Assembly: GCF_003002875.1 (NCBI RefSeq)
Contig: NZ_PVTH01000004.1
Location: 310,001-374,000 of the forward strand
Direction: 5' to 3'
Origin: Arcticibacter pallidicorallinus
GTDB taxonomy: Bacteria > Bacteroidota > Bacteroidia > Sphingobacteriales > Sphingobacteriaceae
DNA: 64,000 nucleotides
This document shows, piece after piece, positions 1-64,000 of the stretch; position 1 is the first letter of the stretch; the number at the start of each line of letters is the position of its first letter. The position numbers were made by a program, and so were the translations under genes. The notes beneath the pieces were generated by a model. That model was not told the DNA's origin. It was given only the letters and a program-made list of their open reading frames with translations, and ran no database searches.

Positions 1-617
1 GCAAGATATAAAACTGCCGCGCCACCACATATCAAACCACCATAGAATGTCAATCCACTAAAAGCAATCAGGCCGCCTATCGGGTCGCGCATAAACTCAT
101 CGAAGTATTCCAGGTTGTGGAAGATCTTCGCACCTAGAAAACCCCATACAGCTGCCCAAACGATCAGCGTGCTCATATATTGGTAAGGGTGCACAACCTC
201 TTCTACTACACGAGGTTTCGCAAGCTGAACCTTCTTTTTATCGTTGAAAGCCATGAAAGCAAACGCTACCGCGACGATAACGCCGCCAAAAAAGCTGCCT
301 CTGCCAGACAAAATAAAGCTTTGAGGATCGTTTACAAATTCGCTGTAATTAAATACAGCATCGATGATCTTATAACCTAGCAAAAAGCCAAACAGACCGT
401 TAACGACCATTTCTGAGGTTGAAGCAGGCTCGCCAATAGTAACTTTTCTTTTAAAAGGATAAACGAGTCCCAGTTTCTCTTTTCTCTTCAGCTCTTCGCT
501 AAAGGCCCAGTAGCCGGCCATAAAGGCAAGTGCCACGAAGAAGCCAAACGTTTGGATGGGAAGCGGAATATTCAGTCCGGTAAGATACTCTATCAGATGC
601 GAGAGGTTAGGAAACAT
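1..617 (-). CDS. lgt: Prolipoprotein diacylglyceryl transferase-like membrane protein (Lgt family), 3' end missing
   Basis: The frame opens with ATG at 617 and runs off the left edge without a stop, giving 205 N-terminal residues. Several hydrophobic stretches are visible: roughly residues 20-37, 73-87, 109-124, 148-163 and 180 to the end. Near the visible end is the motif GLTFYGGLI, which matches the GL(S/A)FHGGL signature of Lgt, the inner-membrane enzyme that transfers diacylglycerol from phosphatidylglycerol to the lipobox cysteine of prolipoproteins. The loop after the second membrane segment is longer than in E. coli Lgt, as is common in Bacteroidota members of the family. The gene is separated from the downstream minus-strand genes only by position, with mtaB starting upstream of it at 1967. 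The catalytic His of E. coli Lgt appears as Tyr in the motif, so activity as a true Lgt is likely but not certain. Confidence 0.75.
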
Positions 618-644
618 GGTTGATTATGAAATGAATAATGAAAT

Positions 645-1967
645 TTAATGAATCAATACTTCAGCTGCTGGCTCTGCTATTTCCACGTCACCATCATCTG
701 CCACTGAAGTTAGCAGAACCTGCCTTGTTTCATTTACCAGCAGCGGATCAAATTTAACCTTAACCCTGACATAGTTAGACGTAAAACCGTGCATGTAACC
801 GTCTTTCTGATCCGCTTCAAACAATACTGCTTGGTTACTGCCCAGTTGATTTGTATAAAATGCCCTTCTTTTTTTATCCGACAAGATGTGAAGCATTTTG
901 CTTCTATCCGCTCTTTGTGAACCAGGTACTGTACCAGGCATTTCGGCCGCAGGGGTATTCTCCCGCTCCGAATAGGTGAACACATGGAGATAGGATATAT
1001 CCAGGCCGTTGATGAAATTATAAGTGTCGAGAAAATCTTCTCTCGTCTCACCCGGGAAACCGACTATCACGTCCACACCAATACAGCAGTGAGGCATGAT
1101 CGCCTTTATAGCTGCAACTTTTTCCTGGTATAATTCCCGCTTATAACGCCTGCGCATCAGACCCAGGATCTTATTGCTGCCAGACTGCAACGGAATATGA
1201 AAATGAGGCACGAAACGCTTAGAGTTCGCCACAAATCGAATAATCTCTTCCGTCAGCAAATTCGGTTCAATAGACGATATCCGGATTCTGTCAATACCCT
1301 CCACTTCGTCAAGTGCCTTAACGAGATCAAAGAATTTATCTTCGCGTGAACCATCACGGATACCGAAGTCGCCAATATTGACGCCCGTCAAAACGATCTC
1401 TTTTACACCAGAAGCAGCGATGGCCTGGGCCTGAGAGATAACGCTTTCGATCGTATCACTTCTGCTGGAACCTCTTGCCAGAGGGATAGTACAAAACGTA
1501 CAGGAATAATCGCATCCATCCTGAACCTTTAAAAAGGTACGCGTACGGTCGCCATATGAAAATGAAGGCACAAATTGATTTGCTTCAACAATCGGCTGAT
1601 TATAAACTATCGTCTTAGGCTGTTTAGTTAAGTCGGTGAGATACTCAATAATGCGAAACTTTTCAGCTGCCCCAAGAACCAGATCAACACCCGGAATTTC
1701 AGATATTTCTGCGGGTTTAAGCTGAGCATAGCAGCCTACGATGACGATGTATGCGTTAGGCGACTGTTTAAGAGCCTCCTTTACAACTTTGCGGCATTTC
1801 TTATCCGCATTATCAGTAACGGAACAAGTATTTATAAGAAAAACATCCGGCGTTTCTGTAAAACCAACCGTCTGAAATCCTGCCTCACTGAATAATCTTC
1901 CTATTGTCGAAGTTTCAGAATAATTAAGTTTACAACCCAGCGTGTAAAATGCAACTTTTCTGCTCAT
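645..1967 (-). CDS. mtaB: tRNA t6A37 C2-methylthiotransferase MtaB
   Basis: This radical-SAM methylthiotransferase converts N6-threonylcarbamoyladenosine at position 37 of tRNA into its 2-methylthio form (ms2t6A). Counting from the ATG at 1967, the N-terminal domain has the three cluster cysteines C12 (TLGCKLN), C48 (INTCSVT) and C79 (VVGCYAQ). The radical-SAM motif C152-x3-C156-x2-C159 follows. The C-terminal about 70 residues fit a TRAM RNA-binding domain. At 440 residues the length is normal. A longer frame could begin at 2012, but it would overlap the 3' end of ubiX, and the extra residues are unlike the family, so 1967 is preferred. It lies immediately downstream of ubiX on the same strand and is probably co-transcribed with it, though the functions are unrelated. 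Confidence 0.93.
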   Translation of the reverse strand: MSRKVAFYTLGCKLNYSETSTIGRLFSEAGFQTVGFTETPDVFLINTCSVTDNADKKCRKVVKEALKQSPNAYIVIVGCYAQLKPAEISEIPGVDLVLGAAEKFRIIEYLTDLTKQPKTIVYNQPIVEANQFVPSFSYGDRTRTFLKVQDGCDYSCTFCTIPLARGSSRSDTIESVISQAQAIAASGVKEIVLTGVNIGDFGIRDGSREDKFFDLVKALDEVEGIDRIRISSIEPNLLTEEIIRFVANSKRFVPHFHIPLQSGSNKILGLMRRRYKRELYQEKVAAIKAIMPHCCIGVDVIVGFPGETREDFLDTYNFINGLDISYLHVFTYSERENTPAAEMPGTVPGSQRADRSKMLHILSDKKRRAFYTNQLGSNQAVLFEADQKDGYMHGFTSNYVRVKVKFDPLLVNETRQVLLTSVADDGDVEIAEPAAEVLIH

Positions 1968-1999
1968 AATCAAGGGGCAAAGATAGTTATTTTTAATAT

Positions 2000-2563
2000 T
2001 TACTCGCCCCATCGAAAAGAAGAAACTTCCAGGTCAGCCAGATCAAGTACCCTATCGACCACCGTGGCTGCGAGCTCCTCAAACGACTTTGGCAAACTAT
2101 AAAAAGAAGGGGTAGCCGGACATACAATTGCACCTGCCTCTGTAACCACTTTCATATTCTGAATATGTATCAGGCTCAGAGGCGTATCGCGTGTAACAAG
2201 GATCAATTTACGACGTTCCTTCAACATCACGTCTGCTGCCCGGGTAGTAAGGTCATTTGATATTCCGGAAGCAACACGGGCAAGCGTACCCATGGAGCAA
2301 GGACAAATGATCATGGTATCATACTTGGCAGATCCGGAAGCAAATGGCGCACTAAAATCTGTTTTAGAATATATTTTAAAAGGATAATCTTTATAACTCT
2401 GATTCTGCAGTTCAAACTCCCATACCTGCAGGGCATTGTCCGACATGATCAGCCCCACCTCCAGATCCGGGCGCTGCAGTCCAACCAGCTTGTCAAGCAA
2501 CACTTTCGCATAAATTGCACCGCTGGCGCCAGTTATAGCTATTACAACTTTTCTCTTCATCAT
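2000..2563 (-). CDS. ubiX: Flavin prenyltransferase UbiX
   Basis: UbiX joins a dimethylallyl group to FMN to make prenylated FMN, the cofactor of UbiD-type decarboxylases (for example in ubiquinone or menaquinone-related and aromatic acid metabolism). The 187-residue length matches the flavoprotein family. The N-terminal TGASGAIYA stretch is the FMN-binding signature. The central PCSMGTLARVASGISNDL segment and the late TRDTPLSLIHIQNM segment are typical family motifs. No ubiD is visible in the window. The gene begins at ATG 2563 (a second ATG follows directly) and leads into mtaB with a short spacer. Confidence 0.93.
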   Translation of the reverse strand: MMKRKVVIAITGASGAIYAKVLLDKLVGLQRPDLEVGLIMSDNALQVWEFELQNQSYKDYPFKIYSKTDFSAPFASGSAKYDTMIICPCSMGTLARVASGISNDLTTRAADVMLKERRKLILVTRDTPLSLIHIQNMKVVTEAGAIVCPATPSFYSLPKSFEELAATVVDRVLDLADLEVSSFRWGE

Positions 2564-2605
2564 GATTACTCAACAAATAAGTATACTAGTGGTTGTAAAT
2601 AAAAA

Positions 2606-2631
2606 AGGGTCGAATACAAGTATTCGACCCT
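2606..2631 (-). terminator. Rho-independent terminator downstream of the YycJ-like gene
   Basis: A perfect 12-bp inverted repeat (agggtcgaatac at 2606-2617, partner at 2620-2631) is followed on the minus strand by six T residues (A run at 2601-2606). It lies between the minus-strand gene ending at 2863 and ubiX starting at 2563, so it should stop transcription of the former. A second, shorter hairpin (7-bp arms, 2651-2669) lies just upstream on that strand. The rest of 2564-2862 is AT-rich and I see nothing else in it. Confidence 0.75.
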
Positions 2632-2862
2632 ACATCTACCTATGAAAAACATGCCCTTTGAGAGGGCATACAAATATAGTTATAAGCTCAACATTCCCAA
2701 AATATTTAACAGGATTTACATATAAAATTCACTTTCAAGACAACTGACTGATAGACAGTTAATTTAAAATTAAAAAAATATAAAACATCGACACCTGAAG
2801 ATTGTTTATAACAGTTAGCGCCTCACCAAACCGCCACATTATCTTTCAAAGCTCCCTGGCTT

Positions 2863-3696
2863 TTAAAACAAACTGTATTGAGCCAGTTCATGTCTTGTCC
2901 GCTGACCTGTCTCTAAAGAAGCTTTCTTAACCTCTCCTATCCGAAATATCTGAGATTCATTATATCTGGATGCGATGATAACCTGCGTTTCTCCGGCATG
3001 CTCGCTGAACAAATTATGGACGAGATCCGGACAATTATTATCTTTCGACAGATGTGATAACAGAACGTGACTTAAAGACGGCGCCCGATGATTCAGGAAG
3101 AGATCGAGTGCCTCCCGATTGGATAAATGCCCCCTTCCACTTCTGATACGATTCTTCAGATAATATGGATACTTTCCTTTGCTAAGCATCTCTTCATCAT
3201 AATTCGCTTCTAAAAAGACGGCGTCGCACATATTAAAATATTTAACGACCTGCTCGCAGGCCCGCCCGATGTCGGTCATCACTCCAACGGTCACAGTACC
3301 CGATCTGACAATGAAGCTATGTGGATCGCAAGCATCATGATATTTTGGAAAAGACGTTATCTCCATTCCCCCTATTCTCACAGGCTGGTTGGCATCATAT
3401 CGTCTTACGAGCTCTTTCTGAACATCCACACATCCGTTATAGATCATCGTCTGGTTCAGATACACAGGAATCTGATATTTTCTGGAGATTACCGCGATGC
3501 CTTTTATATGATCCGTGTGTTCATGCGAAACGAAAATGGCTCTTATTGAACGAATGGAAATACCCAGGCGTGATATTCGGGCTTCGGTTTCCTTACATGA
3601 AAGGCCGGCATCTATGAAGATCCCATCGGTTTGATCGCCGACGTAATAACAATTGCCGTTACTACCAGAATTAAGAGACGCGATTGATACCGACAT
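2863..3696 (-). CDS. Metallo-beta-lactamase-fold hydrolase, YycJ/WalJ-like
   Basis: This 277-residue protein belongs to the single-domain MBL family that includes YycJ (WalJ) of Firmicutes, a predicted exonuclease or nucleic-acid hydrolase. The metal-binding signature SHEHTDH is at residues 57-63 (H58, H60, D62, H63). A further Asp (GVMTDIG) and His (LSHLSKDN region) complete the expected ligand set. There is no signal peptide, so it is cytoplasmic. The gene stands alone, with a strong terminator after it and a repeat-rich spacer before it. The exact substrate cannot be read from the sequence; the family is often annotated only as MBL-fold metallo-hydrolase. Confidence 0.88.
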   Translation of the reverse strand: MSVSIASLNSGSNGNCYYVGDQTDGIFIDAGLSCKETEARISRLGISIRSIRAIFVSHEHTDHIKGIAVISRKYQIPVYLNQTMIYNGCVDVQKELVRRYDANQPVRIGGMEITSFPKYHDACDPHSFIVRSGTVTVGVMTDIGRACEQVVKYFNMCDAVFLEANYDEEMLSKGKYPYYLKNRIRSGRGHLSNREALDLFLNHRAPSLSHVLLSHLSKDNNCPDLVHNLFSEHAGETQVIIASRYNESQIFRIGEVKKASLETGQRTRHELAQYSLF

Positions 3697-3865
3697 AATT
3701 ATTTTGCTGCAAAAATACTAAATGTTTTAGTTCCTTGCATAGAAAAGATACTATATGCTGAATTAAGTTATCAATCTTTGGATATGTTTTTTTATCGGCG
3801 GATATGGCCCGCTCATCAGCTCGTGGTCTGCTAGTGGATAGCCGGAGGTTGTCACCACACTGCAG

Positions 3866-3951
3866 CCACATTAAGGCCACGGTGAGGCCACGTTTTGCCG
3901 GAAAAAGGTGGCCTCACTGTGGCCTCAATGTGGCCTCACCGTGGCCTCATC
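3866..3951. repeat. 11-bp tandem repeat (GTGGCCTCAnn x4) with inverted copies forming a long hairpin
   Basis: Four near-identical 11-bp units beginning GTGGCCTCA run from 3908 to 3951. An inverted arm at 3866-3891 pairs with 3908-3933 in 24 of 26 positions, leaving a 16-nt loop (3892-3907). The element sits in the 425-bp spacer 3697-4121 between two minus-strand genes. It is much richer in G and C than the AT-rich DNA around it. The open frame that crosses it is a by-product of the repeats, not a gene. The rest of the spacer holds the terminator at 4074-4101 and otherwise nothing I recognise. Confidence 0.8.
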
Positions 3952-4073
3952 CACCAATTGGGCACAAGCAAACTACCAGCAGATCAACAGCCGATCAACA
4001 AGGAATTAACAATAAATTAACAGCAAGCCAGCGGCTCTTCTACCCATGCTTATTAGTGCCTAGAAACCAAAAA

Positions 4074-4101
4074 AGGGTGATCATGACTAATGATCCACCC
4101 T
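4074..4101 (-). terminator. Rho-independent terminator of the YqhD-like gene
   Basis: A 10/11-bp stem (left arm 4074-4083, right arm 4091-4101, one bulged base) is followed on the minus strand by a run of six T (A run at 4069-4074). It starts about 20 bp after the stop of the minus-strand dehydrogenase at 4122, the right place and orientation for its terminator. Confidence 0.7.
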
Positions 4102-4121
4102 CGTTAATACAGCATCTTATC

Positions 4122-5282
4122 CTAATAGCTCATCTCAATAATCTTCTCCACATCCGAAGGAGCCAGCGCTTTATGTTCACCTAATCGGGTCCAGCCACGC
4201 GCAGTAAACCGTTTGGCTATCGTCTGTGCGGTTCCCTCGTAGCTTTCTGTGTAATCAGATAGTTTAGTTTTAATATCCATAGACTGGAAAAACTCCTCGG
4301 TTTTTTGAATTGCTATGACCGCTTTTTCTTCAAGCGTCCCTTCTTTCACATCCCAAACACGCTCTGCATATTGAGCAAGCTTCGCTTTTTTCGCTTCGAA
4401 ATTATAGCGATAGTGACTAGGCGCGACGATCGCAAGGGTACGGGCATGATCGATTCCAAACAAGGCCGTCAGCTCATGTCCCATAGAATGGACGGCCCAG
4501 TCTGTAGGCACCCCCTTCTGAATAAGGCCATTCAGAGCCATGGTACAACACCACATAAAGTTGGAAGCTGCTTCATAGTCTGACGGATCTTTAATGACCC
4601 GCGGACCCACCTCTATCAGCGTCTGCATGATACTTTCTGAAAACCTGTCTTGCAGAAAAGCTCCCGCGGGATAGGTCATATACTGTTCCAGCACGTGAGT
4701 GTACGCATCGGTAATTCCATTGACAAGCTGACGCTCTGGCAAAGAACTGACCACCTGAGGATCGAGAACCGAAAACTCAGGGAAGAGACCCGGACCACCC
4801 ATTCCCAGCTTTTCCTGCGTTTCCGCACGAGTGATCACTGCGCCAGAATTCATTTCAGACCCGGTGGCAGGAATCGTCAAGACCGTTCCAAAGGGCATAC
4901 CTTTTTCCGTGCGGATACTTTTAGTCAGTATATCCCAGGGATTCCTTCCTTCATAAAGAGCCGCTGATGAAAGAAACTTAGTGCCATCTATCACAGAGCC
5001 GCCACCAACGGCAAGTAAATAGGTAATATTCTCCTCTTTGATCACCTTCAGAGCCTGAAGCAAAACCTCATATTCCGGATTCGCAGGAATCCCGCCAAAT
5101 TCGAGAAATTGAAAATCTTTGAGTGCTTCCTTCACTTGCTCATAGATACCGTTATTCTTGATGCTTCCGCCACCGTAAAGCAGCAGAACCTTAGAATCGG
5201 CAGGAATTTCTTTAGCAATGTTCTTTATTTTACCTTTTCCAAAGATAATCTTCGTCGGGTTTTTATATTCAAAGTCTAGCAT
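4122..5282 (-). CDS. yqhD: Iron-containing alcohol dehydrogenase, YqhD-like NADPH-dependent aldehyde reductase
   Basis: The enzyme reduces aldehydes to alcohols using NADPH and is probably a detoxifying or fermentative reductase in the cytoplasm. At 386 residues it aligns along its whole length with what I remember of E. coli YqhD. Shared features are the YGGGS nucleotide-binding turn (36-40), AVGGGSVIDGTKF (91-103), the IPATGSE segment (137-143), and metal ligands at the equivalent positions D192, H196, H265 and H279. The start ATG at 5282 gives the normal N-terminus. The gene is monocistronic by spacing, with a terminator after it. Assignment to the YqhD/BdhA subfamily of Fe-ADHs is firm, but the natural substrate is unknown. 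Confidence 0.88.
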   Translation of the reverse strand: MLDFEYKNPTKIIFGKGKIKNIAKEIPADSKVLLLYGGGSIKNNGIYEQVKEALKDFQFLEFGGIPANPEYEVLLQALKVIKEENITYLLAVGGGSVIDGTKFLSSAALYEGRNPWDILTKSIRTEKGMPFGTVLTIPATGSEMNSGAVITRAETQEKLGMGGPGLFPEFSVLDPQVVSSLPERQLVNGITDAYTHVLEQYMTYPAGAFLQDRFSESIMQTLIEVGPRVIKDPSDYEAASNFMWCCTMALNGLIQKGVPTDWAVHSMGHELTALFGIDHARTLAIVAPSHYRYNFEAKKAKLAQYAERVWDVKEGTLEEKAVIAIQKTEEFFQSMDIKTKLSDYTESYEGTAQTIAKRFTARGWTRLGEHKALAPSDVEKIIEMSY

Positions 5283-5435
5283 TGTGTATAGATTAAGTTG
5301 AAGATTTGTATCCTCTATTACGTCAATGGTAAGACTTTATGGTTTGTTTTACAAGAATTGGATAAGGTTTGACATTCAACTTACATGCTATGGAGTACCG
5401 TCGCCGTTCATTACGGCTCCGGAACCAATTTGAGA

Positions 5436-6530
5436 TCAGCGAACCACCACGTCCCAGACTTTTGCTCGCCTGTCCTCACCTCTCGGTCCCTTAATATAAA
5501 GGGTCACTACATATTTCCCACGGTTTTTGTATCGATGAACCGGATTTTGCTCTGTGGAGCTTGTCTGGTCGCCGAAGTCCCATCTCCAGGACTGAATTTC
5601 GCCGTACGACTCATCTTTAAAAGCAACGCTTCGCTCCTCCGAATTTAAGATCTTAAATGACCAGTTTGCTTCTAAAGGCCTCCTGAATCTGCTTTCAAGA
5701 GGCATCAATTTGAATGGTAGGCTATAAGATGCATTGCCGTACATAGTATGCTCTTTGGATAGGTTCCAGAACCCATTATGACTCTTGGCATCGACATCGT
5801 CGTAGTCGATCACGGCCCAGCACAGACCGATATTTTTGTTTTCAGTTAAGACTGACTCTACAGCTCTCGACGGACCTTCGGCACCAGCGTAATCGAATGG
5901 TGTGATCCAGAATTCCATCGTAAGCTTTCCTTTCTGACCGGGCTTGAAATTAAAGTCATACGCCGCATTGGCGTAGGGTAGCTCTTTAATCCATGGCTGA
6001 CTACCCCATACAAGGGTCCAGTCTTTGCCAACTGCGGGAGTAAAGATGTGGTAGTTTTGAGCATGAACTCCGTGGAAACTGAAGTATGCGTCTAGCGAAT
6101 CCAGCGATTTATTAGGATGAAAGCGATCGATGAAAGGGCCACCGGACTGATCAGCATCTACGATAAGCTCAAAAGTATCATTATGAAGACCCGGATGACT
6201 AAAATCCCAGTAATCATCGTATGCCTCGTAGAGAAAATAAAGTCTGTTCAAGCCATTCACCCATGCAACCTTCACTTTCACATCAAGATTCCGCTGATCA
6301 GCATTGTTATGCTTCTTGCTATCGTCCCACAACTGGTCCATTCCCACGGTGTAGCTATGGGGCACGAGATCCCAGTCGCCCGACTTACCGTCGATGACCG
6401 GGATCTTATCCGCAGGAAACTGAAACACCTTGAATTCCCTGGTTTCATCCTGGGCCAGAAGCGTCGTCGCTCCCTGAAAAAGGATCAGTCCTAACATCAA
6501 CAGACCTGAAGATAGCTTGTTCCAGCACAT
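5436..6530 (-). CDS. Secreted CBM9-like (DOMON-type) sugar-binding protein with C-terminal PKD domain
   Basis: Residues 1-26 are a signal peptide ending in LLAQ. Residues about 30-270 read like a family-9 carbohydrate-binding fold: an opening IDGKSGDWDLVP, then VAWVNGLNRLYFLYEAYDD and a DTFELIVDADQSGG segment. The last about 75 residues are a PKD domain with the classic WDFGD core followed by PVHRYKNRGKYVVTL. No catalytic residues are recognisable, so it probably binds glycan outside the cell. It is the last of three closely spaced minus-strand genes with the GH43 enzyme (43 bp away) and the pectin methylesterase, which implies a role in plant cell-wall polysaccharide capture. The ligand is not known. 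Confidence 0.75.
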   Translation of the reverse strand: MCWNKLSSGLLMLGLILFQGATTLLAQDETREFKVFQFPADKIPVIDGKSGDWDLVPHSYTVGMDQLWDDSKKHNNADQRNLDVKVKVAWVNGLNRLYFLYEAYDDYWDFSHPGLHNDTFELIVDADQSGGPFIDRFHPNKSLDSLDAYFSFHGVHAQNYHIFTPAVGKDWTLVWGSQPWIKELPYANAAYDFNFKPGQKGKLTMEFWITPFDYAGAEGPSRAVESVLTENKNIGLCWAVIDYDDVDAKSHNGFWNLSKEHTMYGNASYSLPFKLMPLESRFRRPLEANWSFKILNSEERSVAFKDESYGEIQSWRWDFGDQTSSTEQNPVHRYKNRGKYVVTLYIKGPRGEDRRAKVWDVVVR

Positions 6531-6573
6531 ATATTCGTTACGAGGATCTAAGGATTAATCAGACTACTTGCTC

Positions 6574-8223
6574 TTACTTAAGTGGCTCTACCCTGAACCA
6601 GTCATAATCGCCCCAGCCCGAATCATTAATTTGAGTCTGGCGTGTAGCAAAAAGTCCCAGCTTTGCTCCAATCCATTGACCTGGCGTTGCCTGAAATTCG
6701 GCTCCTGCCGGCGTAAAAGATTTCCCATCTGTGCTGTAACTGAATCGGCACTTCGCCCCCGCAGACATGCTCACCCGCAAATAAAGCTCGCCATTCTTAA
6801 GTTTGGTGATCACCGTTTCTTTTTCAGTGCCTCCTTTATTCGCTTTGTCGCAGACACTATAAACCAGATATAGTCCATCCTTTTTATTCATCAAACTGAG
6901 GGCCGCATAGCTTTGACCCATCACAACGAGGCCCGTACGTTCATTTTCGATTTTTTCATTCGGCTTGAAGCTAACCTTTGTGGTGGCCATGAATTCATCT
7001 GCCGGAGTTTTCTGCATCAGGACATTCGGCACATCCCAAAGACTTTTAGCGCCTTCGGGAATCTGATGAGTATATAATTTAAGGGTCCCCTTCGAAACAT
7101 CCATAAATGACCAGGTTGCCTGCGGATTTGCCTGCCATTGCCACTGTAAGCCTAACTTGCGATCATTGAATTCGTCACTTTCCGCCGGAGTGGCGATGGG
7201 ATAAGATTTGCCGACGTTAGGCTTTTTGTAGCTCATCACCGGATCTCCCGATCCATCACCGTCATTATCTACGCCGATAACCGGCCAGTCATTAATCCAC
7301 TTCATCGGTTGCAGGTGCACCACCCGGCCATAAGCGTCTTTATCCTGGAAGTGCAGGAACCAGTCCTCGCCTTTTTGAGTATCAACCCATGCACCCTGGT
7401 GAGGACCGTTTACCGTGGTTTTCCCCTGAGCCATCACAACCTTACGCTCATAAGGTCCGTAAATATGCTTTGACCGTAGCACCAACTGCCAGCCAGTTGA
7501 TACACCGCCCGCCGGAGCGAACATATAGTAGTATCCGTTACGTCTGTACATTTTAGGTCCTTCAACAGTTGGATCTAATTCATGCCCGTCATATACAATC
7601 ACACCTTCATCTATCGCCTTGGTACCATCAGCATTCAGCTCCTTTATAGCCAGCACACTCTTTATTCCGGCACGACTCCCTGCATACGCATAGGCCAGAT
7701 AAACCTTTCCGTCTTCATCCCAAAGCGGGCAAGGGTCTATCAATCCCTTTCCAGGCGCTACGAGTATGGGATCTGACCAGGGCCCGGCAGCATCTTTTGC
7801 CTTGGTGAGGTAAATGCCAAAATCGGGATCGGGATAGTAAATGTAAAACTCGTTTTTATGATAACGGATAGCCGGAGCCCATACGCCATTTCCATGCTGG
7901 GTTTTTTCGAAGTGTTCAAACGGCGGCTGACGCTTCAAAGCATGCGTTAAGATGGTCCAGTTTACCAGGTCTTTTGAATGTAAAACGGGAAGTCCAGGCA
8001 CAGCATCGAAACTCGAAGCAACCATATAAAAATCGTCGCCTACCCTTACCGCATCAGGGTCGGAGTAGTCGGCGTTTAGAATTGGATTCTTGTAGGTTCC
8101 ATTTCCCTGATCTGCCACCCAGACCTTGGAAATACCCTTTCCGGTTCCTGGTGTTTGAGCGCTCAGGCTCCATCCGTTTAAGATCAAAAAACTAAATAAA
8201 AGTGACTTCTTTAAATCGTTCAT
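6574..8223 (-). CDS. Secreted glycoside hydrolase family 43 protein (beta-xylosidase/alpha-L-arabinofuranosidase type)
   Basis: The first about 22 residues are a signal peptide (cleavage near SLSAQ). The five-bladed propeller begins at about residue 45 with NPILNADYSDPD, where D55 is the likely catalytic base. D163 (GLIDPCP) is the pKa modulator and E221 (TVEGPKM) the general acid, so all three GH43 residues are in place. Residues about 345-549 form a beta-sandwich of the type found at the C-terminus of GH43 xylosidases. The 549-residue length is normal for this architecture. It should release arabinose, xylose or galactose units from hemicellulose or pectin side chains. GH43 is highly diverse, so the exact specificity cannot be stated. 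It lies between the CBM9/PKD gene and the pectinesterase gene on the same strand. Confidence 0.87.
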   Translation of the reverse strand: MNDLKKSLLFSFLILNGWSLSAQTPGTGKGISKVWVADQGNGTYKNPILNADYSDPDAVRVGDDFYMVASSFDAVPGLPVLHSKDLVNWTILTHALKRQPPFEHFEKTQHGNGVWAPAIRYHKNEFYIYYPDPDFGIYLTKAKDAAGPWSDPILVAPGKGLIDPCPLWDEDGKVYLAYAYAGSRAGIKSVLAIKELNADGTKAIDEGVIVYDGHELDPTVEGPKMYRRNGYYYMFAPAGGVSTGWQLVLRSKHIYGPYERKVVMAQGKTTVNGPHQGAWVDTQKGEDWFLHFQDKDAYGRVVHLQPMKWINDWPVIGVDNDGDGSGDPVMSYKKPNVGKSYPIATPAESDEFNDRKLGLQWQWQANPQATWSFMDVSKGTLKLYTHQIPEGAKSLWDVPNVLMQKTPADEFMATTKVSFKPNEKIENERTGLVVMGQSYAALSLMNKKDGLYLVYSVCDKANKGGTEKETVITKLKNGELYLRVSMSAGAKCRFSYSTDGKSFTPAGAEFQATPGQWIGAKLGLFATRQTQINDSGWGDYDWFRVEPLK

Positions 8224-8291
8224 GTGTCTAAGTACTAACGTTGTTATAAGTATTCAGCTCGTGTAATCTGCTGAGACAAGGAAAAGACTGA

Positions 8292-9356
8292 TTAAACACC
8301 GGATATCCAGCCGGTGCTTCCAAAGATTTCTTTGAGCGTGTAACGCTTCATTTCGCTTTTTTTCAACTGCTTTGACCAGCTTACTCTGCTTTGCTTCAGC
8401 GCACCGGGACCGGTACTTTTATATTCGGCATAGAAGGCGGTCTTTTCTTTGTCTGGAAACATCAGATCACCTTTCCAGGGATTCCAGCCTTCGGGTACGA
8501 TATGACTTCCCATTTCGGTACGGATGAAAACTGTTTTTGCATAGGGCCTCCAGGGACGGCCGAGATATACCTTTTCAACACCGGGGGCAGCTGTTAACCT
8601 GCAGTCGAAGAAAACATATCCGAACTTTTGGTCAGGGCGCGTTCCTGCCGCGGTTATAAAGGAATTGGTTAGAGAATTGATGTGGCAGTTCTGAAACACT
8701 GCGGTAGCTTCTCCGAAAATAAAGTCTGTTGTCCCTTCGATATAGCAGTTTTCGTAATACTGTCTGCTATTTTCGGTAGCGGTATATAAGGTATCCTGAT
8801 TACTGAGTAAGCGGCAGTTTCTGACAACCACCCTATCCCCTTCGACATGAAGAGCTACTGCCTGCCCTACCCGGCCTGCTGTATTTTCGATGGTTAGGTT
8901 TTCGATAATCACCCCATTGCCCTGAACAAGCAAGGTATACGATGAATATGTTGAGTGCTTGGCCAGACCTAAGGCATCGGTACCACCTTTAACGGGTTTT
9001 CCGGTATGATCGTTATTCGTAATAATCGTACTCTCGGCACTCTCCCCGATTAGTGTGATATTTGTTTTCCAGGAAGGTATCCAGATCTTTTCCTTGTACA
9101 CACCTTTTTTAATGTGTATTTTAACACGCTCATGCCCTAAGTCACGCACCGAGTTGACCGCCTCCTGTATGGTTTTGTAGTTGCCGGCGCCCGATTGATC
9201 GACCGTTATTTCTTTTGGATATCTTGGATCTTGTGCGATAACTGAACCTGTTTTCATAAACAGAAAAAAAGCAGTCAGAAATGATAGATTGATCATAAAA
9301 GGTCGCAACTTCACCTGTTCTGCAAGTGAAAGCTTGGGCAGCGAAAACGTTGACAT
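8292..9356 (-). CDS. Secreted pectinesterase (carbohydrate esterase family 8)
   Basis: The enzyme removes methyl esters from homogalacturonan, which opens it to lyases and hydrolases. The right-handed beta-helix carries the family signatures GQAVALHVEGD, SNQDTLYT with D188, GTTDFIFG with D211 (the catalytic pair is spaced as in other pectin methylesterases) and YLGRPWRP with the active-site Arg and Trp. A signal peptide ends at VIAQ. The ATG at 9296 would give a normal 22-residue signal, whereas the ATG at 9356 adds 20 residues before it, so the later start is a real alternative. It is the first gene of the three-gene pectin/hemicellulose set running down to 5436. Confidence 0.92.
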   Translation of the reverse strand: MSTFSLPKLSLAEQVKLRPFMINLSFLTAFFLFMKTGSVIAQDPRYPKEITVDQSGAGNYKTIQEAVNSVRDLGHERVKIHIKKGVYKEKIWIPSWKTNITLIGESAESTIITNNDHTGKPVKGGTDALGLAKHSTYSSYTLLVQGNGVIIENLTIENTAGRVGQAVALHVEGDRVVVRNCRLLSNQDTLYTATENSRQYYENCYIEGTTDFIFGEATAVFQNCHINSLTNSFITAAGTRPDQKFGYVFFDCRLTAAPGVEKVYLGRPWRPYAKTVFIRTEMGSHIVPEGWNPWKGDLMFPDKEKTAFYAEYKSTGPGALKQSRVSWSKQLKKSEMKRYTLKEIFGSTGWISGV

Positions 9357-9635
9357 TGGCGTATAATTAGGATTATTTAACTGATTAAGGCAATATTAAG
9401 TAAAACTGTCAAGCCAAACAACGTTACAGCATACTGAAAGTATGCAATCGTTCCCGGCTATTCTCAACGTATGAATGCATTGTCCTCGGAAACGCTAAAA
9501 GCGGTGCAAAAAGACGTCTGGAGGGACAAAAGCAGCGCCACGTAACGAATTGCTTACAGGTTGATCCCGATACATAAACCAAAAGATCAATACGCCTGAG
9601 AAATTTTATTTAAATTAATAGTGGAAATTAGAATA

Positions 9636-12569
9636 ATGAATAGAGAAGATGCCGACCTGATAGAAAAACTCGAACACTTACGTAACGAGCTTGAGGGAGA
9701 ACTACATCTGGACTCTCTGCAAAAAATCCTATACGCTACAGACGCATCTGCATACAGGGAAATGCCTCTGGCAGTAGCTATTCCACAAAATGAAAGTGAT
9801 ATCACGAGAATCATCCACTTCGCAACAGCTGGAAAGATTGGAATTATATTCAGATGTGGAGGAACTTCTCTGGCGGGACAGGTGGTAGGTGACGGAATAA
9901 TCGTCGATCTCTCCAGGCATTTTACCAATATTATCGAACTAAACGTCGAAGAACGATGGGTGCGGGTACAGCCAGGGGTCATTCGGGATGCTTTGAACAT
10001 TTTCCTTAAGCCGTTCGGACTATTTTTCGCCCCGGAGACTTCTACCGCCAACAGGGCAATGATCGGGGGTATGGTAGGCAATAATAGTTGCGGAGCAAAT
10101 TCCATCATCTACGGGAGCACAAGAGAACACCTACTGGAGATAAGAGCTTTGCTGAGCGATGGCTCGGAGGCTGTTTTTGCGGAACTCGATACAGAAGCCT
10201 TCCTGGGAAAATGCAAAGGCGATAATTTGGAATCCAGGATCTACCAAATGACCTACAACCTGCTTTCTGATCCGGCAAGCCGGCAGGAAATCTTCAACGA
10301 ATTTCCGAAAGCGAGCATTCAGCGGCGTAATACAGGTTACGCAATTGATATGCTGCTGCGCGCTAAACTTTTTGGCGGGGAAAACGACACACTGAATCTT
10401 TGCAATATTATCGCAGGCTCTGAGGGCACGCTCGCTTTCGTCAGCCAGATAAAGCTGAACCTCGTTCCGATTCCTTCGGGATCAAAAGGATTACTTTGCA
10501 TTCATTTCAGCTCGGTGGAGGAAGCACTCAGAGCGAACACCATCGCCATGCGGTTCAACCCCAGCGCTTGCGAGCTGATGGATCATTATATTCTTGATTG
10601 CACCAAAGACAACATCAACCAGCGTAAAAATCGCTTTTTTATACAAGGAAATCCCGGAGCGGTGCTTATTGTTGAGTTTATCCGCGATAATCACGAAGAG
10701 CTCGTCGGGGTTGCTGATCTCTTAAAAGGTCAGCTTCAACAGCAAAATCTTGGATATTATTTCCCTTTGATTCTGGACGAAGACTGCAACAAAGTCTGGG
10801 AGTTACGCAAAGCTGGGCTGGGGCTGCTCAGCAACCTTCCGGGTGATGACAAAGCGGTACCTGTTATAGAAGATACGGCGGTTGCTCCGGACGATCTGGC
10901 GAATTATATCCGCGATTTCAATGAGATTTTAAAAAGGCACGATCTGTACTCCGTTCACTATGCGCATGCAGGTGCAGGAGAGCTACACCTGAGGCCGATC
11001 ATCAATCTAAAAACAACAAGCGGCAACCAGCTATTCAAAACCATCGCCGCAGACATTGCAGAACTGGTTAAGAAATATCAGGGGTCACTCTCCGGAGAAC
11101 ATGGCGATGGTAGGCTAAGGGGCGAATTTATTCCCTATATGGTCGGCAGTAAAAACTACAGTCTATTCAAAATGCTGAAAGACACCTGGGATCCTGCTCA
11201 TATATTCAATCCGGGAAAGATCACCGACACCCCTCCCATGAATACCATGCTGCGTTATGAACCAGGGAAGGTACAACCAGAGGTCAAAACAGTGTTCCGT
11301 TTTCAGGGGCAAAATATTCTCCAGCATGCAGAACAGTGCAATGGCTCCGGAGATTGCAGGAAACTTCAATTTTCGGGCGGGACCATGTGCCCTTCTTACA
11401 TGGCAACGAGAAACGAGAAAGATAGCACAAGAGGCAGAGCCAATGTGCTTCGTGAGTTCTTAACCAACTCAGAAAAAATAAATCGCTTTGATCATAAGGA
11501 GATACTGGAGGTAATGGATCTGTGTCTGAGCTGCAAAGGTTGTAAGTCCGAATGTCCTTCAAGCGTCGATATGGCAAAATTAAAGGCTGAATTTCTCCAG
11601 CAATATTACGATGCAAATGGATCACCACTGAGGTCCAGGTTGATTGCAAACTTCAATACTATATCGCGAATCGCCAGTATGTTTCCTTCTGTTTACAATT
11701 TCCTATCCTCAACGCGACTGAAATCTATGGCAGGATTTGCTAAAGAAAGAACTATTCCCAAACTGCATCATTACACCTTAAAAAGCTGGTTCATTAAGCA
11801 TAAAAAGACGAGTAGAACGTCGGATAGGAAAGTATACTTCTTTTTCGATGAATTTAGCAATTACAATGACACGGAGATAGGTATAAAGGCAATATTGCTT
11901 TTAGAGCAATTGGGATTCGAGGTGATGATGGCTAACCATGTTGAAAGTGGTCGCACCTGGCTATCGAAAGGATTTGTTCGCAAGGCCAAAGAGATAGCAA
12001 ATAAAAACGTGCGTTTGCTCAGTGAAGTCATCACTGCGGAGGCTCCGCTTGTTGGCCTAGAACCGTCCGCTATTCTGACTTTTAGAGATGAGTACCCGGA
12101 TTTGGTAGACGAGATGCTTATTCAGAAATCACTCGGGCTCTCGAAGAACACCTATCTGATTGACGAGTTCCTGGCGAAGGAAGCTGAGAATCAAAATATA
12201 AACAGGGAACTATTTTGTAAAGACAAGCGCCGGATCATGCTGCACGGTCACTGTCAGCAAAAAGCCATTTCCACGTTGAACGTTTCGGTAACCTGCCTGA
12301 GCTTACCGATGAACTACCAGGTTGAGGTAATCCCCTCCGGCTGCTGTGGAATGGCGGGTTCTTTCGGACTGGAGAAAGAGCACTTCAAAGTTTCTATGGA
12401 AATAGCCGAACTTGTTCTATTGCCATCTGTCAGAAACACCTCTGCAGAAACAATCATTGCGGCGAGCGGAACCAGCTGCAGACATCAGATAAAAGATGGA
12501 TCAGGTCGCAATGCTTATCATCCGGCAGAAGTTCTTTACGAGGCATTAATAAACAAACCGTCGTTTTGA
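9636..12569 (+). CDS. Fused FAD-linked oxidase and Fe-S protein (GlcD/GlcF-like or D-lactate dehydrogenase type)
   Basis: This 977-residue protein joins the two halves of a glycolate/D-lactate dehydrogenase. The N-terminal FAD-binding PCMH domain contains CGGTSLAGQVVGDG and GGMVGNNSCGANS. The FAD-oxidase C-terminal domain includes HYAHAGAGELHLRP and the LSGEHGDGR segment. An Fe-S region follows, with NGSGDCRKL and a CLSCKGCKSECP cluster motif. Two cysteine-rich parts are at the end (GHCQQKA and SGCCGMAGSFG). The likely role is oxidation of a 2-hydroxy acid with electrons passed to the quinone pool. There is no signal peptide. A GTG at 9621 is in frame, but the ATG at 9636 is preferred. It converges with the DinB gene, whose end is 4 bp away. 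The substrate is not determined. Confidence 0.88.
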   Translation: MNREDADLIEKLEHLRNELEGELHLDSLQKILYATDASAYREMPLAVAIPQNESDITRIIHFATAGKIGIIFRCGGTSLAGQVVGDGIIVDLSRHFTNIIELNVEERWVRVQPGVIRDALNIFLKPFGLFFAPETSTANRAMIGGMVGNNSCGANSIIYGSTREHLLEIRALLSDGSEAVFAELDTEAFLGKCKGDNLESRIYQMTYNLLSDPASRQEIFNEFPKASIQRRNTGYAIDMLLRAKLFGGENDTLNLCNIIAGSEGTLAFVSQIKLNLVPIPSGSKGLLCIHFSSVEEALRANTIAMRFNPSACELMDHYILDCTKDNINQRKNRFFIQGNPGAVLIVEFIRDNHEELVGVADLLKGQLQQQNLGYYFPLILDEDCNKVWELRKAGLGLLSNLPGDDKAVPVIEDTAVAPDDLANYIRDFNEILKRHDLYSVHYAHAGAGELHLRPIINLKTTSGNQLFKTIAADIAELVKKYQGSLSGEHGDGRLRGEFIPYMVGSKNYSLFKMLKDTWDPAHIFNPGKITDTPPMNTMLRYEPGKVQPEVKTVFRFQGQNILQHAEQCNGSGDCRKLQFSGGTMCPSYMATRNEKDSTRGRANVLREFLTNSEKINRFDHKEILEVMDLCLSCKGCKSECPSSVDMAKLKAEFLQQYYDANGSPLRSRLIANFNTISRIASMFPSVYNFLSSTRLKSMAGFAKERTIPKLHHYTLKSWFIKHKKTSRTSDRKVYFFFDEFSNYNDTEIGIKAILLLEQLGFEVMMANHVESGRTWLSKGFVRKAKEIANKNVRLLSEVITAEAPLVGLEPSAILTFRDEYPDLVDEMLIQKSLGLSKNTYLIDEFLAKEAENQNINRELFCKDKRRIMLHGHCQQKAISTLNVSVTCLSLPMNYQVEVIPSGCCGMAGSFGLEKEHFKVSMEIAELVLLPSVRNTSAETIIAASGTSCRHQIKDGSGRNAYHPAEVLYEALINKPSF

Positions 12570-12573
12570 TAAT

Positions 12574-13026
12574 TTAGTCTCTCAAAAAGTGAATATAATC
12601 GGTAACCGGAGGATTGAAGCCATTTCTTCGGAGCTCCATGGCAATCTGAGCACGATGATAGGTTGCATGATTGAATGTATGCAGCAGAATGTCCTGCAGA
12701 TCGTTTTGGTAACTGACCCCCATGCTGTTCGTGTAACTTACATGATAAGTAAAGCCCTCAACGTTTGTATCTACCCATCTCCTCAAAACGGCGGAGGATC
12801 GCTCGTGCAGCTCGTTGCATTCGATAATAGTGTGGTCATCCCAGATTCCGACCTCGGCAGGCAATCCCTGCATCCGATTTACCCAAATTACCTGAGCATT
12901 GACGATATGACTCATGAGATGCAGACAGGTATGGGGAAGATTCGGACCTGTGGTCCCAAGGACATCCAGCAGGCGCCGGTTCGCCCAATCATTATAAACC
13001 CACATCTGATGTATTGCGGTAGACAT
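12574..13026 (-). CDS. DinB-family four-helix-bundle protein
   Basis: This 150-residue protein has the DinB/YfiT-like layout of four long helices and three metal-ligand histidines: H40 in HLMSH, and H120 and H124 in HTFNHATYHRAQ. Members bind a divalent metal. Some act as thiol transferases (bacillithiol or mycothiol dependent), but most are uncharacterised. There is no signal peptide. It is transcribed towards the FAD/Fe-S dehydrogenase gene and away from the Crp/Fnr gene. The family assignment is firm and the function unknown. Confidence 0.85.
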   Translation of the reverse strand: MSTAIHQMWVYNDWANRRLLDVLGTTGPNLPHTCLHLMSHIVNAQVIWVNRMQGLPAEVGIWDDHTIIECNELHERSSAVLRRWVDTNVEGFTYHVSYTNSMGVSYQNDLQDILLHTFNHATYHRAQIAMELRRNGFNPPVTDYIHFLRD

Positions 13027-13135
13027 GCTTTTACCTGGATATTTATTAAAGTTAAAGAGGATTAGGGAAAAAACCGATACAAAGCATACATAAATTCAGA
13101 AATATGAACATCTTTGAACTCCTTTTCTTTCTTAC

Positions 13136-13828
13136 ATGAAACTTTGCAACAAGACCTGCGATTTACAAGAATGTTTAATGTGCCGGGGCATCTTACCCGA
13201 ATGGAAGCCTGCCTTAGACAAGCACCGTAAAAATTATAGTGTAAAAAAGGGAGAAAGCATTATAAGAGAGGGAGACATTGTAAACGGCATTTACTTTGTC
13301 TATAGCGGAAAACTAAAAATCCATAAAAAGTGGGGTAATAAAGAACTTATCATACGGTTTGCTACTAACGGAGCCATTATAGGACACAGGGGCCTTAGCA
13401 GCAATATTGAAACCTTCCCCGTGTCTGCAACGGCTCTCGAGCCTAGCATAGTTTGCTTTTTGGAGCTTGACTTTTTCCTGGCCACCCTACGAGTAAATCA
13501 TGAGTTTGCATACCGCCTGTTACTTTTCTTTGCGGACGAACTTCAGGAATCAGAAAGAAGAATGAGAGACCTAGCCCTTAAATCGGTAAAAACCAGGCTC
13601 GCTAGCGCTTTACTTCAACTGTCTCAGCTTTTCGGTATAAATGAAAATCGCTGCATAAACTTAGATCTTAGCAGAAACGATCTGGCATGCTTTACCGGTG
13701 CCACGTATGAAACAGTCTTTCGAACCATAAACGAGCTGGTTCAAGACGGATTAATCACCCTTGATGAAAAAAAGATACAAATTACAAACCCCTGCGGGCT
13801 CGAGGCACTCACTAAAGAAAATAGTTAA
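13136..13828 (+). CDS. Crp/Fnr-family transcription regulator with a four-cysteine N-terminus
   Basis: The 230-residue protein has a cyclic-nucleotide-binding-type beta-roll (about 30-150), a long dimerisation helix and a C-terminal winged HTH with RNDLACFTGATYETVFR as the recognition region. The first 16 residues hold four cysteines (C4, C8, C13, C16), a spacing that could bind an iron-sulfur cluster as in FNR-type oxygen sensors. The ligand-binding signature of true cAMP receptors is not obvious. The gene lies on the opposite strand to nirBD, and an FNR-like palindrome is found upstream of nirB. It is therefore probably the local regulator of nitrite reduction. That link is an inference from position and motif. 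Confidence 0.85.
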   Translation: MKLCNKTCDLQECLMCRGILPEWKPALDKHRKNYSVKKGESIIREGDIVNGIYFVYSGKLKIHKKWGNKELIIRFATNGAIIGHRGLSSNIETFPVSATALEPSIVCFLELDFFLATLRVNHEFAYRLLLFFADELQESERRMRDLALKSVKTRLASALLQLSQLFGINENRCINLDLSRNDLACFTGATYETVFRTINELVQDGLITLDEKKIQITNPCGLEALTKENS

Positions 13829-13840
13829 GGAATTTTGCCC

Positions 13841-14254
13841 TTAGAACTTGTACCCGAGGCCAAATCCTGGATGCCATTTACCATCTTTTGCAGCGGTTTT
13901 GTTTGTATAATATAACGGAATCTGAACAGCAAGATGTTTGTACGACGCCGTAAAACCTACACCCAGAGATGGGACGATGGTAGAATTCGCCGGACTGCCT
14001 TCCGCAACTTTGTCTTCCTTGATTTTTAAACTGGGCAGCATTCCAAGGCTAAGAACGACAGGCTTCCGAGTGTATTTTATACTTGGACCACCGAAATTAA
14101 CATATGCACCGTTGTCAACATATCCGGCAACAATGAAACCGTCCCATAATGCAGGTTTTAGTGTTGCTCCAGTTACATTGGTCTGGGCATAAATTTGCGA
14201 AGCGGCGAGCGCGAAGGCGAGGCAAAGTAAAGCCTTGAAATTTTTTGTTGTCAT
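13841..14254 (-). CDS. Small secreted protein of unknown function, probable outer-membrane beta-strand protein
   Basis: I do not recognise a named family. The 137 residues begin with a clear signal peptide (MTTKNFKALLCLAFALAASQIYA, cleaved near IYAQ). The mature part is rich in alternating beta-type segments and glycine and ends in GFGLGYKF, with a terminal Phe as in small outer-membrane beta-proteins. It lies between the Crp/Fnr gene (convergent, 12 bp apart) and nirD on the nirBD strand, so it may be co-transcribed with nitrite reductase. A role in nitrate/nitrite metabolism is guesswork. Confidence 0.6.
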   Translation of the reverse strand: MTTKNFKALLCLAFALAASQIYAQTNVTGATLKPALWDGFIVAGYVDNGAYVNFGGPSIKYTRKPVVLSLGMLPSLKIKEDKVAEGSPANSTIVPSLGVGFTASYKHLAVQIPLYYTNKTAAKDGKWHPGFGLGYKF

Positions 14255-14271
14255 TTAAGAATAGGTTAAGG

Positions 14272-14409
14272 TTAACTAAGAGAAGTCGAGCAGATACTGT
14301 CCTTCTTTTTGCCAAATGTATAGAAAATTGCTGCACCTGTGAGAAACAGCAGCCAATTAAATTTAAAGAAAATTACTATTGGTTGATCAGATAACCACCA
14401 GTCGCTCAA
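14272..14409 (-). other. Possible small membrane peptide or gene remnant after nirD
   Basis: The frame of nirD stays open for 62 codons beyond its TAG stop (14461-14463) and ends at TAA 14272-14274. From a TTG at 14409 it would encode about 45 residues with one membrane-like stretch (IFFKFNWLLFLTGAAIFYTFG) followed by KKKD. There is no ATG and no clear ribosome site. The protein-like composition suggests either a translated small peptide, the decayed end of a membrane protein gene, or read-through of the nirD stop. It may also be chance. Confidence 0.25.
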
Positions 14410-14460
14410 GCTGGCAGAATCGGCGAACCTAATACCGGACGAGATGACAATTTTGGAATG

Positions 14461-14850
14461 CTACCCTCCTACGCCCGTACCAGAATACACTGAATTAGCA
14501 GACATCTGTTCGCTATTAATTCCGATATAAACAAAACCGTTCTCTACCTTAACCGGGTAGGTTCTGATAGCGCACTCGTCTCCGCTCAAACACTCTCCGG
14601 TGCTAAGCGAAAAGGTCTTTTTATGAAACGGACAGGCGATCTTTGGCTCATCATGGCACGATCCGATCATTCCGCGGCTAAGTGCCATTTGCTTTTTATG
14701 TGGACACTCATTTTGTGTCGCATACCACTCATTGCGACGTTTGAAATAAAAAAGTGCAATCTGTTCATCCCCTGCTTTTACACATACACCGCCATTTTCA
14801 AGTGCATCTTCAACTCTGCACGCTGCAAACCAGCTTCTTAATAGTTCCAT
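14461..14850 (-). CDS. nirD: Nitrite reductase small subunit NirD (Rieske-type)
   Basis: NirD is the small subunit of cytoplasmic NADH-dependent nitrite reductase, which makes ammonium from nitrite. The 129 residues form a Rieske-like fold. Unlike enterobacterial NirD, the [2Fe-2S] ligands appear present: C49-x-H51 (ECPHK) and C73-x2-H76 (ACPFHK). The usual family end is followed here by about 15 extra Ser/Gly-rich residues. It starts 24 bp after the nirB stop on the same strand, so the pair is an operon. Confidence 0.92.
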   Translation of the reverse strand: MELLRSWFAACRVEDALENGGVCVKAGDEQIALFYFKRRNEWYATQNECPHKKQMALSRGMIGSCHDEPKIACPFHKKTFSLSTGECLSGDECAIRTYPVKVENGFVYIGINSEQMSANSVYSGTGVGG

Positions 14851-14874
14851 AGTTATAAGTTTTTGATAAAAAAT

Positions 14875-17385
14875 TCAGACAACCGTCCACTCTGCTGCCT
14901 TCTTTTGATTACGCATTTCTTCGAAGGTGACCGACGTATCCTTCTCCCCGGGAGCGTTAACAAAATGATTAAATCTCTTTCTGATTTCAGGAGTCTCGAC
15001 CGCGTGTTTCCATTCGCACTCGTATGCTTTAAGAAGTTCTTCCATTTGCATTTCCCAGGCTTCAGCCATGCTTAAGCTATCGTTCAGAATCACATTCCGC
15101 AGATACTCAATCCCACCTTCCATTTTATTCAGCCAGGTAGCCGTCCTTGTCAAGGGATCAGCCGTTTGGATATAAAACATCAGGAATCGGTCGATATATC
15201 GGATACAAGTGTCACTATCAATGTCAGATGCCAGAAGAAGGGCGTGCTGAGGCTTGCTGCCACCATTTCCGCAAACGTAAAGATTCCAACCTTTTTCAGT
15301 TGCGATAATTCCAAAGTCTTTACTTTGCGCCTCTGCACATTCGCGAATACACCCGCTAACAGCCGACTTGAATTTATGAGGAGCCCTCAGCCCCCGGTAA
15401 CGCTCTTCTATGCGTATGGCGAAACTGACGCTGTCGTGCAGTCCGAACCGGCACCATGTACTACCCACGCAGCTTTTCACAGTCCTCAATCCTTTACCAT
15501 ACGCATGCCCGCTTTCAAAGCCGGCCGCTATAAGCTCCTCCCAAATGAACGGAAGATCACTGAGATGAGCGCCAAACATATCAATTCGCTGTCCACCGGT
15601 TATTTTGGTATATAAATCATATTTTTTGGCAACAGTAGCGATAACCATTAGCTTATCCGGAGTGATCTCCCCACCGGGGATACGGGGAACCACAGAATAG
15701 GTACCCCCTTTCTGGATATTAGCCAGAAAGCGATCGTTACTGTCCTGAGCGACATCATTACCCCTTTTTAATATCATCTCGTTCCAAATGCTAGCCAAAA
15801 GGGAAGAGACCAGAGGTTTGCATACCTCACATCCGTCACCTTTGCCTACTGCATCGAGTATATCATCATAGCTCTTTAATTCATGAATCTTAATGAGATC
15901 GAAAAGTTCCTGCCGGCTGTAGTTAAAATGTTCACATATCACATTGCGAACAAATTTCCCGTTCGACTTCATGGTATGTACCATCAGATCTTTGATCATC
16001 GGTACGCATCCGCCGCATCCTGTACCCGCCTTCGTACATTTTTTTATAGCATCAACCGTTTCACAGCCGTCTTCTGATACTGACTCGCAGATTGCACCTT
16101 TGCTGACACCTTCACAGCTGCAAATTAGTGCATCAGCAGGGAGAGACGCGACGCCCATACCAACAGGTTCGCCCGTACGTCCGGCACCAAGGATCAGGTC
16201 TTCCGGATTTGGCGGCAAGGCCATGCGATTATTCACAGTTTGCAGCAGCATGTTATAGCTTGATGCATCGCCAATTAGGATCCCTCCAAGAAGCAACTTG
16301 CCGTCATTGCTTATGTTGATACGTTTATAAGTACCCTTATGGGTGTCTTCAAAAACTATCGTGCGACAATCCGGTTCCGCGATAAATGGGTCTCCAAAGC
16401 TTGCCACATCCACCCCTATCAACTTCAGCTTGGTACTCATATCGAAGCCTCTGAACGACTTATCACCGCCACATAGATGAGAGGCAACCACCTCGGCCAT
16501 TTCATATCCGGGAGCAATCAAGCCATAGATCATTTGATCATATAGAGCACATTCGCCAATGGCGAAAATATTGGGGTCGCTGGTTTGCATCTTTCCATTT
16601 ACCAGAACGCCTCCGCGTAAACCGACTTCCAGTCCCGATAACCTCGCCAACTCGTCCCTTGGGCGGATTCCGGCAGATATCACTAATATATCAATAGCAA
16701 GATCCGTATCATCGTTAAACTTAAGCGATGAAATAGCCTGGTCTCCTTCTATAGCGCGGGTTGATTTGCTTAGATGGATCTCGAGTCCAAGGCGTTTTAA
16801 CTTCGATTGTAGCATTTCGCTTCCGGCGCTATCAATCTGCCTGGGCATCAGACGGGGAGCGAACTCAACCACATGGGTTTTTTCAAGATTTAGATCCATT
16901 AATGCCTTGGCGGCTTCGAGGCCTAAAAGGCCACCACCCATTACGGCACCTACCTTGGCATTGCGGGTGTAGCTTTTAATTAAGTCCAGGTCATCTATCG
17001 TTCTATAAACGAATACGCCCTCTTTCTCAATTCCGGGAATGTCAGGAACAAACGCCGATGATCCGGTCGCTAGTATTAAATAATCATATCGAACACTTAA
17101 GACACTGCCAGAATGAACAATTTTATTAGACCTGTCTATCTCTGTTACCGATTCGTTAAGATAGAGAGTAATGTCGTTATCCTCGTACCACTGTGCGGAT
17201 GATAGCGAAAGATCATCAGCAGACTTTCCGCTAAAATATTCACTCAAATGGACACGGTCATAGGCTCTCCGAGGCTCCTCTCCGAAAACTACGATCTTAA
17301 AAGAACTATTTCGGCTTCTGATCTTTTCACAAAATTTGAATCCGACCATCCCGTTTCCGATAACGACTATTATTGGTGCTTTCAT
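14875..17385 (-). CDS. nirB: Nitrite reductase [NAD(P)H] large subunit NirB
   Basis: The 836-residue catalytic subunit reduces nitrite to ammonium with NAD(P)H through FAD, [2Fe-2S], [4Fe-4S] and siroheme. The order of domains is complete. An FAD-binding GNGMVG lies at residues 10-15 and a second nucleotide-binding GGGLLGLEAA near 150. BFD-like cysteine motifs follow (ICSCEGVSKG and CTKAGTGCGGC), then the sulfite/nitrite-reductase half with SCVGSTWC and SGCIRECAEA cluster cysteines and a GNGG siroheme loop. It is the first gene of nirBD. The 452-bp AT-rich region upstream carries an FNR-like palindrome centred about 145 bp before the ATG, which suggests control by low oxygen or nitrite through the Crp/Fnr protein encoded at 13136. 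Confidence 0.95.
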   Translation of the reverse strand: MKAPIIVVIGNGMVGFKFCEKIRSRNSSFKIVVFGEEPRRAYDRVHLSEYFSGKSADDLSLSSAQWYEDNDITLYLNESVTEIDRSNKIVHSGSVLSVRYDYLILATGSSAFVPDIPGIEKEGVFVYRTIDDLDLIKSYTRNAKVGAVMGGGLLGLEAAKALMDLNLEKTHVVEFAPRLMPRQIDSAGSEMLQSKLKRLGLEIHLSKSTRAIEGDQAISSLKFNDDTDLAIDILVISAGIRPRDELARLSGLEVGLRGGVLVNGKMQTSDPNIFAIGECALYDQMIYGLIAPGYEMAEVVASHLCGGDKSFRGFDMSTKLKLIGVDVASFGDPFIAEPDCRTIVFEDTHKGTYKRINISNDGKLLLGGILIGDASSYNMLLQTVNNRMALPPNPEDLILGAGRTGEPVGMGVASLPADALICSCEGVSKGAICESVSEDGCETVDAIKKCTKAGTGCGGCVPMIKDLMVHTMKSNGKFVRNVICEHFNYSRQELFDLIKIHELKSYDDILDAVGKGDGCEVCKPLVSSLLASIWNEMILKRGNDVAQDSNDRFLANIQKGGTYSVVPRIPGGEITPDKLMVIATVAKKYDLYTKITGGQRIDMFGAHLSDLPFIWEELIAAGFESGHAYGKGLRTVKSCVGSTWCRFGLHDSVSFAIRIEERYRGLRAPHKFKSAVSGCIRECAEAQSKDFGIIATEKGWNLYVCGNGGSKPQHALLLASDIDSDTCIRYIDRFLMFYIQTADPLTRTATWLNKMEGGIEYLRNVILNDSLSMAEAWEMQMEELLKAYECEWKHAVETPEIRKRFNHFVNAPGEKDTSVTFEEMRNQKKAAEWTVV

Positions 17386-17837
17386 ATCTAATATTTTATC
17401 CGAACCATTCAGTTAATTTTCAGCATTTCAACCATAATGTTGAGAAAATTGCGATAAAGTCAAGTTATTATTACAATTACAATACTAATATAGCTTTTTA
17501 CAATAGAAATAACAGAATAAAATATGATTTTTATCATAAACTATCAGTATAAACATAAATAATACTCACTTTATAACATAAAAACCAACAATACAATATA
17601 AAAGATAAATAAATAGTCAATACTAAAAGCATAAAAGTCAAAAAACCAAGATATTTTAGCTTTGAAATGTAAAAAGACAAGAAAAAACAGGCATAAAATC
17701 TAAAAAAACCGAAAATACTTAAAATTACCTCACAACGATATCACTCAATGGGAGGCATACAACTTAAATTTCTCCTCAGTAAACAATTAATTTGCGGCCG
17801 ATGTTAATAGCCTACTTGATGACTTCAACGATTTACT
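17386..17837. other. AT-rich intergenic region between nirB and the YihY-like gene
   Basis: These 452 bp separate two divergent genes and are extremely AT-rich, with many A-runs. They contain the FNR-like palindrome at 17523-17538. On the minus strand there is a possible -7 box TAGTATTG (17487-17480, one mismatch to TAnnTTTG), about 47 bp downstream of the palindrome centre. On the plus strand TTAATTTG at 17787-17794 is a similar one-mismatch candidate for the downstream gene. I see no coding frame or RNA gene. Confidence 0.6.
17523..17538. promoter_or_regulatory. FNR/Crp-like operator upstream of nirB
   Basis: The sequence TATGATTTTTATCATA is a perfect palindrome with 6-bp arms and a 4-bp spacer. 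Compared with the FNR consensus TTGAT-N4-ATCAA it matches four of five positions in each half-site. It lies in the nirB leader, and a Crp/Fnr gene is 3.7 kb away. Binding is inferred, not shown. Confidence 0.55.
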
Positions 17838-18797
17838 ATGAGCAACATATTCAGCAAACAAAGATTCAAAGATGGACTTACCATCATGAAAGGTGCCGTC
17901 GCAGGGTTCTCTGATGATAAGGCTATGAAACTGAGTGCGTCTCTTGCATATTATACGATATTCTCGCTTGCCCCTCTTCTCCTACTGATTATTTCACTGG
18001 CAGGTGTATTTTTGGGAAAGGAAGCTATTCAGGGACAAGTTTTCTCAGAGATCAACGGTTTAGTAGGGAACCAGGCCGCTAAGCAAGTAGAGGATATGAT
18101 TAAAAATTTGGAAAAATCCGGACAAACGACCTTTTCTGTTATAATAGGATTCATCACGTTGCTAGTGGGCGCAACGACCGTTTTTGGCGAGATGCAGGAT
18201 TCAATAAACACCATTTGGAAGGTGAAAGCCAAACCCAAAAGAGGATGGGTAAAACTCATCAAAGATCGACTGCTATCATCCTCCCTGATCGTAAGTATAG
18301 GGTTTCTTTTGATTGTATCATTGATGGTAAACGGCATGCTGCTGGCCCTTAGCGACAATTTGAAAAGTCTTCTTCCCGATGTAACAGTTGTGATCTTCAA
18401 TATAATAAACGCCGCGATTAGCTTTATTGTAATTACTATTCTATTTGGAGTTATCTTCAAAGTACTGCCCGACGTCAAAATAAGCTGGAAAGAAGTGAGA
18501 GCCGGAGCAATATTTACCGCTTTGTTATTTATGCTCGGCCGAATAGTTATCGGGATTTATATAGAAAAAACGAGTACAGGTTCAGCATATGGTGCTGCAG
18601 GCTCCCTCATCGTGATTCTTTTGTGGGTATATTATACTGCCGCGATCCTTTATTTCGGCGCAGAATTCACTCAGTCCTATGCCCAATTTACCGGCGCGCG
18701 GATAGAACCTGCTGATTACGCCGTCCATGTTGAGCAGAAAGAAACGGAAAAGGAAGTAGACGTGCTACCACCTCAGGACAGATCGAAACAGGAATAA
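17838..18797 (+). CDS. YihY/BrkB family inner-membrane protein
   Basis: The 319 residues form the usual six-helix membrane protein of the YihY/virulence-factor-BrkB family (once mislabelled RNase BN). Hydrophobic segments fall at roughly 40-62, 100-118, 148-170, 185-210, 222-240 and 255-280. The LAYYTIFSLAPLLLLI motif after the first amphipathic part and the VILLWVYYTAAILYFGAEF motif near the end are family hallmarks. The last about 35 residues are charged and cytoplasmic. Function in the family is unsettled (export or envelope roles have been proposed). It runs towards the sensor kinase gene and ends 4 bp before it. Confidence 0.87.
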   Translation: MSNIFSKQRFKDGLTIMKGAVAGFSDDKAMKLSASLAYYTIFSLAPLLLLIISLAGVFLGKEAIQGQVFSEINGLVGNQAAKQVEDMIKNLEKSGQTTFSVIIGFITLLVGATTVFGEMQDSINTIWKVKAKPKRGWVKLIKDRLLSSSLIVSIGFLLIVSLMVNGMLLALSDNLKSLLPDVTVVIFNIINAAISFIVITILFGVIFKVLPDVKISWKEVRAGAIFTALLFMLGRIVIGIYIEKTSTGSAYGAAGSLIVILLWVYYTAAILYFGAEFTQSYAQFTGARIEPADYAVHVEQKETEKEVDVLPPQDRSKQE

Positions 18798-18812
18798 CAG
18801 GTTAAAACCTGT
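18797..18812. terminator. Small hairpin over the two convergent stop codons
   Basis: ACAGGTT at 18797-18803 pairs perfectly with AACCTGT at 18806-18812. It overlaps the stop regions of the YihY-like gene (plus) and the kinase gene (minus). There is no T-run on either side, so function as a terminator is uncertain. Confidence 0.3.
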
Positions 18813-21800
18813 CAATCCAATCTTCCGCTTCCTGAGTACTGTTGAAAAAGTGCGTAACGACGTTTGCTTCCATCATATCAACCACCTTACGTGCAGATAA
18901 TTGCGCAAATGCGCTCGGGGAAAAAATCCAGGCAAAATATCGCAAGCCCGCTTGCTCCATAAGATGAAGCCATTCTTTACCTGCCCATTCAGATGCTTCA
19001 GACCAGGTTCCGGATACGTTGGTGTTATCGTTAATAACCTTGCAGCACTTGTTTACCTTCAGCATTTCCAACATTTGCAGGCATCCATGCTTCACGGATT
19101 CCATATTTTGATAGCCCGTCCAGTCCACCTCAAGCCGATGCTTACTGGCATTGTAGACAATAGTTACTTTCTCATTTTTATAATAGCGGTCTGTTTGGTT
19201 ATGACATTGAAGTGCCGAATCCCTATCAATGGGAAGCATGAAGTAAAATACCGAACCCTTGTTAATTTCGCTCTCTATCCAGAAACTCCCTTTATGCCTT
19301 TTTAGTATTTCAGAAGATATGAACAAACCCAGACCCAAACCTTCGAAACGCATGGCCGTGTTGTCAACCCTATAATACCGATCAAATAGCCGATTCAAAT
19401 CTGTTCGCTTTATACCAATGCCAAAGTCTTGAACGGAAACCACAATATTCCCTTGCTCTATGCGACTATTCACGACGATTTTCTCTCCATCGGGTGAGTA
19501 CTTCACAGCATTGGTTAATATATTGTTCATCACCTGCTCCAATCGGAACTGATCACCGGTATACTCTATATCCTCTACTGTCTCAAGAATAATTTCATGC
19601 GATGAACTCGTATGCTGAACGGTTTCAATGCTATCACGCAACATTTTGGCAAAAGAAAACGGACTCATTGAGTAATTCAGCTTTCCTGCATTAATCTTAC
19701 TGACGTCAAGAAGATCACTTATAAGCTTCTCAAGTCGTTGAATATGATCTGATGATTTTTGCACGAAGCCATTCAGTTTACCCTCGTCTGTTGTGCGCTT
19801 CATCAATTGGTTAAACGCTTTAATACTGGTAAGGGGTGTTTTGAGCTCATGGCTAGCGATAGACAAGAATTCATCTTTCCGGCGTTCGTTGTCTTTCTGC
19901 ATTTCAATATTGGTATTAGTGCCCATCCATAGCTTGACTTCTCCATCTTCAATAAGTGGAAGAGCTCTGGCTAAATGCCACCTATAATTACCGTCACGAA
20001 ATAGCAATCTAAACTCGGCCTGATACACTTCAGCTGATGCTAAAGCTGATCGCCATGCATCCATTGCCTCGCTCAAGTCTTCTGGATGAATAAATTTCTC
20101 CCAGCCGAAACTTACAACTTCATTAGCTTCATAGCCGAAGTCATTCGCCACAATTTCGTTTACATAATCGAGCGTTCCGTCTGCTCTTCCGGTCCACACC
20201 TGCTGAGGTATGGTATTTAAAAGAAATCGAAAACGCGTTTCGCTAGCTTCAACAAGGCGCCTCGATAGTACCTGCTCGGTAACTTCTGTAGCCACGATCA
20301 TGATACTTAACGTATTGCCCGTTTGGTCTTTCATAGGATGATAGACAAAGTTGAAGTACACCTCTTCCCAAACGCCATTTCTAACCAATCGGGCCATGAT
20401 TTCGTTGCCGTAGTAAGATTGGCCACTCATATATACATCGTCCAGTATCTGCAAGAACGACTGATCCTGAATTTCAGGCAAAGCATCCTTCAAATACCGG
20501 CCGATAATGTCCTCTGTTTTACCCCACACTTCAAGTATCTTACGGTTTGCCGACTCAATCAGCAATGCGCGACCGCTTACCACACTTATAGCCACTGGAG
20601 CATCGGCTACCATAAAGCGAATTCTTGACTCGCTTTCAGCTACCCGCCGAACCATCTCCTGAAGATCTTGCTGTGAATGTTCAAGTTGCTCATTAATAGT
20701 AACAAGCTCCTCATTCGTTGATGTTAACTCTTCGTTTAATGCTTGCTGCTCAGCCTCGCTTATCGACAAGGCCAGTGTTCTGTTTGCGACCCGTTCTTCA
20801 AGTTCCTCATTAAGATCACTCAGGTTTTGTTGAGTTTGTTGCAGAGCTTCATTAATAGCACTTAATTCTTCATTAGCGGCTGCAAGTTCCTCATTAAGGG
20901 CCTGTTCCCTCTGCAACAGCCCACTTTGTTCGAAAGCGTAGCCGTTGTTTAACAGAGTGCCGATATTCATCCCTACGGTCTTGATAAAAAGGGTGTAGTC
21001 CTGATCCAATTTCTTTCTGGGAGACACTCCTGCAATCAAAACCCCTCCGACCTTGTTTCCTTTACTTATTGGTACAACAAAAACCTCGCAACAGTATTCT
21101 TCACTCCAAACGCTGGCTACAGGCTCGTTAAGGTGATCCTGCAAGGACTGAAGATGTATGCCATCCGCTTCAATAATATCAGCAACTGACGGCCAGCGGG
21201 AAGCTTGGGCATTCTCCCTCGAAATTCCGGTATAACCGGCCAGATGGAGATCTCCCTGCTGACCTTCCAGATAGGTATAGATCAAACTAAATGGAATATC
21301 CTCCCGGGAGTCAACCAAAATATCAAATGCAGTCCTCAACCCAGAGGCGACACTTTCAGGGGTATCTAACTCTGCCAGGAAGCGTTGCAGCACCATATTT
21401 CTCCGGTCATTAATTACTCTGTATGTAGTCTCAACAACCGCATTAAACACTCCTCCTATTTCTCCTTCAATTCCGATGATCGGCGACAAAGTATAGTCAA
21501 AATAACACTCTTCGATATAGCCAAAACGATTCATCAGCAATAAAGCGTCAGGTCTTCGTATAGAATCGCCGGAGTAGAGAACTCGCTTAAACTCTTCGTC
21601 CAGCACATCCCAAATTTCTGACCAGGCAACTGCTCCTGGCTTCCCCAGTGCCCAGGGATGTTTATCGCCGGGTATGGAGCTGTAAGCATCGTTATACAAG
21701 ATGGTATGATCAGTTCCCCAATAAATTGCGATAGGAAAACCAGAGTTGAGGCTGATGCTGACAGACATTTTCAAACTCTCTGGCCAAAGATCCGGCGTAC

Positions 21801-21882
21801 CAAGGGAAGTCTGTGACCAATCAGTGGAACGCAGGAGTGCGCCGGTTTTGGCACCACCCTCAAGGAATTTATATGTTGACAC
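18802..21882 (-). CDS. Multi-PAS/GAF sensor histidine kinase with an extra C-terminal domain
   Basis: This 1026-residue soluble kinase has, in order: an N-terminal PAS-like region (about 25-150), a GAF-like region (about 155-310), a long coiled coil with repeated LNEEL(A/T)xxNEEL heptads (about 325-415), and two PAS domains (about 415-535 and 545-665). A HisKA region follows with phospho-acceptor H678 in SHELKTP, then an HATPase domain (N-box in NNILTNAVKYS, then DFGIGI and GLGLGL). After the ATPase come about 125 residues (900-1026) that resemble an STAS/SpoIIAA-like alpha-beta domain, an unusual ending. There are no membrane segments, so it senses a cytoplasmic signal. Its response regulator is not adjacent. 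The start codon is GTG at 21882, without a strong alternative. Confidence 0.85.
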   Translation of the reverse strand: MSTYKFLEGGAKTGALLRSTDWSQTSLGTPDLWPESLKMSVSISLNSGFPIAIYWGTDHTILYNDAYSSIPGDKHPWALGKPGAVAWSEIWDVLDEEFKRVLYSGDSIRRPDALLLMNRFGYIEECYFDYTLSPIIGIEGEIGGVFNAVVETTYRVINDRRNMVLQRFLAELDTPESVASGLRTAFDILVDSREDIPFSLIYTYLEGQQGDLHLAGYTGISRENAQASRWPSVADIIEADGIHLQSLQDHLNEPVASVWSEEYCCEVFVVPISKGNKVGGVLIAGVSPRKKLDQDYTLFIKTVGMNIGTLLNNGYAFEQSGLLQREQALNEELAAANEELSAINEALQQTQQNLSDLNEELEERVANRTLALSISEAEQQALNEELTSTNEELVTINEQLEHSQQDLQEMVRRVAESESRIRFMVADAPVAISVVSGRALLIESANRKILEVWGKTEDIIGRYLKDALPEIQDQSFLQILDDVYMSGQSYYGNEIMARLVRNGVWEEVYFNFVYHPMKDQTGNTLSIMIVATEVTEQVLSRRLVEASETRFRFLLNTIPQQVWTGRADGTLDYVNEIVANDFGYEANEVVSFGWEKFIHPEDLSEAMDAWRSALASAEVYQAEFRLLFRDGNYRWHLARALPLIEDGEVKLWMGTNTNIEMQKDNERRKDEFLSIASHELKTPLTSIKAFNQLMKRTTDEGKLNGFVQKSSDHIQRLEKLISDLLDVSKINAGKLNYSMSPFSFAKMLRDSIETVQHTSSSHEIILETVEDIEYTGDQFRLEQVMNNILTNAVKYSPDGEKIVVNSRIEQGNIVVSVQDFGIGIKRTDLNRLFDRYYRVDNTAMRFEGLGLGLFISSEILKRHKGSFWIESEINKGSVFYFMLPIDRDSALQCHNQTDRYYKNEKVTIVYNASKHRLEVDWTGYQNMESVKHGCLQMLEMLKVNKCCKVINDNTNVSGTWSEASEWAGKEWLHLMEQAGLRYFAWIFSPSAFAQLSARKVVDMMEANVVTHFFNSTQEAEDWIDRF

Positions 21883-21949
21883 GATATGTAATAGATAAAT
21901 GGTACGAGCGCTTCAATGCAACAGCAAATAAACGTATTTTCTTTTCGTG

Positions 21950-22558
21950 TTAATAATCTTTAACGTCAAATTGTTTGTTTCGAAAATAGTAATGCCTGTC
22001 CTCTGCAGTTATCGGCCTCAATACCCGACACGGGTTTCCGGCCGCAATTACATTATCGGGAATATCGCGTGTCACTACGCTCCCGGATCCGATTACAGCG
22101 TTGTCTCCAATTCGCACTCCCGGATTCACTACTGTATTGCCTCCTATCCATACATTATTGCCGATATGGATTTCCATCCCGTACTCATAACCGGAATTTC
22201 TTGACTCTGGGTGTACTGGATGCCCTGCAGTAAATAAAGATACATTAGGTCCGAACATGACGTTATTGCCAATCCGCACTTTTGCCACATCCAGAATAAC
22301 GCAATTAAAATTAGCCCAAAAGTTGTCGCCCACTTCTATATTTTTCCCATAATCACAATGAAAAGGTGCTAACATATGAACGTTTTTCCCCGCATCACCC
22401 AAAATATTTCTGAGTGCTTTTTCTATAGCCTCTGTTTCGTCAGGCTTCAGGAGATTATATTCATAAATTCGCTTTTTATTTTCCAGCTGCTCCTCGGGAA
22501 GCCCGTCTAACCATGCTTTATAGGGCAGACCTTTTAACATTCTTTCTTTCTGATTCAT
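21950..22558 (-). CDS. maa: Sugar O-acetyltransferase, maltose/galactoside acetyltransferase type
   Basis: This 202-residue left-handed beta-helix enzyme transfers acetyl from acetyl-CoA to a sugar hydroxyl. It has the N-terminal Mac segment (MLKGLPYKAWLDGLPEEQL), then hexapeptide repeats. The catalytic His lies in FTAGHPVHPESR. The C-terminal motif NPCRVLRPI is typical of LacA/Maa/NodL. Length and motifs are complete. It stands alone between the kinase gene and the divergent PAS gene. Likely substrates are maltose, glucose or galactosides; the family cannot be resolved further from sequence alone. Confidence 0.88.
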   Translation of the reverse strand: MNQKERMLKGLPYKAWLDGLPEEQLENKKRIYEYNLLKPDETEAIEKALRNILGDAGKNVHMLAPFHCDYGKNIEVGDNFWANFNCVILDVAKVRIGNNVMFGPNVSLFTAGHPVHPESRNSGYEYGMEIHIGNNVWIGGNTVVNPGVRIGDNAVIGSGSVVTRDIPDNVIAAGNPCRVLRPITAEDRHYYFRNKQFDVKDY

Positions 22559-22705
22559 ATGTATATAACTGAGATAACATATTTAAATTATATATCAGAA
22601 TTGTCGTTTATTTAAGAGAGAGGATTCACTGTACAAATTACAGAAATCACTTCTTATCTTTAAAGCCGATGGAGATCTGTTTACACAACACTCGCCATAC
22701 ATAAC

Positions 22706-23941
22706 ATGAAGCTTAATCCGGAAAAAATAATAGTAGTCAATGTGTTGATATTGATCTCATGGTTAGTGGTACACGAAAACGGTATTAGATTTATCTCTGC
22801 CAAAATGCATATACAGTCAACCATTGTGGAAACCTTTCTAGAAATAGTGCTAGTGACTGTCACATCCCTTTCTCTATATCATGCATTTAAAAAGCATCGT
22901 CGATCTCAGCTACATTATGCGAATGAGTACCGAAACATATTCAAGGATAGCCCTTTGCCCATATGGATATATGACCGTAACACTTTGATATTCATGGAGG
23001 TCAATAAAGCTGCAGAAGATCACTACGGATATACGCGCAAAGAGTTTTTGGGTATGACGATCCTTGACATTCGCGACGAGAAGATGCATTTAAAAACCAG
23101 GATTTCCGCTGGACAAATGCCTGCAGAAGCTTACAAATCATCAGGATTCTGGGAACATATAAAAAGAAACGGCGAAACCATTACTGTACATATAACATCA
23201 ACAAAGATCAGATTCAGAGACAAAGAATGTGTAATGGTGATCGCCCAGGATATTACCATACAAGTGATACAGGAACGAAAGCTTAAGGAACTCTATGCAG
23301 TCGAACAAGAAAACAAAAAACTTCTTGAATTACACATCCTTCAGCTAAATGAAACGTTGGAAGAAAAAAGACGGCTTGCTGAAGTAATTGATAGAATAAA
23401 TAATCTGGCTATAATCACCGATTCAATAGGCCGGATAATTTGGGTCAATAAAGCGTTTGTGAAACATACAGGTTATGAGCTTAAAGAAATTGAGGGTAAA
23501 AATCCACATTTCTTGCACGGACCGAAGACAGATCCCTCCACTCATGCAGAAATGATGGAATCGTTAAAGCAAGATAAGTTTAAAAATTTTGAAATCCTGA
23601 ATTACACCAAAGAAGGTGAAGAGTATTGGGTTGATATGTCGTTCTCTCCTATTTATGACAGAAATAACCAGATCATTCGCTACATATCCATCCAGAATAT
23701 CATAACGGAAAGGAAAGCGATTGACGAGAAAATAAGAGAGCAAAATAAGATGCTGAGAAAAATTGCCTGGACTAATTCTCACGCGTTTAGAAAACCAGTG
23801 GCATCCATTATCAGCCTTGTAGATATAAGCAACGATATGAATCAACCTCAAGAAATCCAAGAGATTCACAAACTAATCGGAGCTTGTGCAAAAGAGCTCG
23901 ACACCATAACAAAAGATATAGCTAAAAAGATAAGAAATTAA
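22706..23941 (+). CDS. Membrane-anchored dual-PAS protein with a kinase dimerisation remnant but no ATPase domain
   Basis: The 411 residues start with two membrane helices (about 8-26 and 40-62). A PAS domain (about 75-195) is followed by a helical linker with heptads (about 195-225) and a second PAS/PAC domain (about 225-345, with the WVNKAFVKHTGYELKEIEGK and LNYTKEGEEYWVDMSFSPI signatures). The last about 65 residues contain NSHAFRKPVASI, which resembles the HisKA H-box with H359 at the phospho-acceptor position. The ATP-binding domain is absent, and the stop follows directly. It may accept phosphate from another kinase, dimerise with one, or be a natural decoy. No adjacent partner is evident. 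Confidence 0.8.
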   Translation: MKLNPEKIIVVNVLILISWLVVHENGIRFISAKMHIQSTIVETFLEIVLVTVTSLSLYHAFKKHRRSQLHYANEYRNIFKDSPLPIWIYDRNTLIFMEVNKAAEDHYGYTRKEFLGMTILDIRDEKMHLKTRISAGQMPAEAYKSSGFWEHIKRNGETITVHITSTKIRFRDKECVMVIAQDITIQVIQERKLKELYAVEQENKKLLELHILQLNETLEEKRRLAEVIDRINNLAIITDSIGRIIWVNKAFVKHTGYELKEIEGKNPHFLHGPKTDPSTHAEMMESLKQDKFKNFEILNYTKEGEEYWVDMSFSPIYDRNNQIIRYISIQNIITERKAIDEKIREQNKMLRKIAWTNSHAFRKPVASIISLVDISNDMNQPQEIQEIHKLIGACAKELDTITKDIAKKIRN

Positions 23942-23956
23942 ATATGCTAACCCATA

Positions 23957-24448
23957 TCACTCGTTAATTTCTCTTAGAAGATCTTCAATATCCAGCGCTT
24001 TGGTGTACATATCCAGAGAGCCGTCGCTCTGCTTAGGCCATAACTCTATTGGTCTATCCCAATACAACTCAACTCCATTACCATCAGGATCATTCAGATA
24101 TATCGCTTCCGAAACACCGTGATCGCTTGCTCCGGTTAAGGGATAGTTTGAAGTATAAAGTCGATTGAAAATTAAAGCAAGGTCTTTTCTTGAAGGGTAA
24201 ACAATCGCTGTATGATACAATCCTACGCTTCGGGGATCAGCAGGGCCAGCGCCCTTGCTCTGCCATGTATTCAAGCCTATATGATGATGGTATCCTCCTG
24301 CGGAAATAAAGACTGCCTGACTGCCATACATCATCGTAACCTCGAAGCCCAACAAGTCGCGATAAAAACCTAACGAACGGTCTAAGTCCGCCACTTTTAG
24401 ATGAACATGTCCTATTCGTGTCTGAGCAGGTATTTTATATGGTTCCAT
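23957..24448 (-). CDS. VOC-fold protein, CatE-like glyoxalase/extradiol dioxygenase
   Basis: This 163-residue protein carries two VOC modules. Metal-ligand candidates are His in the opening IGHVHLKVADLDRS, His in the central GLYHTAIVYP, and Glu in DPDGNGVELYWDRP. The motif set and the repeated betaalphabetabetabeta pattern are those of CatE (catechol-2,3-dioxygenase) of Bacillus, many homologues of which have no known substrate. The frame is open up to 24508, but the ATG at 24448 (MEPYKIPAQ) gives the expected N-terminus. The gene stands alone on the minus strand. Confidence 0.85.
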   Translation of the reverse strand: MEPYKIPAQTRIGHVHLKVADLDRSLGFYRDLLGFEVTMMYGSQAVFISAGGYHHHIGLNTWQSKGAGPADPRSVGLYHTAIVYPSRKDLALIFNRLYTSNYPLTGASDHGVSEAIYLNDPDGNGVELYWDRPIELWPKQSDGSLDMYTKALDIEDLLREINE

Positions 24449-24545
24449 AGGTAACTTATTTTTATTTATTATAATAGAAGTTGAAGCTGTATACACAAAT
24501 CTAATCAACTTTTATTTATAAAATCTTCATTTAACTAAGCCTTAA

Positions 24546-27500
24546 CTATCGGAAATTTCTACCTCCGTGAAACGCATCCTCGGGTATCTGTTCACGTATT
24601 TGTGTTCGTTTATTATGTGTGGGGTAAGGAGCATTCTTTTCGTCAGCTCTGGACGTTGTTAGTACCGGTAAATCATCCTGCCTTTGTTGCACCAGCTTAC
24701 TCAGTAATTTCGTCAGATCATAACACTTCCTGACAGTCACATGCACGACCTTTCCCTCTCGTTGAAGTTTACCTTCTACCATGAGCAAACGCGCCTGCAA
24801 TATCTCTTTCCGATAAGTCTCAAAAAGCTTTTCAAAAACAACAAGATTGGTAAAGCCGGTTTCATCTTCTATGGTAATAAAGCAAACTCCCCCGGCTGTA
24901 CCCGGCCGCTGACGTACCAGTACAAGACCAGCTACCTTTACCAATTGACCATCTTGAATGTCGTTATTAATTACCCGGGTAGATAAAATGCGGAGCATGT
25001 CCAGTTGTTGCCGGACAAAACTAACGGGATGAGCCTTTAAAGACAAACCAACTGTTGCATAGTCCTGAACCACATGTTCACCCGGTGTCATTAATGGAAG
25101 CTCAACCTGAGTTTCCAAAATACTTTCTGAGGGTTGGCCTTTAAAAATCTCAACAGGCATATCCTGTAAGGCCGACACTTCCCATAATGCTTTTCTGCGA
25201 TCTAAACCAATCGACCTGAAAGCATCAGCATCCGCTAAGCGTTCCAACATTCCAATAGAGATACCGACATCCCTTAATGCTGTAATGCTCGTATAACCTA
25301 CCCCCCGTTTTGCTACCAGCACATTCATCTCATCCTCCCGCAGACCCTTAACTTGTCTGAAACCTAACCTTATTGCATAATACTTACCGGCTTTCTCTTC
25401 AAGCAGATTATCCCAGGACGAATGGTTAATGTCGGGAGACCTGACCTCGACTTCATGATTTTTCGCGTCAATAACAACCTGTGCCGGCTGATAAAAACCC
25501 ATAGGCATACTGTTCAATAGCGCTGCTGCAAAAGCATCGGGATAGTGGCATTTCAAATAGGAAGAAACATAAACCAACAGAGCGAAACTGGCAGCGTGAC
25601 TTTCCGGAAAACCATAACTCCCAAAGCCTTCCAGCTGTTTAAATATTCGCTTTGCAAATTCTTCTGAATAACCGTTAGCTAACATACCGTTGATGAGCTT
25701 CTCCTCATACTGATTGACCAGCCCTTTAAATTTAAAAGTAGCCATACTGCGACGTAAACCGTCTGCTTCCGCTCCCGAAAAACCTGCAGCTACCATAGCA
25801 ATCTTCATGGCCTGCTCCTGAAACAGTGGAATGCCTAATGTTCTCCATAAAATTTCCTCTAATTCCGGAGAAGGGTATTCTACTGGTTCTTTAAGCTCCC
25901 GCCTTCTTAAATAAGGATGAACCATATCCCCCTGAATAGGTCCCGGACGCACAATCGCTACCTCAATAACAAGATCATAAAAACACTTGGGCTTAAGCCT
26001 GGGCAGCATGGACATCTGCGCGCGACTTTCTATCTGAAAAACCCCTATTGTATCGGCATCACAGATCATTTCATATACCTTCTCATCATCTTGAGGAATA
26101 TTTGCCAACGTAAAGCTCTTACCATAGTGCTTCCTGCAAAAATCAAATGCCTTCCGGATACAGGTGAGCATTCCTAGTGATAACAGATCCACTTTCAAAA
26201 ACCCAAGAGCATCAATATCATCTTTATTCCATTCAATATTTGTCCTGTCTTCCATACGAGCATTCAGGATAGGACATAAGTCCGTCAGCTTACCTTGTGT
26301 AACCACAAATCCCCCTGTATGCTGTCCTAACTGTCGTGGAAATCCCATCATTTGAGCGGTAAGCTCAAGCGTCTTTTTCAAGTGCGGATCATCCGGATTT
26401 AAACCCTGTTCGGTTACACGCTTACCCTCAAACCATTCGTTGGTAAACTCCCATATGGAACCAGAAAGACGATTCACAGTGTCCACTGAGAGGCCCATAG
26501 CCTTTCCTACATCCCGGATAGCTCCTTTTTGGTGCTGCTGTGTAACCGTTGCCACAATAGCGGCCCGTTCCCTGCCATATTTATTGTAGACATATTGAAT
26601 AATCTCTTCTCTCCTCTCATGTTCAAAGTCTACATCAATGTCTGGCGGCTCATTACGCTCCGGAGAAATAAAACGTTCAAATAACAGATCAAATTTTGTT
26701 GGATCGACAGAAGTAATACCCAGACAGAAACAGATTGCCGAATTGGCAGCAGAACCACGCCCCTGACAAAGAATTCCCCTCTTTCGTGCTTCCCTAACAA
26801 TGTCTTCCACAAAGAGAAAATAATTTGCGTAGTCCATCTTCTTAACAAGCTCCATCTCGTAGTTAACCATGTTGACTACTTTTTCCGGAATTCTCTCTCC
26901 GTAAATTTCCCGTGCCCCTTCCCAGGTCAGGTATTCAAGCTCCTCCTGTGGAGATCTTCCACTCTGTTTAATATCTGCCGGATAAATATATTTAAGCTCC
27001 TGAAGAGAAAATCTACAAGCTTCAGAAATAACTAACGTATTTTGTATAGCTTCAGGAAAATGTCTGAACAGCCGGTGCATCTCCTCAACAGGTTTCAGAT
27101 ACCGTTCTGAGTTCTGGAACAAACGAAAGCCTGCCTCCTGAATAGTACATTTCTCACGTATACACATTAATACATCCTGCAATTCCCTACGGGAAGAATG
27201 ATGGTAGTGCACATCGTTCGTCGCAACAACGGGTATATGATATTGGTCGGATAGTTGTCTGATACGAAATATTCGTTTATCATCATCCCCCAGGTAAGAT
27301 CGGGTTGCCGACAAGTACAGCCACTTTCCAAATGCTTCCCGATATTCTCTTATAGAATCAATAAAAGGCTCCTCAAACTTAAACTGACGATTAAGTGCTT
27401 TTGGCGTCACTGCTGTAAAAATGATACCTTCCGCATGACCGTAAACATCTTGCCTGTATAAAGAACATTTTCCCTTTTCAGCACGCAAATTACCTTTGCT

Positions 27501-27776
27501 AAGAAGTGCAGACAAACGACTATAAGCCTCTTTATCTGTAGGGTAGGCAAGTAAAGATGGGCCGTCAAGCAGGTCCAAACGGCATGCAGGTATAATTTCA
27601 ATACCCTTATCTCTGGCAACAACATGCGCCCTTACAATTCCGGCCAGTGTATTACGGTCTGTAATGGCTAGTTTTTTATATCCAAAAGCTACTGCCTGCT
27701 CTACAAGCTCTTCCGGATGAGAAGCTCCTCGAAGAAAGCTAAAGTTTGAAGTTATCTGTAATTCACTATATTCCAT
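24546..27776 (-). CDS. dnaE2: Error-prone DNA polymerase DnaE2 (ImuC)
   Basis: DnaE2 is the C-family polymerase of the damage-induced mutasome and copies across lesions with the help of ImuA and ImuB. The 1076-residue protein has the N-terminal PHP domain (LQITSNFSFLRGASHPEEL), the polymerase palm with the active-site aspartates in PPDIDVDFEHERR, the QHTGGFVV and ESHAASFALLVY motifs, helix-hairpin-helix sequence and a C-terminal OB fold (VKVAGLVLVRQRPGTAGG). The length fits DnaE2 rather than replicative DnaE1. The ATG at 27776 is chosen because it lies just after the imuB stop, whereas the longer frame (27812) would overlap imuB. It is the last gene of the imuA-imuB-dnaE2 operon. Confidence 0.95.
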   Translation of the reverse strand: MEYSELQITSNFSFLRGASHPEELVEQAVAFGYKKLAITDRNTLAGIVRAHVVARDKGIEIIPACRLDLLDGPSLLAYPTDKEAYSRLSALLSKGNLRAEKGKCSLYRQDVYGHAEGIIFTAVTPKALNRQFKFEEPFIDSIREYREAFGKWLYLSATRSYLGDDDKRIFRIRQLSDQYHIPVVATNDVHYHHSSRRELQDVLMCIREKCTIQEAGFRLFQNSERYLKPVEEMHRLFRHFPEAIQNTLVISEACRFSLQELKYIYPADIKQSGRSPQEELEYLTWEGAREIYGERIPEKVVNMVNYEMELVKKMDYANYFLFVEDIVREARKRGILCQGRGSAANSAICFCLGITSVDPTKFDLLFERFISPERNEPPDIDVDFEHERREEIIQYVYNKYGRERAAIVATVTQQHQKGAIRDVGKAMGLSVDTVNRLSGSIWEFTNEWFEGKRVTEQGLNPDDPHLKKTLELTAQMMGFPRQLGQHTGGFVVTQGKLTDLCPILNARMEDRTNIEWNKDDIDALGFLKVDLLSLGMLTCIRKAFDFCRKHYGKSFTLANIPQDDEKVYEMICDADTIGVFQIESRAQMSMLPRLKPKCFYDLVIEVAIVRPGPIQGDMVHPYLRRRELKEPVEYPSPELEEILWRTLGIPLFQEQAMKIAMVAAGFSGAEADGLRRSMATFKFKGLVNQYEEKLINGMLANGYSEEFAKRIFKQLEGFGSYGFPESHAASFALLVYVSSYLKCHYPDAFAAALLNSMPMGFYQPAQVVIDAKNHEVEVRSPDINHSSWDNLLEEKAGKYYAIRLGFRQVKGLREDEMNVLVAKRGVGYTSITALRDVGISIGMLERLADADAFRSIGLDRRKALWEVSALQDMPVEIFKGQPSESILETQVELPLMTPGEHVVQDYATVGLSLKAHPVSFVRQQLDMLRILSTRVINNDIQDGQLVKVAGLVLVRQRPGTAGGVCFITIEDETGFTNLVVFEKLFETYRKEILQARLLMVEGKLQREGKVVHVTVRKCYDLTKLLSKLVQQRQDDLPVLTTSRADEKNAPYPTHNKRTQIREQIPEDAFHGGRNFR

Positions 27777-27784
27777 AACATACC

Positions 27785-29290
27785 TTATGCAAAAAAGCCG
27801 TGAATGTACCATTGAGGCTGTTCATTAAAATAGTGTCCAGACCGAAATAACCAGTAGCGTTGCCCATATTGATCTTCAACCTGGTAGTAGTCGCGGTGTT
27901 CTCCGACATCCAGCCACCACTCCCGCTCTATCCTTTCCGGCCCATCCGCTTTAACAACCTGATGACGCACAGCTTTATAAACAAAAAACTTTGGTGGATG
28001 GTCAGGGATCAGAGCCATCACCTCTATCGGCTCCGGATGTCTGAGCAACTCTGTAGGTCTGGGTTTATCAGTACGCCATGGAGTAGAGGCTTTTTCAGAA
28101 ATAGAACCGGCGTCTTTCACTGAACGCTCAGGCCAATATCGTGTATCCGGCAGATAGCGGTGTATAACATGCGCCCCAACCTTGCCTGCTACTTTATCCA
28201 AAAGTCGGATCACACTTCTATCATTTAAACCAGGATTCCCGTCCCATAGAACCTCTTGTGGCGCCACAAGATCCTCAACCTTCGTGGCAGCCAGAATAAA
28301 GAGCTCAATACCCAGTGCCGGACGAATCTGATCAATCTTCAGCTCAAAAAGCTTGAACAAATGACTGACACTATGTGTAGGAGCATTCGTTCCGATGTCA
28401 ACCTTAATTATCTTGCCGTCAACCCTATAACATGTTAATACTCCGGTGCGTAAGCCTTTCCCATCCTTTTCCAGGCTGAGACATAAACATTCAAGCAATT
28501 TATTTATACCCATCTCAATACCTTTACGAGTTTTGATAGGCTCCAGGCAAGGTAATCTTTCCTGAAAATCCAGGGGTACGGTAATTGGACACATGGCTTC
28601 ATTCTGTGTACCTAATGCCTGAGCAAGCCTTGTAAGAAAGCTTTCCCCAAAGCGCCTTCGTAATACAGACCGAGGCATTCCTATAAAACTTTTGATCTGA
28701 TAAAAACCCAGTTTTTGAAGCTTGGCTACAGTTGATTTTTCTATTCGTAACGCTTCAGGAGGAAGAGAAAGCAAGGCTTCTGTATGAGTTCCCGGAGAAA
28801 TCAAAGGTGTGACTTTCCCAAAACGAGATACCGCCCATGCAGCTCCTATGGTATCGGCAATGGCTAAGCGAACAGTATAGCCCTTTGCCTTTAAATGTGT
28901 CTTAATATCCTGCAGGTATTCCCGCTCTCCGCCCCACAAATGCGGACATCCGCTAACCTCCATAATCAATCCTTCTGATGAAAATTCATCAACCGCAACT
29001 GTTGGAGTATATCTGATAAACCATTCTCCTAAAGCCTGAAGTAATTTTAAAGCTCTTCCTGGCTTTTCATTAATGACTTGCAGTCCCGGGCAAATGGCTT
29101 TTGCATCAGCAGCACGCATCCCCGCCTCAACACCCTGCTTCTGCGCTTGTTGACTAACTGCTGTGACGATTATCCGACCGTGGTCCGCCATCACCAATAC
29201 AAAGGGAATATCCTGTAGTTCAGGATGCCTGATTGCCTGCCAGTCAGCTAATAAATGACAGAACCATACCGATACATAACGCTTGCCCAT
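27785..29290 (-). CDS. imuB: Mutasome protein ImuB (Y-family polymerase-like)
   Basis: ImuB is a catalytically inactive Y-family relative that bridges DnaE2 and the sliding clamp during translesion synthesis. The 501-residue protein begins MGKRYVSVWFCHLLADW, where the catalytic Asp of active Y polymerases is not present, consistent with the family. The little-finger and C-terminal parts are of normal length. The start is taken as ATG 29290; a GTG three bases earlier overlaps the imuA stop by one base. It lies between imuA and dnaE2 with no intergenic space to speak of, so translation is probably coupled. Confidence 0.93.
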   Translation of the reverse strand: MGKRYVSVWFCHLLADWQAIRHPELQDIPFVLVMADHGRIIVTAVSQQAQKQGVEAGMRAADAKAICPGLQVINEKPGRALKLLQALGEWFIRYTPTVAVDEFSSEGLIMEVSGCPHLWGGEREYLQDIKTHLKAKGYTVRLAIADTIGAAWAVSRFGKVTPLISPGTHTEALLSLPPEALRIEKSTVAKLQKLGFYQIKSFIGMPRSVLRRRFGESFLTRLAQALGTQNEAMCPITVPLDFQERLPCLEPIKTRKGIEMGINKLLECLCLSLEKDGKGLRTGVLTCYRVDGKIIKVDIGTNAPTHSVSHLFKLFELKIDQIRPALGIELFILAATKVEDLVAPQEVLWDGNPGLNDRSVIRLLDKVAGKVGAHVIHRYLPDTRYWPERSVKDAGSISEKASTPWRTDKPRPTELLRHPEPIEVMALIPDHPPKFFVYKAVRHQVVKADGPERIEREWWLDVGEHRDYYQVEDQYGQRYWLFRSGHYFNEQPQWYIHGFFA

Positions 29291-29292
29291 CA

Positions 29293-30030
29293 CTATCCAA
29301 TTTGCCGTTGCTCTGCGTAATAAGAACTATCCTTTTTAATCTCCTGGTCTATAACTACAAACCGGTCACCTGCCCATTCTAGTTCCCAGCTTCCCGGGTT
29401 GCCATTTCGCACCTTCAGGAGCTCAATATTCCATCTGGGGAAACCAATGCCAGGCATTTCATCTTCGTTATAACTTGGAAGCGGACTGATTCTCCACCTC
29501 GCAGTCGCTATATTGCTTACTGCTTTTCGTAAATCTTTCCGCAGGATAAAACCTGTCACGCCATTCTTCTCAACAGCGAGCTGAAGCCTGCGCGATTCGG
29601 TTAAGTTGAGAGAGGTAATTTCAGCTACGACAGCACAGAATCCATCACACTTTAACGCTTCTTCCATAATCCAGAGAACATCTTGTTCTTTAGAGACGTC
29701 CATAAAAATAATTCGCTCCGGATCTACATTAAAGGTGCGAAGTGATGCCGGAAAAAGTTTTCGTGACGTACTAATCCAAACGCAGCCGGCACCGTTTTTC
29801 ATAAGTATAGCAAGAAGGGCACTTATAAATCCATCGCTTGCAGCAGAATGCTCAGGAATTGCAGTTATAAATTCATGGATACCCCGTGTTGGGAAGACAC
29901 CGTTTGGAAAAGCTGTTTCCATTATTCCGAGTCCTATTCGCTCCGCAGTACAAGATTCTTGAGGCTTATATCCCTGCCAAAGAAGAATGTCTTTCTGTAA
30001 CTTCTCAATCAATTCTTTTTTTCCTTCCAT
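29293..30030 (-). CDS. imuA: Mutasome protein ImuA (RecA/SulA-related)
   Basis: ImuA is the RecA-like accessory protein of the ImuA-ImuB-DnaE2 mutasome. The sequence has KELIEKLQKDILLWQGYKP at its start and a RecA-fold core with FPTRGIHEFI, CVWISTSRKLFP and RIIFMDVS segments. The P-loop is degenerate, as in this family. The ATG at 30030 is preferred. An ATG at 30045 and a TTG at 30060 are also open, but the predicted -7 box at 30069-30062 would put the transcript start near 30055, making the TTG impossible. It is the first gene of the three-gene operon. Confidence 0.9.
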   Translation of the reverse strand: MEGKKELIEKLQKDILLWQGYKPQESCTAERIGLGIMETAFPNGVFPTRGIHEFITAIPEHSAASDGFISALLAILMKNGAGCVWISTSRKLFPASLRTFNVDPERIIFMDVSKEQDVLWIMEEALKCDGFCAVVAEITSLNLTESRRLQLAVEKNGVTGFILRKDLRKAVSNIATARWRISPLPSYNEDEMPGIGFPRWNIELLKVRNGNPGSWELEWAGDRFVVIDQEIKKDSSYYAEQRQIG

Positions 30031-30061
30031 AGTCTTGTACTGCATGGTCAATAACAGCAAA

Positions 30062-30089
30062 CAAAACTAATGCTAAAAATATTAGCATT
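30062..30089 (-). promoter_or_regulatory. Promoter and palindromic operator of the imu operon
   Basis: On the minus strand TAGTTTTG (30069-30062) matches the Bacteroidota -7 consensus TAnnTTTG exactly. Overlapping it is a perfect inverted repeat: AATGCTAA (30069-30076), a 5-bp spacer, then TTAGCATT (30082-30089). A repressor bound there would block the promoter, as LexA does for imu genes in other phyla. The repressor's identity is unknown and no lexA-like gene is in the window. Confidence 0.6.
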
Positions 30090-30139
30090 TAAAGAATGTT
30101 GAAAAATATTTTAAGCGTAATAAGGATACCTTCAAGAAG

Positions 30140-31879
30140 CTATTTCCTCTCGATAGGCAGTATCTGATCAAACATCAAATTAGCTAGCCCTTCACCCCTA
30201 CCTGCTTTCTTCCTTCTTCCAACCCACAAAAAAGTTTTCCCATTCAGCCATCTGGTACGCTGAAAGTTTCGGGTAATAATCACTCCTGCCCGGGGTACTT
30301 CTTCTTCTTCGATAAAAAAAACAGGCTGTTTTTCTGATATTACTGAACTTAAAGGTCTTGTTCCTTGTGGCATTCTTGCTCTTTGTAAACTGATTTCCTG
30401 AAGAACTCCGGATGCTCCTACCTCTTTATGAACAGGGATAAAAGGGATCCAGTTATCGGGCACATTGTTTCCTAAAACATATCTTATTTTAGATTCATCA
30501 TCCACTGGCTGAAACTCTTTCAAGGAAGGAACCGTCCTTTTGAGAATTCTTCCTGTTCCTGCTGCCGATGGTACTATTTGCTCAATAGCCCATACCATAT
30601 TTGACATTTCATCTCTTATAAAATTCACCTTCTCCAAATCATCCCCTTCTAGTAATCGACCGATGGACGGTGTCATATAGAAAAGGCTTTCGTTTTTTGT
30701 TGCATTATCTCGCTCTGTTTGATGAAAAACAGCAAATTGCTGCCAGTTTGTTTCCGTATCCTGAGTTGCAGGAGACACATATGAATTCTGTCCGAAAACG
30801 TCGGTTACTACTATACCTTTTATCTGGCAGATGGTGTTTATATCTAACTCATAAGGAAGTATGAACCAGTCATTTGAATAAGTAAGGCCATATTCTGCAA
30901 GTAAGAGATTGAGCAAGGCTGTGGGTGATGCATCTATCTTGCCGAAATTAGTAGTCGCATCTTCCAGCTGCCAAAGACGATGATGAGGCATCCCTCCGAA
31001 TGTTAGAGGTGTGGGTATAAATGTTTGTACTTGTTCTGTACCTGCAGGCTGATCTTCTGTATTAGCTCCATCACTAATAACCTCCTGATCAAAATCTTTC
31101 CAGTCCAAATGTCCGGAGGCGTATTGATCAGCAATTAATCTTCTGTTGTTTCCCTTATAACGGCTTTCAAGACTGAAGTTATATTCGAGATGCTCATGCA
31201 CCCATGCCGATTGTCCACCTTCCGGTTGCTGATATAAATGTTTGAACCAATCTAAGAATGATTGCCCTGCTTCAATAAAAAAAGAATGATCGGACGGATC
31301 AATCAATGAATTGTTTTGAATAAAAAGTTGAAAGCTTCCGTCATTTACTTCCTGATGTATTCTATATCCATCCGGATATGTGCCCTCTATTCCTTTGTAA
31401 AAATACCTGCCTTCATCATCGTCATCCTTCATTTCATTCACTATAGGATAATGCTCCACGAGTATGTTTAAATACTTGCCTATGTTTTTCTGCTTCAATA
31501 TTTTAAAGAAATGCCGGCCCATCTGTGTTCGCAAAAACAAGTCTGGAGAAATTTTCTCTTGTTCTACAACTGTTTCCAGAGGAATGTTAATATCAAAAGG
31601 AATAGTATCACCATTTCCATAAACAAAACTTTGCGGCTGAGTGTGGACACCGAGGATATTGGCTTGCCATGGCGTTCCTGCATCCTCTCCTTGAAACTCA
31701 CCAAACTGCCATTGCCTGCATAAAGTCCATAGAGGGTCGCGTATCTCCATTTTAACATTATCATCCAGTTGGGTAGATCGTGGATATCCTTCTAACCGAT
31801 TATAATTGCTGATTACCGGCAATGCATATCTCGGAAGATCAATTTTTATTTTTGAAAGCGGTGCCAGGTACTTGTCCAT
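30140..31879 (-). CDS. Conserved hypothetical protein, last gene of the five-gene operon (579 aa)
   Basis: I cannot assign a function. The protein has no signal peptide or membrane segment. A striking block at residues 48-70 reads RDPLWTLCRQWQFGEFQGED, and a later TPLTFGGMPHHRLWQLED segment (about 295-315) is similarly Trp- and Gly-rich. Near the end are GVIITRNFQRTRWLNGKTF and a basic RRKKAGRGEG stretch. I recall the RQWQ-GEFQGEDAG pattern in uncharacterised proteins of other phyla, which would mean a conserved family, but that was not checked. It follows the 1604-residue gene by 29 bp on the same strand, so it should be co-expressed with the four upstream genes. Confidence 0.75.
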   Translation of the reverse strand: MDKYLAPLSKIKIDLPRYALPVISNYNRLEGYPRSTQLDDNVKMEIRDPLWTLCRQWQFGEFQGEDAGTPWQANILGVHTQPQSFVYGNGDTIPFDINIPLETVVEQEKISPDLFLRTQMGRHFFKILKQKNIGKYLNILVEHYPIVNEMKDDDDEGRYFYKGIEGTYPDGYRIHQEVNDGSFQLFIQNNSLIDPSDHSFFIEAGQSFLDWFKHLYQQPEGGQSAWVHEHLEYNFSLESRYKGNNRRLIADQYASGHLDWKDFDQEVISDGANTEDQPAGTEQVQTFIPTPLTFGGMPHHRLWQLEDATTNFGKIDASPTALLNLLLAEYGLTYSNDWFILPYELDINTICQIKGIVVTDVFGQNSYVSPATQDTETNWQQFAVFHQTERDNATKNESLFYMTPSIGRLLEGDDLEKVNFIRDEMSNMVWAIEQIVPSAAGTGRILKRTVPSLKEFQPVDDESKIRYVLGNNVPDNWIPFIPVHKEVGASGVLQEISLQRARMPQGTRPLSSVISEKQPVFFIEEEEVPRAGVIITRNFQRTRWLNGKTFLWVGRRKKAGRGEGLANLMFDQILPIERK

Positions 31880-31908
31880 CTTCTTTAAATTTTAAAATGT
31901 CAGCAACA

Positions 31909-34900
31909 CTATTTCCAGGCTTTATAGAGCTCCAGATTTGCATTTGCCATAACCTTAATAAAGTGATCATTCACTGTTAAGTAATCAAGCGAGATATTAG
32001 CATCTCTAAGATCAAAATTGGCGACAGTCATTGGAATTAACGTATCAAGTGCCGGATGCTCTAGTATATGAGCGGGTTCTACCGCACGGGTCTTTGCTCT
32101 GTCGAATGTATTACTGATTATACCCAGCATGGTATCCCAGCTCCACTGCGCTGCGCCTGTTGGCTCTACTGCTACAAGGATGGCATTTGGTGCGGAGGCA
32201 TTAGGTTGATCATAGTTGAAAGAAACCCCGCTTATTTCTTTGTCATTAGGAACGGCTTCTGTCCACTCATCTATGAGCAATGCAGATTGTAGTTCGTTGA
32301 CATTTCGGGCCTGAGATCCGTGAATAGCCATTACCACTGTATCATCGAGTATATCAAATTTTTCACCTGTTTGCTCATCTGTTGCAGGAAACTCCACTGC
32401 AAGCCAGCTGCTTTTATCATTAAAAGGAAACTGAGCAGCAATAAATGGAATATCTGCATCACTCTGAGCTTCTGCTATCGTTCTCACCTGCTCCAGCTTG
32501 CCCATAGAGGAACGCACCCTTGCTACAGACTCTAACCAGGTTTCCACTGAGAGTTCTGTTGTTGTATGATTTATCCGATTGGTATATTTCAAAAGCTGAG
32601 CGCCCTCATCACTTAATACTTTTGACACATTCTCAGAGTCAACGAATTTAAATTGTGGAAGAATAATAAAATCATCTCCCAGTAGAGCTTTGCCTGCTTC
32701 TGATAGGCGCGTGATCTTCAAGTCAGACGTCGGTTCCTCATTGGCTGCTGCAATCTTTTTTGCCGCGACTGCTAACTTTTGATGGTAGTGATGCCAAAGC
32801 GAGGCACCGGAGTGAAGCAGATCAACGATCTCTCCCGGTGTTACCATACTACTTACTGGCTTTAAAAGCGTGCTTATTCCATAATTCTGGCCTGATCGAA
32901 GGAAAACATCCAGTTTCAAAATACCTTCTTCTGGAATGACCACCTTCTCCAGTTTTTCAATTGAAGTTCCTTCTTTGTAATATCCTTCGAATAGAGTGAG
33001 CAGATCAGACGGCCCTTCAATAAGACCTCCTGGTTCAGAAATCGTAAGCCTTTCAATAATTTTCAATTCAGCATCCAGACTATTGAACACAGTATTCAGC
33101 CGACTAATCAGTTCCTCCACATCCCAATTGGGGATAAAGCGCTGCTGTTCATTTTCTGACTTAGGCCTCGATAAAAAGTGTTTTGCCGAAGCAGGCCTTC
33201 CATTAGTGATCAATAGCCTTAATGAACGAATAAGCGGAATGGCTTTGGCCAGACTCCTTTCACCTTCAGACAATGTTGTTTCGAATTCAATTTTCAATTT
33301 TCTTTCTACGCGGGTTCCTGTTTTGCTTAAGAATGCCTGCTCAATATAACTTTCGAGTTGTTTTATACCTGACTGCTGGTCTGTACCCAAAAGATATATA
33401 ATGTCAATGGGTTGAATATTCAGTTCTGAAAGGCTGACAATGGTGCTTTGAGTTTCATTTCCTTCTGAGTCCACAACAGATACGCCAGATATAATTTGGG
33501 ATGGATCTCCAATTATCTCACCCAGCCACCGGTTCATTCCCGGCTCCATTAATGAACGAGGACTTGGTTTAGCTGTCCAACTCTCCGTTACCTGCTGCGA
33601 AGCTTTAGGATCAAAATGAATGGTAACTCTGTTCGTAAAAGATAAGTGTGTAGATCGGGGTGTCTTATGAAACTCCAAATCCGGTGGTATGTCTGCGTTC
33701 TTCAAGGAGTTCAACACTGCAGCAGTCCTATCTGCCTTTCCTTGAGTAGCCTGAAAAGCGGTTTCCGTAATTAATAAATCATTTATAGCATCCAACGTGT
33801 CTTCCAATCGCTTTTTTTCCATAAGAATAAGCTGCAAGTGCGTCTGATTACTTACCACCGTCAGCAATTCATCGTCCGTAGCATTTGCAATCTTTAGCCC
33901 GTCAACCACTGCATACGCAGGTACACTTTCCTGAGCTTCTGTGCCTGCCTGGGGAATTGACGCCGACTCAAGAGGATATTCTTCACGTAACGATAAAATG
34001 TATTGATTCAAATTATTTGCTGGGTTGTTTGTTGTAATATCGTGCAGCGCTCTCTCAAACTGGTAGCCAAGGAGTGCTTCAAGCCGTTGGTTATTCTGAA
34101 TACCCTGAATAACAAATAGGGCTTTTCTTACTCTTTCTGATGAAAGGTTCACGGCAAATGCCCCTGGATCACTCCTGGTTGCATGATTTTGGTATCCCGC
34201 CAGAAGCAGACCTGCAGCAGTTGCATGGTTTAAAGAAGGCGTATGAACAAATCCTGCATTTTGGGGATTTTTGTAAACCGGCTGTTGATTTGATGGTTTA
34301 AGAGCTTCGGGAACCTCTATAACTTTCCCTCCCGATGGCCTCAGATTCTCCACCCATCCGTACGATCCATGATAGATACCTTCAGGTTGCTTACGGCGGT
34401 TCTGCTGCAAACGTCTGGTAAATAAACCCATCTGCCAGCTATCCAACCGGTAACTGCACAGGTCTATGTGATCCGTAAGATGATATTGAAGTCTTAAAGT
34501 CGAGAGATTACCCAATAATTGAAGGGCTGCTTTAAACTCATTTAAGCTTCTTGAATCTTTCCAGCCTCTGGAGAGCAAGTAGTCACCTAATGGTATATTT
34601 ATTTCGAAAACTTTATCGTTAATAGCCGATGGTGTACCTTTTATCAGTTCCCAACTCGTCAAATCCTTGAATTCTTTACTAACATTAAGAAAACTTTTTT
34701 CTAATCCGGAAACTGTAGAAACTCCTAAGTTTGAATAGTATTTTTTAGAAGCTTTTTCTAATTCCAGAAGAAGGCTGTGGCGAAGAAGTAAATAGAGGAT
34801 TGAGCGTGGAGGACCTGCTCCCAGATTATGAGAACTAATTTCTTCTTCCTTTTGCACCTGAGACAGCCATTCTATATAGTTAAGATTCTTAGGTCCAAGC

Positions 34901-36723
34901 TTATCCAGGAACCTGTCATCAGCAGCTGTCTTACCATCAACTAATTTGATCAAGCTTATTTTGTTCTCAAATTTATAATAATGAAGATTAGTAATGAGTG
35001 CACCCACATCCATTCTGTCACCATATGGATGAAGCGACTTAACAAAGCCACGTAAGGTTTCTTGTTTCCGGGCTAATTCTCCGGCCTTTCCTATAACATT
35101 CGTAGCGGATAATGAAAAATCAGGCAGATGCGCAAGTCTTTGAATAAAAGAGACAGATCCGGCTTCCAAGCCCAGAATATCAATCAAGGTTGATGAAGGA
35201 TCCGAACCGCGCCCTATATGCGCAACATTCTTTTCAGAAAGATCATACCAGATAGACTGGAGCCTCTTAAAGACAGTTGTCATACCCTCAAAAAAAGGCT
35301 CTCTATCCACCCATTTAGCCATGTCGCTCGTAACAAGAAAAGAATAAGGTTGATCACCAATGCGAATTGCAGGAAAGGGTCCTGACGCTGTCACAAAATC
35401 AGTAAAAAAATCACGGAGCTGGCTCTTTTGCTGTTCACTAAACATAGGCTTTGCAAGATTTTCTATAAAAGAGCCTATAGTTGCCGGATATAGTGCCTTG
35501 TTCATTGCCAAAGCTTCCTTTACTTGCTTCTGTGATGCATGATCAGCATTTTTGAGAACAGCCTTGTCAAGGCCCAGCAATGTCGCAAATCTGAACCCAT
35601 CTTCTTCCGCATCATTAAAGGCATTCATATCTATACCTTCATAATAGCCCTTTGGTAGGTAGTTTTCATTCTTTCTGTAAACTGATCCAGAGCTTTCGGT
35701 ATTATTGGTTGGACTGCGTTGAGGTAAGAAACTAAAACCCTTTGCAGAGTATTGATGATTTTCGATCAGTTCTTCCATTAGGACTTTCCCTTCTTGTACT
35801 GAAGCAGATGAGCACACACCCATCACTATAATTCTCTCGATCATGCCATGATTAAGAAAATGCTCCTGCACTTTTATTTTCATTGCCAGCCCCTTTTCAA
35901 CAGCCTTATCAAAGTCTGTTATCCACGCAAAACTATCATCCAGAACTATGGAATTATCCTTCTTCTCAAATGATTCTTTAGCTTGCAGTGGATCCGGGCC
36001 AAGAAACACGGTGTCAGGAACCGGAGCTCCAACCTCTGTATGAACTATTTTCCCGCTCCGGTAGAGGCTGACAACAAACTGGTCAGGAAGAAGATGGGTC
36101 CTTGGAGCCTGTGTCCAGTTATGCGTCTTCGTATCCCCTACCTCGGAGAACTGTAAAGCCTCATCTTCCAGGATGACATCCACTGACCAATTAAGAGGCA
36201 TGGTTTGTTTTGCAACCCAAAGTGCCCGTTGTACACCTCTGCCTTCAGAAAAGCTCTTCCAGACAGCCTTCTTATGATCTTCAACCGATATATTTTCCCT
36301 ATTTATTTTGAGCAAGCTCAACCAGTATTGTCTTCCTGCGAAATGCTCGTCTTCTGTCAAAAGTGACTCGTGTGTATGGATATGAATATCATCCGGATAG
36401 ATCCTGATCCATAATTCAGTGGCATTACCAACATTTACAAAGCGTGTTTCAATCCGTATAGGAAAAAAGAGAACAGGAACCTCTGCACTCATATTTGCAA
36501 CTATATTCTTATAGCCGTTCCGCTCAAAAAGCTCTTTCCTGGCCTTATCTAACGCAGAAGAAGCTTTGATATAGTTTTCACTTCGAACACTTAAATCAGC
36601 AGTAGCAGAGTCACCCGAACCTTTTTGCCGGTTTAACTTACTTTGATATAGTTCCTTGTCGGCATTTTGGATTTGCAGACGGGCTTCTCTTATTTTCTGA
36701 AGATCTTGATCAAGAGTGGGCAT
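31909..36723 (-). CDS. Giant conserved hypothetical protein (1604 aa) of the five-gene operon
   Basis: Function unknown. Residues 1-70 are predicted coiled coil. Then comes VLFFPIRIETRFVNVG (84-99) and ELWIRIYPDDIHIHTHES (103-120). A mid-region near 790-905 has YGSYGWVENLRPSGGK, then SLNHATAAGLLLAGYQNH and ALLGYQFERALHD. A later stretch contains helical heptads. The end has AAQWSWDTMLGIISNTF. No signal peptide, transmembrane helix, ATPase motif or nuclease motif is visible. The gene ends 29 bp before the 579-residue gene and starts 3 bp after the 1061-residue gene, so the three are almost certainly translated from one mRNA. Such length and internal diversity suggest a scaffold or particle component, which is only an inference. 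Confidence 0.75.
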   Translation of the reverse strand: MPTLDQDLQKIREARLQIQNADKELYQSKLNRQKGSGDSATADLSVRSENYIKASSALDKARKELFERNGYKNIVANMSAEVPVLFFPIRIETRFVNVGNATELWIRIYPDDIHIHTHESLLTEDEHFAGRQYWLSLLKINRENISVEDHKKAVWKSFSEGRGVQRALWVAKQTMPLNWSVDVILEDEALQFSEVGDTKTHNWTQAPRTHLLPDQFVVSLYRSGKIVHTEVGAPVPDTVFLGPDPLQAKESFEKKDNSIVLDDSFAWITDFDKAVEKGLAMKIKVQEHFLNHGMIERIIVMGVCSSASVQEGKVLMEELIENHQYSAKGFSFLPQRSPTNNTESSGSVYRKNENYLPKGYYEGIDMNAFNDAEEDGFRFATLLGLDKAVLKNADHASQKQVKEALAMNKALYPATIGSFIENLAKPMFSEQQKSQLRDFFTDFVTASGPFPAIRIGDQPYSFLVTSDMAKWVDREPFFEGMTTVFKRLQSIWYDLSEKNVAHIGRGSDPSSTLIDILGLEAGSVSFIQRLAHLPDFSLSATNVIGKAGELARKQETLRGFVKSLHPYGDRMDVGALITNLHYYKFENKISLIKLVDGKTAADDRFLDKLGPKNLNYIEWLSQVQKEEEISSHNLGAGPPRSILYLLLRHSLLLELEKASKKYYSNLGVSTVSGLEKSFLNVSKEFKDLTSWELIKGTPSAINDKVFEINIPLGDYLLSRGWKDSRSLNEFKAALQLLGNLSTLRLQYHLTDHIDLCSYRLDSWQMGLFTRRLQQNRRKQPEGIYHGSYGWVENLRPSGGKVIEVPEALKPSNQQPVYKNPQNAGFVHTPSLNHATAAGLLLAGYQNHATRSDPGAFAVNLSSERVRKALFVIQGIQNNQRLEALLGYQFERALHDITTNNPANNLNQYILSLREEYPLESASIPQAGTEAQESVPAYAVVDGLKIANATDDELLTVVSNQTHLQLILMEKKRLEDTLDAINDLLITETAFQATQGKADRTAAVLNSLKNADIPPDLEFHKTPRSTHLSFTNRVTIHFDPKASQQVTESWTAKPSPRSLMEPGMNRWLGEIIGDPSQIISGVSVVDSEGNETQSTIVSLSELNIQPIDIIYLLGTDQQSGIKQLESYIEQAFLSKTGTRVERKLKIEFETTLSEGERSLAKAIPLIRSLRLLITNGRPASAKHFLSRPKSENEQQRFIPNWDVEELISRLNTVFNSLDAELKIIERLTISEPGGLIEGPSDLLTLFEGYYKEGTSIEKLEKVVIPEEGILKLDVFLRSGQNYGISTLLKPVSSMVTPGEIVDLLHSGASLWHHYHQKLAVAAKKIAAANEEPTSDLKITRLSEAGKALLGDDFIILPQFKFVDSENVSKVLSDEGAQLLKYTNRINHTTTELSVETWLESVARVRSSMGKLEQVRTIAEAQSDADIPFIAAQFPFNDKSSWLAVEFPATDEQTGEKFDILDDTVVMAIHGSQARNVNELQSALLIDEWTEAVPNDKEISGVSFNYDQPNASAPNAILVAVEPTGAAQWSWDTMLGIISNTFDRAKTRAVEPAHILEHPALDTLIPMTVANFDLRDANISLDYLTVNDHFIKVMANANLELYKAWK

Positions 36724-36726
36724 GAT

Positions 36727-39700
36727 TTAACGGATTGAAGAGTGTATATAATCAATCAGGCTAATGAACCTGTTGCTAACTTTATTGTCTGGTACAGGTA
36801 TATCAAGCATTTCCGTTGCATGAGTAGCAACCATTACTGGCCGTTGAAAAAGGATGGCAGCCATATCACTAGAGCTTGCTCCCCATTTTCCTTTCTTATC
36901 TCCAGCAGAAACATTGAAGTTTCCTCCCGGCTTTCCGGTATTACCCGGAACGATTTCCTTCCTGATGAATTTCAAACTCTGCCCTCCGAAGTTTTCCCAC
37001 GACAGATCATTCCAGGTCTGACTCTCTGGCTTGTTTGGATTGTAAGTAACATCCATACCGAAACGTGGTTCTCCAGGCACCTCGGCCATAATAAAAAACC
37101 ATCCATCCTTATCCGAGAAACCGGGAGTTTCATCGATGCCAGCTGCTTCATCAATGGTCAGATCAAAACCAAGCAACTTAATATCCGGAACAATTTCAGC
37201 CTGATAAAGCGGAAATCGCACCTCTTTTGCATATTGTTCTGACGTCAAATCAACCCTTATCTTTTTCTTACCATCTATCATGATAGCTTTTTGTGCATAG
37301 ACAACAGTGTTTGGGAACTTCTTCAACAGATCTCCTCTGATCACGAATACCAGTTGCTCTGCATCTCCCTGCGCATCACGTGCATTATGGCTTCCCAGTA
37401 AGCTGGAATTGCCCCATTGATGTATGGGCCTGATATCTTTTAGCTTATCGGCGTTTTGGGGACTGGTATCTGGTGTTACAAAATTGGCGGTGTCCCAAAA
37501 CTGCCTGAAATATGTCCCCCTCATATCTGTAGGATATTCCCTCCAGAGAAGCTCTCGCCCCATCTCATGATTAAGTCCCATCAAATAGGCTTCAATGAAT
37601 TTCTGGTTTGTCTTTAAAAGTGATAATGTATTCTGAGGTATCAACTGCAGGTTAGGTAACAGAAACTCTTTATCGATATCTACGAGGTACTTGTATGCAG
37701 GTTCAGGAATATCCGGATAAGCCATAGCAGGCAGAAAATCTTCTTTGGGTGGCTTAATTGTCCCTCCCGGCCATTTTATCTGTCCGGCAATAAGCTTCTT
37801 ATAGGAGACAGAGGGATTCAAAGTGTTTGCTACATAAGCTTTAATCGATGCCATCTGTAAAACCTGAGTTTGCGTCTCAGGTTCTCGATATTGAAAGCGC
37901 GAGTTGACTTGATTAAAAGCCAGGTTTACTTCCAAATTCAGCTTTTGAACATCCGGCTGATTAACTACTTTTACGTCCTTGACCAGAATCGGGGCTACTT
38001 TGATATCCACATCAGATGGTGGCCTCTTCACCTCCGGGAAAGGGCGCTCACGCTCAATTTCCTTTGGAAGCTTCACCGGCTTGAGCCCTCCCAAATTACC
38101 TAATGTCTTAAGTACTCCGGGATTAAAAACAACAGGTTTATCTATTTCTTTGATAATATCAATATTCTTAAAGCCTCCTTTGGCCGGAGGAGTGTAAACG
38201 TATTCCAGCTCCAGATTAGATTTAATAGCATAGCCTTTAACCTGATTAATCGAAGATGGCGCTTCAAAGAAGGTAATGGCATTCAAACCTTCGATACCCT
38301 TGAAAGTAGACTTAGACTTGGCAGAGAGTCCGTTTACCTGGTTCATTTTCCCCATAAGGTTCACAAAATTTCCAGAAACGTTCTGCACGTTCAAACCCTT
38401 AAGTAAAGAAGTTTTAGACCGGGTAATTTTTTTGAATCCCGCACTAAAAATGGCTTTTGGTAAGATGCTCTTTTGAATAGTAAACTTCAAAGTTTCATTT
38501 TCGGTCAGAATGCGGGAAGCTAAAGGAAAGGTTAAACTCAAGAGATTTTCCGCTGGCCGACTCTGAATTGTTTTATTGAATAGTTGCTGCGAAATAACGG
38601 CACTAAACTTAGTCAGCCGCATCTTTTTGTTAGCATCAAGCACTCCTTCAAGCTGCTTCCAGGCTTTATCCATAAACCTCTCTTGATTTTCCTGCATTAC
38701 ACGGACGCCAAAACCTGCAGGAACCCTGGTCCGTGGGTCACGGTTCAGATCATTATACCAATTGCCCGATTCAGGAACAAAGGTCGGAACCTCTTTCTTT
38801 CCCGGGTGTGCAGGATCTTTGCGCATGGCATGGTACATGCCATAGTACGGAGTTGACACATAGGGGTCATTTTCAAGGTTCTCCAATTGATAATTATTTA
38901 AATTCGCCAGCTTCTCCATCTCATCGAAGAAAGGTTGCGGTGTCTCCGCCGGGGGGAAAACTGTTGACTTCGCGCTTGGCGACTTAACTGCACCTTCCAA
39001 TAACAAGATTGATGGTACAGGAGAGGATACTTCCTCGTTTTTATCTGCCTGCACAAAGCCTGGCCTGGAACAGTCCATTGGTCTTAATCCAACACGTTCG
39101 TCCATTATTCTCGGCTCGAGAAGCTTAACCAAGTACTCAAAGTCAAAGTTTTGTCCTGTACGGAAGTGCCATCGATAATAGACTGGAAATTCTGAATCTG
39201 TAGAGGGCCAGGCCGGCTGCTGGGCTTTTATATCCGCCGTAGGTCGCCCCGTTCCTGCTAAACGCCCTGTTTCGTAACTGGGAACAAGAAAGGCATGATA
39301 TAAAGCGTTCGATTCTAACTTACGCGGGCAAAGGACCCTGCTGTAAACCCCATCGGGGTCGCGTTTTGCATCTTCTTCTAAATCATCAATAAACGACTCA
39401 AACTCACTTTGCTGGTGAGGAAGATTAGAGTGCATATGTGCCCATAGATGAAGCTGGTCATGAGGTGGGAGATTAGTAGGGTCAGTAATTTTAATGGAGG
39501 TAAGGGGCTCCCGCCTTTTCGTATCTTCAAATTCTCCTTCCTTTAGTACAATAAGTGCAATCCAGGGGCGTAAATGGTCTTTGTTGCCGGCCGGAGAAGC
39601 AGGACTATATCTCCAGGGGAAGTCTTCATCATAGAATTCAATATACGGCAGAAGATTAGGTTCATAATCTGCGATGCCCAGTGGTGGTTCAGTACGAATG

Positions 39701-39912
39701 ATCATACTGCTCTGTATACCTGTAATATCCCCAGGCCCTGTTAAGGCAAAAACTCTGTCAGGTAAAACGGTTTCGTTTATCTGTACAGAAATCGAAATTC
39801 CGGCTCTTTCATTTGCATTACCGGCAGCTGCTCCTAATGTATCCTGCTCAGATATATGCCGTGCAATTCCTCGTCTTGCCCATGAAAGAAATTGATACTG
39901 TCCAAAACTCAT
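36727..39912 (-). CDS. Large conserved hypothetical protein (1061 aa) of the five-gene operon
   Basis: Function unknown. The N-terminus (FGQYQFLSWARRGIARHI) has no export signal. Recognisable blocks are TGPGDITGIQSSMIIRTEPP (about 60-80), PWIALIVLKEGEFED (about 115-130), YYRWHFRTGQNFDFEYLVKLL (about 245-265), LNHEMGRELLWREYPTDMRG (about 778-797, followed by TYFRQFWD) and GWFFIMAEVPGEPRFGMD (about 930-950). Between about 480 and 680 lies a low-complexity linker rich in Lys, Pro, Val and Asn. The block structure looks like a large beta-rich structural protein. It starts 22 bp after the 1169-residue gene and ends 3 bp before the 1604-residue gene. Confidence 0.75.
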   Translation of the reverse strand: MSFGQYQFLSWARRGIARHISEQDTLGAAAGNANERAGISISVQINETVLPDRVFALTGPGDITGIQSSMIIRTEPPLGIADYEPNLLPYIEFYDEDFPWRYSPASPAGNKDHLRPWIALIVLKEGEFEDTKRREPLTSIKITDPTNLPPHDQLHLWAHMHSNLPHQQSEFESFIDDLEEDAKRDPDGVYSRVLCPRKLESNALYHAFLVPSYETGRLAGTGRPTADIKAQQPAWPSTDSEFPVYYRWHFRTGQNFDFEYLVKLLEPRIMDERVGLRPMDCSRPGFVQADKNEEVSSPVPSILLLEGAVKSPSAKSTVFPPAETPQPFFDEMEKLANLNNYQLENLENDPYVSTPYYGMYHAMRKDPAHPGKKEVPTFVPESGNWYNDLNRDPRTRVPAGFGVRVMQENQERFMDKAWKQLEGVLDANKKMRLTKFSAVISQQLFNKTIQSRPAENLLSLTFPLASRILTENETLKFTIQKSILPKAIFSAGFKKITRSKTSLLKGLNVQNVSGNFVNLMGKMNQVNGLSAKSKSTFKGIEGLNAITFFEAPSSINQVKGYAIKSNLELEYVYTPPAKGGFKNIDIIKEIDKPVVFNPGVLKTLGNLGGLKPVKLPKEIERERPFPEVKRPPSDVDIKVAPILVKDVKVVNQPDVQKLNLEVNLAFNQVNSRFQYREPETQTQVLQMASIKAYVANTLNPSVSYKKLIAGQIKWPGGTIKPPKEDFLPAMAYPDIPEPAYKYLVDIDKEFLLPNLQLIPQNTLSLLKTNQKFIEAYLMGLNHEMGRELLWREYPTDMRGTYFRQFWDTANFVTPDTSPQNADKLKDIRPIHQWGNSSLLGSHNARDAQGDAEQLVFVIRGDLLKKFPNTVVYAQKAIMIDGKKKIRVDLTSEQYAKEVRFPLYQAEIVPDIKLLGFDLTIDEAAGIDETPGFSDKDGWFFIMAEVPGEPRFGMDVTYNPNKPESQTWNDLSWENFGGQSLKFIRKEIVPGNTGKPGGNFNVSAGDKKGKWGASSSDMAAILFQRPVMVATHATEMLDIPVPDNKVSNRFISLIDYIHSSIR

Positions 39913-39934
39913 CGCTCAATTTTTTATTTGTTCA

Positions 39935-42900
39935 TCATACTTCCGCTAATTCATACCTCTCCACAACTTGTATCTCATGTGCCAAAGATGGGTTGGATCT
40001 AATCAGGTTATCATAAAAGTTATTGACTTCCGCCAAAGTTGTAGCCCTGAAACTGGCATCATACTCAGTCAGGTTAGACGTCTTGGCGATGGCAAACCCT
40101 TTATGCTCCACTTCAACCTTTCCAGGTGAATTTAGAGGTTTAGAAGCCGTCTTAAGCCAGCTCAATTCCGACTTTGAAGCTGCAGCATATCGCTTCATAT
40201 TATCAAATGCATATATGGAAAGCTTAAATGGTAAGTTTTTATCGTCATTAGTATAATCCAATTCGTAATCCATTACAACGGGATCAAGATGTGGACTGGC
40301 AGTCAATAACTTTCCGCTGTCTTTTAATTTGAATCCGCTCGGCAATGCTTCATACGATTTCCGCGACAGCTTTTCTGATTCAGAAAGTTTGGTAAAATGT
40401 CCTGGCGAGAACATTTCTTTCTCATCATCTGTAGCCTCCTCCTCACTGCCAATCTTTACTTTCGAAATCCGGATCAGATTTACATCAAGAGGAACCTGAC
40501 TACCATAGGTCTCGATTTTGTAATTCAGCGGAATGGATCTCTGGCTGAACCTCAGCTCTCCAAATGGAAACAGCACTACAGGAGCGTTTTCCTCATCCTC
40601 GGGCTTCTTTAAAGTAACAGCTTGATGCTGGTGTTCAGCTAGTTCTGTTCTCCAGTTCCGGATATCGAAGATCTCTTGTTTTACCTTTTCCAGGAGATCA
40701 ACTGTTACCCTGGTAATTTCAGAAGGCCGATCTCCCCAAGTGGCGGAGAACCCGATAGTCACATCAAAGAAGAGCACACCAAATGTTACTTCACCCTCTA
40801 CATGCCATGGCGTTGGACCTGAAAGAACACCTTTGAAATGAATGCCGAATAGAATACTGGTATTCTTACGTATAGCTAGGGTTGCCTCAAGAGCAATCCC
40901 GAAGCTAAACGGATCAAAAATAAAGATGGCATCAAAGGCGAGCATGCCATAGAGATTGAAGCCCATTGGTCCTGAGGCAAGTAATTCCAGCTTGGCTCCG
41001 AACTGAATCGTATTAGAGGTTATCGCGATATAACACTCGATAGTAAGACGCGGATTCTTGCCACTGAGTAGTGAAAGACCAATCCTGGTCATTTCCCTAA
41101 AAGCACCGGGCAAAGTAGGAACGGAAGGGTAATCTTTGAAGTCAGGATGAAATCCCCCGATACTGATAGCAAACAAGCTGGTATTCCCCCAAGCCACTAC
41201 AAACGCCATACTACCTGTCAGCGGAAAGCCTACCAACATGGAATCGAAAAGATGAGCCTCGAAATAGATAAACTTGTTCTGGAAGTCGATCACTCCCAAA
41301 AAGTTCACCTGCAATTTAAGTACTGCCGCCTCCTCTGTCGGCAATTTCGTACTGATAACGCCGAGAATCAATATTTTAGGATCCGGCACTTCTACAATCA
41401 CACCCAATTCAATCTTAATGAGCGTTGGCGTTCCCCAACCAAATTTCGCCATCAGACCAATCAGAAACTGATCTTGCTTTACCGGAAAGATCTCGCGTAT
41501 ATCACTTATAATTCTGCTTATGTTACCAACAACATCTTCAGGAAAGAGAATACTTTTAATAGCATTTGTCTTAATGCCTATTCGCAGTGGTTCTACCTGA
41601 ACCGTTCTGTTAAGACCTAAAAGCCCTCCTACTGCCAATAAAGTAAATCCGAAGCCGAGCTGAATGGGACTAAATTCTGCGGTAATAATAACGATCATCG
41701 AAAAGCCCTTGGAGCCATCAGGCATGATCGTGTTGATTAACCCCACCGCTTTCAAAGAAAACAGATTTTTGAATTCCAGCTCTAATGCTCCGAAGTACTC
41801 GCCTCTTTCCTCGTCGATATAAAGAAATCCTCCGCCCTTAATTATTTCAGCATTTACCCGAACACCTATTCCGTTAGGAAGCTTTATCTTGGGACTTATG
41901 TCATATCCTCCTACACCCCCATTATCTTCTCGTTTTGCCAGCGTCAGCAACATACCTAAGCGGCTCACAGACAGGGTTAGCACAGATCCGAATTTCAACC
42001 AGAAATCTAAAGAAGTTTCCAGCTGTATCGTATCAAAATTCCCTTCAACTCCTGTACGGACATTTAATAATTGCAAGCCAAGCACCCCTCCCACATTCTG
42101 ATGCAGGGGAATTCTAAAGTCAATTGCATTAAGAACCATTTTCGCAATACCAGCGACCAGACCCGGGTCCTCTGCCGGCTCTCCGGTAGTTCTTGCCATT
42201 GTACTCGGAGCTTTAGGATCTGTACCTGCGCTACCATCTCCAAAAAAGAAGTTACGCTTCAATGAGTAACCAAACGCTATGGGTATTTTCTCCTCGATCT
42301 TTTCTGGCAGCAACTCAAAAGGGAACCCTGATAAGCCTCCCCGGCCGAACTTAAAGGGCATTTCGATTTTGGTCTTCACTTCAAAATCATCAGGAGAAAT
42401 TTTAAACCCGACCATATAGGTTCCTATGCCGATCTTTATAGATGGTTTATCGAGTAATGACCATAAGGTTGGATCCTTTCGTGTGTCTGTATAAGAAATT
42501 GCTGCTTTATTGTTCTTTCCTGCCTCTGCCTCAGGTGACTCGCCTACTCTGAATATCCCTTCTCCTGCAAAATCAAACTTTAAGGACCTGTTTTCATCAA
42601 TCGGAAGCGTCGCATCCAGCTTACCGGCCAGATCGGTAACCAAGGATATACCACCCTGACTTTTTGGAACAAGTGAAAGCGTGTTGTAAAGCGTAGCGAT
42701 ATTATCAGGATCATCTAAGGGTGTGAATGAAACAGAATAAGTAAATGAACGGTCTGCGATGCTGTCGGCCACAGGAGTGGCTGATTGCGATACGCCTTCA
42801 AACCCGTAGCCTGATTCAATACTTACAGACTCGATGCCATTACCTTTAAGTATCTTTTGATTTATGATAAACAGACCCGCACCCAAAAGAAGGAATATTG

Positions 42901-43444
42901 AATCAGACACTACTTTTGCATCTTCTTCAGATTCGAAGTTTTCAAAGCCTTTGCCAAGCCTCTCAAAGAATCCAAATACCACCTCCTTAATGAACTTAAC
43001 AGAACCTCCCTGTTCTGCCGTCTGCTGACTAAGAACGGATAAAAGCCGTATAGTACTGTGAATAGTCGGTTGTCGTCTGCGAATGTAGTCCAGAACCAGC
43101 ATGTTAGTGAAAGTGTCGAGCGCCTCTCCCGCTGAAAATTCCGAATCGCTGTCCGCAGCTATTGCCGCCCTGAAAAAGCCTTCAATCGACAGCATGAGCT
43201 GAGTCAGGTCTGCAAGGGCGCTCGCTAGCTTAAAGGCATCTACTTCCTGGGATTCCGAGGCTATGTACTCATCCAGACTGTTGGCAGGAGCTGCTGCTAA
43301 AGCAGTACCTGTGTCTTGAATGCCCAAACTGCCCAGGAACTCCGCTCTTGACTGAGGATCACTAAGCAGATTTATTCCGGGAGCTAAAATATCCTTAACC
43401 CTGGATAGAAGCGATTTAAAGAAGTCTTTATTTTCTTCAGCCAT
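39935..43444 (-). CDS. Large beta-rich hypothetical protein (1169 aa), resembling DUF6603-type proteins
   Basis: The first about 210 residues are helical and acidic. From about 220 to 980 the sequence is a long succession of amphipathic beta-strands with many Gly and Phe, including GFGFTLLAVGGLLGLNR (about 595-612), FGWGTPTLIKIELGVIVEVP and a run of LFAISIGGFHPDF/ LYGMLAFDAIFIF-type strands. This resembles the uncharacterised DUF6603 family as I remember it; no search was possible. There is no signal peptide, so an outer-membrane barrel is unlikely unless exported by another route. A strand-rich solenoid or shell is another reading. It lies 11 bp downstream of the PhoD-like gene. Confidence 0.75.
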   Translation of the reverse strand: MAEENKDFFKSLLSRVKDILAPGINLLSDPQSRAEFLGSLGIQDTGTALAAAPANSLDEYIASESQEVDAFKLASALADLTQLMLSIEGFFRAAIAADSDSEFSAGEALDTFTNMLVLDYIRRRQPTIHSTIRLLSVLSQQTAEQGGSVKFIKEVVFGFFERLGKGFENFESEEDAKVVSDSIFLLLGAGLFIINQKILKGNGIESVSIESGYGFEGVSQSATPVADSIADRSFTYSVSFTPLDDPDNIATLYNTLSLVPKSQGGISLVTDLAGKLDATLPIDENRSLKFDFAGEGIFRVGESPEAEAGKNNKAAISYTDTRKDPTLWSLLDKPSIKIGIGTYMVGFKISPDDFEVKTKIEMPFKFGRGGLSGFPFELLPEKIEEKIPIAFGYSLKRNFFFGDGSAGTDPKAPSTMARTTGEPAEDPGLVAGIAKMVLNAIDFRIPLHQNVGGVLGLQLLNVRTGVEGNFDTIQLETSLDFWLKFGSVLTLSVSRLGMLLTLAKREDNGGVGGYDISPKIKLPNGIGVRVNAEIIKGGGFLYIDEERGEYFGALELEFKNLFSLKAVGLINTIMPDGSKGFSMIVIITAEFSPIQLGFGFTLLAVGGLLGLNRTVQVEPLRIGIKTNAIKSILFPEDVVGNISRIISDIREIFPVKQDQFLIGLMAKFGWGTPTLIKIELGVIVEVPDPKILILGVISTKLPTEEAAVLKLQVNFLGVIDFQNKFIYFEAHLFDSMLVGFPLTGSMAFVVAWGNTSLFAISIGGFHPDFKDYPSVPTLPGAFREMTRIGLSLLSGKNPRLTIECYIAITSNTIQFGAKLELLASGPMGFNLYGMLAFDAIFIFDPFSFGIALEATLAIRKNTSILFGIHFKGVLSGPTPWHVEGEVTFGVLFFDVTIGFSATWGDRPSEITRVTVDLLEKVKQEIFDIRNWRTELAEHQHQAVTLKKPEDEENAPVVLFPFGELRFSQRSIPLNYKIETYGSQVPLDVNLIRISKVKIGSEEEATDDEKEMFSPGHFTKLSESEKLSRKSYEALPSGFKLKDSGKLLTASPHLDPVVMDYELDYTNDDKNLPFKLSIYAFDNMKRYAAASKSELSWLKTASKPLNSPGKVEVEHKGFAIAKTSNLTEYDASFRATTLAEVNNFYDNLIRSNPSLAHEIQVVERYELAEV

Positions 43445-43455
43445 GTCAAATAGTG

Positions 43456-46056
43456 TTAAGGTAGCACGGGTTTAACTATTTCGGCGGCCGGAGTTTTCAA
43501 TGATATCACATGAGTAATATGACTTCCTACAGATCTTTTTGATATATCAAGATCCCCCTTTCTAAATAAAAACTCATGATTCACTTTCCACTCTTCTCCA
43601 TCGGCACTGAACGTTATTTTGCTGACATGTGATGGCCATACCAGCCGCTTGGAAACGCCTGATACGAATGTCTGAAGATGCCTCTGCACTACCTTCTTGT
43701 ATCCATCTTTTAATGAAGTGGCGTTGTTAAGGTCAATATCACTGGTAAAAAACTCATCCGCTGAAGAGCGGTCGTCCTTTATAAACTTCAATCGCCAGCC
43801 ATAATCCGGTTTTTGGCTCACCGTTGCACCTGCCTGCCAACCGGCAACAGGAATCACACCAGGATTTTGTCTTAAACGCTGCCTATTGCGGATACTGACG
43901 TTTCCTGAAAGCGACAGAATTTTATCCTTCCATCCAACTTTTTCCAGATCAGATCCAATGCCTGTGAAGATCTTTTGAATAATAGCTGACTTAAAAAATG
44001 CCATGTTCTCCATCCAGCGATTTTTTGAAGAGCTGGATGTAAGCTGGACAATACGGCTGCTTGGTGCTGTTCCTTCGCCTTTCCAATAGTCAAGCACTGC
44101 TGATGAACCGTAGTGAACATCCCCGGATAACAGTATAACCTTCTTGTAATTATCTAATTTCTCGAGCAAATTCTCAAAAGCTGCCACATTAAAACTCCAT
44201 GCCTCAAAATCGAATTCTATCTCACCCGCTACCACGCCTTGATTGGCTCCGGAGTTATGAGAAAGGCCAACCACTGATGCTGCAAGTGGTTGTATCAACT
44301 CTTCAAAACTAGCCAGCCCCAGCACAGGAACCGGTGAAATGACGACTGTAAACGGTGTAGATTCTGCAACATTCTCCGGCAGTTGCTCCGAAAATGAATC
44401 ATCTGAAATTAAACCTGGAGGAGTATTAAGTGACGGATACGTCCTGGATGTTCGTGTATTAAGCACGTACGTTGTTGCTTTGCCGGTGGCGACGTTATAA
44501 TGCCACTTTAATTTAGAGGCCTCATCTGCCATTCCCAAAAGAATCTCCATAGGTTCGATAACCTCAGAAACCAAGGTGTCTAACTTTAATTTATTCGCGA
44601 CACGATAGCAATACTCATTTACGAGACGGATGAACTTCGTTTTTTCCGTCAGACCAGAAGAACTTTCTGTACTATCTCCTATCGGAACGTATTCATCGGG
44701 CACATTTCCCCAATCCTGGAAGACGGCATAAGCCATCAAACCATTTCGGATAATATCCCTGCCAAGAGGTTTTGACAACACCTGATTTTTCCAGCGCTGC
44801 GTGATGTACCAGTCGTCGGTAATTTCGTGGTCATCGAAGATCATATAGCATGGTACATTTGCCATAACCCTGCTTACAGACGGTAAGGTACTCGCAAAAT
44901 TGGCTAACTCTCTCAATTCTCTACGCATCGTTGAGCGGACCTTCTCCTTCCACTGGACAAATTTCGCGTTGGTAGTATTTGCAAACGTCTCGCGCATACC
45001 TTCATCGAACACATATTCCTTAGCTTTTCCCCGAAGATTCTCCCTGTCCATGATCACACTAATCAACGTAGGATCATCTTCTACAGCTTCGCTGTCGAGC
45101 AGACTGCTCACTACCTCATTGAGTACCGAATCTTTATTGTCCTTAATAAGCTTCTCTACCTTCTTGTAAAAGTCAATGTGCCAGGACCGTAAGCTCCAGT
45201 AGTTCAGGTAAACACCAGAGAATTCCTCGAAGCCAATTAGATGACAATCCGCACTCCCACTCGTAAAGCCTGCATACTTCGACATGATATATTGTCGGAG
45301 ATAAGGGGGAAACGTTACATGTTCTGCTGTAAATTGTTCGATGGGTGATGTATTATTTTCCCTGACTCGAATCTGTTCTTCCCCTACGCGCGAAAAACCA
45401 TCAGCATTACCGGTATAACGTAACAACATTCCCGCCACATCATCGGCATAGATCTGGTCACCTGTTAAAAAGAGCTGCTGGGGTCTTTTTTGAATATCTT
45501 TGGTGGTTGCTTTATTAAAATCTTCAATTTCTTTATCCAGATATGAGAGAGCATCTTCTCCATGCCCATGCATTTTCCTGCAGGAAGCCTGCGCTAAAAA
45601 AAGTTTGGCAGGATCATCAGAAGGAAGAAGAAAAGTAGGCAACACGTCCGTTTTATAGCCTATTGCTTTCTGCGCCCGCTCCTCGTGCTTCTCATCACTC
45701 AACAAACCTTCTGTTCGTAAATCGCCCTTATCGCTGGGATCATCGCTGCTTTCAAATAAAACATTATAGCTGTAAATCTGATCTGCTTGTAGACCCGGAG
45801 TACTTATCTCTGCTGTGATCAATGCAATCCAAAGTCGCGCTCCAAACTGTACAGTGGGGGCCGTATTCTTAACTGTTGTTAATGGTGCCTCCGTAACAGA
45901 AGAAGTATTGTCTCCAGATGCTGTCAGTTTAATTCCATCCCCTTCATAAATATTCAGCGAACAGTGGTAGTTGCTGGAAAAAGCTACCCAAACAGAAACC
46001 TTCTTTTTATCGACCCTTCTGAGAATGGGTCCAGCGATCAATTTCGGACTAGCCAT
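43456..46056 (-). CDS. PhoD-like metallophosphatase without a signal peptide, first gene of the five-gene operon
   Basis: This 866-residue protein has an N-terminal beta-sandwich (1-145) and a PhoD-type calcineurin-like catalytic domain. The metal-binding residues seem intact: ASCRK (157-161), TGDQIYADD with D200 and Y203, FDDHEITDDW with D408-H410, and SGDVHYGSS with D646 and H648. PhoD enzymes cleave phosphodiesters and monoesters, normally outside the cell after Tat export. Here no Tat or Sec signal is present, so it should act in the cytoplasm or in a complex. It is about 300 residues longer than usual PhoD because of insertions between the metal motifs. It opens the operon with the four large unknown proteins and is the only one with recognisable chemistry. 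Confidence 0.85.
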   Translation of the reverse strand: MASPKLIAGPILRRVDKKKVSVWVAFSSNYHCSLNIYEGDGIKLTASGDNTSSVTEAPLTTVKNTAPTVQFGARLWIALITAEISTPGLQADQIYSYNVLFESSDDPSDKGDLRTEGLLSDEKHEERAQKAIGYKTDVLPTFLLPSDDPAKLFLAQASCRKMHGHGEDALSYLDKEIEDFNKATTKDIQKRPQQLFLTGDQIYADDVAGMLLRYTGNADGFSRVGEEQIRVRENNTSPIEQFTAEHVTFPPYLRQYIMSKYAGFTSGSADCHLIGFEEFSGVYLNYWSLRSWHIDFYKKVEKLIKDNKDSVLNEVVSSLLDSEAVEDDPTLISVIMDRENLRGKAKEYVFDEGMRETFANTTNAKFVQWKEKVRSTMRRELRELANFASTLPSVSRVMANVPCYMIFDDHEITDDWYITQRWKNQVLSKPLGRDIIRNGLMAYAVFQDWGNVPDEYVPIGDSTESSSGLTEKTKFIRLVNEYCYRVANKLKLDTLVSEVIEPMEILLGMADEASKLKWHYNVATGKATTYVLNTRTSRTYPSLNTPPGLISDDSFSEQLPENVAESTPFTVVISPVPVLGLASFEELIQPLAASVVGLSHNSGANQGVVAGEIEFDFEAWSFNVAAFENLLEKLDNYKKVILLSGDVHYGSSAVLDYWKGEGTAPSSRIVQLTSSSSKNRWMENMAFFKSAIIQKIFTGIGSDLEKVGWKDKILSLSGNVSIRNRQRLRQNPGVIPVAGWQAGATVSQKPDYGWRLKFIKDDRSSADEFFTSDIDLNNATSLKDGYKKVVQRHLQTFVSGVSKRLVWPSHVSKITFSADGEEWKVNHEFLFRKGDLDISKRSVGSHITHVISLKTPAAEIVKPVLP

Positions 46057-46134
46057 CTGTAACGAATTAAAGCGATTCTGCTATTTATTGGAATAGGATT
46101 ACTTAACTAATTTACCTACTACATGAGCGAGATA

Positions 46135-46156
46135 AAATAGCTATTACTAGCTATTT
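46135..46156. promoter_or_regulatory. Palindrome in the divergent spacer between the two unknown operons
   Basis: AAATAGCTA (46135-46143) and TAGCTATTT (46148-46156) form perfect 9-bp arms around TTAC. It is 41 bp before the plus-strand gene at 46197 and 79 bp before the minus-strand PhoD-like gene, so one regulator could act on both. A near-consensus -7 box TAGATTTA lies at 46177-46184 for the plus-strand operon. Function is inferred from position and symmetry. Confidence 0.45.
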
Positions 46157-46196
46157 CGGGCCAGACTAGATATGAGTAGATTTAGTTACATCCATT

Positions 46197-47024
46197 ATGA
46201 AAAAGCTGTCACAACTGACCTGGATCTATATTTCTATTGGAGGTTTTGTTCTATTTGCAGTCTTCTTTTTCTTTACTATAAAAACAGGACGAAGAATAGA
46301 GCTTGACATTTCCGTTTACTTCTTTTTGATTATCATTATTGGCCTTATTGCCAGTGGCTTTCTGGCAGGAGCAATGAAGTCTGTTAGCAGGTATGAAAAC
46401 TCAGGAAGCAATGGAAAACTCTACTTAGCTGGCCCAGTTGTCATATTCTGCATTGTCATGTACTTCGGATATCAGTACAGGCCCCTCGAAAAGAAAGGTC
46501 CTTTATCTCTCGCAGTTCGTTTGACAGGAAGTCAATCTTCTTACAAAATTCCAGAGAATGCTTCAGTAAATGTTGTAATAGATCTCTTCCAGCAGACCAA
46601 AATCCTGAACAGCGAGGGTATTGCTTTTTTCACAGGTATAAGCGATCAGTACAAAGGCCGCAAGATCGATCTGTTTTTAAACGTCTCAGGCTATCATCCT
46701 GAAAACGCACAAATCTATAAGCTAAGTGATTCCTCCGATCATACCAATCTGATAATTCAACTCCAAAGAGATGTTGAAATTACCACCCTTCAGGGACGAT
46801 TGTATTCTTCCCATGATAAAACCGGTATACCTGATGCTGTAGTTCGTTTTGTCGGCACTTCGTATATAGCAAATACAGACAGCCTTGGAAATTTCTCAGC
46901 AAAATTACCGGTTAAACCAGGTAGCGAGATCCGGATAATCGCATTCAAAGGGAACAAAGAAGTCTATAACAGCTTAAGAACGGTCTATCAGGATGATTTT
47001 CTTACATTAACACAGGTAGAATGA
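46197..47024 (+). CDS. Membrane protein with transthyretin/carboxypeptidase-regulatory-like extracytoplasmic domain
   Basis: No named family is certain. Three hydrophobic helices lie at about 8-28, 38-60 and 78-95. The rest (about 100-275) is beta-rich and ends in TLQGRLYSSHDKTGIPDAVVRFVGTSY, a segment much like the repeat of carboxypeptidase-regulatory (CarboxypepD_reg) domains, with TDSLGNFSAKLP as its second half. The domain is therefore probably periplasmic. It is the first of three plus-strand genes divergent from the PhoD-like operon and overlaps the next gene by 4 bp (ATGA), indicating coupled translation. Confidence 0.65.
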   Translation: MKKLSQLTWIYISIGGFVLFAVFFFFTIKTGRRIELDISVYFFLIIIIGLIASGFLAGAMKSVSRYENSGSNGKLYLAGPVVIFCIVMYFGYQYRPLEKKGPLSLAVRLTGSQSSYKIPENASVNVVIDLFQQTKILNSEGIAFFTGISDQYKGRKIDLFLNVSGYHPENAQIYKLSDSSDHTNLIIQLQRDVEITTLQGRLYSSHDKTGIPDAVVRFVGTSYIANTDSLGNFSAKLPVKPGSEIRIIAFKGNKEVYNSLRTVYQDDFLTLTQVE

Positions 47025-47992
47025 AATACACAGCCTACTTCATTACACTCGGATGCCTGGTAACTCAGCCTATACTGGCACAGGGGATAAATTACAAGTT
47101 CAGAGTAAGGTATGCGGATTACACCCCATACAAAAGTTCCGGATTTATAATCAGCGGACAGCGCCTAAGTACGGATCCTCAGGGAGTAATAAGTTTCAAG
47201 TGTTCTGAAGAGCTTAGCTACGTTAATATTGAATCTTCTGATCTTAAGCAATATGAAATCATGTATCCTTTGGAGGGGAAAGCCATATTGCCTAAAGATC
47301 CAGGGACTTTCATTGACATCTATATCAAGAAGCCTGCAGGAGATCCGGTCAAACAAATCAGAGCAGAAATAGCGAGTACACAAGCCAGTATGCAGAATAA
47401 GATTATCAAGAAGCTGGAAGATGAAAGTCGGAAAGGGTACGACAAGATTGTTGAGCTCCTGAACAATAAAGACATAGATGAAAGCGCACTGGCTGAAGGA
47501 CGGATGGAATTTTTTCCATTGATATCATCCGCCCTAAACAATTATGTAAATGAATCGCGAAACTTCAACGACGCGTTCCTGTCTCTTTCAGGTTCCTTAA
47601 CAAACAAAGGTGCATACGAACAACTAAACGGATCTATTTATGCATACAATGAGATTTTCAACCTTCTAAACGCAAATAAAGACATCTATCAACAAGCTAT
47701 TGCTACATACTGGAACAGCAAAGAGCTATCTCTAAAATTCTCCAACCTGATTGATTTCGCAATTGAAGATCTTCATCGGCCATTTATTCTCGAAGTGAAT
47801 TACACGTTCATCAATCGCTTTTACGATCTGAACAAAGAAACGAACAAGAACAAAAAGAAGGCAAGCCTGGAATATCTGAAGAAAGAGATGGAAATATTTT
47901 CTTCATCAATGGAAAGAAGATTGGTCAGCTTGGGAGAAAGAGTAACGAATATGAACTCACTGTTGGCTAACAATAAAGCTATTAACAATTAA
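47021..47992 (+). CDS. Secreted protein with N-terminal beta domain and long helical region, unknown function
   Basis: Residues 1-20 are a signal peptide (cleaved near ILAQG). Residues about 22-105 look like a small beta-sandwich (YKFRVRYADYTPYKSSGF, then TFIDIYIKKPAG). The remaining about 215 residues are mostly helical with charged heptads and little else. I recognise no enzyme motif. It overlaps the upstream membrane-protein gene by 4 bp and is 11 bp from the lipoprotein gene, so the three should act together at the cell envelope. Confidence 0.65.
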   Translation: MKYTAYFITLGCLVTQPILAQGINYKFRVRYADYTPYKSSGFIISGQRLSTDPQGVISFKCSEELSYVNIESSDLKQYEIMYPLEGKAILPKDPGTFIDIYIKKPAGDPVKQIRAEIASTQASMQNKIIKKLEDESRKGYDKIVELLNNKDIDESALAEGRMEFFPLISSALNNYVNESRNFNDAFLSLSGSLTNKGAYEQLNGSIYAYNEIFNLLNANKDIYQQAIATYWNSKELSLKFSNLIDFAIEDLHRPFILEVNYTFINRFYDLNKETNKNKKKASLEYLKKEMEIFSSSMERRLVSLGERVTNMNSLLANNKAINN

Positions 47993-48003
47993 AACTTCAT
48001 GTT

Positions 48004-48381
48004 ATGAAAAAGCTATTGACCACCCTGCTTGTCGTAATCTCACTGATAAGCTGTTCAGGCGACGATGGTATTGCGGACCTGTTTGTTCCCAACCTATCTA
48101 ATCAATGGGAGAGTAACAGAGATACTTTCTTTTTTTTCACCGCAGATGAGAGAGACGTCAATGAAAGCACACTTACCGGAAATGAGCAGAATAACTTGGG
48201 AGACATTCATAATTTCACCGGCCGATTCAAGGACTATGATATTGAATTTACCTTCCTTGAAGGCCCCGAGAAAGAAGTAAAATATACCGGAAAATTTATA
48301 AAAGACTCCAACCCCTTGACGATAAAAGTAACAGGAACCAACGGGAAGAAGTTGGAAATCACACAAAGATTGAATAATTAA
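48004..48381 (+). CDS. Small lipoprotein of unknown function
   Basis: The 125-residue product begins with a lipoprotein signal (MKKLLTTLLVVISLISC). Its lipobox cysteine C17 is followed by SGDDG, an acidic stretch like the Bacteroidota lipoprotein export signal that sends lipoproteins to the cell surface. The mature part (about 105 residues) is beta-rich with WESNRDTFFFF and FTGRFKDYDIEFTFLEG segments, similar in style to small lipocalin-like lipoproteins. It is the last gene of the three-gene operon and converges with the large hybrid regulator gene 16 bp away. Confidence 0.65.
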   Translation: MKKLLTTLLVVISLISCSGDDGIADLFVPNLSNQWESNRDTFFFFTADERDVNESTLTGNEQNNLGDIHNFTGRFKDYDIEFTFLEGPEKEVKYTGKFIKDSNPLTIKVTGTNGKKLEITQRLNN

Positions 48382-48397
48382 CCTATCGTGAATATCA

Positions 48398-51300
48398 TCA
48401 CCTTGAATCTCCTAAAGTCTGTGCATATAGCTTCGGACTTTTACCGAAATGTTTCTTGAAACACCTGCTGAAATAATAGGGGTCCTTAAACCCTACCTTT
48501 TCGCTAATTTCACCCACAGAGAGTCCAGACGTCTTAATAAGTTCCAGCGCCTTCTTCATACGATACAATAGAATAAATTCTGTAGGGGAATAACTCGTAA
48601 GTTTGGAGATTTTTTTCTGAAGAAGACTCAAACTGACGCACATCTGATCCGCAAGCTCACCAGCACCGAAATCAGAGTTGGATATATTATTTCGGATAAT
48701 CGATATGACTTTTTCTAAAAAGATCGAGTCCTGGTCCATTACCCCTGTTTCCACAGGAACATCCTCTACTGATGTTGAAAATAGCCGGCGTAATTTCACT
48801 CTGCTTTGAACCAGATTACGAATTCGTAACCGAAAAAGATCGACATCGAAAGGCTTGCTGATGTAATCGTCAGCTCCCGCTTCCATTCCCTCCATCTGAC
48901 TTTCTATATCTGCTTTAGCTGTTAAAAGTACAACAGGAATATGCATGGTTTTAAGATCATCTTTCAGCTTTATTAAAAGCTCGACCCCCGACATTCCCGG
49001 CATGACCACATCCGAAATAATGATATCAGGGGTGTACTTTATTGCGGCCTTAAGTCCATCATGGCCGTTCCGCGCTTGGGATACCCGATATTCGGTCGCC
49101 AATTGCTGCGATATAAATTGCAGCAGCTCTTCGTTGTCTTCAACCAACAGCACATGCTCCCTTCCCTTCCCGGACTTTGAACGAACCCCTTCTTTAGACT
49201 GTAAAACCGCTCCCCCTAAAAGATCCAGTACCTGCCCTTTTTCGTAAATAACTCCGTCTCTTCCGGGACTTTCCTTCTGCTCACTTGCGTAGGCATCAAT
49301 ATTTATTGGAACCCTGACCAGGAATTCCGACCCGATATCTACCGTGCTTTTCACCGTAACATGACCCTTATGTAAGCGTATCAATTCCTTCACAATTGAA
49401 AGCCCCAGGCCTGTTCCTTTAGTATCGATATTGGTTAATGACTCCCTGTAAAACTCCTTAAATACTTTACCTAAGCTTTCCTCCGGGATGCCTACACCCG
49501 AATCTCTTACAGAAACTTCAAAGTAAGTGTAGTTCTTTATCCACTTGCCAAAAGTAATTTCAGATTCTTCGGAACGCAAGGGTTGCGTCATCGTGATTCT
49601 TGATCTTACACTAATCTCCCCACCAGAATTTGTATAATTAAACGCATTTGCAATTAGATTAAAAACCACTTTCTGTATTTTGGTGGCGTCTGCGGCTCCT
49701 TTAACATCAAAATTTTCATGCTCTACCCCAAACGTTATTCGCTTCTCCTTTGCCAGTTCCACAAATAGAGCAGCTATTTCATCCACCAGAGTCGTCAGGT
49801 TTATCTTCTTCACTCTTAGTGGCAAATTTTTATTCTCAATGCTCCTAAAGTCCATCAGCTCGTTTATCAGATGAAGTAACCTTCCTGCGTTGCGTTTAAT
49901 GACCATTAGATTTTCCTTTATCTCTAAGGCATCCGCCGCTCCCGACAGCAATTTGTTGACTGGACCGATAATTAGCGTTAATGGAGTTCTAAACTCATGA
50001 GACACATGAGTAAAATATTGCATTCGATATTCACTGATCGCCTTTATCCGGCTGTTCAGTTTCACCACCTGATCCCGGCTTTCTTCGAGCTGCTTATTTT
50101 GACGACGAATGACTTCCGTTCGGGCCTTTACCAGCTGATCGAGCTTGCGCTTTTGCATCCTTAAGCTTCGGGTTCGATAAAAATTCAGCCAGATTATAAG
50201 TCCCAATAACACAACTGCAGATATCCATCGAAATATACTGGTTTGCCACCAGGGGGGTGTTATTTCAATTTGCAGCGCCACTTCATCTTCACTCCAAACA
50301 CCATCATTATTTGAAGCCTTCACCCTGAATACATATTCACCGGGTTGTAAACCTGTATAAGATGCATACGTTTTGTTGCCCGCAACATTCCATTCCTCCT
50401 CAAGACCCTCGAGCTTATAGGCATATTGATTATTTTCCGGAGATGTAAAACTTAACCCGGCGAACTCAAACTCCAGAAAACTCTGAAGATGACTTAATCG
50501 CACTTTCTTCTCAAAGCTTATGCTCTGACTAAGTGGCGACTCTTCCGAATTAATGGATGCTGACTTGTTAAAGATCTTTAAATCGGTCAATACGACTGTA
50601 GGAACCAGGGGATTTTTCCTGATACTGTCAGGATAAAAGTAGTTGAAGCCGTTAATGCCCCCAAATAGCATAGCACCATCACTCGTCTGCAAACATACCC
50701 CCTTCTCAAATTCATTACCCTGCAAACCGTCATGAATATTGAACTTATTTATCTTGCCGGTTGAAGTGATGAAGTTTACCAGGCCATCCACGGTACTCAT
50801 CCATAAGTTGTCATGCTTATCAATTAATATTCCGCATATTATATTATTGGGGAGACCATCAGCAACTGTATAGAGTTTAAACTCCTTTTTTTTAACATCA
50901 AAATAGTTGAGACCTTTGTTGGTAGCTATCCACAAATTGCCTTTATTGTCTTTTTGAATAGAATTTGTCCGCCCATTACTCAAATTAAACTTCTTATCAC
51001 CTGGGGTATAATGTTGTAACTTACCTGTTTTTCGGTTGAAGTTGTACATTCCGGAGAAAAGCGTTATGATGTAAATCTCATCTTCATCATACTCAAAAAT
51101 CTGTACTGCAGACGGAATTTTCAGAACTGATGTTAGCGATGAATTAGCCGGATCGTATATGCAGAGAGAACTGGTCGTTCCTACCCAAATTGTGCCTTTT
51201 TGATCTTTGTGGACCAACTGAATTCTTCCACGTTTGATTACTGCAGCATTCTCATATCTTAAAACAGGCGTAGTGAATGCTTTAGTGCGTGTATTAAAGA

Positions 51301-52606
51301 TGAACAGTCCTGAGCTATTTGTCCCGATCAATAACCGATCTGAATCCAGTGAGGTAATGCTCAATACGTTTCCGTCAGTGAGGCCTCTTTCCGCACGTGC
51401 GTTACTTTTATAATTGGTAAAAGTACCCTTCTGCGGATCAAATTGACTGATGCCACCCTCATCTCGTGTTCCCACCCAAATCTTTCCATCCAGCTCCTGG
51501 TAGAAACATCTGATATTGCTATTAAATAATCCGTCTGACTTAAAATTGACCTTATAGAGAAGGAAATTCTTTTTATAAGGATCGTAATAGTTAAGACCGG
51601 CGTAGGTGCCAACCCATATATATCCTTTTTTGTCCCGGTAAATAGCGGTGATAGCATTACTGGTAATCCCTTTCGGATCGTTCGGAATATTACTATGCCC
51701 GCTGAGAAAATCTACCTTGCTGCTTGTATAATCATATGCATAAAGTCCACCACCATCTTTTGCTCCTATCCATATCTTTCCATGTTCATCTTCAACAACT
51801 CCCGTAATATTATTAGTTAGCAGAGAATGTCCCTTACTATAGTGCCGGCTATCACCTCTTAACTCGTCAATAAGAAAAACGCCAAAATCGCCCGTCGATA
51901 CCCAAAGATTTTTCCGACTATCTTCCCAGATAGAACGAACATTTGCCGTGTGCTTTGGCATCTTGTAAGGAAGCATTAGATTTCTCTTCAGATCATATTG
52001 AAACAGACCGCCCGTTCCCAGCCATAGCCTGCCTTTTGAGTCTTCAAATATGTCGTTTACAACCTTCTTACTTATCAGTCGGCTACTCTTAAATACAGGA
52101 TTTTTTTGGTTAGATATATCTTTATTGAAGTAAAACAGACCAAGTGATGTCCCAACCCAAAGGCAATTTCTTTTATCGAGATAAATTTTCAGAATACTTG
52201 TTCCAAAAACCACCGCATCTTTACTGTCAATATGCAGCACGTTGCTGTTATTATAAAATCGCTCTTCCTTCCGGTTAAAAAACGAGATCCCCTTTCTGGT
52301 TCCTATCCAAAGATCCCCGTTTTCCGGATCACATGATATCGAGTTTACGTAATTGTCCGATAGGCCATCTTCTGTTTTATAAAACTTAAACCGAACTCCG
52401 TCATAGCGCGAAATCCCATCTTCAGTACCCAGCCAGATAAAGCCGAACTTGTCCTCCGTAATGCAGTTAATCTTGTTCGACGATAAACCTTCCTGGCGGG
52501 TGAGATGTTTAAAATCCGGAGCTGCAGACTGCGAAAAACATACCGCCCCTATTAAGTTAAAAAGGACTGTGAATATAACAAACACACAAAACTGTCTGGC
52601 GCGCAT
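48398..52606 (-). CDS. Hybrid two-component system regulator (HTCS) with beta-propeller sensor
   Basis: This one-protein signalling system is the standard glycan sensor of Bacteroidota. After a signal peptide or anchor (1-25) come two seven-bladed propellers built of reg_prop repeats (for example FGFIWLGTEDGISRYDG), then a Y_Y_Y domain (about 695-760) and a membrane helix (about 787-805). The HisKA domain carries H870 (SHEFRTP), followed by an HATPase domain (NLIANAFNY, GTGLGLSIV), a receiver domain with D1199 (SDVVMPG) and an AraC-type HTH (about 1290-1400). The start is ATG 52606; the frame also allows TTG 52609. It lies next to the AraC regulator and the GH88/GH29/GH95/GH2 cluster and probably controls it, with the signal most likely an oligosaccharide of that glycan. 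Confidence 0.93.
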   Translation of the reverse strand: MRARQFCVFVIFTVLFNLIGAVCFSQSAAPDFKHLTRQEGLSSNKINCITEDKFGFIWLGTEDGISRYDGVRFKFYKTEDGLSDNYVNSISCDPENGDLWIGTRKGISFFNRKEERFYNNSNVLHIDSKDAVVFGTSILKIYLDKRNCLWVGTSLGLFYFNKDISNQKNPVFKSSRLISKKVVNDIFEDSKGRLWLGTGGLFQYDLKRNLMLPYKMPKHTANVRSIWEDSRKNLWVSTGDFGVFLIDELRGDSRHYSKGHSLLTNNITGVVEDEHGKIWIGAKDGGGLYAYDYTSSKVDFLSGHSNIPNDPKGITSNAITAIYRDKKGYIWVGTYAGLNYYDPYKKNFLLYKVNFKSDGLFNSNIRCFYQELDGKIWVGTRDEGGISQFDPQKGTFTNYKSNARAERGLTDGNVLSITSLDSDRLLIGTNSSGLFIFNTRTKAFTTPVLRYENAAVIKRGRIQLVHKDQKGTIWVGTTSSLCIYDPANSSLTSVLKIPSAVQIFEYDEDEIYIITLFSGMYNFNRKTGKLQHYTPGDKKFNLSNGRTNSIQKDNKGNLWIATNKGLNYFDVKKKEFKLYTVADGLPNNIICGILIDKHDNLWMSTVDGLVNFITSTGKINKFNIHDGLQGNEFEKGVCLQTSDGAMLFGGINGFNYFYPDSIRKNPLVPTVVLTDLKIFNKSASINSEESPLSQSISFEKKVRLSHLQSFLEFEFAGLSFTSPENNQYAYKLEGLEEEWNVAGNKTYASYTGLQPGEYVFRVKASNNDGVWSEDEVALQIEITPPWWQTSIFRWISAVVLLGLIIWLNFYRTRSLRMQKRKLDQLVKARTEVIRRQNKQLEESRDQVVKLNSRIKAISEYRMQYFTHVSHEFRTPLTLIIGPVNKLLSGAADALEIKENLMVIKRNAGRLLHLINELMDFRSIENKNLPLRVKKINLTTLVDEIAALFVELAKEKRITFGVEHENFDVKGAADATKIQKVVFNLIANAFNYTNSGGEISVRSRITMTQPLRSEESEITFGKWIKNYTYFEVSVRDSGVGIPEESLGKVFKEFYRESLTNIDTKGTGLGLSIVKELIRLHKGHVTVKSTVDIGSEFLVRVPINIDAYASEQKESPGRDGVIYEKGQVLDLLGGAVLQSKEGVRSKSGKGREHVLLVEDNEELLQFISQQLATEYRVSQARNGHDGLKAAIKYTPDIIISDVVMPGMSGVELLIKLKDDLKTMHIPVVLLTAKADIESQMEGMEAGADDYISKPFDVDLFRLRIRNLVQSRVKLRRLFSTSVEDVPVETGVMDQDSIFLEKVISIIRNNISNSDFGAGELADQMCVSLSLLQKKISKLTSYSPTEFILLYRMKKALELIKTSGLSVGEISEKVGFKDPYYFSRCFKKHFGKSPKLYAQTLGDSR

Positions 52607-52845
52607 CAACTAATATTAGGTTTACTGTGTTAAAACTAATACAATTCTCACGGCTGCGCAAAACAAAGTCTGATAACAGCCTCTAGGCCATGCATCCCCC
52701 CTCTGTAAGAGCCAAAAAGGCTCTTTTCTGTTTTAATCCATTCGATATCCTCTTTCGTCCATTTCACTAAACCCTAACAAAATGTTCCTTTGAATAAGAC
52801 AGAACGCAGGCTTGCTAACCAGAGTCCTGCCACTAACCATTTCTC

Positions 52846-53766
52846 ATGAAACCTCAATTATTACGACTTTCAAAGGAGCCCACACAATCGTTTAATGTTA
52901 GGCAGGATGTAGTACCGGATGTCAATAACAAGTGGCACTATCATGTCGAAGTGGAACTCATACACTTTAATAAAGGCAAAGGAACTCAGTTTGTAGGTGA
53001 TAGTATCAATCGCTTTCAACCAGGCGACGTTGTTTTGATAGGGTCTGAAATGCCTCACATTTCACGCTTTGACGACCAATATTTTGAACCTGCCAATACA
53101 CTTCCCGTTGATATCAGGGTAGCTCATTTTCAACCTAACTTCTTCGGAGAGGTTTTCTTGAATCTACCCGAAAATAAGATTATACGAGAGTTGCTCGAAA
53201 AAGCAAAAAGGGGCATAAAAATTACTGGACAAGCAAAGAAGACCGTCGCCACACTTATGGGTAAGATGCTTCAGACAGATGGCTTCGAGCGCATGCTCAT
53301 GCTAATGGAGGCCCTTCATGAGATTGCCAAATCACCCGGTATTATTCTTCTGTCTTCCATGGGTTTCAAACTCGATTTCAAAGAAAGCGAAAGAGTAAGC
53401 GATATATATGCCTATACGTTCAAGCACTTCAAGGAGAAAATTTCGCTCGAAGAAATTGCCCAAATCGCCAATGTAAGCCCAAATTCATTCTGCCGATTTT
53501 TCAAGTCAAAAACCGGAAAAACATTCTCTCAGTTTATTCTGGAACTGAAGGTAGGCCATGCTTGTAAATTGTTGATAGAGGACAATTACAGCATCAAACA
53601 AATATGCTATGAAAGCGGCTTCAATAATTCGGCTAGCTTCTATAAATACTTTAAAACAGTTACAGGTAACAGTCCCTCAGCATATCAGAAAGAATTTTTG
53701 AACAAATCCAAAGTCGTTTCGCTCTTCACAAACGATGAACTCTTACATCTTAAAAAAGCGAAGTAA
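52846..53766 (+). CDS. AraC-family transcription regulator with cupin-type sensor domain
   Basis: The 306-residue protein has an N-terminal cupin (HYHVEVELIHFNKGKGTQF at about 32-50, then FQPGDVVLIGSEMPHISRF) and a C-terminal AraC DNA-binding domain with two HTH motifs (SLEEIAQIANVSPNSFCRFFK and YSIKQICYESGFNNSASFYKYFK). Such proteins often respond to a monosaccharide. It is divergent from the HTCS gene (236 bp between) and followed on the same strand by the beta-helix gene at 53902, so it probably regulates nearby carbohydrate genes. The ligand is unknown. Confidence 0.9.
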   Translation: MKPQLLRLSKEPTQSFNVRQDVVPDVNNKWHYHVEVELIHFNKGKGTQFVGDSINRFQPGDVVLIGSEMPHISRFDDQYFEPANTLPVDIRVAHFQPNFFGEVFLNLPENKIIRELLEKAKRGIKITGQAKKTVATLMGKMLQTDGFERMLMLMEALHEIAKSPGIILLSSMGFKLDFKESERVSDIYAYTFKHFKEKISLEEIAQIANVSPNSFCRFFKSKTGKTFSQFILELKVGHACKLLIEDNYSIKQICYESGFNNSASFYKYFKTVTGNSPSAYQKEFLNKSKVVSLFTNDELLHLKKAK

Positions 53767-53901
53767 ATAGGAAAGACAGATAAAATAGCAGATACAATTG
53801 CCAATATGGTCATATATCTACCAAAACGATGTCTATATATTCGCTTGATCCTGACGCATGTTGGTCGGATGATTGCATGCTAATATCAGGAGTTCACTCA
53901 C

Positions 53902-55419
53902 ATGATAAAGAAAATCCTTTTATCAGGAGGCGTCGTCCTTATCCTGGCCTTCGCCCCTAAAACCGAAAAAATCTGGCAGTCTGAATTGTTAAAAATCGGT
54001 ACTTCCGGAAAGCTTGAATATATACCCGACGAAAAAGGGAATATTTTACCTGACTTTAGTAGAGTTGGATATCATCACGGAGATCGCCAGATCCCTGATG
54101 TCCCTGTAGTGAGGTCCGTATCCCCTCAACCCAAGGGAAACAGCGACCAGGTGATTCAGAAAGCTATAGACGAAGTTGCAAAAATGCCTTTAAACAACAA
54201 CGGCTTCCGTGGCGCTATACTTCTGAAAAAAGGAACTTATAAGATTTCCGGCAGCATAAAAATTCTTAGTAGCGGAATCGTATTACGAGGCGAGGGAGAT
54301 GGCGAAAACGGAACACGGCTAATTGCCAGCGGATCATCGCAACGGCCGCTCATTGAAGTGACAGGCTCGGGGAATCTTGTGGAAGTTCCCGGAACCAGAG
54401 TACGTGTCACAGACCCCTATTTAGCTGTTGGAACCAAAACATTGAACGTCGAGTCAGCCAGCCAGTACAAGGTAGGGGACGAAGTAGTCCTCTTCAGAAA
54501 GGGAATGGCAAACTGGATCAATGATATCAAAATGAATGCGATCGTGACACGCCCGGGAACACTGCAGTGGCAACCAGAGGACTTCGATCTCCATTTTGAA
54601 AGAAAGATTACCGAGATCAAAGGCAACACCATTGTGCTCGACAACCCTGTCATGATGCAGATGGAACAGAAGTATGGTGGAGCGAGTATTTATAAAGCGA
54701 GCTTCGAGGGAAGAATTCGCGAGGTTGGAATTGAGAACATTCTCTGCGAATCTGCTTATACTCATGACACTGACGAAGAACATAGCTGGACCGGTATCCT
54801 TTTTAATAAAATCGAAAACGGTTGGGTAAGGAATATTACCGCTAAACATTTTGTTTACGCCGGAGTAAGCCTTAACGAGGCTGCAAAAAATATTACGGTA
54901 AGAGATTCCAAATGCCTGGACGCAAAATCAGTGATTACGGGAGCCAGAAGGTACTCCTTCAATAATAACGGGCAACAGAATCTCTTCATGAATCTGGAAA
55001 CTACTCAAGGTCGTCATGACTTTGTAACAGGCGCCCGTACTCTCGGACCGAATGTTTTCTACAACGGAAAATCAACAAAAACACATGCTGATATCGGCCC
55101 CCATCATCGCTGGGCTGTTGGAACCTTATATGATAATATTGTCACAGATGGGGAAATTAATGTCCAGGATCGTGGTAACTGGGGAAGCGGACACGGTTGG
55201 GCAGGGGTTACTCAAGTCTTGTGGAACTGTACCGTCAAAAGAGCTGCGATTCAAAGTCCCTGGGTTTCTGGAACCAACTACAGCATAGGGACGATCGGAG
55301 AGAAACACAAGGGTAGATTTGCCGAAAGACCTGATGGATTCTGGGAAAATCCCAACAAGAAGGGCTTACATCCTCAATCACTATACATGACTCAATATCA
55401 AGACAGGCAAAACCGATAG
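53902..55419 (+). CDS. Secreted right-handed beta-helix protein, possible polysaccharide lyase
   Basis: A short N-terminal hydrophobic segment (about residues 4-18) could be a signal peptide. From about 75 onwards the sequence has the repeating strand pattern of a parallel beta-helix: AILLKKGTYKISGSI, GIVLRGEGDGENGTRLI, then later NITVRDSKCLDAKSVI and QNLFMNLETTQGRHD. The C-terminal part has the striking GPHHRWAVGTLYDN and GSGHGWAGVTQVLWNCTV motifs, which I recall from uncharacterised Bacteroidota beta-helix proteins. No exact lyase family can be named, but a uronate lyase would fit the GH88 enzyme encoded next door. A sugar-binding or hydrolytic role is also possible. It ends 23 bp before the large palindromic terminator. 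Confidence 0.7.
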   Translation: MIKKILLSGGVVLILAFAPKTEKIWQSELLKIGTSGKLEYIPDEKGNILPDFSRVGYHHGDRQIPDVPVVRSVSPQPKGNSDQVIQKAIDEVAKMPLNNNGFRGAILLKKGTYKISGSIKILSSGIVLRGEGDGENGTRLIASGSSQRPLIEVTGSGNLVEVPGTRVRVTDPYLAVGTKTLNVESASQYKVGDEVVLFRKGMANWINDIKMNAIVTRPGTLQWQPEDFDLHFERKITEIKGNTIVLDNPVMMQMEQKYGGASIYKASFEGRIREVGIENILCESAYTHDTDEEHSWTGILFNKIENGWVRNITAKHFVYAGVSLNEAAKNITVRDSKCLDAKSVITGARRYSFNNNGQQNLFMNLETTQGRHDFVTGARTLGPNVFYNGKSTKTHADIGPHHRWAVGTLYDNIVTDGEINVQDRGNWGSGHGWAGVTQVLWNCTVKRAAIQSPWVSGTNYSIGTIGEKHKGRFAERPDGFWENPNKKGLHPQSLYMTQYQDRQNR

Positions 55420-55441
55420 TGGTACATCCTGCTCCTCATAC

Positions 55442-55500
55442 TTGTAAACTAAAAAGCCTGATTGGATTTTGAAAATCCAATCAGGCTTTTTAGTTTACAA
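55442..55500. terminator. Perfect 59-bp palindrome: bidirectional terminator between convergent genes
   Basis: Two perfect 29-bp arms (55442-55470 and 55472-55500) flank a single G. The core carries AAAAAGCCTGATTGGATTTT and its complement, so both strands give a GC-containing stem followed by a T run. It lies between the plus-strand beta-helix gene (ends 55419) and the minus-strand GH88 gene (ends 55517), the expected place for a shared terminator. The perfect symmetry is unusually long for one. Confidence 0.9.
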
Positions 55501-55516
55501 CGAACACTTTATTTGT

Positions 55517-56731
55517 TTACTTCCGTAACCTGAGCACAGAAGCCCCGGCATCCAGGTTTTTCTTCCGCAATAAAGCTTCAAGGTAATAGTAGTCGGCATA
55601 ATTTAAGGGCACGTCCACCTCACTGTTTGATGGCTTGGATCCTGTACTATGCAGCAGAATAAAACCCTTGTTTTGCTTTAATGGCGAGATATATTTGCTA
55701 CTTAAACTGACCATCATTTTATCTGCTGACTCTTTATATCGTTTTGCACTCTGGCTAAATGTACTGAGTTCATATAGACCGGAGGCAATAACCGCAGCTG
55801 CAGATGCATCTCTAGGCTCGTTCGGAATGTTCGGGGCGTCAAAGTCGTAATAAGGGACCATATCTTCGGGCATATTCTTATGGTTGAGGATGTAGTCGGC
55901 AATATGTTCCGCTTGCTCTAAATATCGCTTATCTTTCGTTTCGCGGTAGCATAGTGTATATCCGTAAACAGCCCAGGCTTGCCCCCTTGACCACGCCGAT
56001 TCATGACTATAACCCTGATGCGTTTGCTTTTTTAACACCTCACCGGTTTGCGGGTCATAATCAATTACATGATAAGAGCTGTAGTCTGGTCTGAAATGAT
56101 TTTTCATCGTCGTATTGGCATGCTGAACAGCGATCTTATAGAAACTGGAGTCGCCTGTGAGCCTTGTTGCCGCAAATAACAGTTCAAGGTTCATCATATT
56201 GTCGATAATTACAGGATTAATCCATTTATCCCGGCTATGGTCCCAGGAAAGAATGGCGCCGGTTTTAGGGTTAAACCTGGTAGACAAGGTTTTCGCAGAT
56301 TGTATCACCACATCTTTGTAGTGAGGATCCTGCGTAATATTTAACCCAGTGCCAACACTGCAGTAAACCTTAAATCCCATATCATGTGTCGTTCCATTGG
56401 TCTGCTCCTTTTCTATCTTAGAGGTATATTTCCTGGCTTCGTTCTGCCACTTGTTTGCTCCCGTATGCGCATACAAGTACCATAATACCCCGGGGAAAAA
56501 ACCACTGGTCCAATCCCGGGATGCCACAAGTTTTAACTTACCTTCTTCAAGCGTCCGGGGAGATACGAGTTCAGGCGTGGAAGCATCAGTCGCCTTGATA
56601 ACTTCAGTAAGCATAACAGAAGTTTGCTTTTCGGAGTGTTTAATGGCTTTGTTAATTTTCAATTCTTGCGCATCAGCATCTTTATAAAAGAAAGCTGCAA
56701 GCACAGCGATACAGAGATAACTATATTTCAT
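55517..56731 (-). CDS. Secreted unsaturated glucuronyl hydrolase (GH88)
   Basis: The enzyme hydrates the double bond of 4,5-unsaturated uronic acids left by polysaccharide lyases and so releases the sugar next to it. The 404-residue (alpha/alpha)6 protein has the two catalytic aspartates in family motifs: D117 in THDMGF and D177 in IIDNMMNLELL. Also present are the family WSRGQAWAVYGY and NEPRDASAAAVIASGLYEL segments. A signal peptide ends near DADAQ. It is the last gene of the minus-strand operon of four CAZymes (55517-63695), so its substrate probably comes from the same glycan. A lyase, perhaps the beta-helix protein at 53902, is needed to make it. Confidence 0.9.
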   Translation of the reverse strand: MKYSYLCIAVLAAFFYKDADAQELKINKAIKHSEKQTSVMLTEVIKATDASTPELVSPRTLEEGKLKLVASRDWTSGFFPGVLWYLYAHTGANKWQNEARKYTSKIEKEQTNGTTHDMGFKVYCSVGTGLNITQDPHYKDVVIQSAKTLSTRFNPKTGAILSWDHSRDKWINPVIIDNMMNLELLFAATRLTGDSSFYKIAVQHANTTMKNHFRPDYSSYHVIDYDPQTGEVLKKQTHQGYSHESAWSRGQAWAVYGYTLCYRETKDKRYLEQAEHIADYILNHKNMPEDMVPYYDFDAPNIPNEPRDASAAAVIASGLYELSTFSQSAKRYKESADKMMVSLSSKYISPLKQNKGFILLHSTGSKPSNSEVDVPLNYADYYYLEALLRKKNLDAGASVLRLRK

Positions 56732-56745
56732 AATTCAATATTTAT

Positions 56746-58647
56746 TTACTTAACCAGGGGCATTAATTGTATTTCGAGAAGCTTAAACAGCTCCGATCCT
56801 TCTGTATGCAGCCGTCTTAATGAAAGCTGGAAAGAAGAGTTGGGCAAATCGATAACACCGAGTTCGTGGAGAACGGGAATATCCTTCGTACCTCCTTTAG
56901 GAGTCATTTTAAACTGAGACCCATTTATATTGATATCGTAAGCCATCCCCGCTTCTGTTACTGGAAGGTAACGGACCAAAAGCCTGTATTTTGAACGCTG
57001 GAGTGCCTTCAAATCCCACGTCAGATAGTCATTAACAGACTTCCATCCTTCGGCAAAATAACGATTCGCTTTCCCATCTCCGAAACTGAAACCTGTCCCG
57101 TGGATGTTTGCGTCAAAAGCAAGCAAACGATTAATGCCTTCTTTGGAACTAATCCTTCTTTCCACATCGGGTACTACTTCTCCCGAAATATCCACAACAA
57201 TTACAGCGTCTGACTCATCCGGAGATTTTTGTGGAACCTTAATCGTAAAATCGGCGTTTCCAGCTTGCCTCACTTCCAGGGCGCTTTTCTTTGGATCAGC
57301 TAAGACATATGCTTTCAAAATCTTATTCTTCAGACCGCCCAGCTCTAAGATCCCATCCCTGGGCCAGTTGAACACATGCAGATAGAGTTTTCCCGGCTTT
57401 TCGGTTATGACTCCCCAGGATTGGACGGGTATACGTGTTTTTCGTGTGCCATAGATACTCTCCTCGTTCTTATGAATCCAGGACCCTATACTGTCCAAAA
57501 TCTGTGTATCTCTGCTATCAAAGCTCCCGTCACCCTTAGGGCCAATATTCATTAATAAATTACCACCCTTTGCCGAAGCTTTGGCTAAAAGCTGGATAAA
57601 AAACCTGGCCGACTTGTGACTAATATCGTGCCTGGAATAACCATACGACTCATTTGTTGTCGGTATGGCTTCCCAGTCGCCATCAACCGACCTGAACTCA
57701 GCCGGGCGATCACCCGTGTTAATATAATCACCGAAATTAAAGGATGCGCTTCTGGCAAGACGCCCGTTTACAACGATGTTCGGATCTGCTTCCCTGATCG
57801 CCTTCAAAATGCGAAGATTCTCTGATAAGGGAAGTTTATGTGGTGTATCAAACCAAAGGATGTCCGGCTGATAATTAGCAATCAGCTCCTTAATTTGCGG
57901 AATAGCCTTTTCGTCGACATATTTCGCTGCTTTTGGTAACCATTCAGGCTTCGCATCAAACCAGTTAGTGCCTCCCAGCAGCTTATCGCCTCCGGGATTG
58001 GAATATTCCCAATCATTCCCCGGCGCATCAGGATGCTCCCAGTCAAAGGCATGTGAATAATAAAACCCGAAGCGGATCCCATGTTTCTTCGCTGCCGCTG
58101 CCAGCTCCTCCATAGGATCACGCTTAAATGGCGTTTGATCGAATACATCAAAGTCAGACACTTTTGAATTCCACAAAGCAAAGCCATCATGATGTTTGGC
58201 GGTAACGATGAAATAACGCATACCCGCATTTTTCGCTGCTAATATCCACTGTTCTGCATTGAACAGTTTCGGATTGAATTCTCGGGCGAGATTGCTGTAC
58301 GCTGATTTACTCAACTGCTCTTTACGCATAAGATGCTCTGCATATCCCTCTACTTTCTTTCCCTTCCATTCTCCTGCAGGATCTGAGTAAATACCCCAAT
58401 GAATAAACATGCCATATTTGGCTTCTCTCCACCACACTAGTCTGTCCGACTGTGTTTTCTGTGCGTTTGTCCACCAGCTGCGTTTTGCTTTTTCAACAGC
58501 CTGATGATCTCGCTGCTGCGCCTGATTAAACATATTCTGGTCTTCATCTCCCTGCACCTGTGCGCTTCCGCCGTCAGGTATAGTCATCAGCATGATGGCC
58601 AGCAAAACGGGTAACATTGCCGGATAGCTTACTTTAAGTCTGTTCAT
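56746..58647 (-). CDS. Secreted alpha-L-fucosidase (GH29) with extra C-terminal domain
   Basis: GH29 enzymes remove alpha-linked L-fucose with retention. The 633-residue protein has a signal peptide (about 1-30), then a TIM barrel with the family segments KYGMFIHWGIYSDPAGEW, FIVTAKHHDGFALWNS and the nucleophile D267 in ILWFDTPHK. The barrel ends at about 400, followed by a beta-domain. Residues about 510-633 form a further beta-sandwich (RYFAEGWKSVNDYLTWDL), probably a carbohydrate-binding module. The acid/base residue cannot be assigned with confidence, as it varies in this family. It lies 14 bp upstream of GH88 and 2 bp downstream of GH95. Confidence 0.9.
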   Translation of the reverse strand: MNRLKVSYPAMLPVLLAIMLMTIPDGGSAQVQGDEDQNMFNQAQQRDHQAVEKAKRSWWTNAQKTQSDRLVWWREAKYGMFIHWGIYSDPAGEWKGKKVEGYAEHLMRKEQLSKSAYSNLAREFNPKLFNAEQWILAAKNAGMRYFIVTAKHHDGFALWNSKVSDFDVFDQTPFKRDPMEELAAAAKKHGIRFGFYYSHAFDWEHPDAPGNDWEYSNPGGDKLLGGTNWFDAKPEWLPKAAKYVDEKAIPQIKELIANYQPDILWFDTPHKLPLSENLRILKAIREADPNIVVNGRLARSASFNFGDYINTGDRPAEFRSVDGDWEAIPTTNESYGYSRHDISHKSARFFIQLLAKASAKGGNLLMNIGPKGDGSFDSRDTQILDSIGSWIHKNEESIYGTRKTRIPVQSWGVITEKPGKLYLHVFNWPRDGILELGGLKNKILKAYVLADPKKSALEVRQAGNADFTIKVPQKSPDESDAVIVVDISGEVVPDVERRISSKEGINRLLAFDANIHGTGFSFGDGKANRYFAEGWKSVNDYLTWDLKALQRSKYRLLVRYLPVTEAGMAYDININGSQFKMTPKGGTKDIPVLHELGVIDLPNSSFQLSLRRLHTEGSELFKLLEIQLMPLVK

Positions 58648-58649
58648 AA

Positions 58650-61238
58650 TTAAAACTTAGTATCTGAAGGCATAGCTGCTTCTATAACATATTCTTTTCC
58701 TGCAACCGTCTGAAAATCGATAACATAAGTATCTTTTAAGTTCAAGGAAGGCAATTCCGTTTTCCCGGATTTTTTATAAACGGGTATTTCCGAATGGTAA
58801 ATCAAGGCGTTGCTGTTGTCACCCGTAGCTTTTTGAGTCTGTGTCCCACGCACCACAACAGGCGTACTCGTTCTAAGCCTGCAATTACCTCCTGCTTTCG
58901 AAAGAATAACCGCACGCTGCAATCGGCCGCTTTTCCACTGCAGATTCACTTCAAAATTCCCTCTGGCCCGTACCCCCTTGATATACCCGCTTTTCCAAAC
59001 ATCCGGCAGTGCAGGCAAGAGCTCAATCTCTCCGTCATGACTTTGTACCAGCATTTCGGTCATACCTGCCGTTCCGCCAAAATTGCCATCTATCTGAAAA
59101 GGGGGATGCGCATCAAAAAGATTAGGGTATGTGCCACCACCACTCATTTGCTCTCGTTTCTCCGTGGGATCGATATAGGTAAAAGCCGATGCTAATATCT
59201 TGTAAGCCTGATTTCCATCCTTTAATCTTGCCCACCAATTGATCTTCCACGCCATTGACCAGCCGGTGCTGACGTCTCCGCGATGAATCAACGACTGCTT
59301 GGCCGCTGCTGCAAGTTCAGGAGAAGTAAATACAGAAATTTGATTGCCGGGATAAAGACCAAAAAGGTGCGAGATGTGGCGGTGACTATCTTTCGGATCG
59401 TCCCAATCTTTATACCATTCCTGAAGTTGCCCATATTGACCGATTTGGTACGGATAAAGCTTCAACTTTGCTGCCTCAAGTTTGTGGCGGAAATCGCTGT
59501 CAATACCCAATACCTTTGACGTTTCGATGCAGGCCGTGAATAACTCTCTGATGATGGCCATATCCATCGTTGATGCCATACTGAGCTGGAATTCTTTACC
59601 GGCTATCTTAACGGTATTCTCCGGAGACGTGGATGGATTGGTTACCAGATATTCGCTGTGTGGATCATTGATCAGCCAGTGGAGAATAAACTCGGCAGAC
59701 CCCTTCATTAGCGGGTAAGCTTCCTCCTGCAAGAACTTTCGGTCTCCGTTAAATAAATAATGCTCCCACAGATGTGTTGAAAGCCAGGCTCCTGCCATTG
59801 GCCAGGCCGACCAACGGGGCATACCTCTGGGGTCCCAGTCATAGCCACCCGTAGGCGACGTTTTAGCCCATAGATCCGAATTATGGTGTGCCAGCCAGCC
59901 CTCCGGGATGTTATAATTGATCTTTGCCGTTTTTGAACCGTTTATTGCCAGCTCTTTCATGAAATCAAAAAGCGGCCTATGGAGTTCTGACAGATTGGTA
60001 TTTTCGGCCAGCCAATAATTCATCTCCGTGTTGATGTTCATCGTGTAATTGCTTCCCCAGGGTGGTTGAACCTGATCATTCCAGATCCCCTGCAAGTTCG
60101 TGGGGCGCGAACCCAACCTGGAGCTGGAAATCATCAGGTACCTGCCAAACTGATAATATAGAACCTGCAGACCCGGGTCGCCTTTTGAGGCGTTAAAGTT
60201 CCGTAAGCGTTCATCTGTCGTCAATTTTACCTCTTCTTCACCCAAAGAGAACTTAACACGATTAAAGAGCGTCGCATAATCAGTCAAATGCGACCTTTTA
60301 ATCTCGTCATAACTCTTTCTCAAGGCCTGCTTCATGTTTCCCCCGGCTTCAATCGCCGGATCTTTTCCTTCAAGCCCCGGAGACTTGTCGAAGCCATTAA
60401 AGCTTGTTGCTTCAGTAAGATACAAGGTCACCGTCGTAGCACCTGCAATTTTCAGACTGTCGCCTGATACCGTACAATTGCCCCCTTCTGTCTTCACCCG
60501 TAAGTGAATTTCGAAAGTCATCCCCTCTCCGTCCTCTTTTTCATCATATACCACCTGCTGCGATTCGTAGTCTCGGTTAGCCACATATTTCGGTGCCTTT
60601 CCCTTAAGTACCAAATAATCGTTTTGCAGGGCAGCAACTTTGAAGCGAAGCTTGCTTGATAATGCGGCAGTAAAGTTTAAAGCACCTTTTCGGTCGGCGC
60701 TTAACTTTACCATCACCACTTTGTCGGGATGACTGATAAAGCTTTCTCTTGAATAATTCACTCCGCCTACTTTAAATCGGGTAGTTGCTAAAGCATGACC
60801 GATATCTAAATCTCTGTAATAAGCAACAGCAGTAGAATCCTTCAGATGATGGTCTAGAATAAGATCTCCCAAAGGCAAATATCTCGCTGAGTAAGGCCCC
60901 TGCATTTTTTTCCATAAGTAGGAGGCCCGATTATAGTCCCCCGTGGATATGGCTTCTCTCACCTTCGGCAGAATAACAGGACCGTCGGAGTTGTTTCCTG
61001 AGAGTGGATATCCGGACCAAAGCGTGTTATCGTTTAATTGTATCCGTTCCCTGCTAATCCGGCCGAATACCATTGCCCCGGTTTTTCCATTTCCTAAAGG
61101 CATTGCCTCCTCCCATGCTCTTGCGGGCGTGTTATACCAGAGCTTTAATGCGGATGCCTTGCTTTTAACTGGAGAGGAAGCCCAGCTTGAAAAACAGATC
61201 CCCAATGCTATCAAACAACAGTTCGCTTTTAAATTCAT
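58650..61238 (-). CDS. Secreted GH95 alpha-L-fucosidase / alpha-L-galactosidase
   Basis: GH95 enzymes are inverting and remove alpha-1,2-linked L-fucose, and in some members alpha-L-galactose. The 862-residue protein has a signal peptide and then the N-terminal beta-domain ([32 protein letters not shown]). The catalytic (alpha/alpha)6 barrel follows, with [18 protein letters not shown] (about 393-410), E540 in [22 protein letters not shown] and D717 in QIDGNFGG, the residues expected of the family. It is between GH29 and GH2 in the operon, with gaps of 2 and 3 bp. The pairing of GH29 and GH95 suggests a glycan with more than one fucose-type linkage. L-galactose cleavage (as in rhamnogalacturonan II) is an alternative. 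Confidence 0.9.
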
Positions 61239-61241
61239 CTT

Positions 61242-63695
61242 TTAAAGATTTATGGAAACGGTAGGAATCCCTTCAGACTTAGCAACAACGACATACCCTC
61301 CCTTGGTGGATTTTACGCGAATTATTGCCCTGCCATTATACATCTGCAAAAAGCTGGATCCCCACGATGTTCCCTGATGTTCAATGAGTTCCCCATCTCC
61401 TGCCAATGAAAAACGTACCCAGTTCCGTGCGTCGAGACATGGAACGTTATTTTCATCAACGATTTTGGCTTCAAACGTTTGAATACCATCTTTATCTTCA
61501 ATCTTAGTGAGTGTCATCCTCGCTGGCGCAGACCATTTCGCTGTCTGGTACTGAAAACGTATGGAGTCCTCAACGGTCACCTTTCCCTTTCTGGCGACTA
61601 CTCTGACATGGTTCTCTCCGGCAATAAATTTCAGATTCCAACGAAGTCCTGCTGCTGGAAAATCCTGACTATTCCGCTTCTTAACCCCTTGACTTTTACC
61701 ATTCAGGAATAGCTCAGCTTCGTCGCAATTGGAATAAACTTTTATCATCTTATCCTCACCTGCCTCGCCCCAACGAACAGGCCATGAATGACCGTAAATA
61801 TGAGCCATGGGTTTATCTGTCCAGTAAGATTGATAAACGTAAAATACCTCTTTCTTGGTAAAATCGCGCTCCACTACTCCTTTCTGATTCATATAAGGCA
61901 CCGGATTATCCGGACGAACAGGCGTAGAGAAATCCTTGAAAGGCCATTGTGCTGTTCCCGTTAACCATGGCATGGTTTCTTGTTCTTTCAAATGCCAGTC
62001 CACCAAATTACAGATATACGATTCACTCCAATCTCCGTCTTTGGAAACACGGGTGCTTCCTCCGTACAAAGAAGCATCTCCTGCACGTTCATCAGCTTCT
62101 CCCGCAGCCTGAACCTTCATTAGTGCATTGTCCGGGTTTTCAGAATGACGACGTGCATGGCTATCTCCGCCCCACTCAACGTGGAGAAAATGCTTGTACT
62201 TTTTAAATTCTGCTTCACTAACCTTCTTGTATTCGGTATAAACTCCACGATACCAACCTGCCCAGATGGAAGGAGAATAAACGTCCACGATATCACTGCA
62301 GAAATCGCAACGGCGGATGGCCGTTTTTCTTGAGTTATCCAGCTTATGAGAAAAATCGTTAAGCTCTTTCATAAAAGCTCTGATTTTTTCCTTATCAAAT
62401 TGGGAGAAGTCACCTGGCCAGTCATTTTCATTTCCCAGACCCCAGATAATTATTGAAGGATGATTGTAATGCTGTTCAATCATGTTAGTAAGCATTCTTC
62501 TGGCCTGCTCTTTATAAACATCACCTCCTAAGCCTCCCCGGCACCATGGAATCTCTTCCCATACCAGGATACCCAGACTATCGCAAAGGTCTAATGCGAT
62601 ACGCGATTGCTGATAATGACCCAGACGAATGAAATTAACGCCCATATCCTTCATCATCTTCATCTCTGTACGAATCATGTCCTCCGTCATGGCCGCAGCT
62701 ACACCCGCATGATCTTCATGTCGGTGTGTGCCCTTCAGCAAAAGACGTTTACCATTCAGCATGAAGGGCCCCTTCTCTATAAATTCAAAGTGACGGAATC
62801 CAACCTTTTCAGCATGTTTGTATTCTCCATTCGAAGAGTGAATACTCACCTCGACGGTATAAAGAACAGGACGATCGGTAGACCAGATGAGGGGATTTTT
62901 CAGTCGCCAGTCAGTTAATGATAGCGACCCACCCTCTATATTTACTTTCAGTCTTTCCTTTCTCACTATGCGCCCCATTTGGTCAAGTAGTTTCACTTCA
63001 GCCTCGGCTGAAGAAACCTGATCCGGATTATAAAATCTCGCCTTTACCTGCAGCCTTGCGTTCTTGCCTGTTTTGTCCACTTCAGCGAAAGCAAAAACTT
63101 TCTCGATGGAAAGAGCTGGCGCATAAACAAGATTAACATACCTGTACAAACCTCCATAGATATTGAAATCAGAGAGATCTGAAGGAATCATTTCCAGATC
63201 ACGCGAGTTATCGGTTCGTATCGATACAGGTACCTCACCATTGAATAGTTCTCTACAGATATCCGTTTTTTTAAATGCTTCTACAGCCTCGGTAATATCA
63301 GCGGTCCATTCATCATAGCCCCCAACATGCGTTTTCACCTCCGTGGTATAGACGAATACCGAAGTCTTTTGACCTGCTCCTTCAAAATGCAGGAGCGTTC
63401 TTCCGTTTTCATACGGATTGCTCACTTTTAACCGGGTTCTGTACCAGGATGGCCCCTGATAATAGTTAAGATCCGGATGTACCCCATCTACGGCGTTGAC
63501 ACAGTGCGGCAACGTAACATTTTCCCATAAAGGGACGCTTTCCGGACTCCCTGGCTCTACTCCGCGAACAGCTTCCCAAATTCCTCCCAAATCCTGACGC
63601 ATAAATTGCCAGTTATCATTTAGCCTTACTCGCTGTTGGGCACAGACGGATATCGCTGAAACAAATAATAGTAACAATAATTGAAATCGCTTCAC
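61242..63695 (-). CDS. Secreted GH2 beta-galactosidase-type hydrolase, first gene of the CAZyme operon
   Basis: The 817-residue protein has a signal peptide (about 1-19), jelly-roll and immunoglobulin-like domains, then a TIM barrel with the GH2 acid/base E423 (WGLGNEND) and nucleophile E507 (HVEWGGD). The C-terminal part contains two further Ig-like domains, including DUF4982-type sequence (MIKVYSNCDEAELFLNGKSQG). The annotated start is GTG at 63695, and the signal peptide supports it. The likely activity is beta-galactosidase, though GH2 also includes beta-glucuronidases, mannosidases and xylosidases. It leads the operon GH2-GH95-GH29-GH88. Confidence 0.9.
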   Translation of the reverse strand: MKRFQLLLLLFVSAISVCAQQRVRLNDNWQFMRQDLGGIWEAVRGVEPGSPESVPLWENVTLPHCVNAVDGVHPDLNYYQGPSWYRTRLKVSNPYENGRTLLHFEGAGQKTSVFVYTTEVKTHVGGYDEWTADITEAVEAFKKTDICRELFNGEVPVSIRTDNSRDLEMIPSDLSDFNIYGGLYRYVNLVYAPALSIEKVFAFAEVDKTGKNARLQVKARFYNPDQVSSAEAEVKLLDQMGRIVRKERLKVNIEGGSLSLTDWRLKNPLIWSTDRPVLYTVEVSIHSSNGEYKHAEKVGFRHFEFIEKGPFMLNGKRLLLKGTHRHEDHAGVAAAMTEDMIRTEMKMMKDMGVNFIRLGHYQQSRIALDLCDSLGILVWEEIPWCRGGLGGDVYKEQARRMLTNMIEQHYNHPSIIIWGLGNENDWPGDFSQFDKEKIRAFMKELNDFSHKLDNSRKTAIRRCDFCSDIVDVYSPSIWAGWYRGVYTEYKKVSEAEFKKYKHFLHVEWGGDSHARRHSENPDNALMKVQAAGEADERAGDASLYGGSTRVSKDGDWSESYICNLVDWHLKEQETMPWLTGTAQWPFKDFSTPVRPDNPVPYMNQKGVVERDFTKKEVFYVYQSYWTDKPMAHIYGHSWPVRWGEAGEDKMIKVYSNCDEAELFLNGKSQGVKKRNSQDFPAAGLRWNLKFIAGENHVRVVARKGKVTVEDSIRFQYQTAKWSAPARMTLTKIEDKDGIQTFEAKIVDENNVPCLDARNWVRFSLAGDGELIEHQGTSWGSSFLQMYNGRAIIRVKSTKGGYVVVAKSEGIPTVSINL

Positions 63696-63743
63696 TTCCT
63701 CAAAGTTTAAAAGATTCCTCTTGTCCGGAACCGATACGTAATT

Positions 63744-63779
63744 AAGAGGCTGTAATCATGTTCTATGATACAGCCTCTT
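63744..63779. terminator. Hairpin terminator downstream of the fasciclin-domain gene
   Basis: AAGAGGCTG at 63744-63752 pairs with CAGCCTCTT at 63771-63779, and the stem continues with ATCAT/ATGAT around a short loop (one bulge). On the plus strand a T-run follows. On the minus strand the tail is TTAATTA, weaker, but the only upstream gene is the minus-strand fasciclin gene ending at 63839. It probably stops that transcript before the GH2 operon. Confidence 0.6.
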
Positions 63780-63838
63780 TTTGTTTGAACCAATGTCGTG
63801 GAGCTAACTCCCTAACTTAATGTGTATTTGCGTTTTTA

Positions 63839-64000
63839 CTAATCAGGCATGGTTGTACTTAAAAAGCGGTCGATTACATGTACAACTCCATTGGTAGCCA
63901 AAAGGCTGCTGGTCCTCACGTTCCTGGTACCATTAAGCTGAACAGGATAATCGGAGGTGTTAGACGGTGAGCTGTTCAGCACCCGCAAAGACATTTTGGA
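63839..64000 (-). CDS. Fasciclin-domain protein, C-terminal fragment
   Basis: Only the last 53 residues are in the window; the gene starts beyond the right edge. The end reads RTSSLLATNGVVHVIDRFLS, which matches the conserved final strand and helix of FAS1 (fasciclin/beta-Ig-h3) domains (NGVVHVID). Such proteins are exported or lipid-anchored adhesion-type proteins in Bacteroidota. The stop is TAG at 63841-63839, followed by a hairpin. Nothing can be said about the rest of the protein. Confidence 0.8.
   Translation of the reverse strand, partial: SKMSLRVLNSSPSNTSDYPVQLNGTRNVRTSSLLATNGVVHVIDRFLSTTMPD

What the first reader, a model, noticed from the sequence alone, without database searches (positions are those of the whole stretch)
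30140..46056. Five-gene operon of giant unknown proteins led by a cytoplasmic-looking PhoD phosphatase
Five same-strand genes with gaps of only 11, 22, 3 and 29 bp encode proteins of 866, 1169, 1061, 1604 and 579 residues. Only the first has recognisable chemistry. The others share a style (large, block-conserved, no signal peptide, no membrane helix, no ATPase). Operon-like order and size suggest a multi-protein assembly, perhaps a particle, shell or storage device with a phosphoesterase. I recall some of the blocks (RQWQFGEFQGED, LNHEMGRELLWREYPTD) from uncharacterised proteins in other phyla; if true, the whole cassette may travel as a unit.
Basis: partly seen in the sequence, partly recalled or inferred. 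Interest (0 to 1): 0.88.

Follow-up and report, generated by a model that had tools for sequence, protein, structure and literature searches.

The report
Swappable-enzyme cassette with giant proteins
A block of four very large proteins of unknown function is inherited together, in nearly always the same gene order, in many bacterial phyla and in salt-loving archaea, usually beside one enzyme gene that differs between species (phosphatase, protease, lipase or oxidase), which looks like an undescribed machine that carries interchangeable enzymes.

Summary
The five minus-strand genes, sizes and gaps are as described. Gene 1 is a PhoD-like phosphatase with conserved metal-ligand motifs; gene 2 carries DUF6603; genes 3-5 match nothing in Pfam, NCBIfam, PADLOC, PHROGs or PDB sequences. 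The cassette does travel as a unit: of 92 loci found through gene 3, 77 hold genes 2-5 in order on one strand, 14 are cut by a contig end, one lacks gene 2. Hosts span many bacterial phyla plus haloarchaea; 1.4-2.4% of sampled genomes in four phyla had it. PhoD is not fixed (26 of 92). In 41 others the slot before gene 2 holds an enzyme of another kind: trypsin-like, subtilase, M64, clan-CD-like (by motif), PLD, patatin, galactose-oxidase-like or tyrosinase. Cores 50-67% identical carry unrelated enzymes. Trypsin-like and some subtilase versions share a C-terminal domain; in 38 cassette genomes all 16 copies found lie beside a cassette. The gene 3 model has no significant Foldseek match. I infer a new modular enzyme-carrying complex, probably acting outside the cell or in targets; assembly, docking and export are not shown. 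An exchangeable-effector immune system is the main rival. Some Chitinophaga cassettes abut an eCIS operon, but the window's genome has no sheath match.

The parts
43456..46056 (-). Gene 1 (P1), variable enzyme slot: PhoD-like metallophosphoesterase, 866 aa; motifs SC(159), GDQIY(200,203), DDHE(409,410), GDVH(646,648)
   Evidence: Pfam PF09423 E 9.7e-9, above cut-off; C159, D200, Y203, D409, H410, D646, H648 in 96-100% of 25 family rows (the role as metal ligands is recalled). In 34 genomes all strong matches to this PhoD type lie in cassettes, one of them on a 5.9-kb contig between P2 pieces
39935..43444 (-). Gene 2 (P2), core: DUF6603 protein, 1169 aa; helical N-terminal part, then about 24 long amphipathic beta strands (442-903)
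   Evidence: PF20248 E 3.4e-113; AlphaFold2 model, mean pLDDT 76.7, pTM 0.52; strand faces differ by 3.2 hydropathy units against 1.30+/-0.19 shuffled, 0 of 2000 shuffles as high
36727..39912 (-). Gene 3 (P3), core: 1061 aa, no family; confident model without a significant Foldseek match
   Evidence: No significant family; 459 relatives among 490 pattern matches in genome contigs; model pLDDT 79.7, pTM 0.69; Foldseek best E 0.23 in PDB and 0.66 in BFVD
31909..36723 (-). Gene 4 (P4), core: 1604 aa, no family
   Evidence: No family; next to P3 in every one of 92 loci not cut by a contig end
30140..31879 (-). Gene 5 (P5), core: 579 aa, RQWQFGEFQGED protein, no family
   Evidence: No family; 65-row alignment with many invariant residues; used as an independent probe
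30061..30139 (-). Weak A+T-rich hairpin (8-bp stem) with T-rich tail after gene 5, possible terminator
   Evidence: Fold of the 81-base stretch 30060-30140, -10.2 kcal/mol, no shuffle control; weak evidence

Best explanation
The cassette encodes a modular enzyme-carrying complex. Four large proteins (P2-P5, about 4,400 residues together) form a conserved core that is inherited together. A fifth gene just upstream usually supplies one exchangeable enzyme that acts on large molecules. In this window it is a PhoD phosphoesterase of a type tied to cassettes; elsewhere it is a trypsin-like or subtilase protease, an M64 or clan-CD-like peptidase, a phospholipase D or patatin lipase, or an oxidase. 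For one branch of enzymes a shared C-terminal domain is the likely docking tag that ties the enzyme to the core. The most likely use is outside the producing cell: the core, which includes a beta protein with strongly amphipathic strands, carries the enzyme to or into target cells or material, and is released without the Sec/Tat route. Shown: operon layout, co-inheritance of P2-P5, enzyme exchange, and that the shared domain and this PhoD type were found only in cassettes. Inferred: physical assembly, docking, release, and the target.
For: Co-inheritance: 77 of 92 loci have P2-P3-P4-P5 complete; 14 of the other 15 are cut by a contig or record end; all genes on one strand. Median gaps P1-P2, P2-P3, P3-P4, P4-P5 are 11, 2, 12, 6 bp. 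Probing with P5 and fetching 14 regions gave P5, P4 and P3 together in 13; in the 14th (L102) P5 was matched in a longer open frame. Exchange: 26 of 92 loci have PhoD; in 48 others a same-strand ORF lies within 260 bp upstream of P2; by Pfam on 24 of the 48, BLAST linkage and motifs these are trypsin-like 10, M64 9, clan-CD-like 8, subtilase 7, PLD 3, galactose-oxidase-like 2, patatin 1, tyrosinase 1, porin-family 1, unassigned 6. Cores 50-67% identical carry unrelated enzymes: L034 against L087, L031 against L100. Shared domain: in all 10 trypsin-like and 3 subtilase proteins (one a fragment), plus two subtilases not used in the model (domain E 1.5e-29, 4.5e-27); all 16 copies found in 38 genomes lie beside a cassette. 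Extracellular-type domains in some cassette genes or neighbours: FG-GAP, PG_binding, Lamin Tail Domain.
Against: No physical interaction, particle, secretion or activity was tested. One uncut locus (L038, a MAG) has no P2 in 5.1 kb upstream of P3, and 7 loci with over 4 kb upstream of P2 have no slot ORF by my rule (L003, L004, L008, L013, L041, L076, L084); two of the 14 later regions also show none within 260 bp (L096, L098). The trypsin-like call rests on GDSG motifs and on Pfam hits below the curated cut-offs for one protein (L044); another scanned one (L012) had no Pfam family. The P2 resemblance to porins and ApoB has rmsd about 9-14 A and may mean only a large beta meander. Proteases, patatin, PLD and clan-CD peptidases are also typical of intracellular immune systems (recalled). 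The shared domain was not found in PhoD, M64, PLD, oxidase or clan-CD-like proteins, nor in 4 of 7 subtilases. The extracellular reading rests on enzyme type and a minority of fused or neighbouring domains. No lysis or release gene recurs among 104 flanking proteins scanned.
Confidence: 0.5

Rival explanations
1. An intracellular immune (anti-phage or abortive-infection) system: P2-P5 sense an invader and switch on an exchangeable killing enzyme (protease, lipase, phosphoesterase).
For: Exchangeable effectors beside a constant core, patchy distribution (none of the 5 congeners listed; 6 of 296 Bacteroidota), presence on 13 plasmid records, effector classes partly shared with known immune systems (recalled), no apparent signal peptide. 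Some of 104 flanking proteins match PADLOC families (mad3, mad8, AriA, PDC-M29, SspH, REase and others; 16 families).
Against: No family of ATPase, nucleotide sensor or membrane effector was found in the cassette proteins; none of the five window proteins matches PADLOC at E up to 1; tyrosinase, galactose-oxidase-like, M64 and PhoD enzymes would be unusual immune effectors (recalled); FG-GAP, Lamin Tail and peptidoglycan-binding domains occur in cassette genes of some hosts. No baseline was available for the PADLOC counts.
Confidence: 0.25
2. A nutrient-scavenging surface or extracellular enzyme complex, cellulosome-like in logic: the core displays one degradative enzyme.
For: Enzyme classes are mostly degradative (phosphatase, proteases, lipases); the named hosts look mostly environmental (titles, habitat recalled).
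Against: No signal peptides were seen by crude hydropathy and no transport gene recurs among 104 flanking proteins beyond two MFS members; usually a single enzyme, with two or three tandem copies in three of 12 genomes that have the shared domain.
Confidence: 0.12
3. An accessory or payload set of contractile injection systems (eCIS).
For: In five Chitinophaga-group loci a Pvc16 tail-terminator homologue lies downstream of P5 on the same strand; in the four whose region was fetched an eCIS operon follows (sheath, tube, CIS_tube, VgrG-like, gp25, baseplate J; Pfam for one; phmmer for the others). A sheath-like gene lies about 2 kb upstream of the slot gene of a Gelidibacter cassette, on the other strand and without other eCIS genes recognised in that region (L083/L114). 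Sheath domain in 34 of 48 cassette genomes against 46 of 198 Bacteroidota.
Against: The window's own genome has no match to this sheath domain and 14 of 48 cassette genomes lack it. The comparison is confounded by lineage and genome size: 89% of Chitinophaga and 69% of Algoriphagus genomes carry eCIS (PMC8213781, passages). The same eCIS occurs without an adjacent cassette in another Chitinophaga (L129).
Confidence: 0.08

Closest known systems
PhoD alkaline phosphatase family (PF09423)
   Same: Gene 1 passes the Pfam cut-off and keeps the metal-ligand motifs.
   Different: 866 aa with extra parts, no apparent export signal by crude hydropathy, and tied to the cassette: matches in 34 genomes lie in cassettes apart from two weak fragments of one PhoD-like gene in Nannocystis.
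DUF6603 (PF20248)
   Same: P2 and the relatives scanned are members.
   Different: Pfam describes it only as unknown; no paper in the library holds DUF6603 or PF20248. Its partnership with P3-P5 and a swappable enzyme is the new part.
Extracellular contractile injection systems (eCIS/PVC)
   Same: Conserved core with variable enzymatic cargo (recalled and PMC8213781, passages); host range overlaps; adjacent in some Chitinophaga.
   Different: No sheath, tube, spike, baseplate or ATPase family in P1-P5; the window's genome has no sheath match.
Polymorphic toxin systems and Tc toxins (recalled)
   Same: Constant large carrier proteins with exchangeable toxic or enzymatic parts.
   Different: Here the exchangeable part is mostly a separate whole gene, there is no family match of P1-P5 to Tc or RHS proteins, and no immunity-like gene recurs among 104 flanking proteins.
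T9SS C-terminal sorting domains (recalled)
   Same: A C-terminal domain shared by unrelated enzymes.
   Different: This domain was found only beside P2-P5 (38 genomes), also in Actinomycetota, Chloroflexota and Myxococcota; the Pfam scans of proteins that carry it named no sorting domain. No direct comparison with T9SS domains was made.

Membership tests
PhoD family | PhoD domain above curated cut-off | tested here: met
   35.2 bits against 27
PhoD family | Metal-ligand residues (C, D, Y, D, H, D, H) | tested here: met
   C159, D200, Y203, D409, H410, D646, H648 at 96-100% in 25 rows; the assignment as ligands is recalled from B. subtilis PhoD
PhoD family | Tat/Sec export signal of secreted PhoD | tested here: inconclusive
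   Crude hydropathy only; the N-terminus read shows no hydrophobic core
DUF6603 | PF20248 match | tested here: met
   379 bits against 27, residues 454-1023
eCIS / contractile injection system | Sheath, tube, spike, baseplate in the cassette | tested here: not met
   No such family in P1-P5
eCIS / contractile injection system | Sheath gene somewhere in the host genome | tested here: not met
   0 matches of PF17482 in G000; 34 of 48 other cassette genomes do have one. Other sheath families were not searched
Known anti-phage defence systems (PADLOC 2.0.0) | Match of cassette proteins to system models | tested here: not met
   0 families for all five at E up to 1
Phage-encoded proteins | PHROG or viral-contig homologues | tested here: not met
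   One chance-level PHROG hit for P3 (E 0.43); no P3 relative in viral contigs; one phage-labelled, unverified faecal scaffold holds P3-P5
Tc toxin / RHS polymorphic toxin | Tc or RHS domains in the cassette | tested here: not met
   No Pfam or NCBIfam match of that kind in P1-P5
Beta-barrel outer-membrane protein (P2) | Closed transmembrane barrel with export signal | tested here: inconclusive
   Large amphipathic beta meander; Z 11-14 to barrels but rmsd about 9-14 A, top row ApoB Z 15.6; relatives in archaea and Actinomycetota

The most novel reading that the evidence does not exclude
A self-standing, undescribed class of enzyme-deployment machine: four large co-inherited proteins, at least one perhaps with a fold unlike solved structures, carry interchangeable enzymes, recruited in one branch by a dedicated C-terminal docking domain, and work outside the cell without Sec/Tat export or a contractile tail. 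It has spread by horizontal transfer through many bacterial phyla and haloarchaea.
Probability: 0.45. Interest if true: 0.93.

Novelty: categorically new. Interest (0 to 1): 0.86.

Why it matters
A conserved core with a plug-in enzyme slot, found in bacteria and archaea and not described in the papers searched, would be a new kind of molecular weapon, immune device or enzyme carrier. It puts three protein families without any name into a context, explains DUF6603 as part of a fixed set, and offers a short candidate tag (the C-terminal domain) that makes the question testable: does it load enzymes onto the core? If so, harmless reporter enzymes could be loaded the same way.

Tried and rejected
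Homology among P1-P5: profile comparisons of all ten pairs gave no relation (best probability 4%). Solved structures by sequence: only chance-level matches for P2, P4, P5 and P1, none for P3. Fold comparison of P3: VIA best Z 5.2 to CopC (87 residues, 2.7 A, within 62-255), an Ig-like stretch, below the level that means much; other parts barely tested. Absence from that list is not evidence of a new fold by itself.

Linkage to the mutagenesis-type polymerase genes beside P5: similar genes occur near one other cassette (Rhizobium plasmid, L004) among the loci compared (L002-L109), most of which have short flanks; I treat it as coincidence. Foreign composition: cassette G+C 0.430 against 0.434 for the window; no sign of recent import. 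Recurrent neighbours: I scanned 104 flanking proteins, chosen by me from 148 listed of 167 that met the size filter; they gave 92 Pfam families, none in more than 3 proteins. PADLOC matches in the same 104 have no baseline.

A shared domain in the other enzyme classes: a search of all slot and PhoD proteins with the C-terminal-domain model found none outside trypsin-like and subtilase proteins. A pairwise profile comparison of 19 groups found the clan-CD-like groups related to each other, one weak pair of unassigned haloarchaeal proteins and weak subtilase cross-hits; it used the columns of each group's first row and did not even show the trypsin-subtilase domain, so it is insensitive and its silence means little. 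'Clan-CD-like' rests on conserved (S/T)H(G/A)...GC motifs, a below-cut-off DUF4347 hit of one protein (E 0.054), and for L062 on GHG...SC read by eye; a PDB search with L062 found nothing.

Weaknesses: loci L014-L093 are the best 80 of 459; ORFs were called mechanically, so some starts and slot ORFs (for example L010) may be wrong; L075, counted as subtilase, is a 182-residue fragment. Of the 48 slot proteins 24 were run through Pfam; 9 of these had no family at the limit used (E 0.1, or 0.01), and 2 more had only a hit below the cut-off with E above 0.01. The slot ORF of L045 matches a porin family, 253 bp from P2, and is probably not a cassette enzyme. The P3 tree is a quick one with long branches; enzyme class needs at least 26 changes on it among 75 labelled rows; no shuffle was made for that label. 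One search scored at most 106 candidates per genome, and most of its hits come from loci used to build the model; (0 of 246 Actinomycetota) has no positive control and scored at most 16 candidates per genome. One row of A1 (L008) is out of frame over part of its length; A1 and A2 were not used for counts.


Full report
What is in the window. I call them P1 (PhoD, 866 aa), P2 (1169), P3 (1061), P4 (1604) and P5 (579), in the order of transcription. Pfam finds PhoD in P1 (E 9.7e-9, above its cut-off) and DUF6603 in P2 (E 3.4e-113); P3, P4 and P5 have no significant match in Pfam, NCBIfam, PADLOC or PHROGs. Sequence profiles of P2-P5, and P1 as a single sequence, find no credible relative among solved structures. 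P1-P5 show no relation to each other.

The cassette travels as a unit. A tblastn search with P3 in plasmids found 13 records from Streptomyces, haloarchaea, Gemmatirosa, Rhizobium, Paraburkholderia and Nocardia. I fetched 11 of the 13, and one phage-labelled record; all 11 carry P2-P3-P4-P5 in order. A scan of 84,980 bacterial and archaeal genomes with a P3 alignment gave 459 relatives, of which the best 80 were returned; they come from Bacteroidota, Rhodothermota, Balneolota, Chloroflexota, Myxococcota, Cyanobacteriota, Planctomycetota, Actinomycetota, Nitrospirota, Acidobacteriota, Pseudomonadota, an Aminicenantes MAG and a Patescibacteria MAG. No viral contig held a relative. Of the 92 loci together, 77 have P2-P3-P4-P5 complete, all on one strand. 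Of the other 15, 14 are cut by a contig or record end; one, L038 (a MAG), has 5.1 kb before P3 without any trace of P2. Median gaps are 11 bp (P1-P2), 2 (P2-P3), 12 (P3-P4) and 6 (P4-P5).

A second probe, P5, gave the same picture: 6 of 296 Bacteroidota including the own genome, 7 of 296 Actinomycetota, 3 of 201 Chloroflexota and 2 of 140 Myxococcota, the last three counts each including the centre genome, which was known to have it. Three of these hits are short fragments whose regions I did not fetch (G647, G710, G753). Among 150 relatives of the own genome, itself included, 2 had it, and none of the 5 congeners listed. Of fourteen fetched regions from 12 genomes all have P3 and P4; in one (L102) P5 is not a separate ORF but was matched in a longer frame. 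One Leptolyngbya locus is rotated: P3-P4-P5-P1-P2 (L105 with L137). So the unit is rare, patchy and widely spread, which suggests horizontal transfer; composition gives no sign of recent import here.

The enzyme slot is variable. Only 26 of the 92 loci have the PhoD gene (27, less a fragment of 86 residues in L076), and 49 loci without it have at least 2.5 kb of sequence upstream of P2. In 48 loci another same-strand ORF lies within 260 bp upstream of P2; in 18 neither was called, 7 of these despite more than 4 kb of upstream sequence. BLAST linkage, Pfam scans of 24 of the 48 and active-site motifs sort the 48 as trypsin-like 10, M64 peptidase 9, clan-CD-like cysteine peptidase 8, subtilase 7, phospholipase D 3, galactose-oxidase-like 2, patatin 1, tyrosinase 1, porin-family 1 (probably no part of the cassette) and unassigned 6. 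The second set adds subtilases (L097, L099), an M64 (L104), a clan-CD-like protein (L100, by profile) and a WD40 protein (L102). The trypsin-like group has GDSG in 10 of 10, but Pfam hits of its scanned member L044 stay below the curated cut-offs (22.7 bits against 27.6). M64 proteins keep HExxH in 9 of 9, PLD proteins two HKD motifs in 3 of 3, and PhoD its ligands. On a P3 tree of 107 rows, 75 of them with an enzyme class, the class must have changed at least 26 times. Related cores carry unrelated enzymes: L034 (galactose-oxidase-like) and L087 (M64) have cores 51-67% identical and no match between the enzymes; L031 (M64) and L100 (clan-CD-like) 50-64%, no match.

A cassette-specific domain. 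Trypsin-like and some subtilase slot proteins, which are unrelated enzymes, share a C-terminal domain of about 130 residues with the core motif VxxxWHRxxGP. It is in all 10 trypsin-like proteins and 3 of the 7 subtilases of the first set (one a fragment); two further subtilases that were not used to build the model match at 1.5e-29 and 4.5e-27. In L033/L099 the enzymes match only over this domain, in L042/L050 only over a C-terminal stretch that contains it, while the cores are 51-64% and 54-61% identical. In 38 cassette genomes it was found 16 times in 12 genomes; I compared every place with the coordinates of the loci, and all 16 fall in ORFs just upstream of P2, with two or three tandem copies in three genomes. 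A search of 246 Actinomycetota found none, but that set held no positive control. The PhoD type is cassette-bound too: in 34 genomes all strong matches fall in cassettes, one of them (Rhizobacter, L136) on a 5.9-kb contig between P2 pieces; the only others are two weak fragments in Nannocystis. These facts fit a docking or recruitment tag in one branch; docking itself is inferred.

Structures. The P2 model (pLDDT 76.7, pTM 0.52) has a helical N-terminal part and about 24 long strands between 442 and 903. The strands are strongly amphipathic: the two faces differ by 3.2 hydropathy units against 1.30 +/- 0.19 for shuffles, 0 of 2000 as high. Foldseek and VIA list LptD, porins and ApoB, all shown rows with rmsd of 9 A or more, so a large beta meander is as much as can be said. 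The P3 model (pLDDT 79.7, pTM 0.69, 476 residues at 90 or more) has no significant Foldseek match in PDB or BFVD; one Ig-like stretch resembles CopC weakly. P4 and P5 were not folded.

Where it works. N-terminal hydropathy gives no hint of signal peptides in the core families. Yet several hosts have extracellular-type domains in the cassette genes: FG-GAP in a P3 and peptidoglycan binding in a PhoD (L005), Lamin Tail Domains in three haloarchaeal P5 (L002, L007, L011), kelch in a P2 (L042); genes with peptidoglycan-binding or transglycosylase domains lie near some cassettes (L014, L103). The enzymes include kinds that are often secreted, such as tyrosinase and M64 (recalled). I therefore favour release without Sec/Tat and action outside, at moderate confidence, with an intracellular immune system as main rival.

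The injection-system lead. In five Chitinophaga-group loci (L047, L048, L051, L068, L070) a Pvc16 tail-terminator homologue follows P5 on the same strand, and in the four whose region was fetched an eCIS operon follows. A lone sheath-like gene lies about 2 kb upstream of the slot gene of a Gelidibacter cassette, on the other strand (L083/L114). The sheath domain is in 34 of 48 cassette genomes of several phyla against 46 of 198 Bacteroidota. But the window's own genome has none, 14 of 48 lack it, eCIS is known from 89% of Chitinophaga and 69% of Algoriphagus genomes (PMC8213781, passages seen), and another Chitinophaga has the same eCIS without a cassette beside it (L129). The link is facultative at most.

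Novelty. Full-text searches for DUF6603 and PF20248 found no paper; three combined searches for sets of the enzyme and system terms found none, and two gave listings without a title or abstract start that describes this. The library lacks most subscription papers and all bioRxiv preprints, so a description elsewhere is possible. In the collections searched, the set fits no system that I could test it against.

Noticed in passing
window 24546-30060, minus strand: Three genes that look like imuA-imuB-dnaE2 (names recalled; the Rhizobium record calls two of the relatives DNA polymerase Y family protein and error-prone DNA polymerase) follow P5 directly; similar genes lie near the cassette on a Rhizobium plasmid (L004 6235-11811).
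   Followed up: partly
window 48398-52609, minus strand: A 1403-aa hybrid sensor: regulator propellers, Y_Y_Y, histidine kinase, receiver and AraC-type DNA-binding domains in one protein.
   Followed up: no
L110-L113 (Chitinophaga genomes): eCIS operon downstream of a PhoD-type cassette on the same strand.
   Followed up: partly
L137 with L105 (Leptolyngbya genome): Second cassette with rotated order P3-P4-P5-P1-P2; its P5 was reported with an in-frame TAA.
   Followed up: partly
L045 3348-9989, L098 12026-18637: P2 of about 2,200 residues with a long N-terminal extension and no recognised enzyme gene in the slot; the extension might be a fused enzyme.
   Followed up: no
L038 1-5109: The only uncut locus of 92 without P2: P3-P4-P5 with other ORFs upstream.
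   Followed up: partly
L006 (MT835531.1, labelled Bacteriophage sp., unverified): Holds P3-P4-P5 at the record end; the only phage record matched by P3, possibly a mislabelled bacterial contig.
   Followed up: no
L107 and L136: An extra P2 (or P2 piece) upstream of the PhoD gene, so P2 may be duplicated in some cassettes.
   Followed up: no
L033 787-6275, L042 685-4162, L091 3638-6613: Two or three tandem genes with the shared C-terminal domain before P2; the three extra ones that I read for motifs (L033 2276, L042 685, L091 3638) have GDSG.
   Followed up: partly
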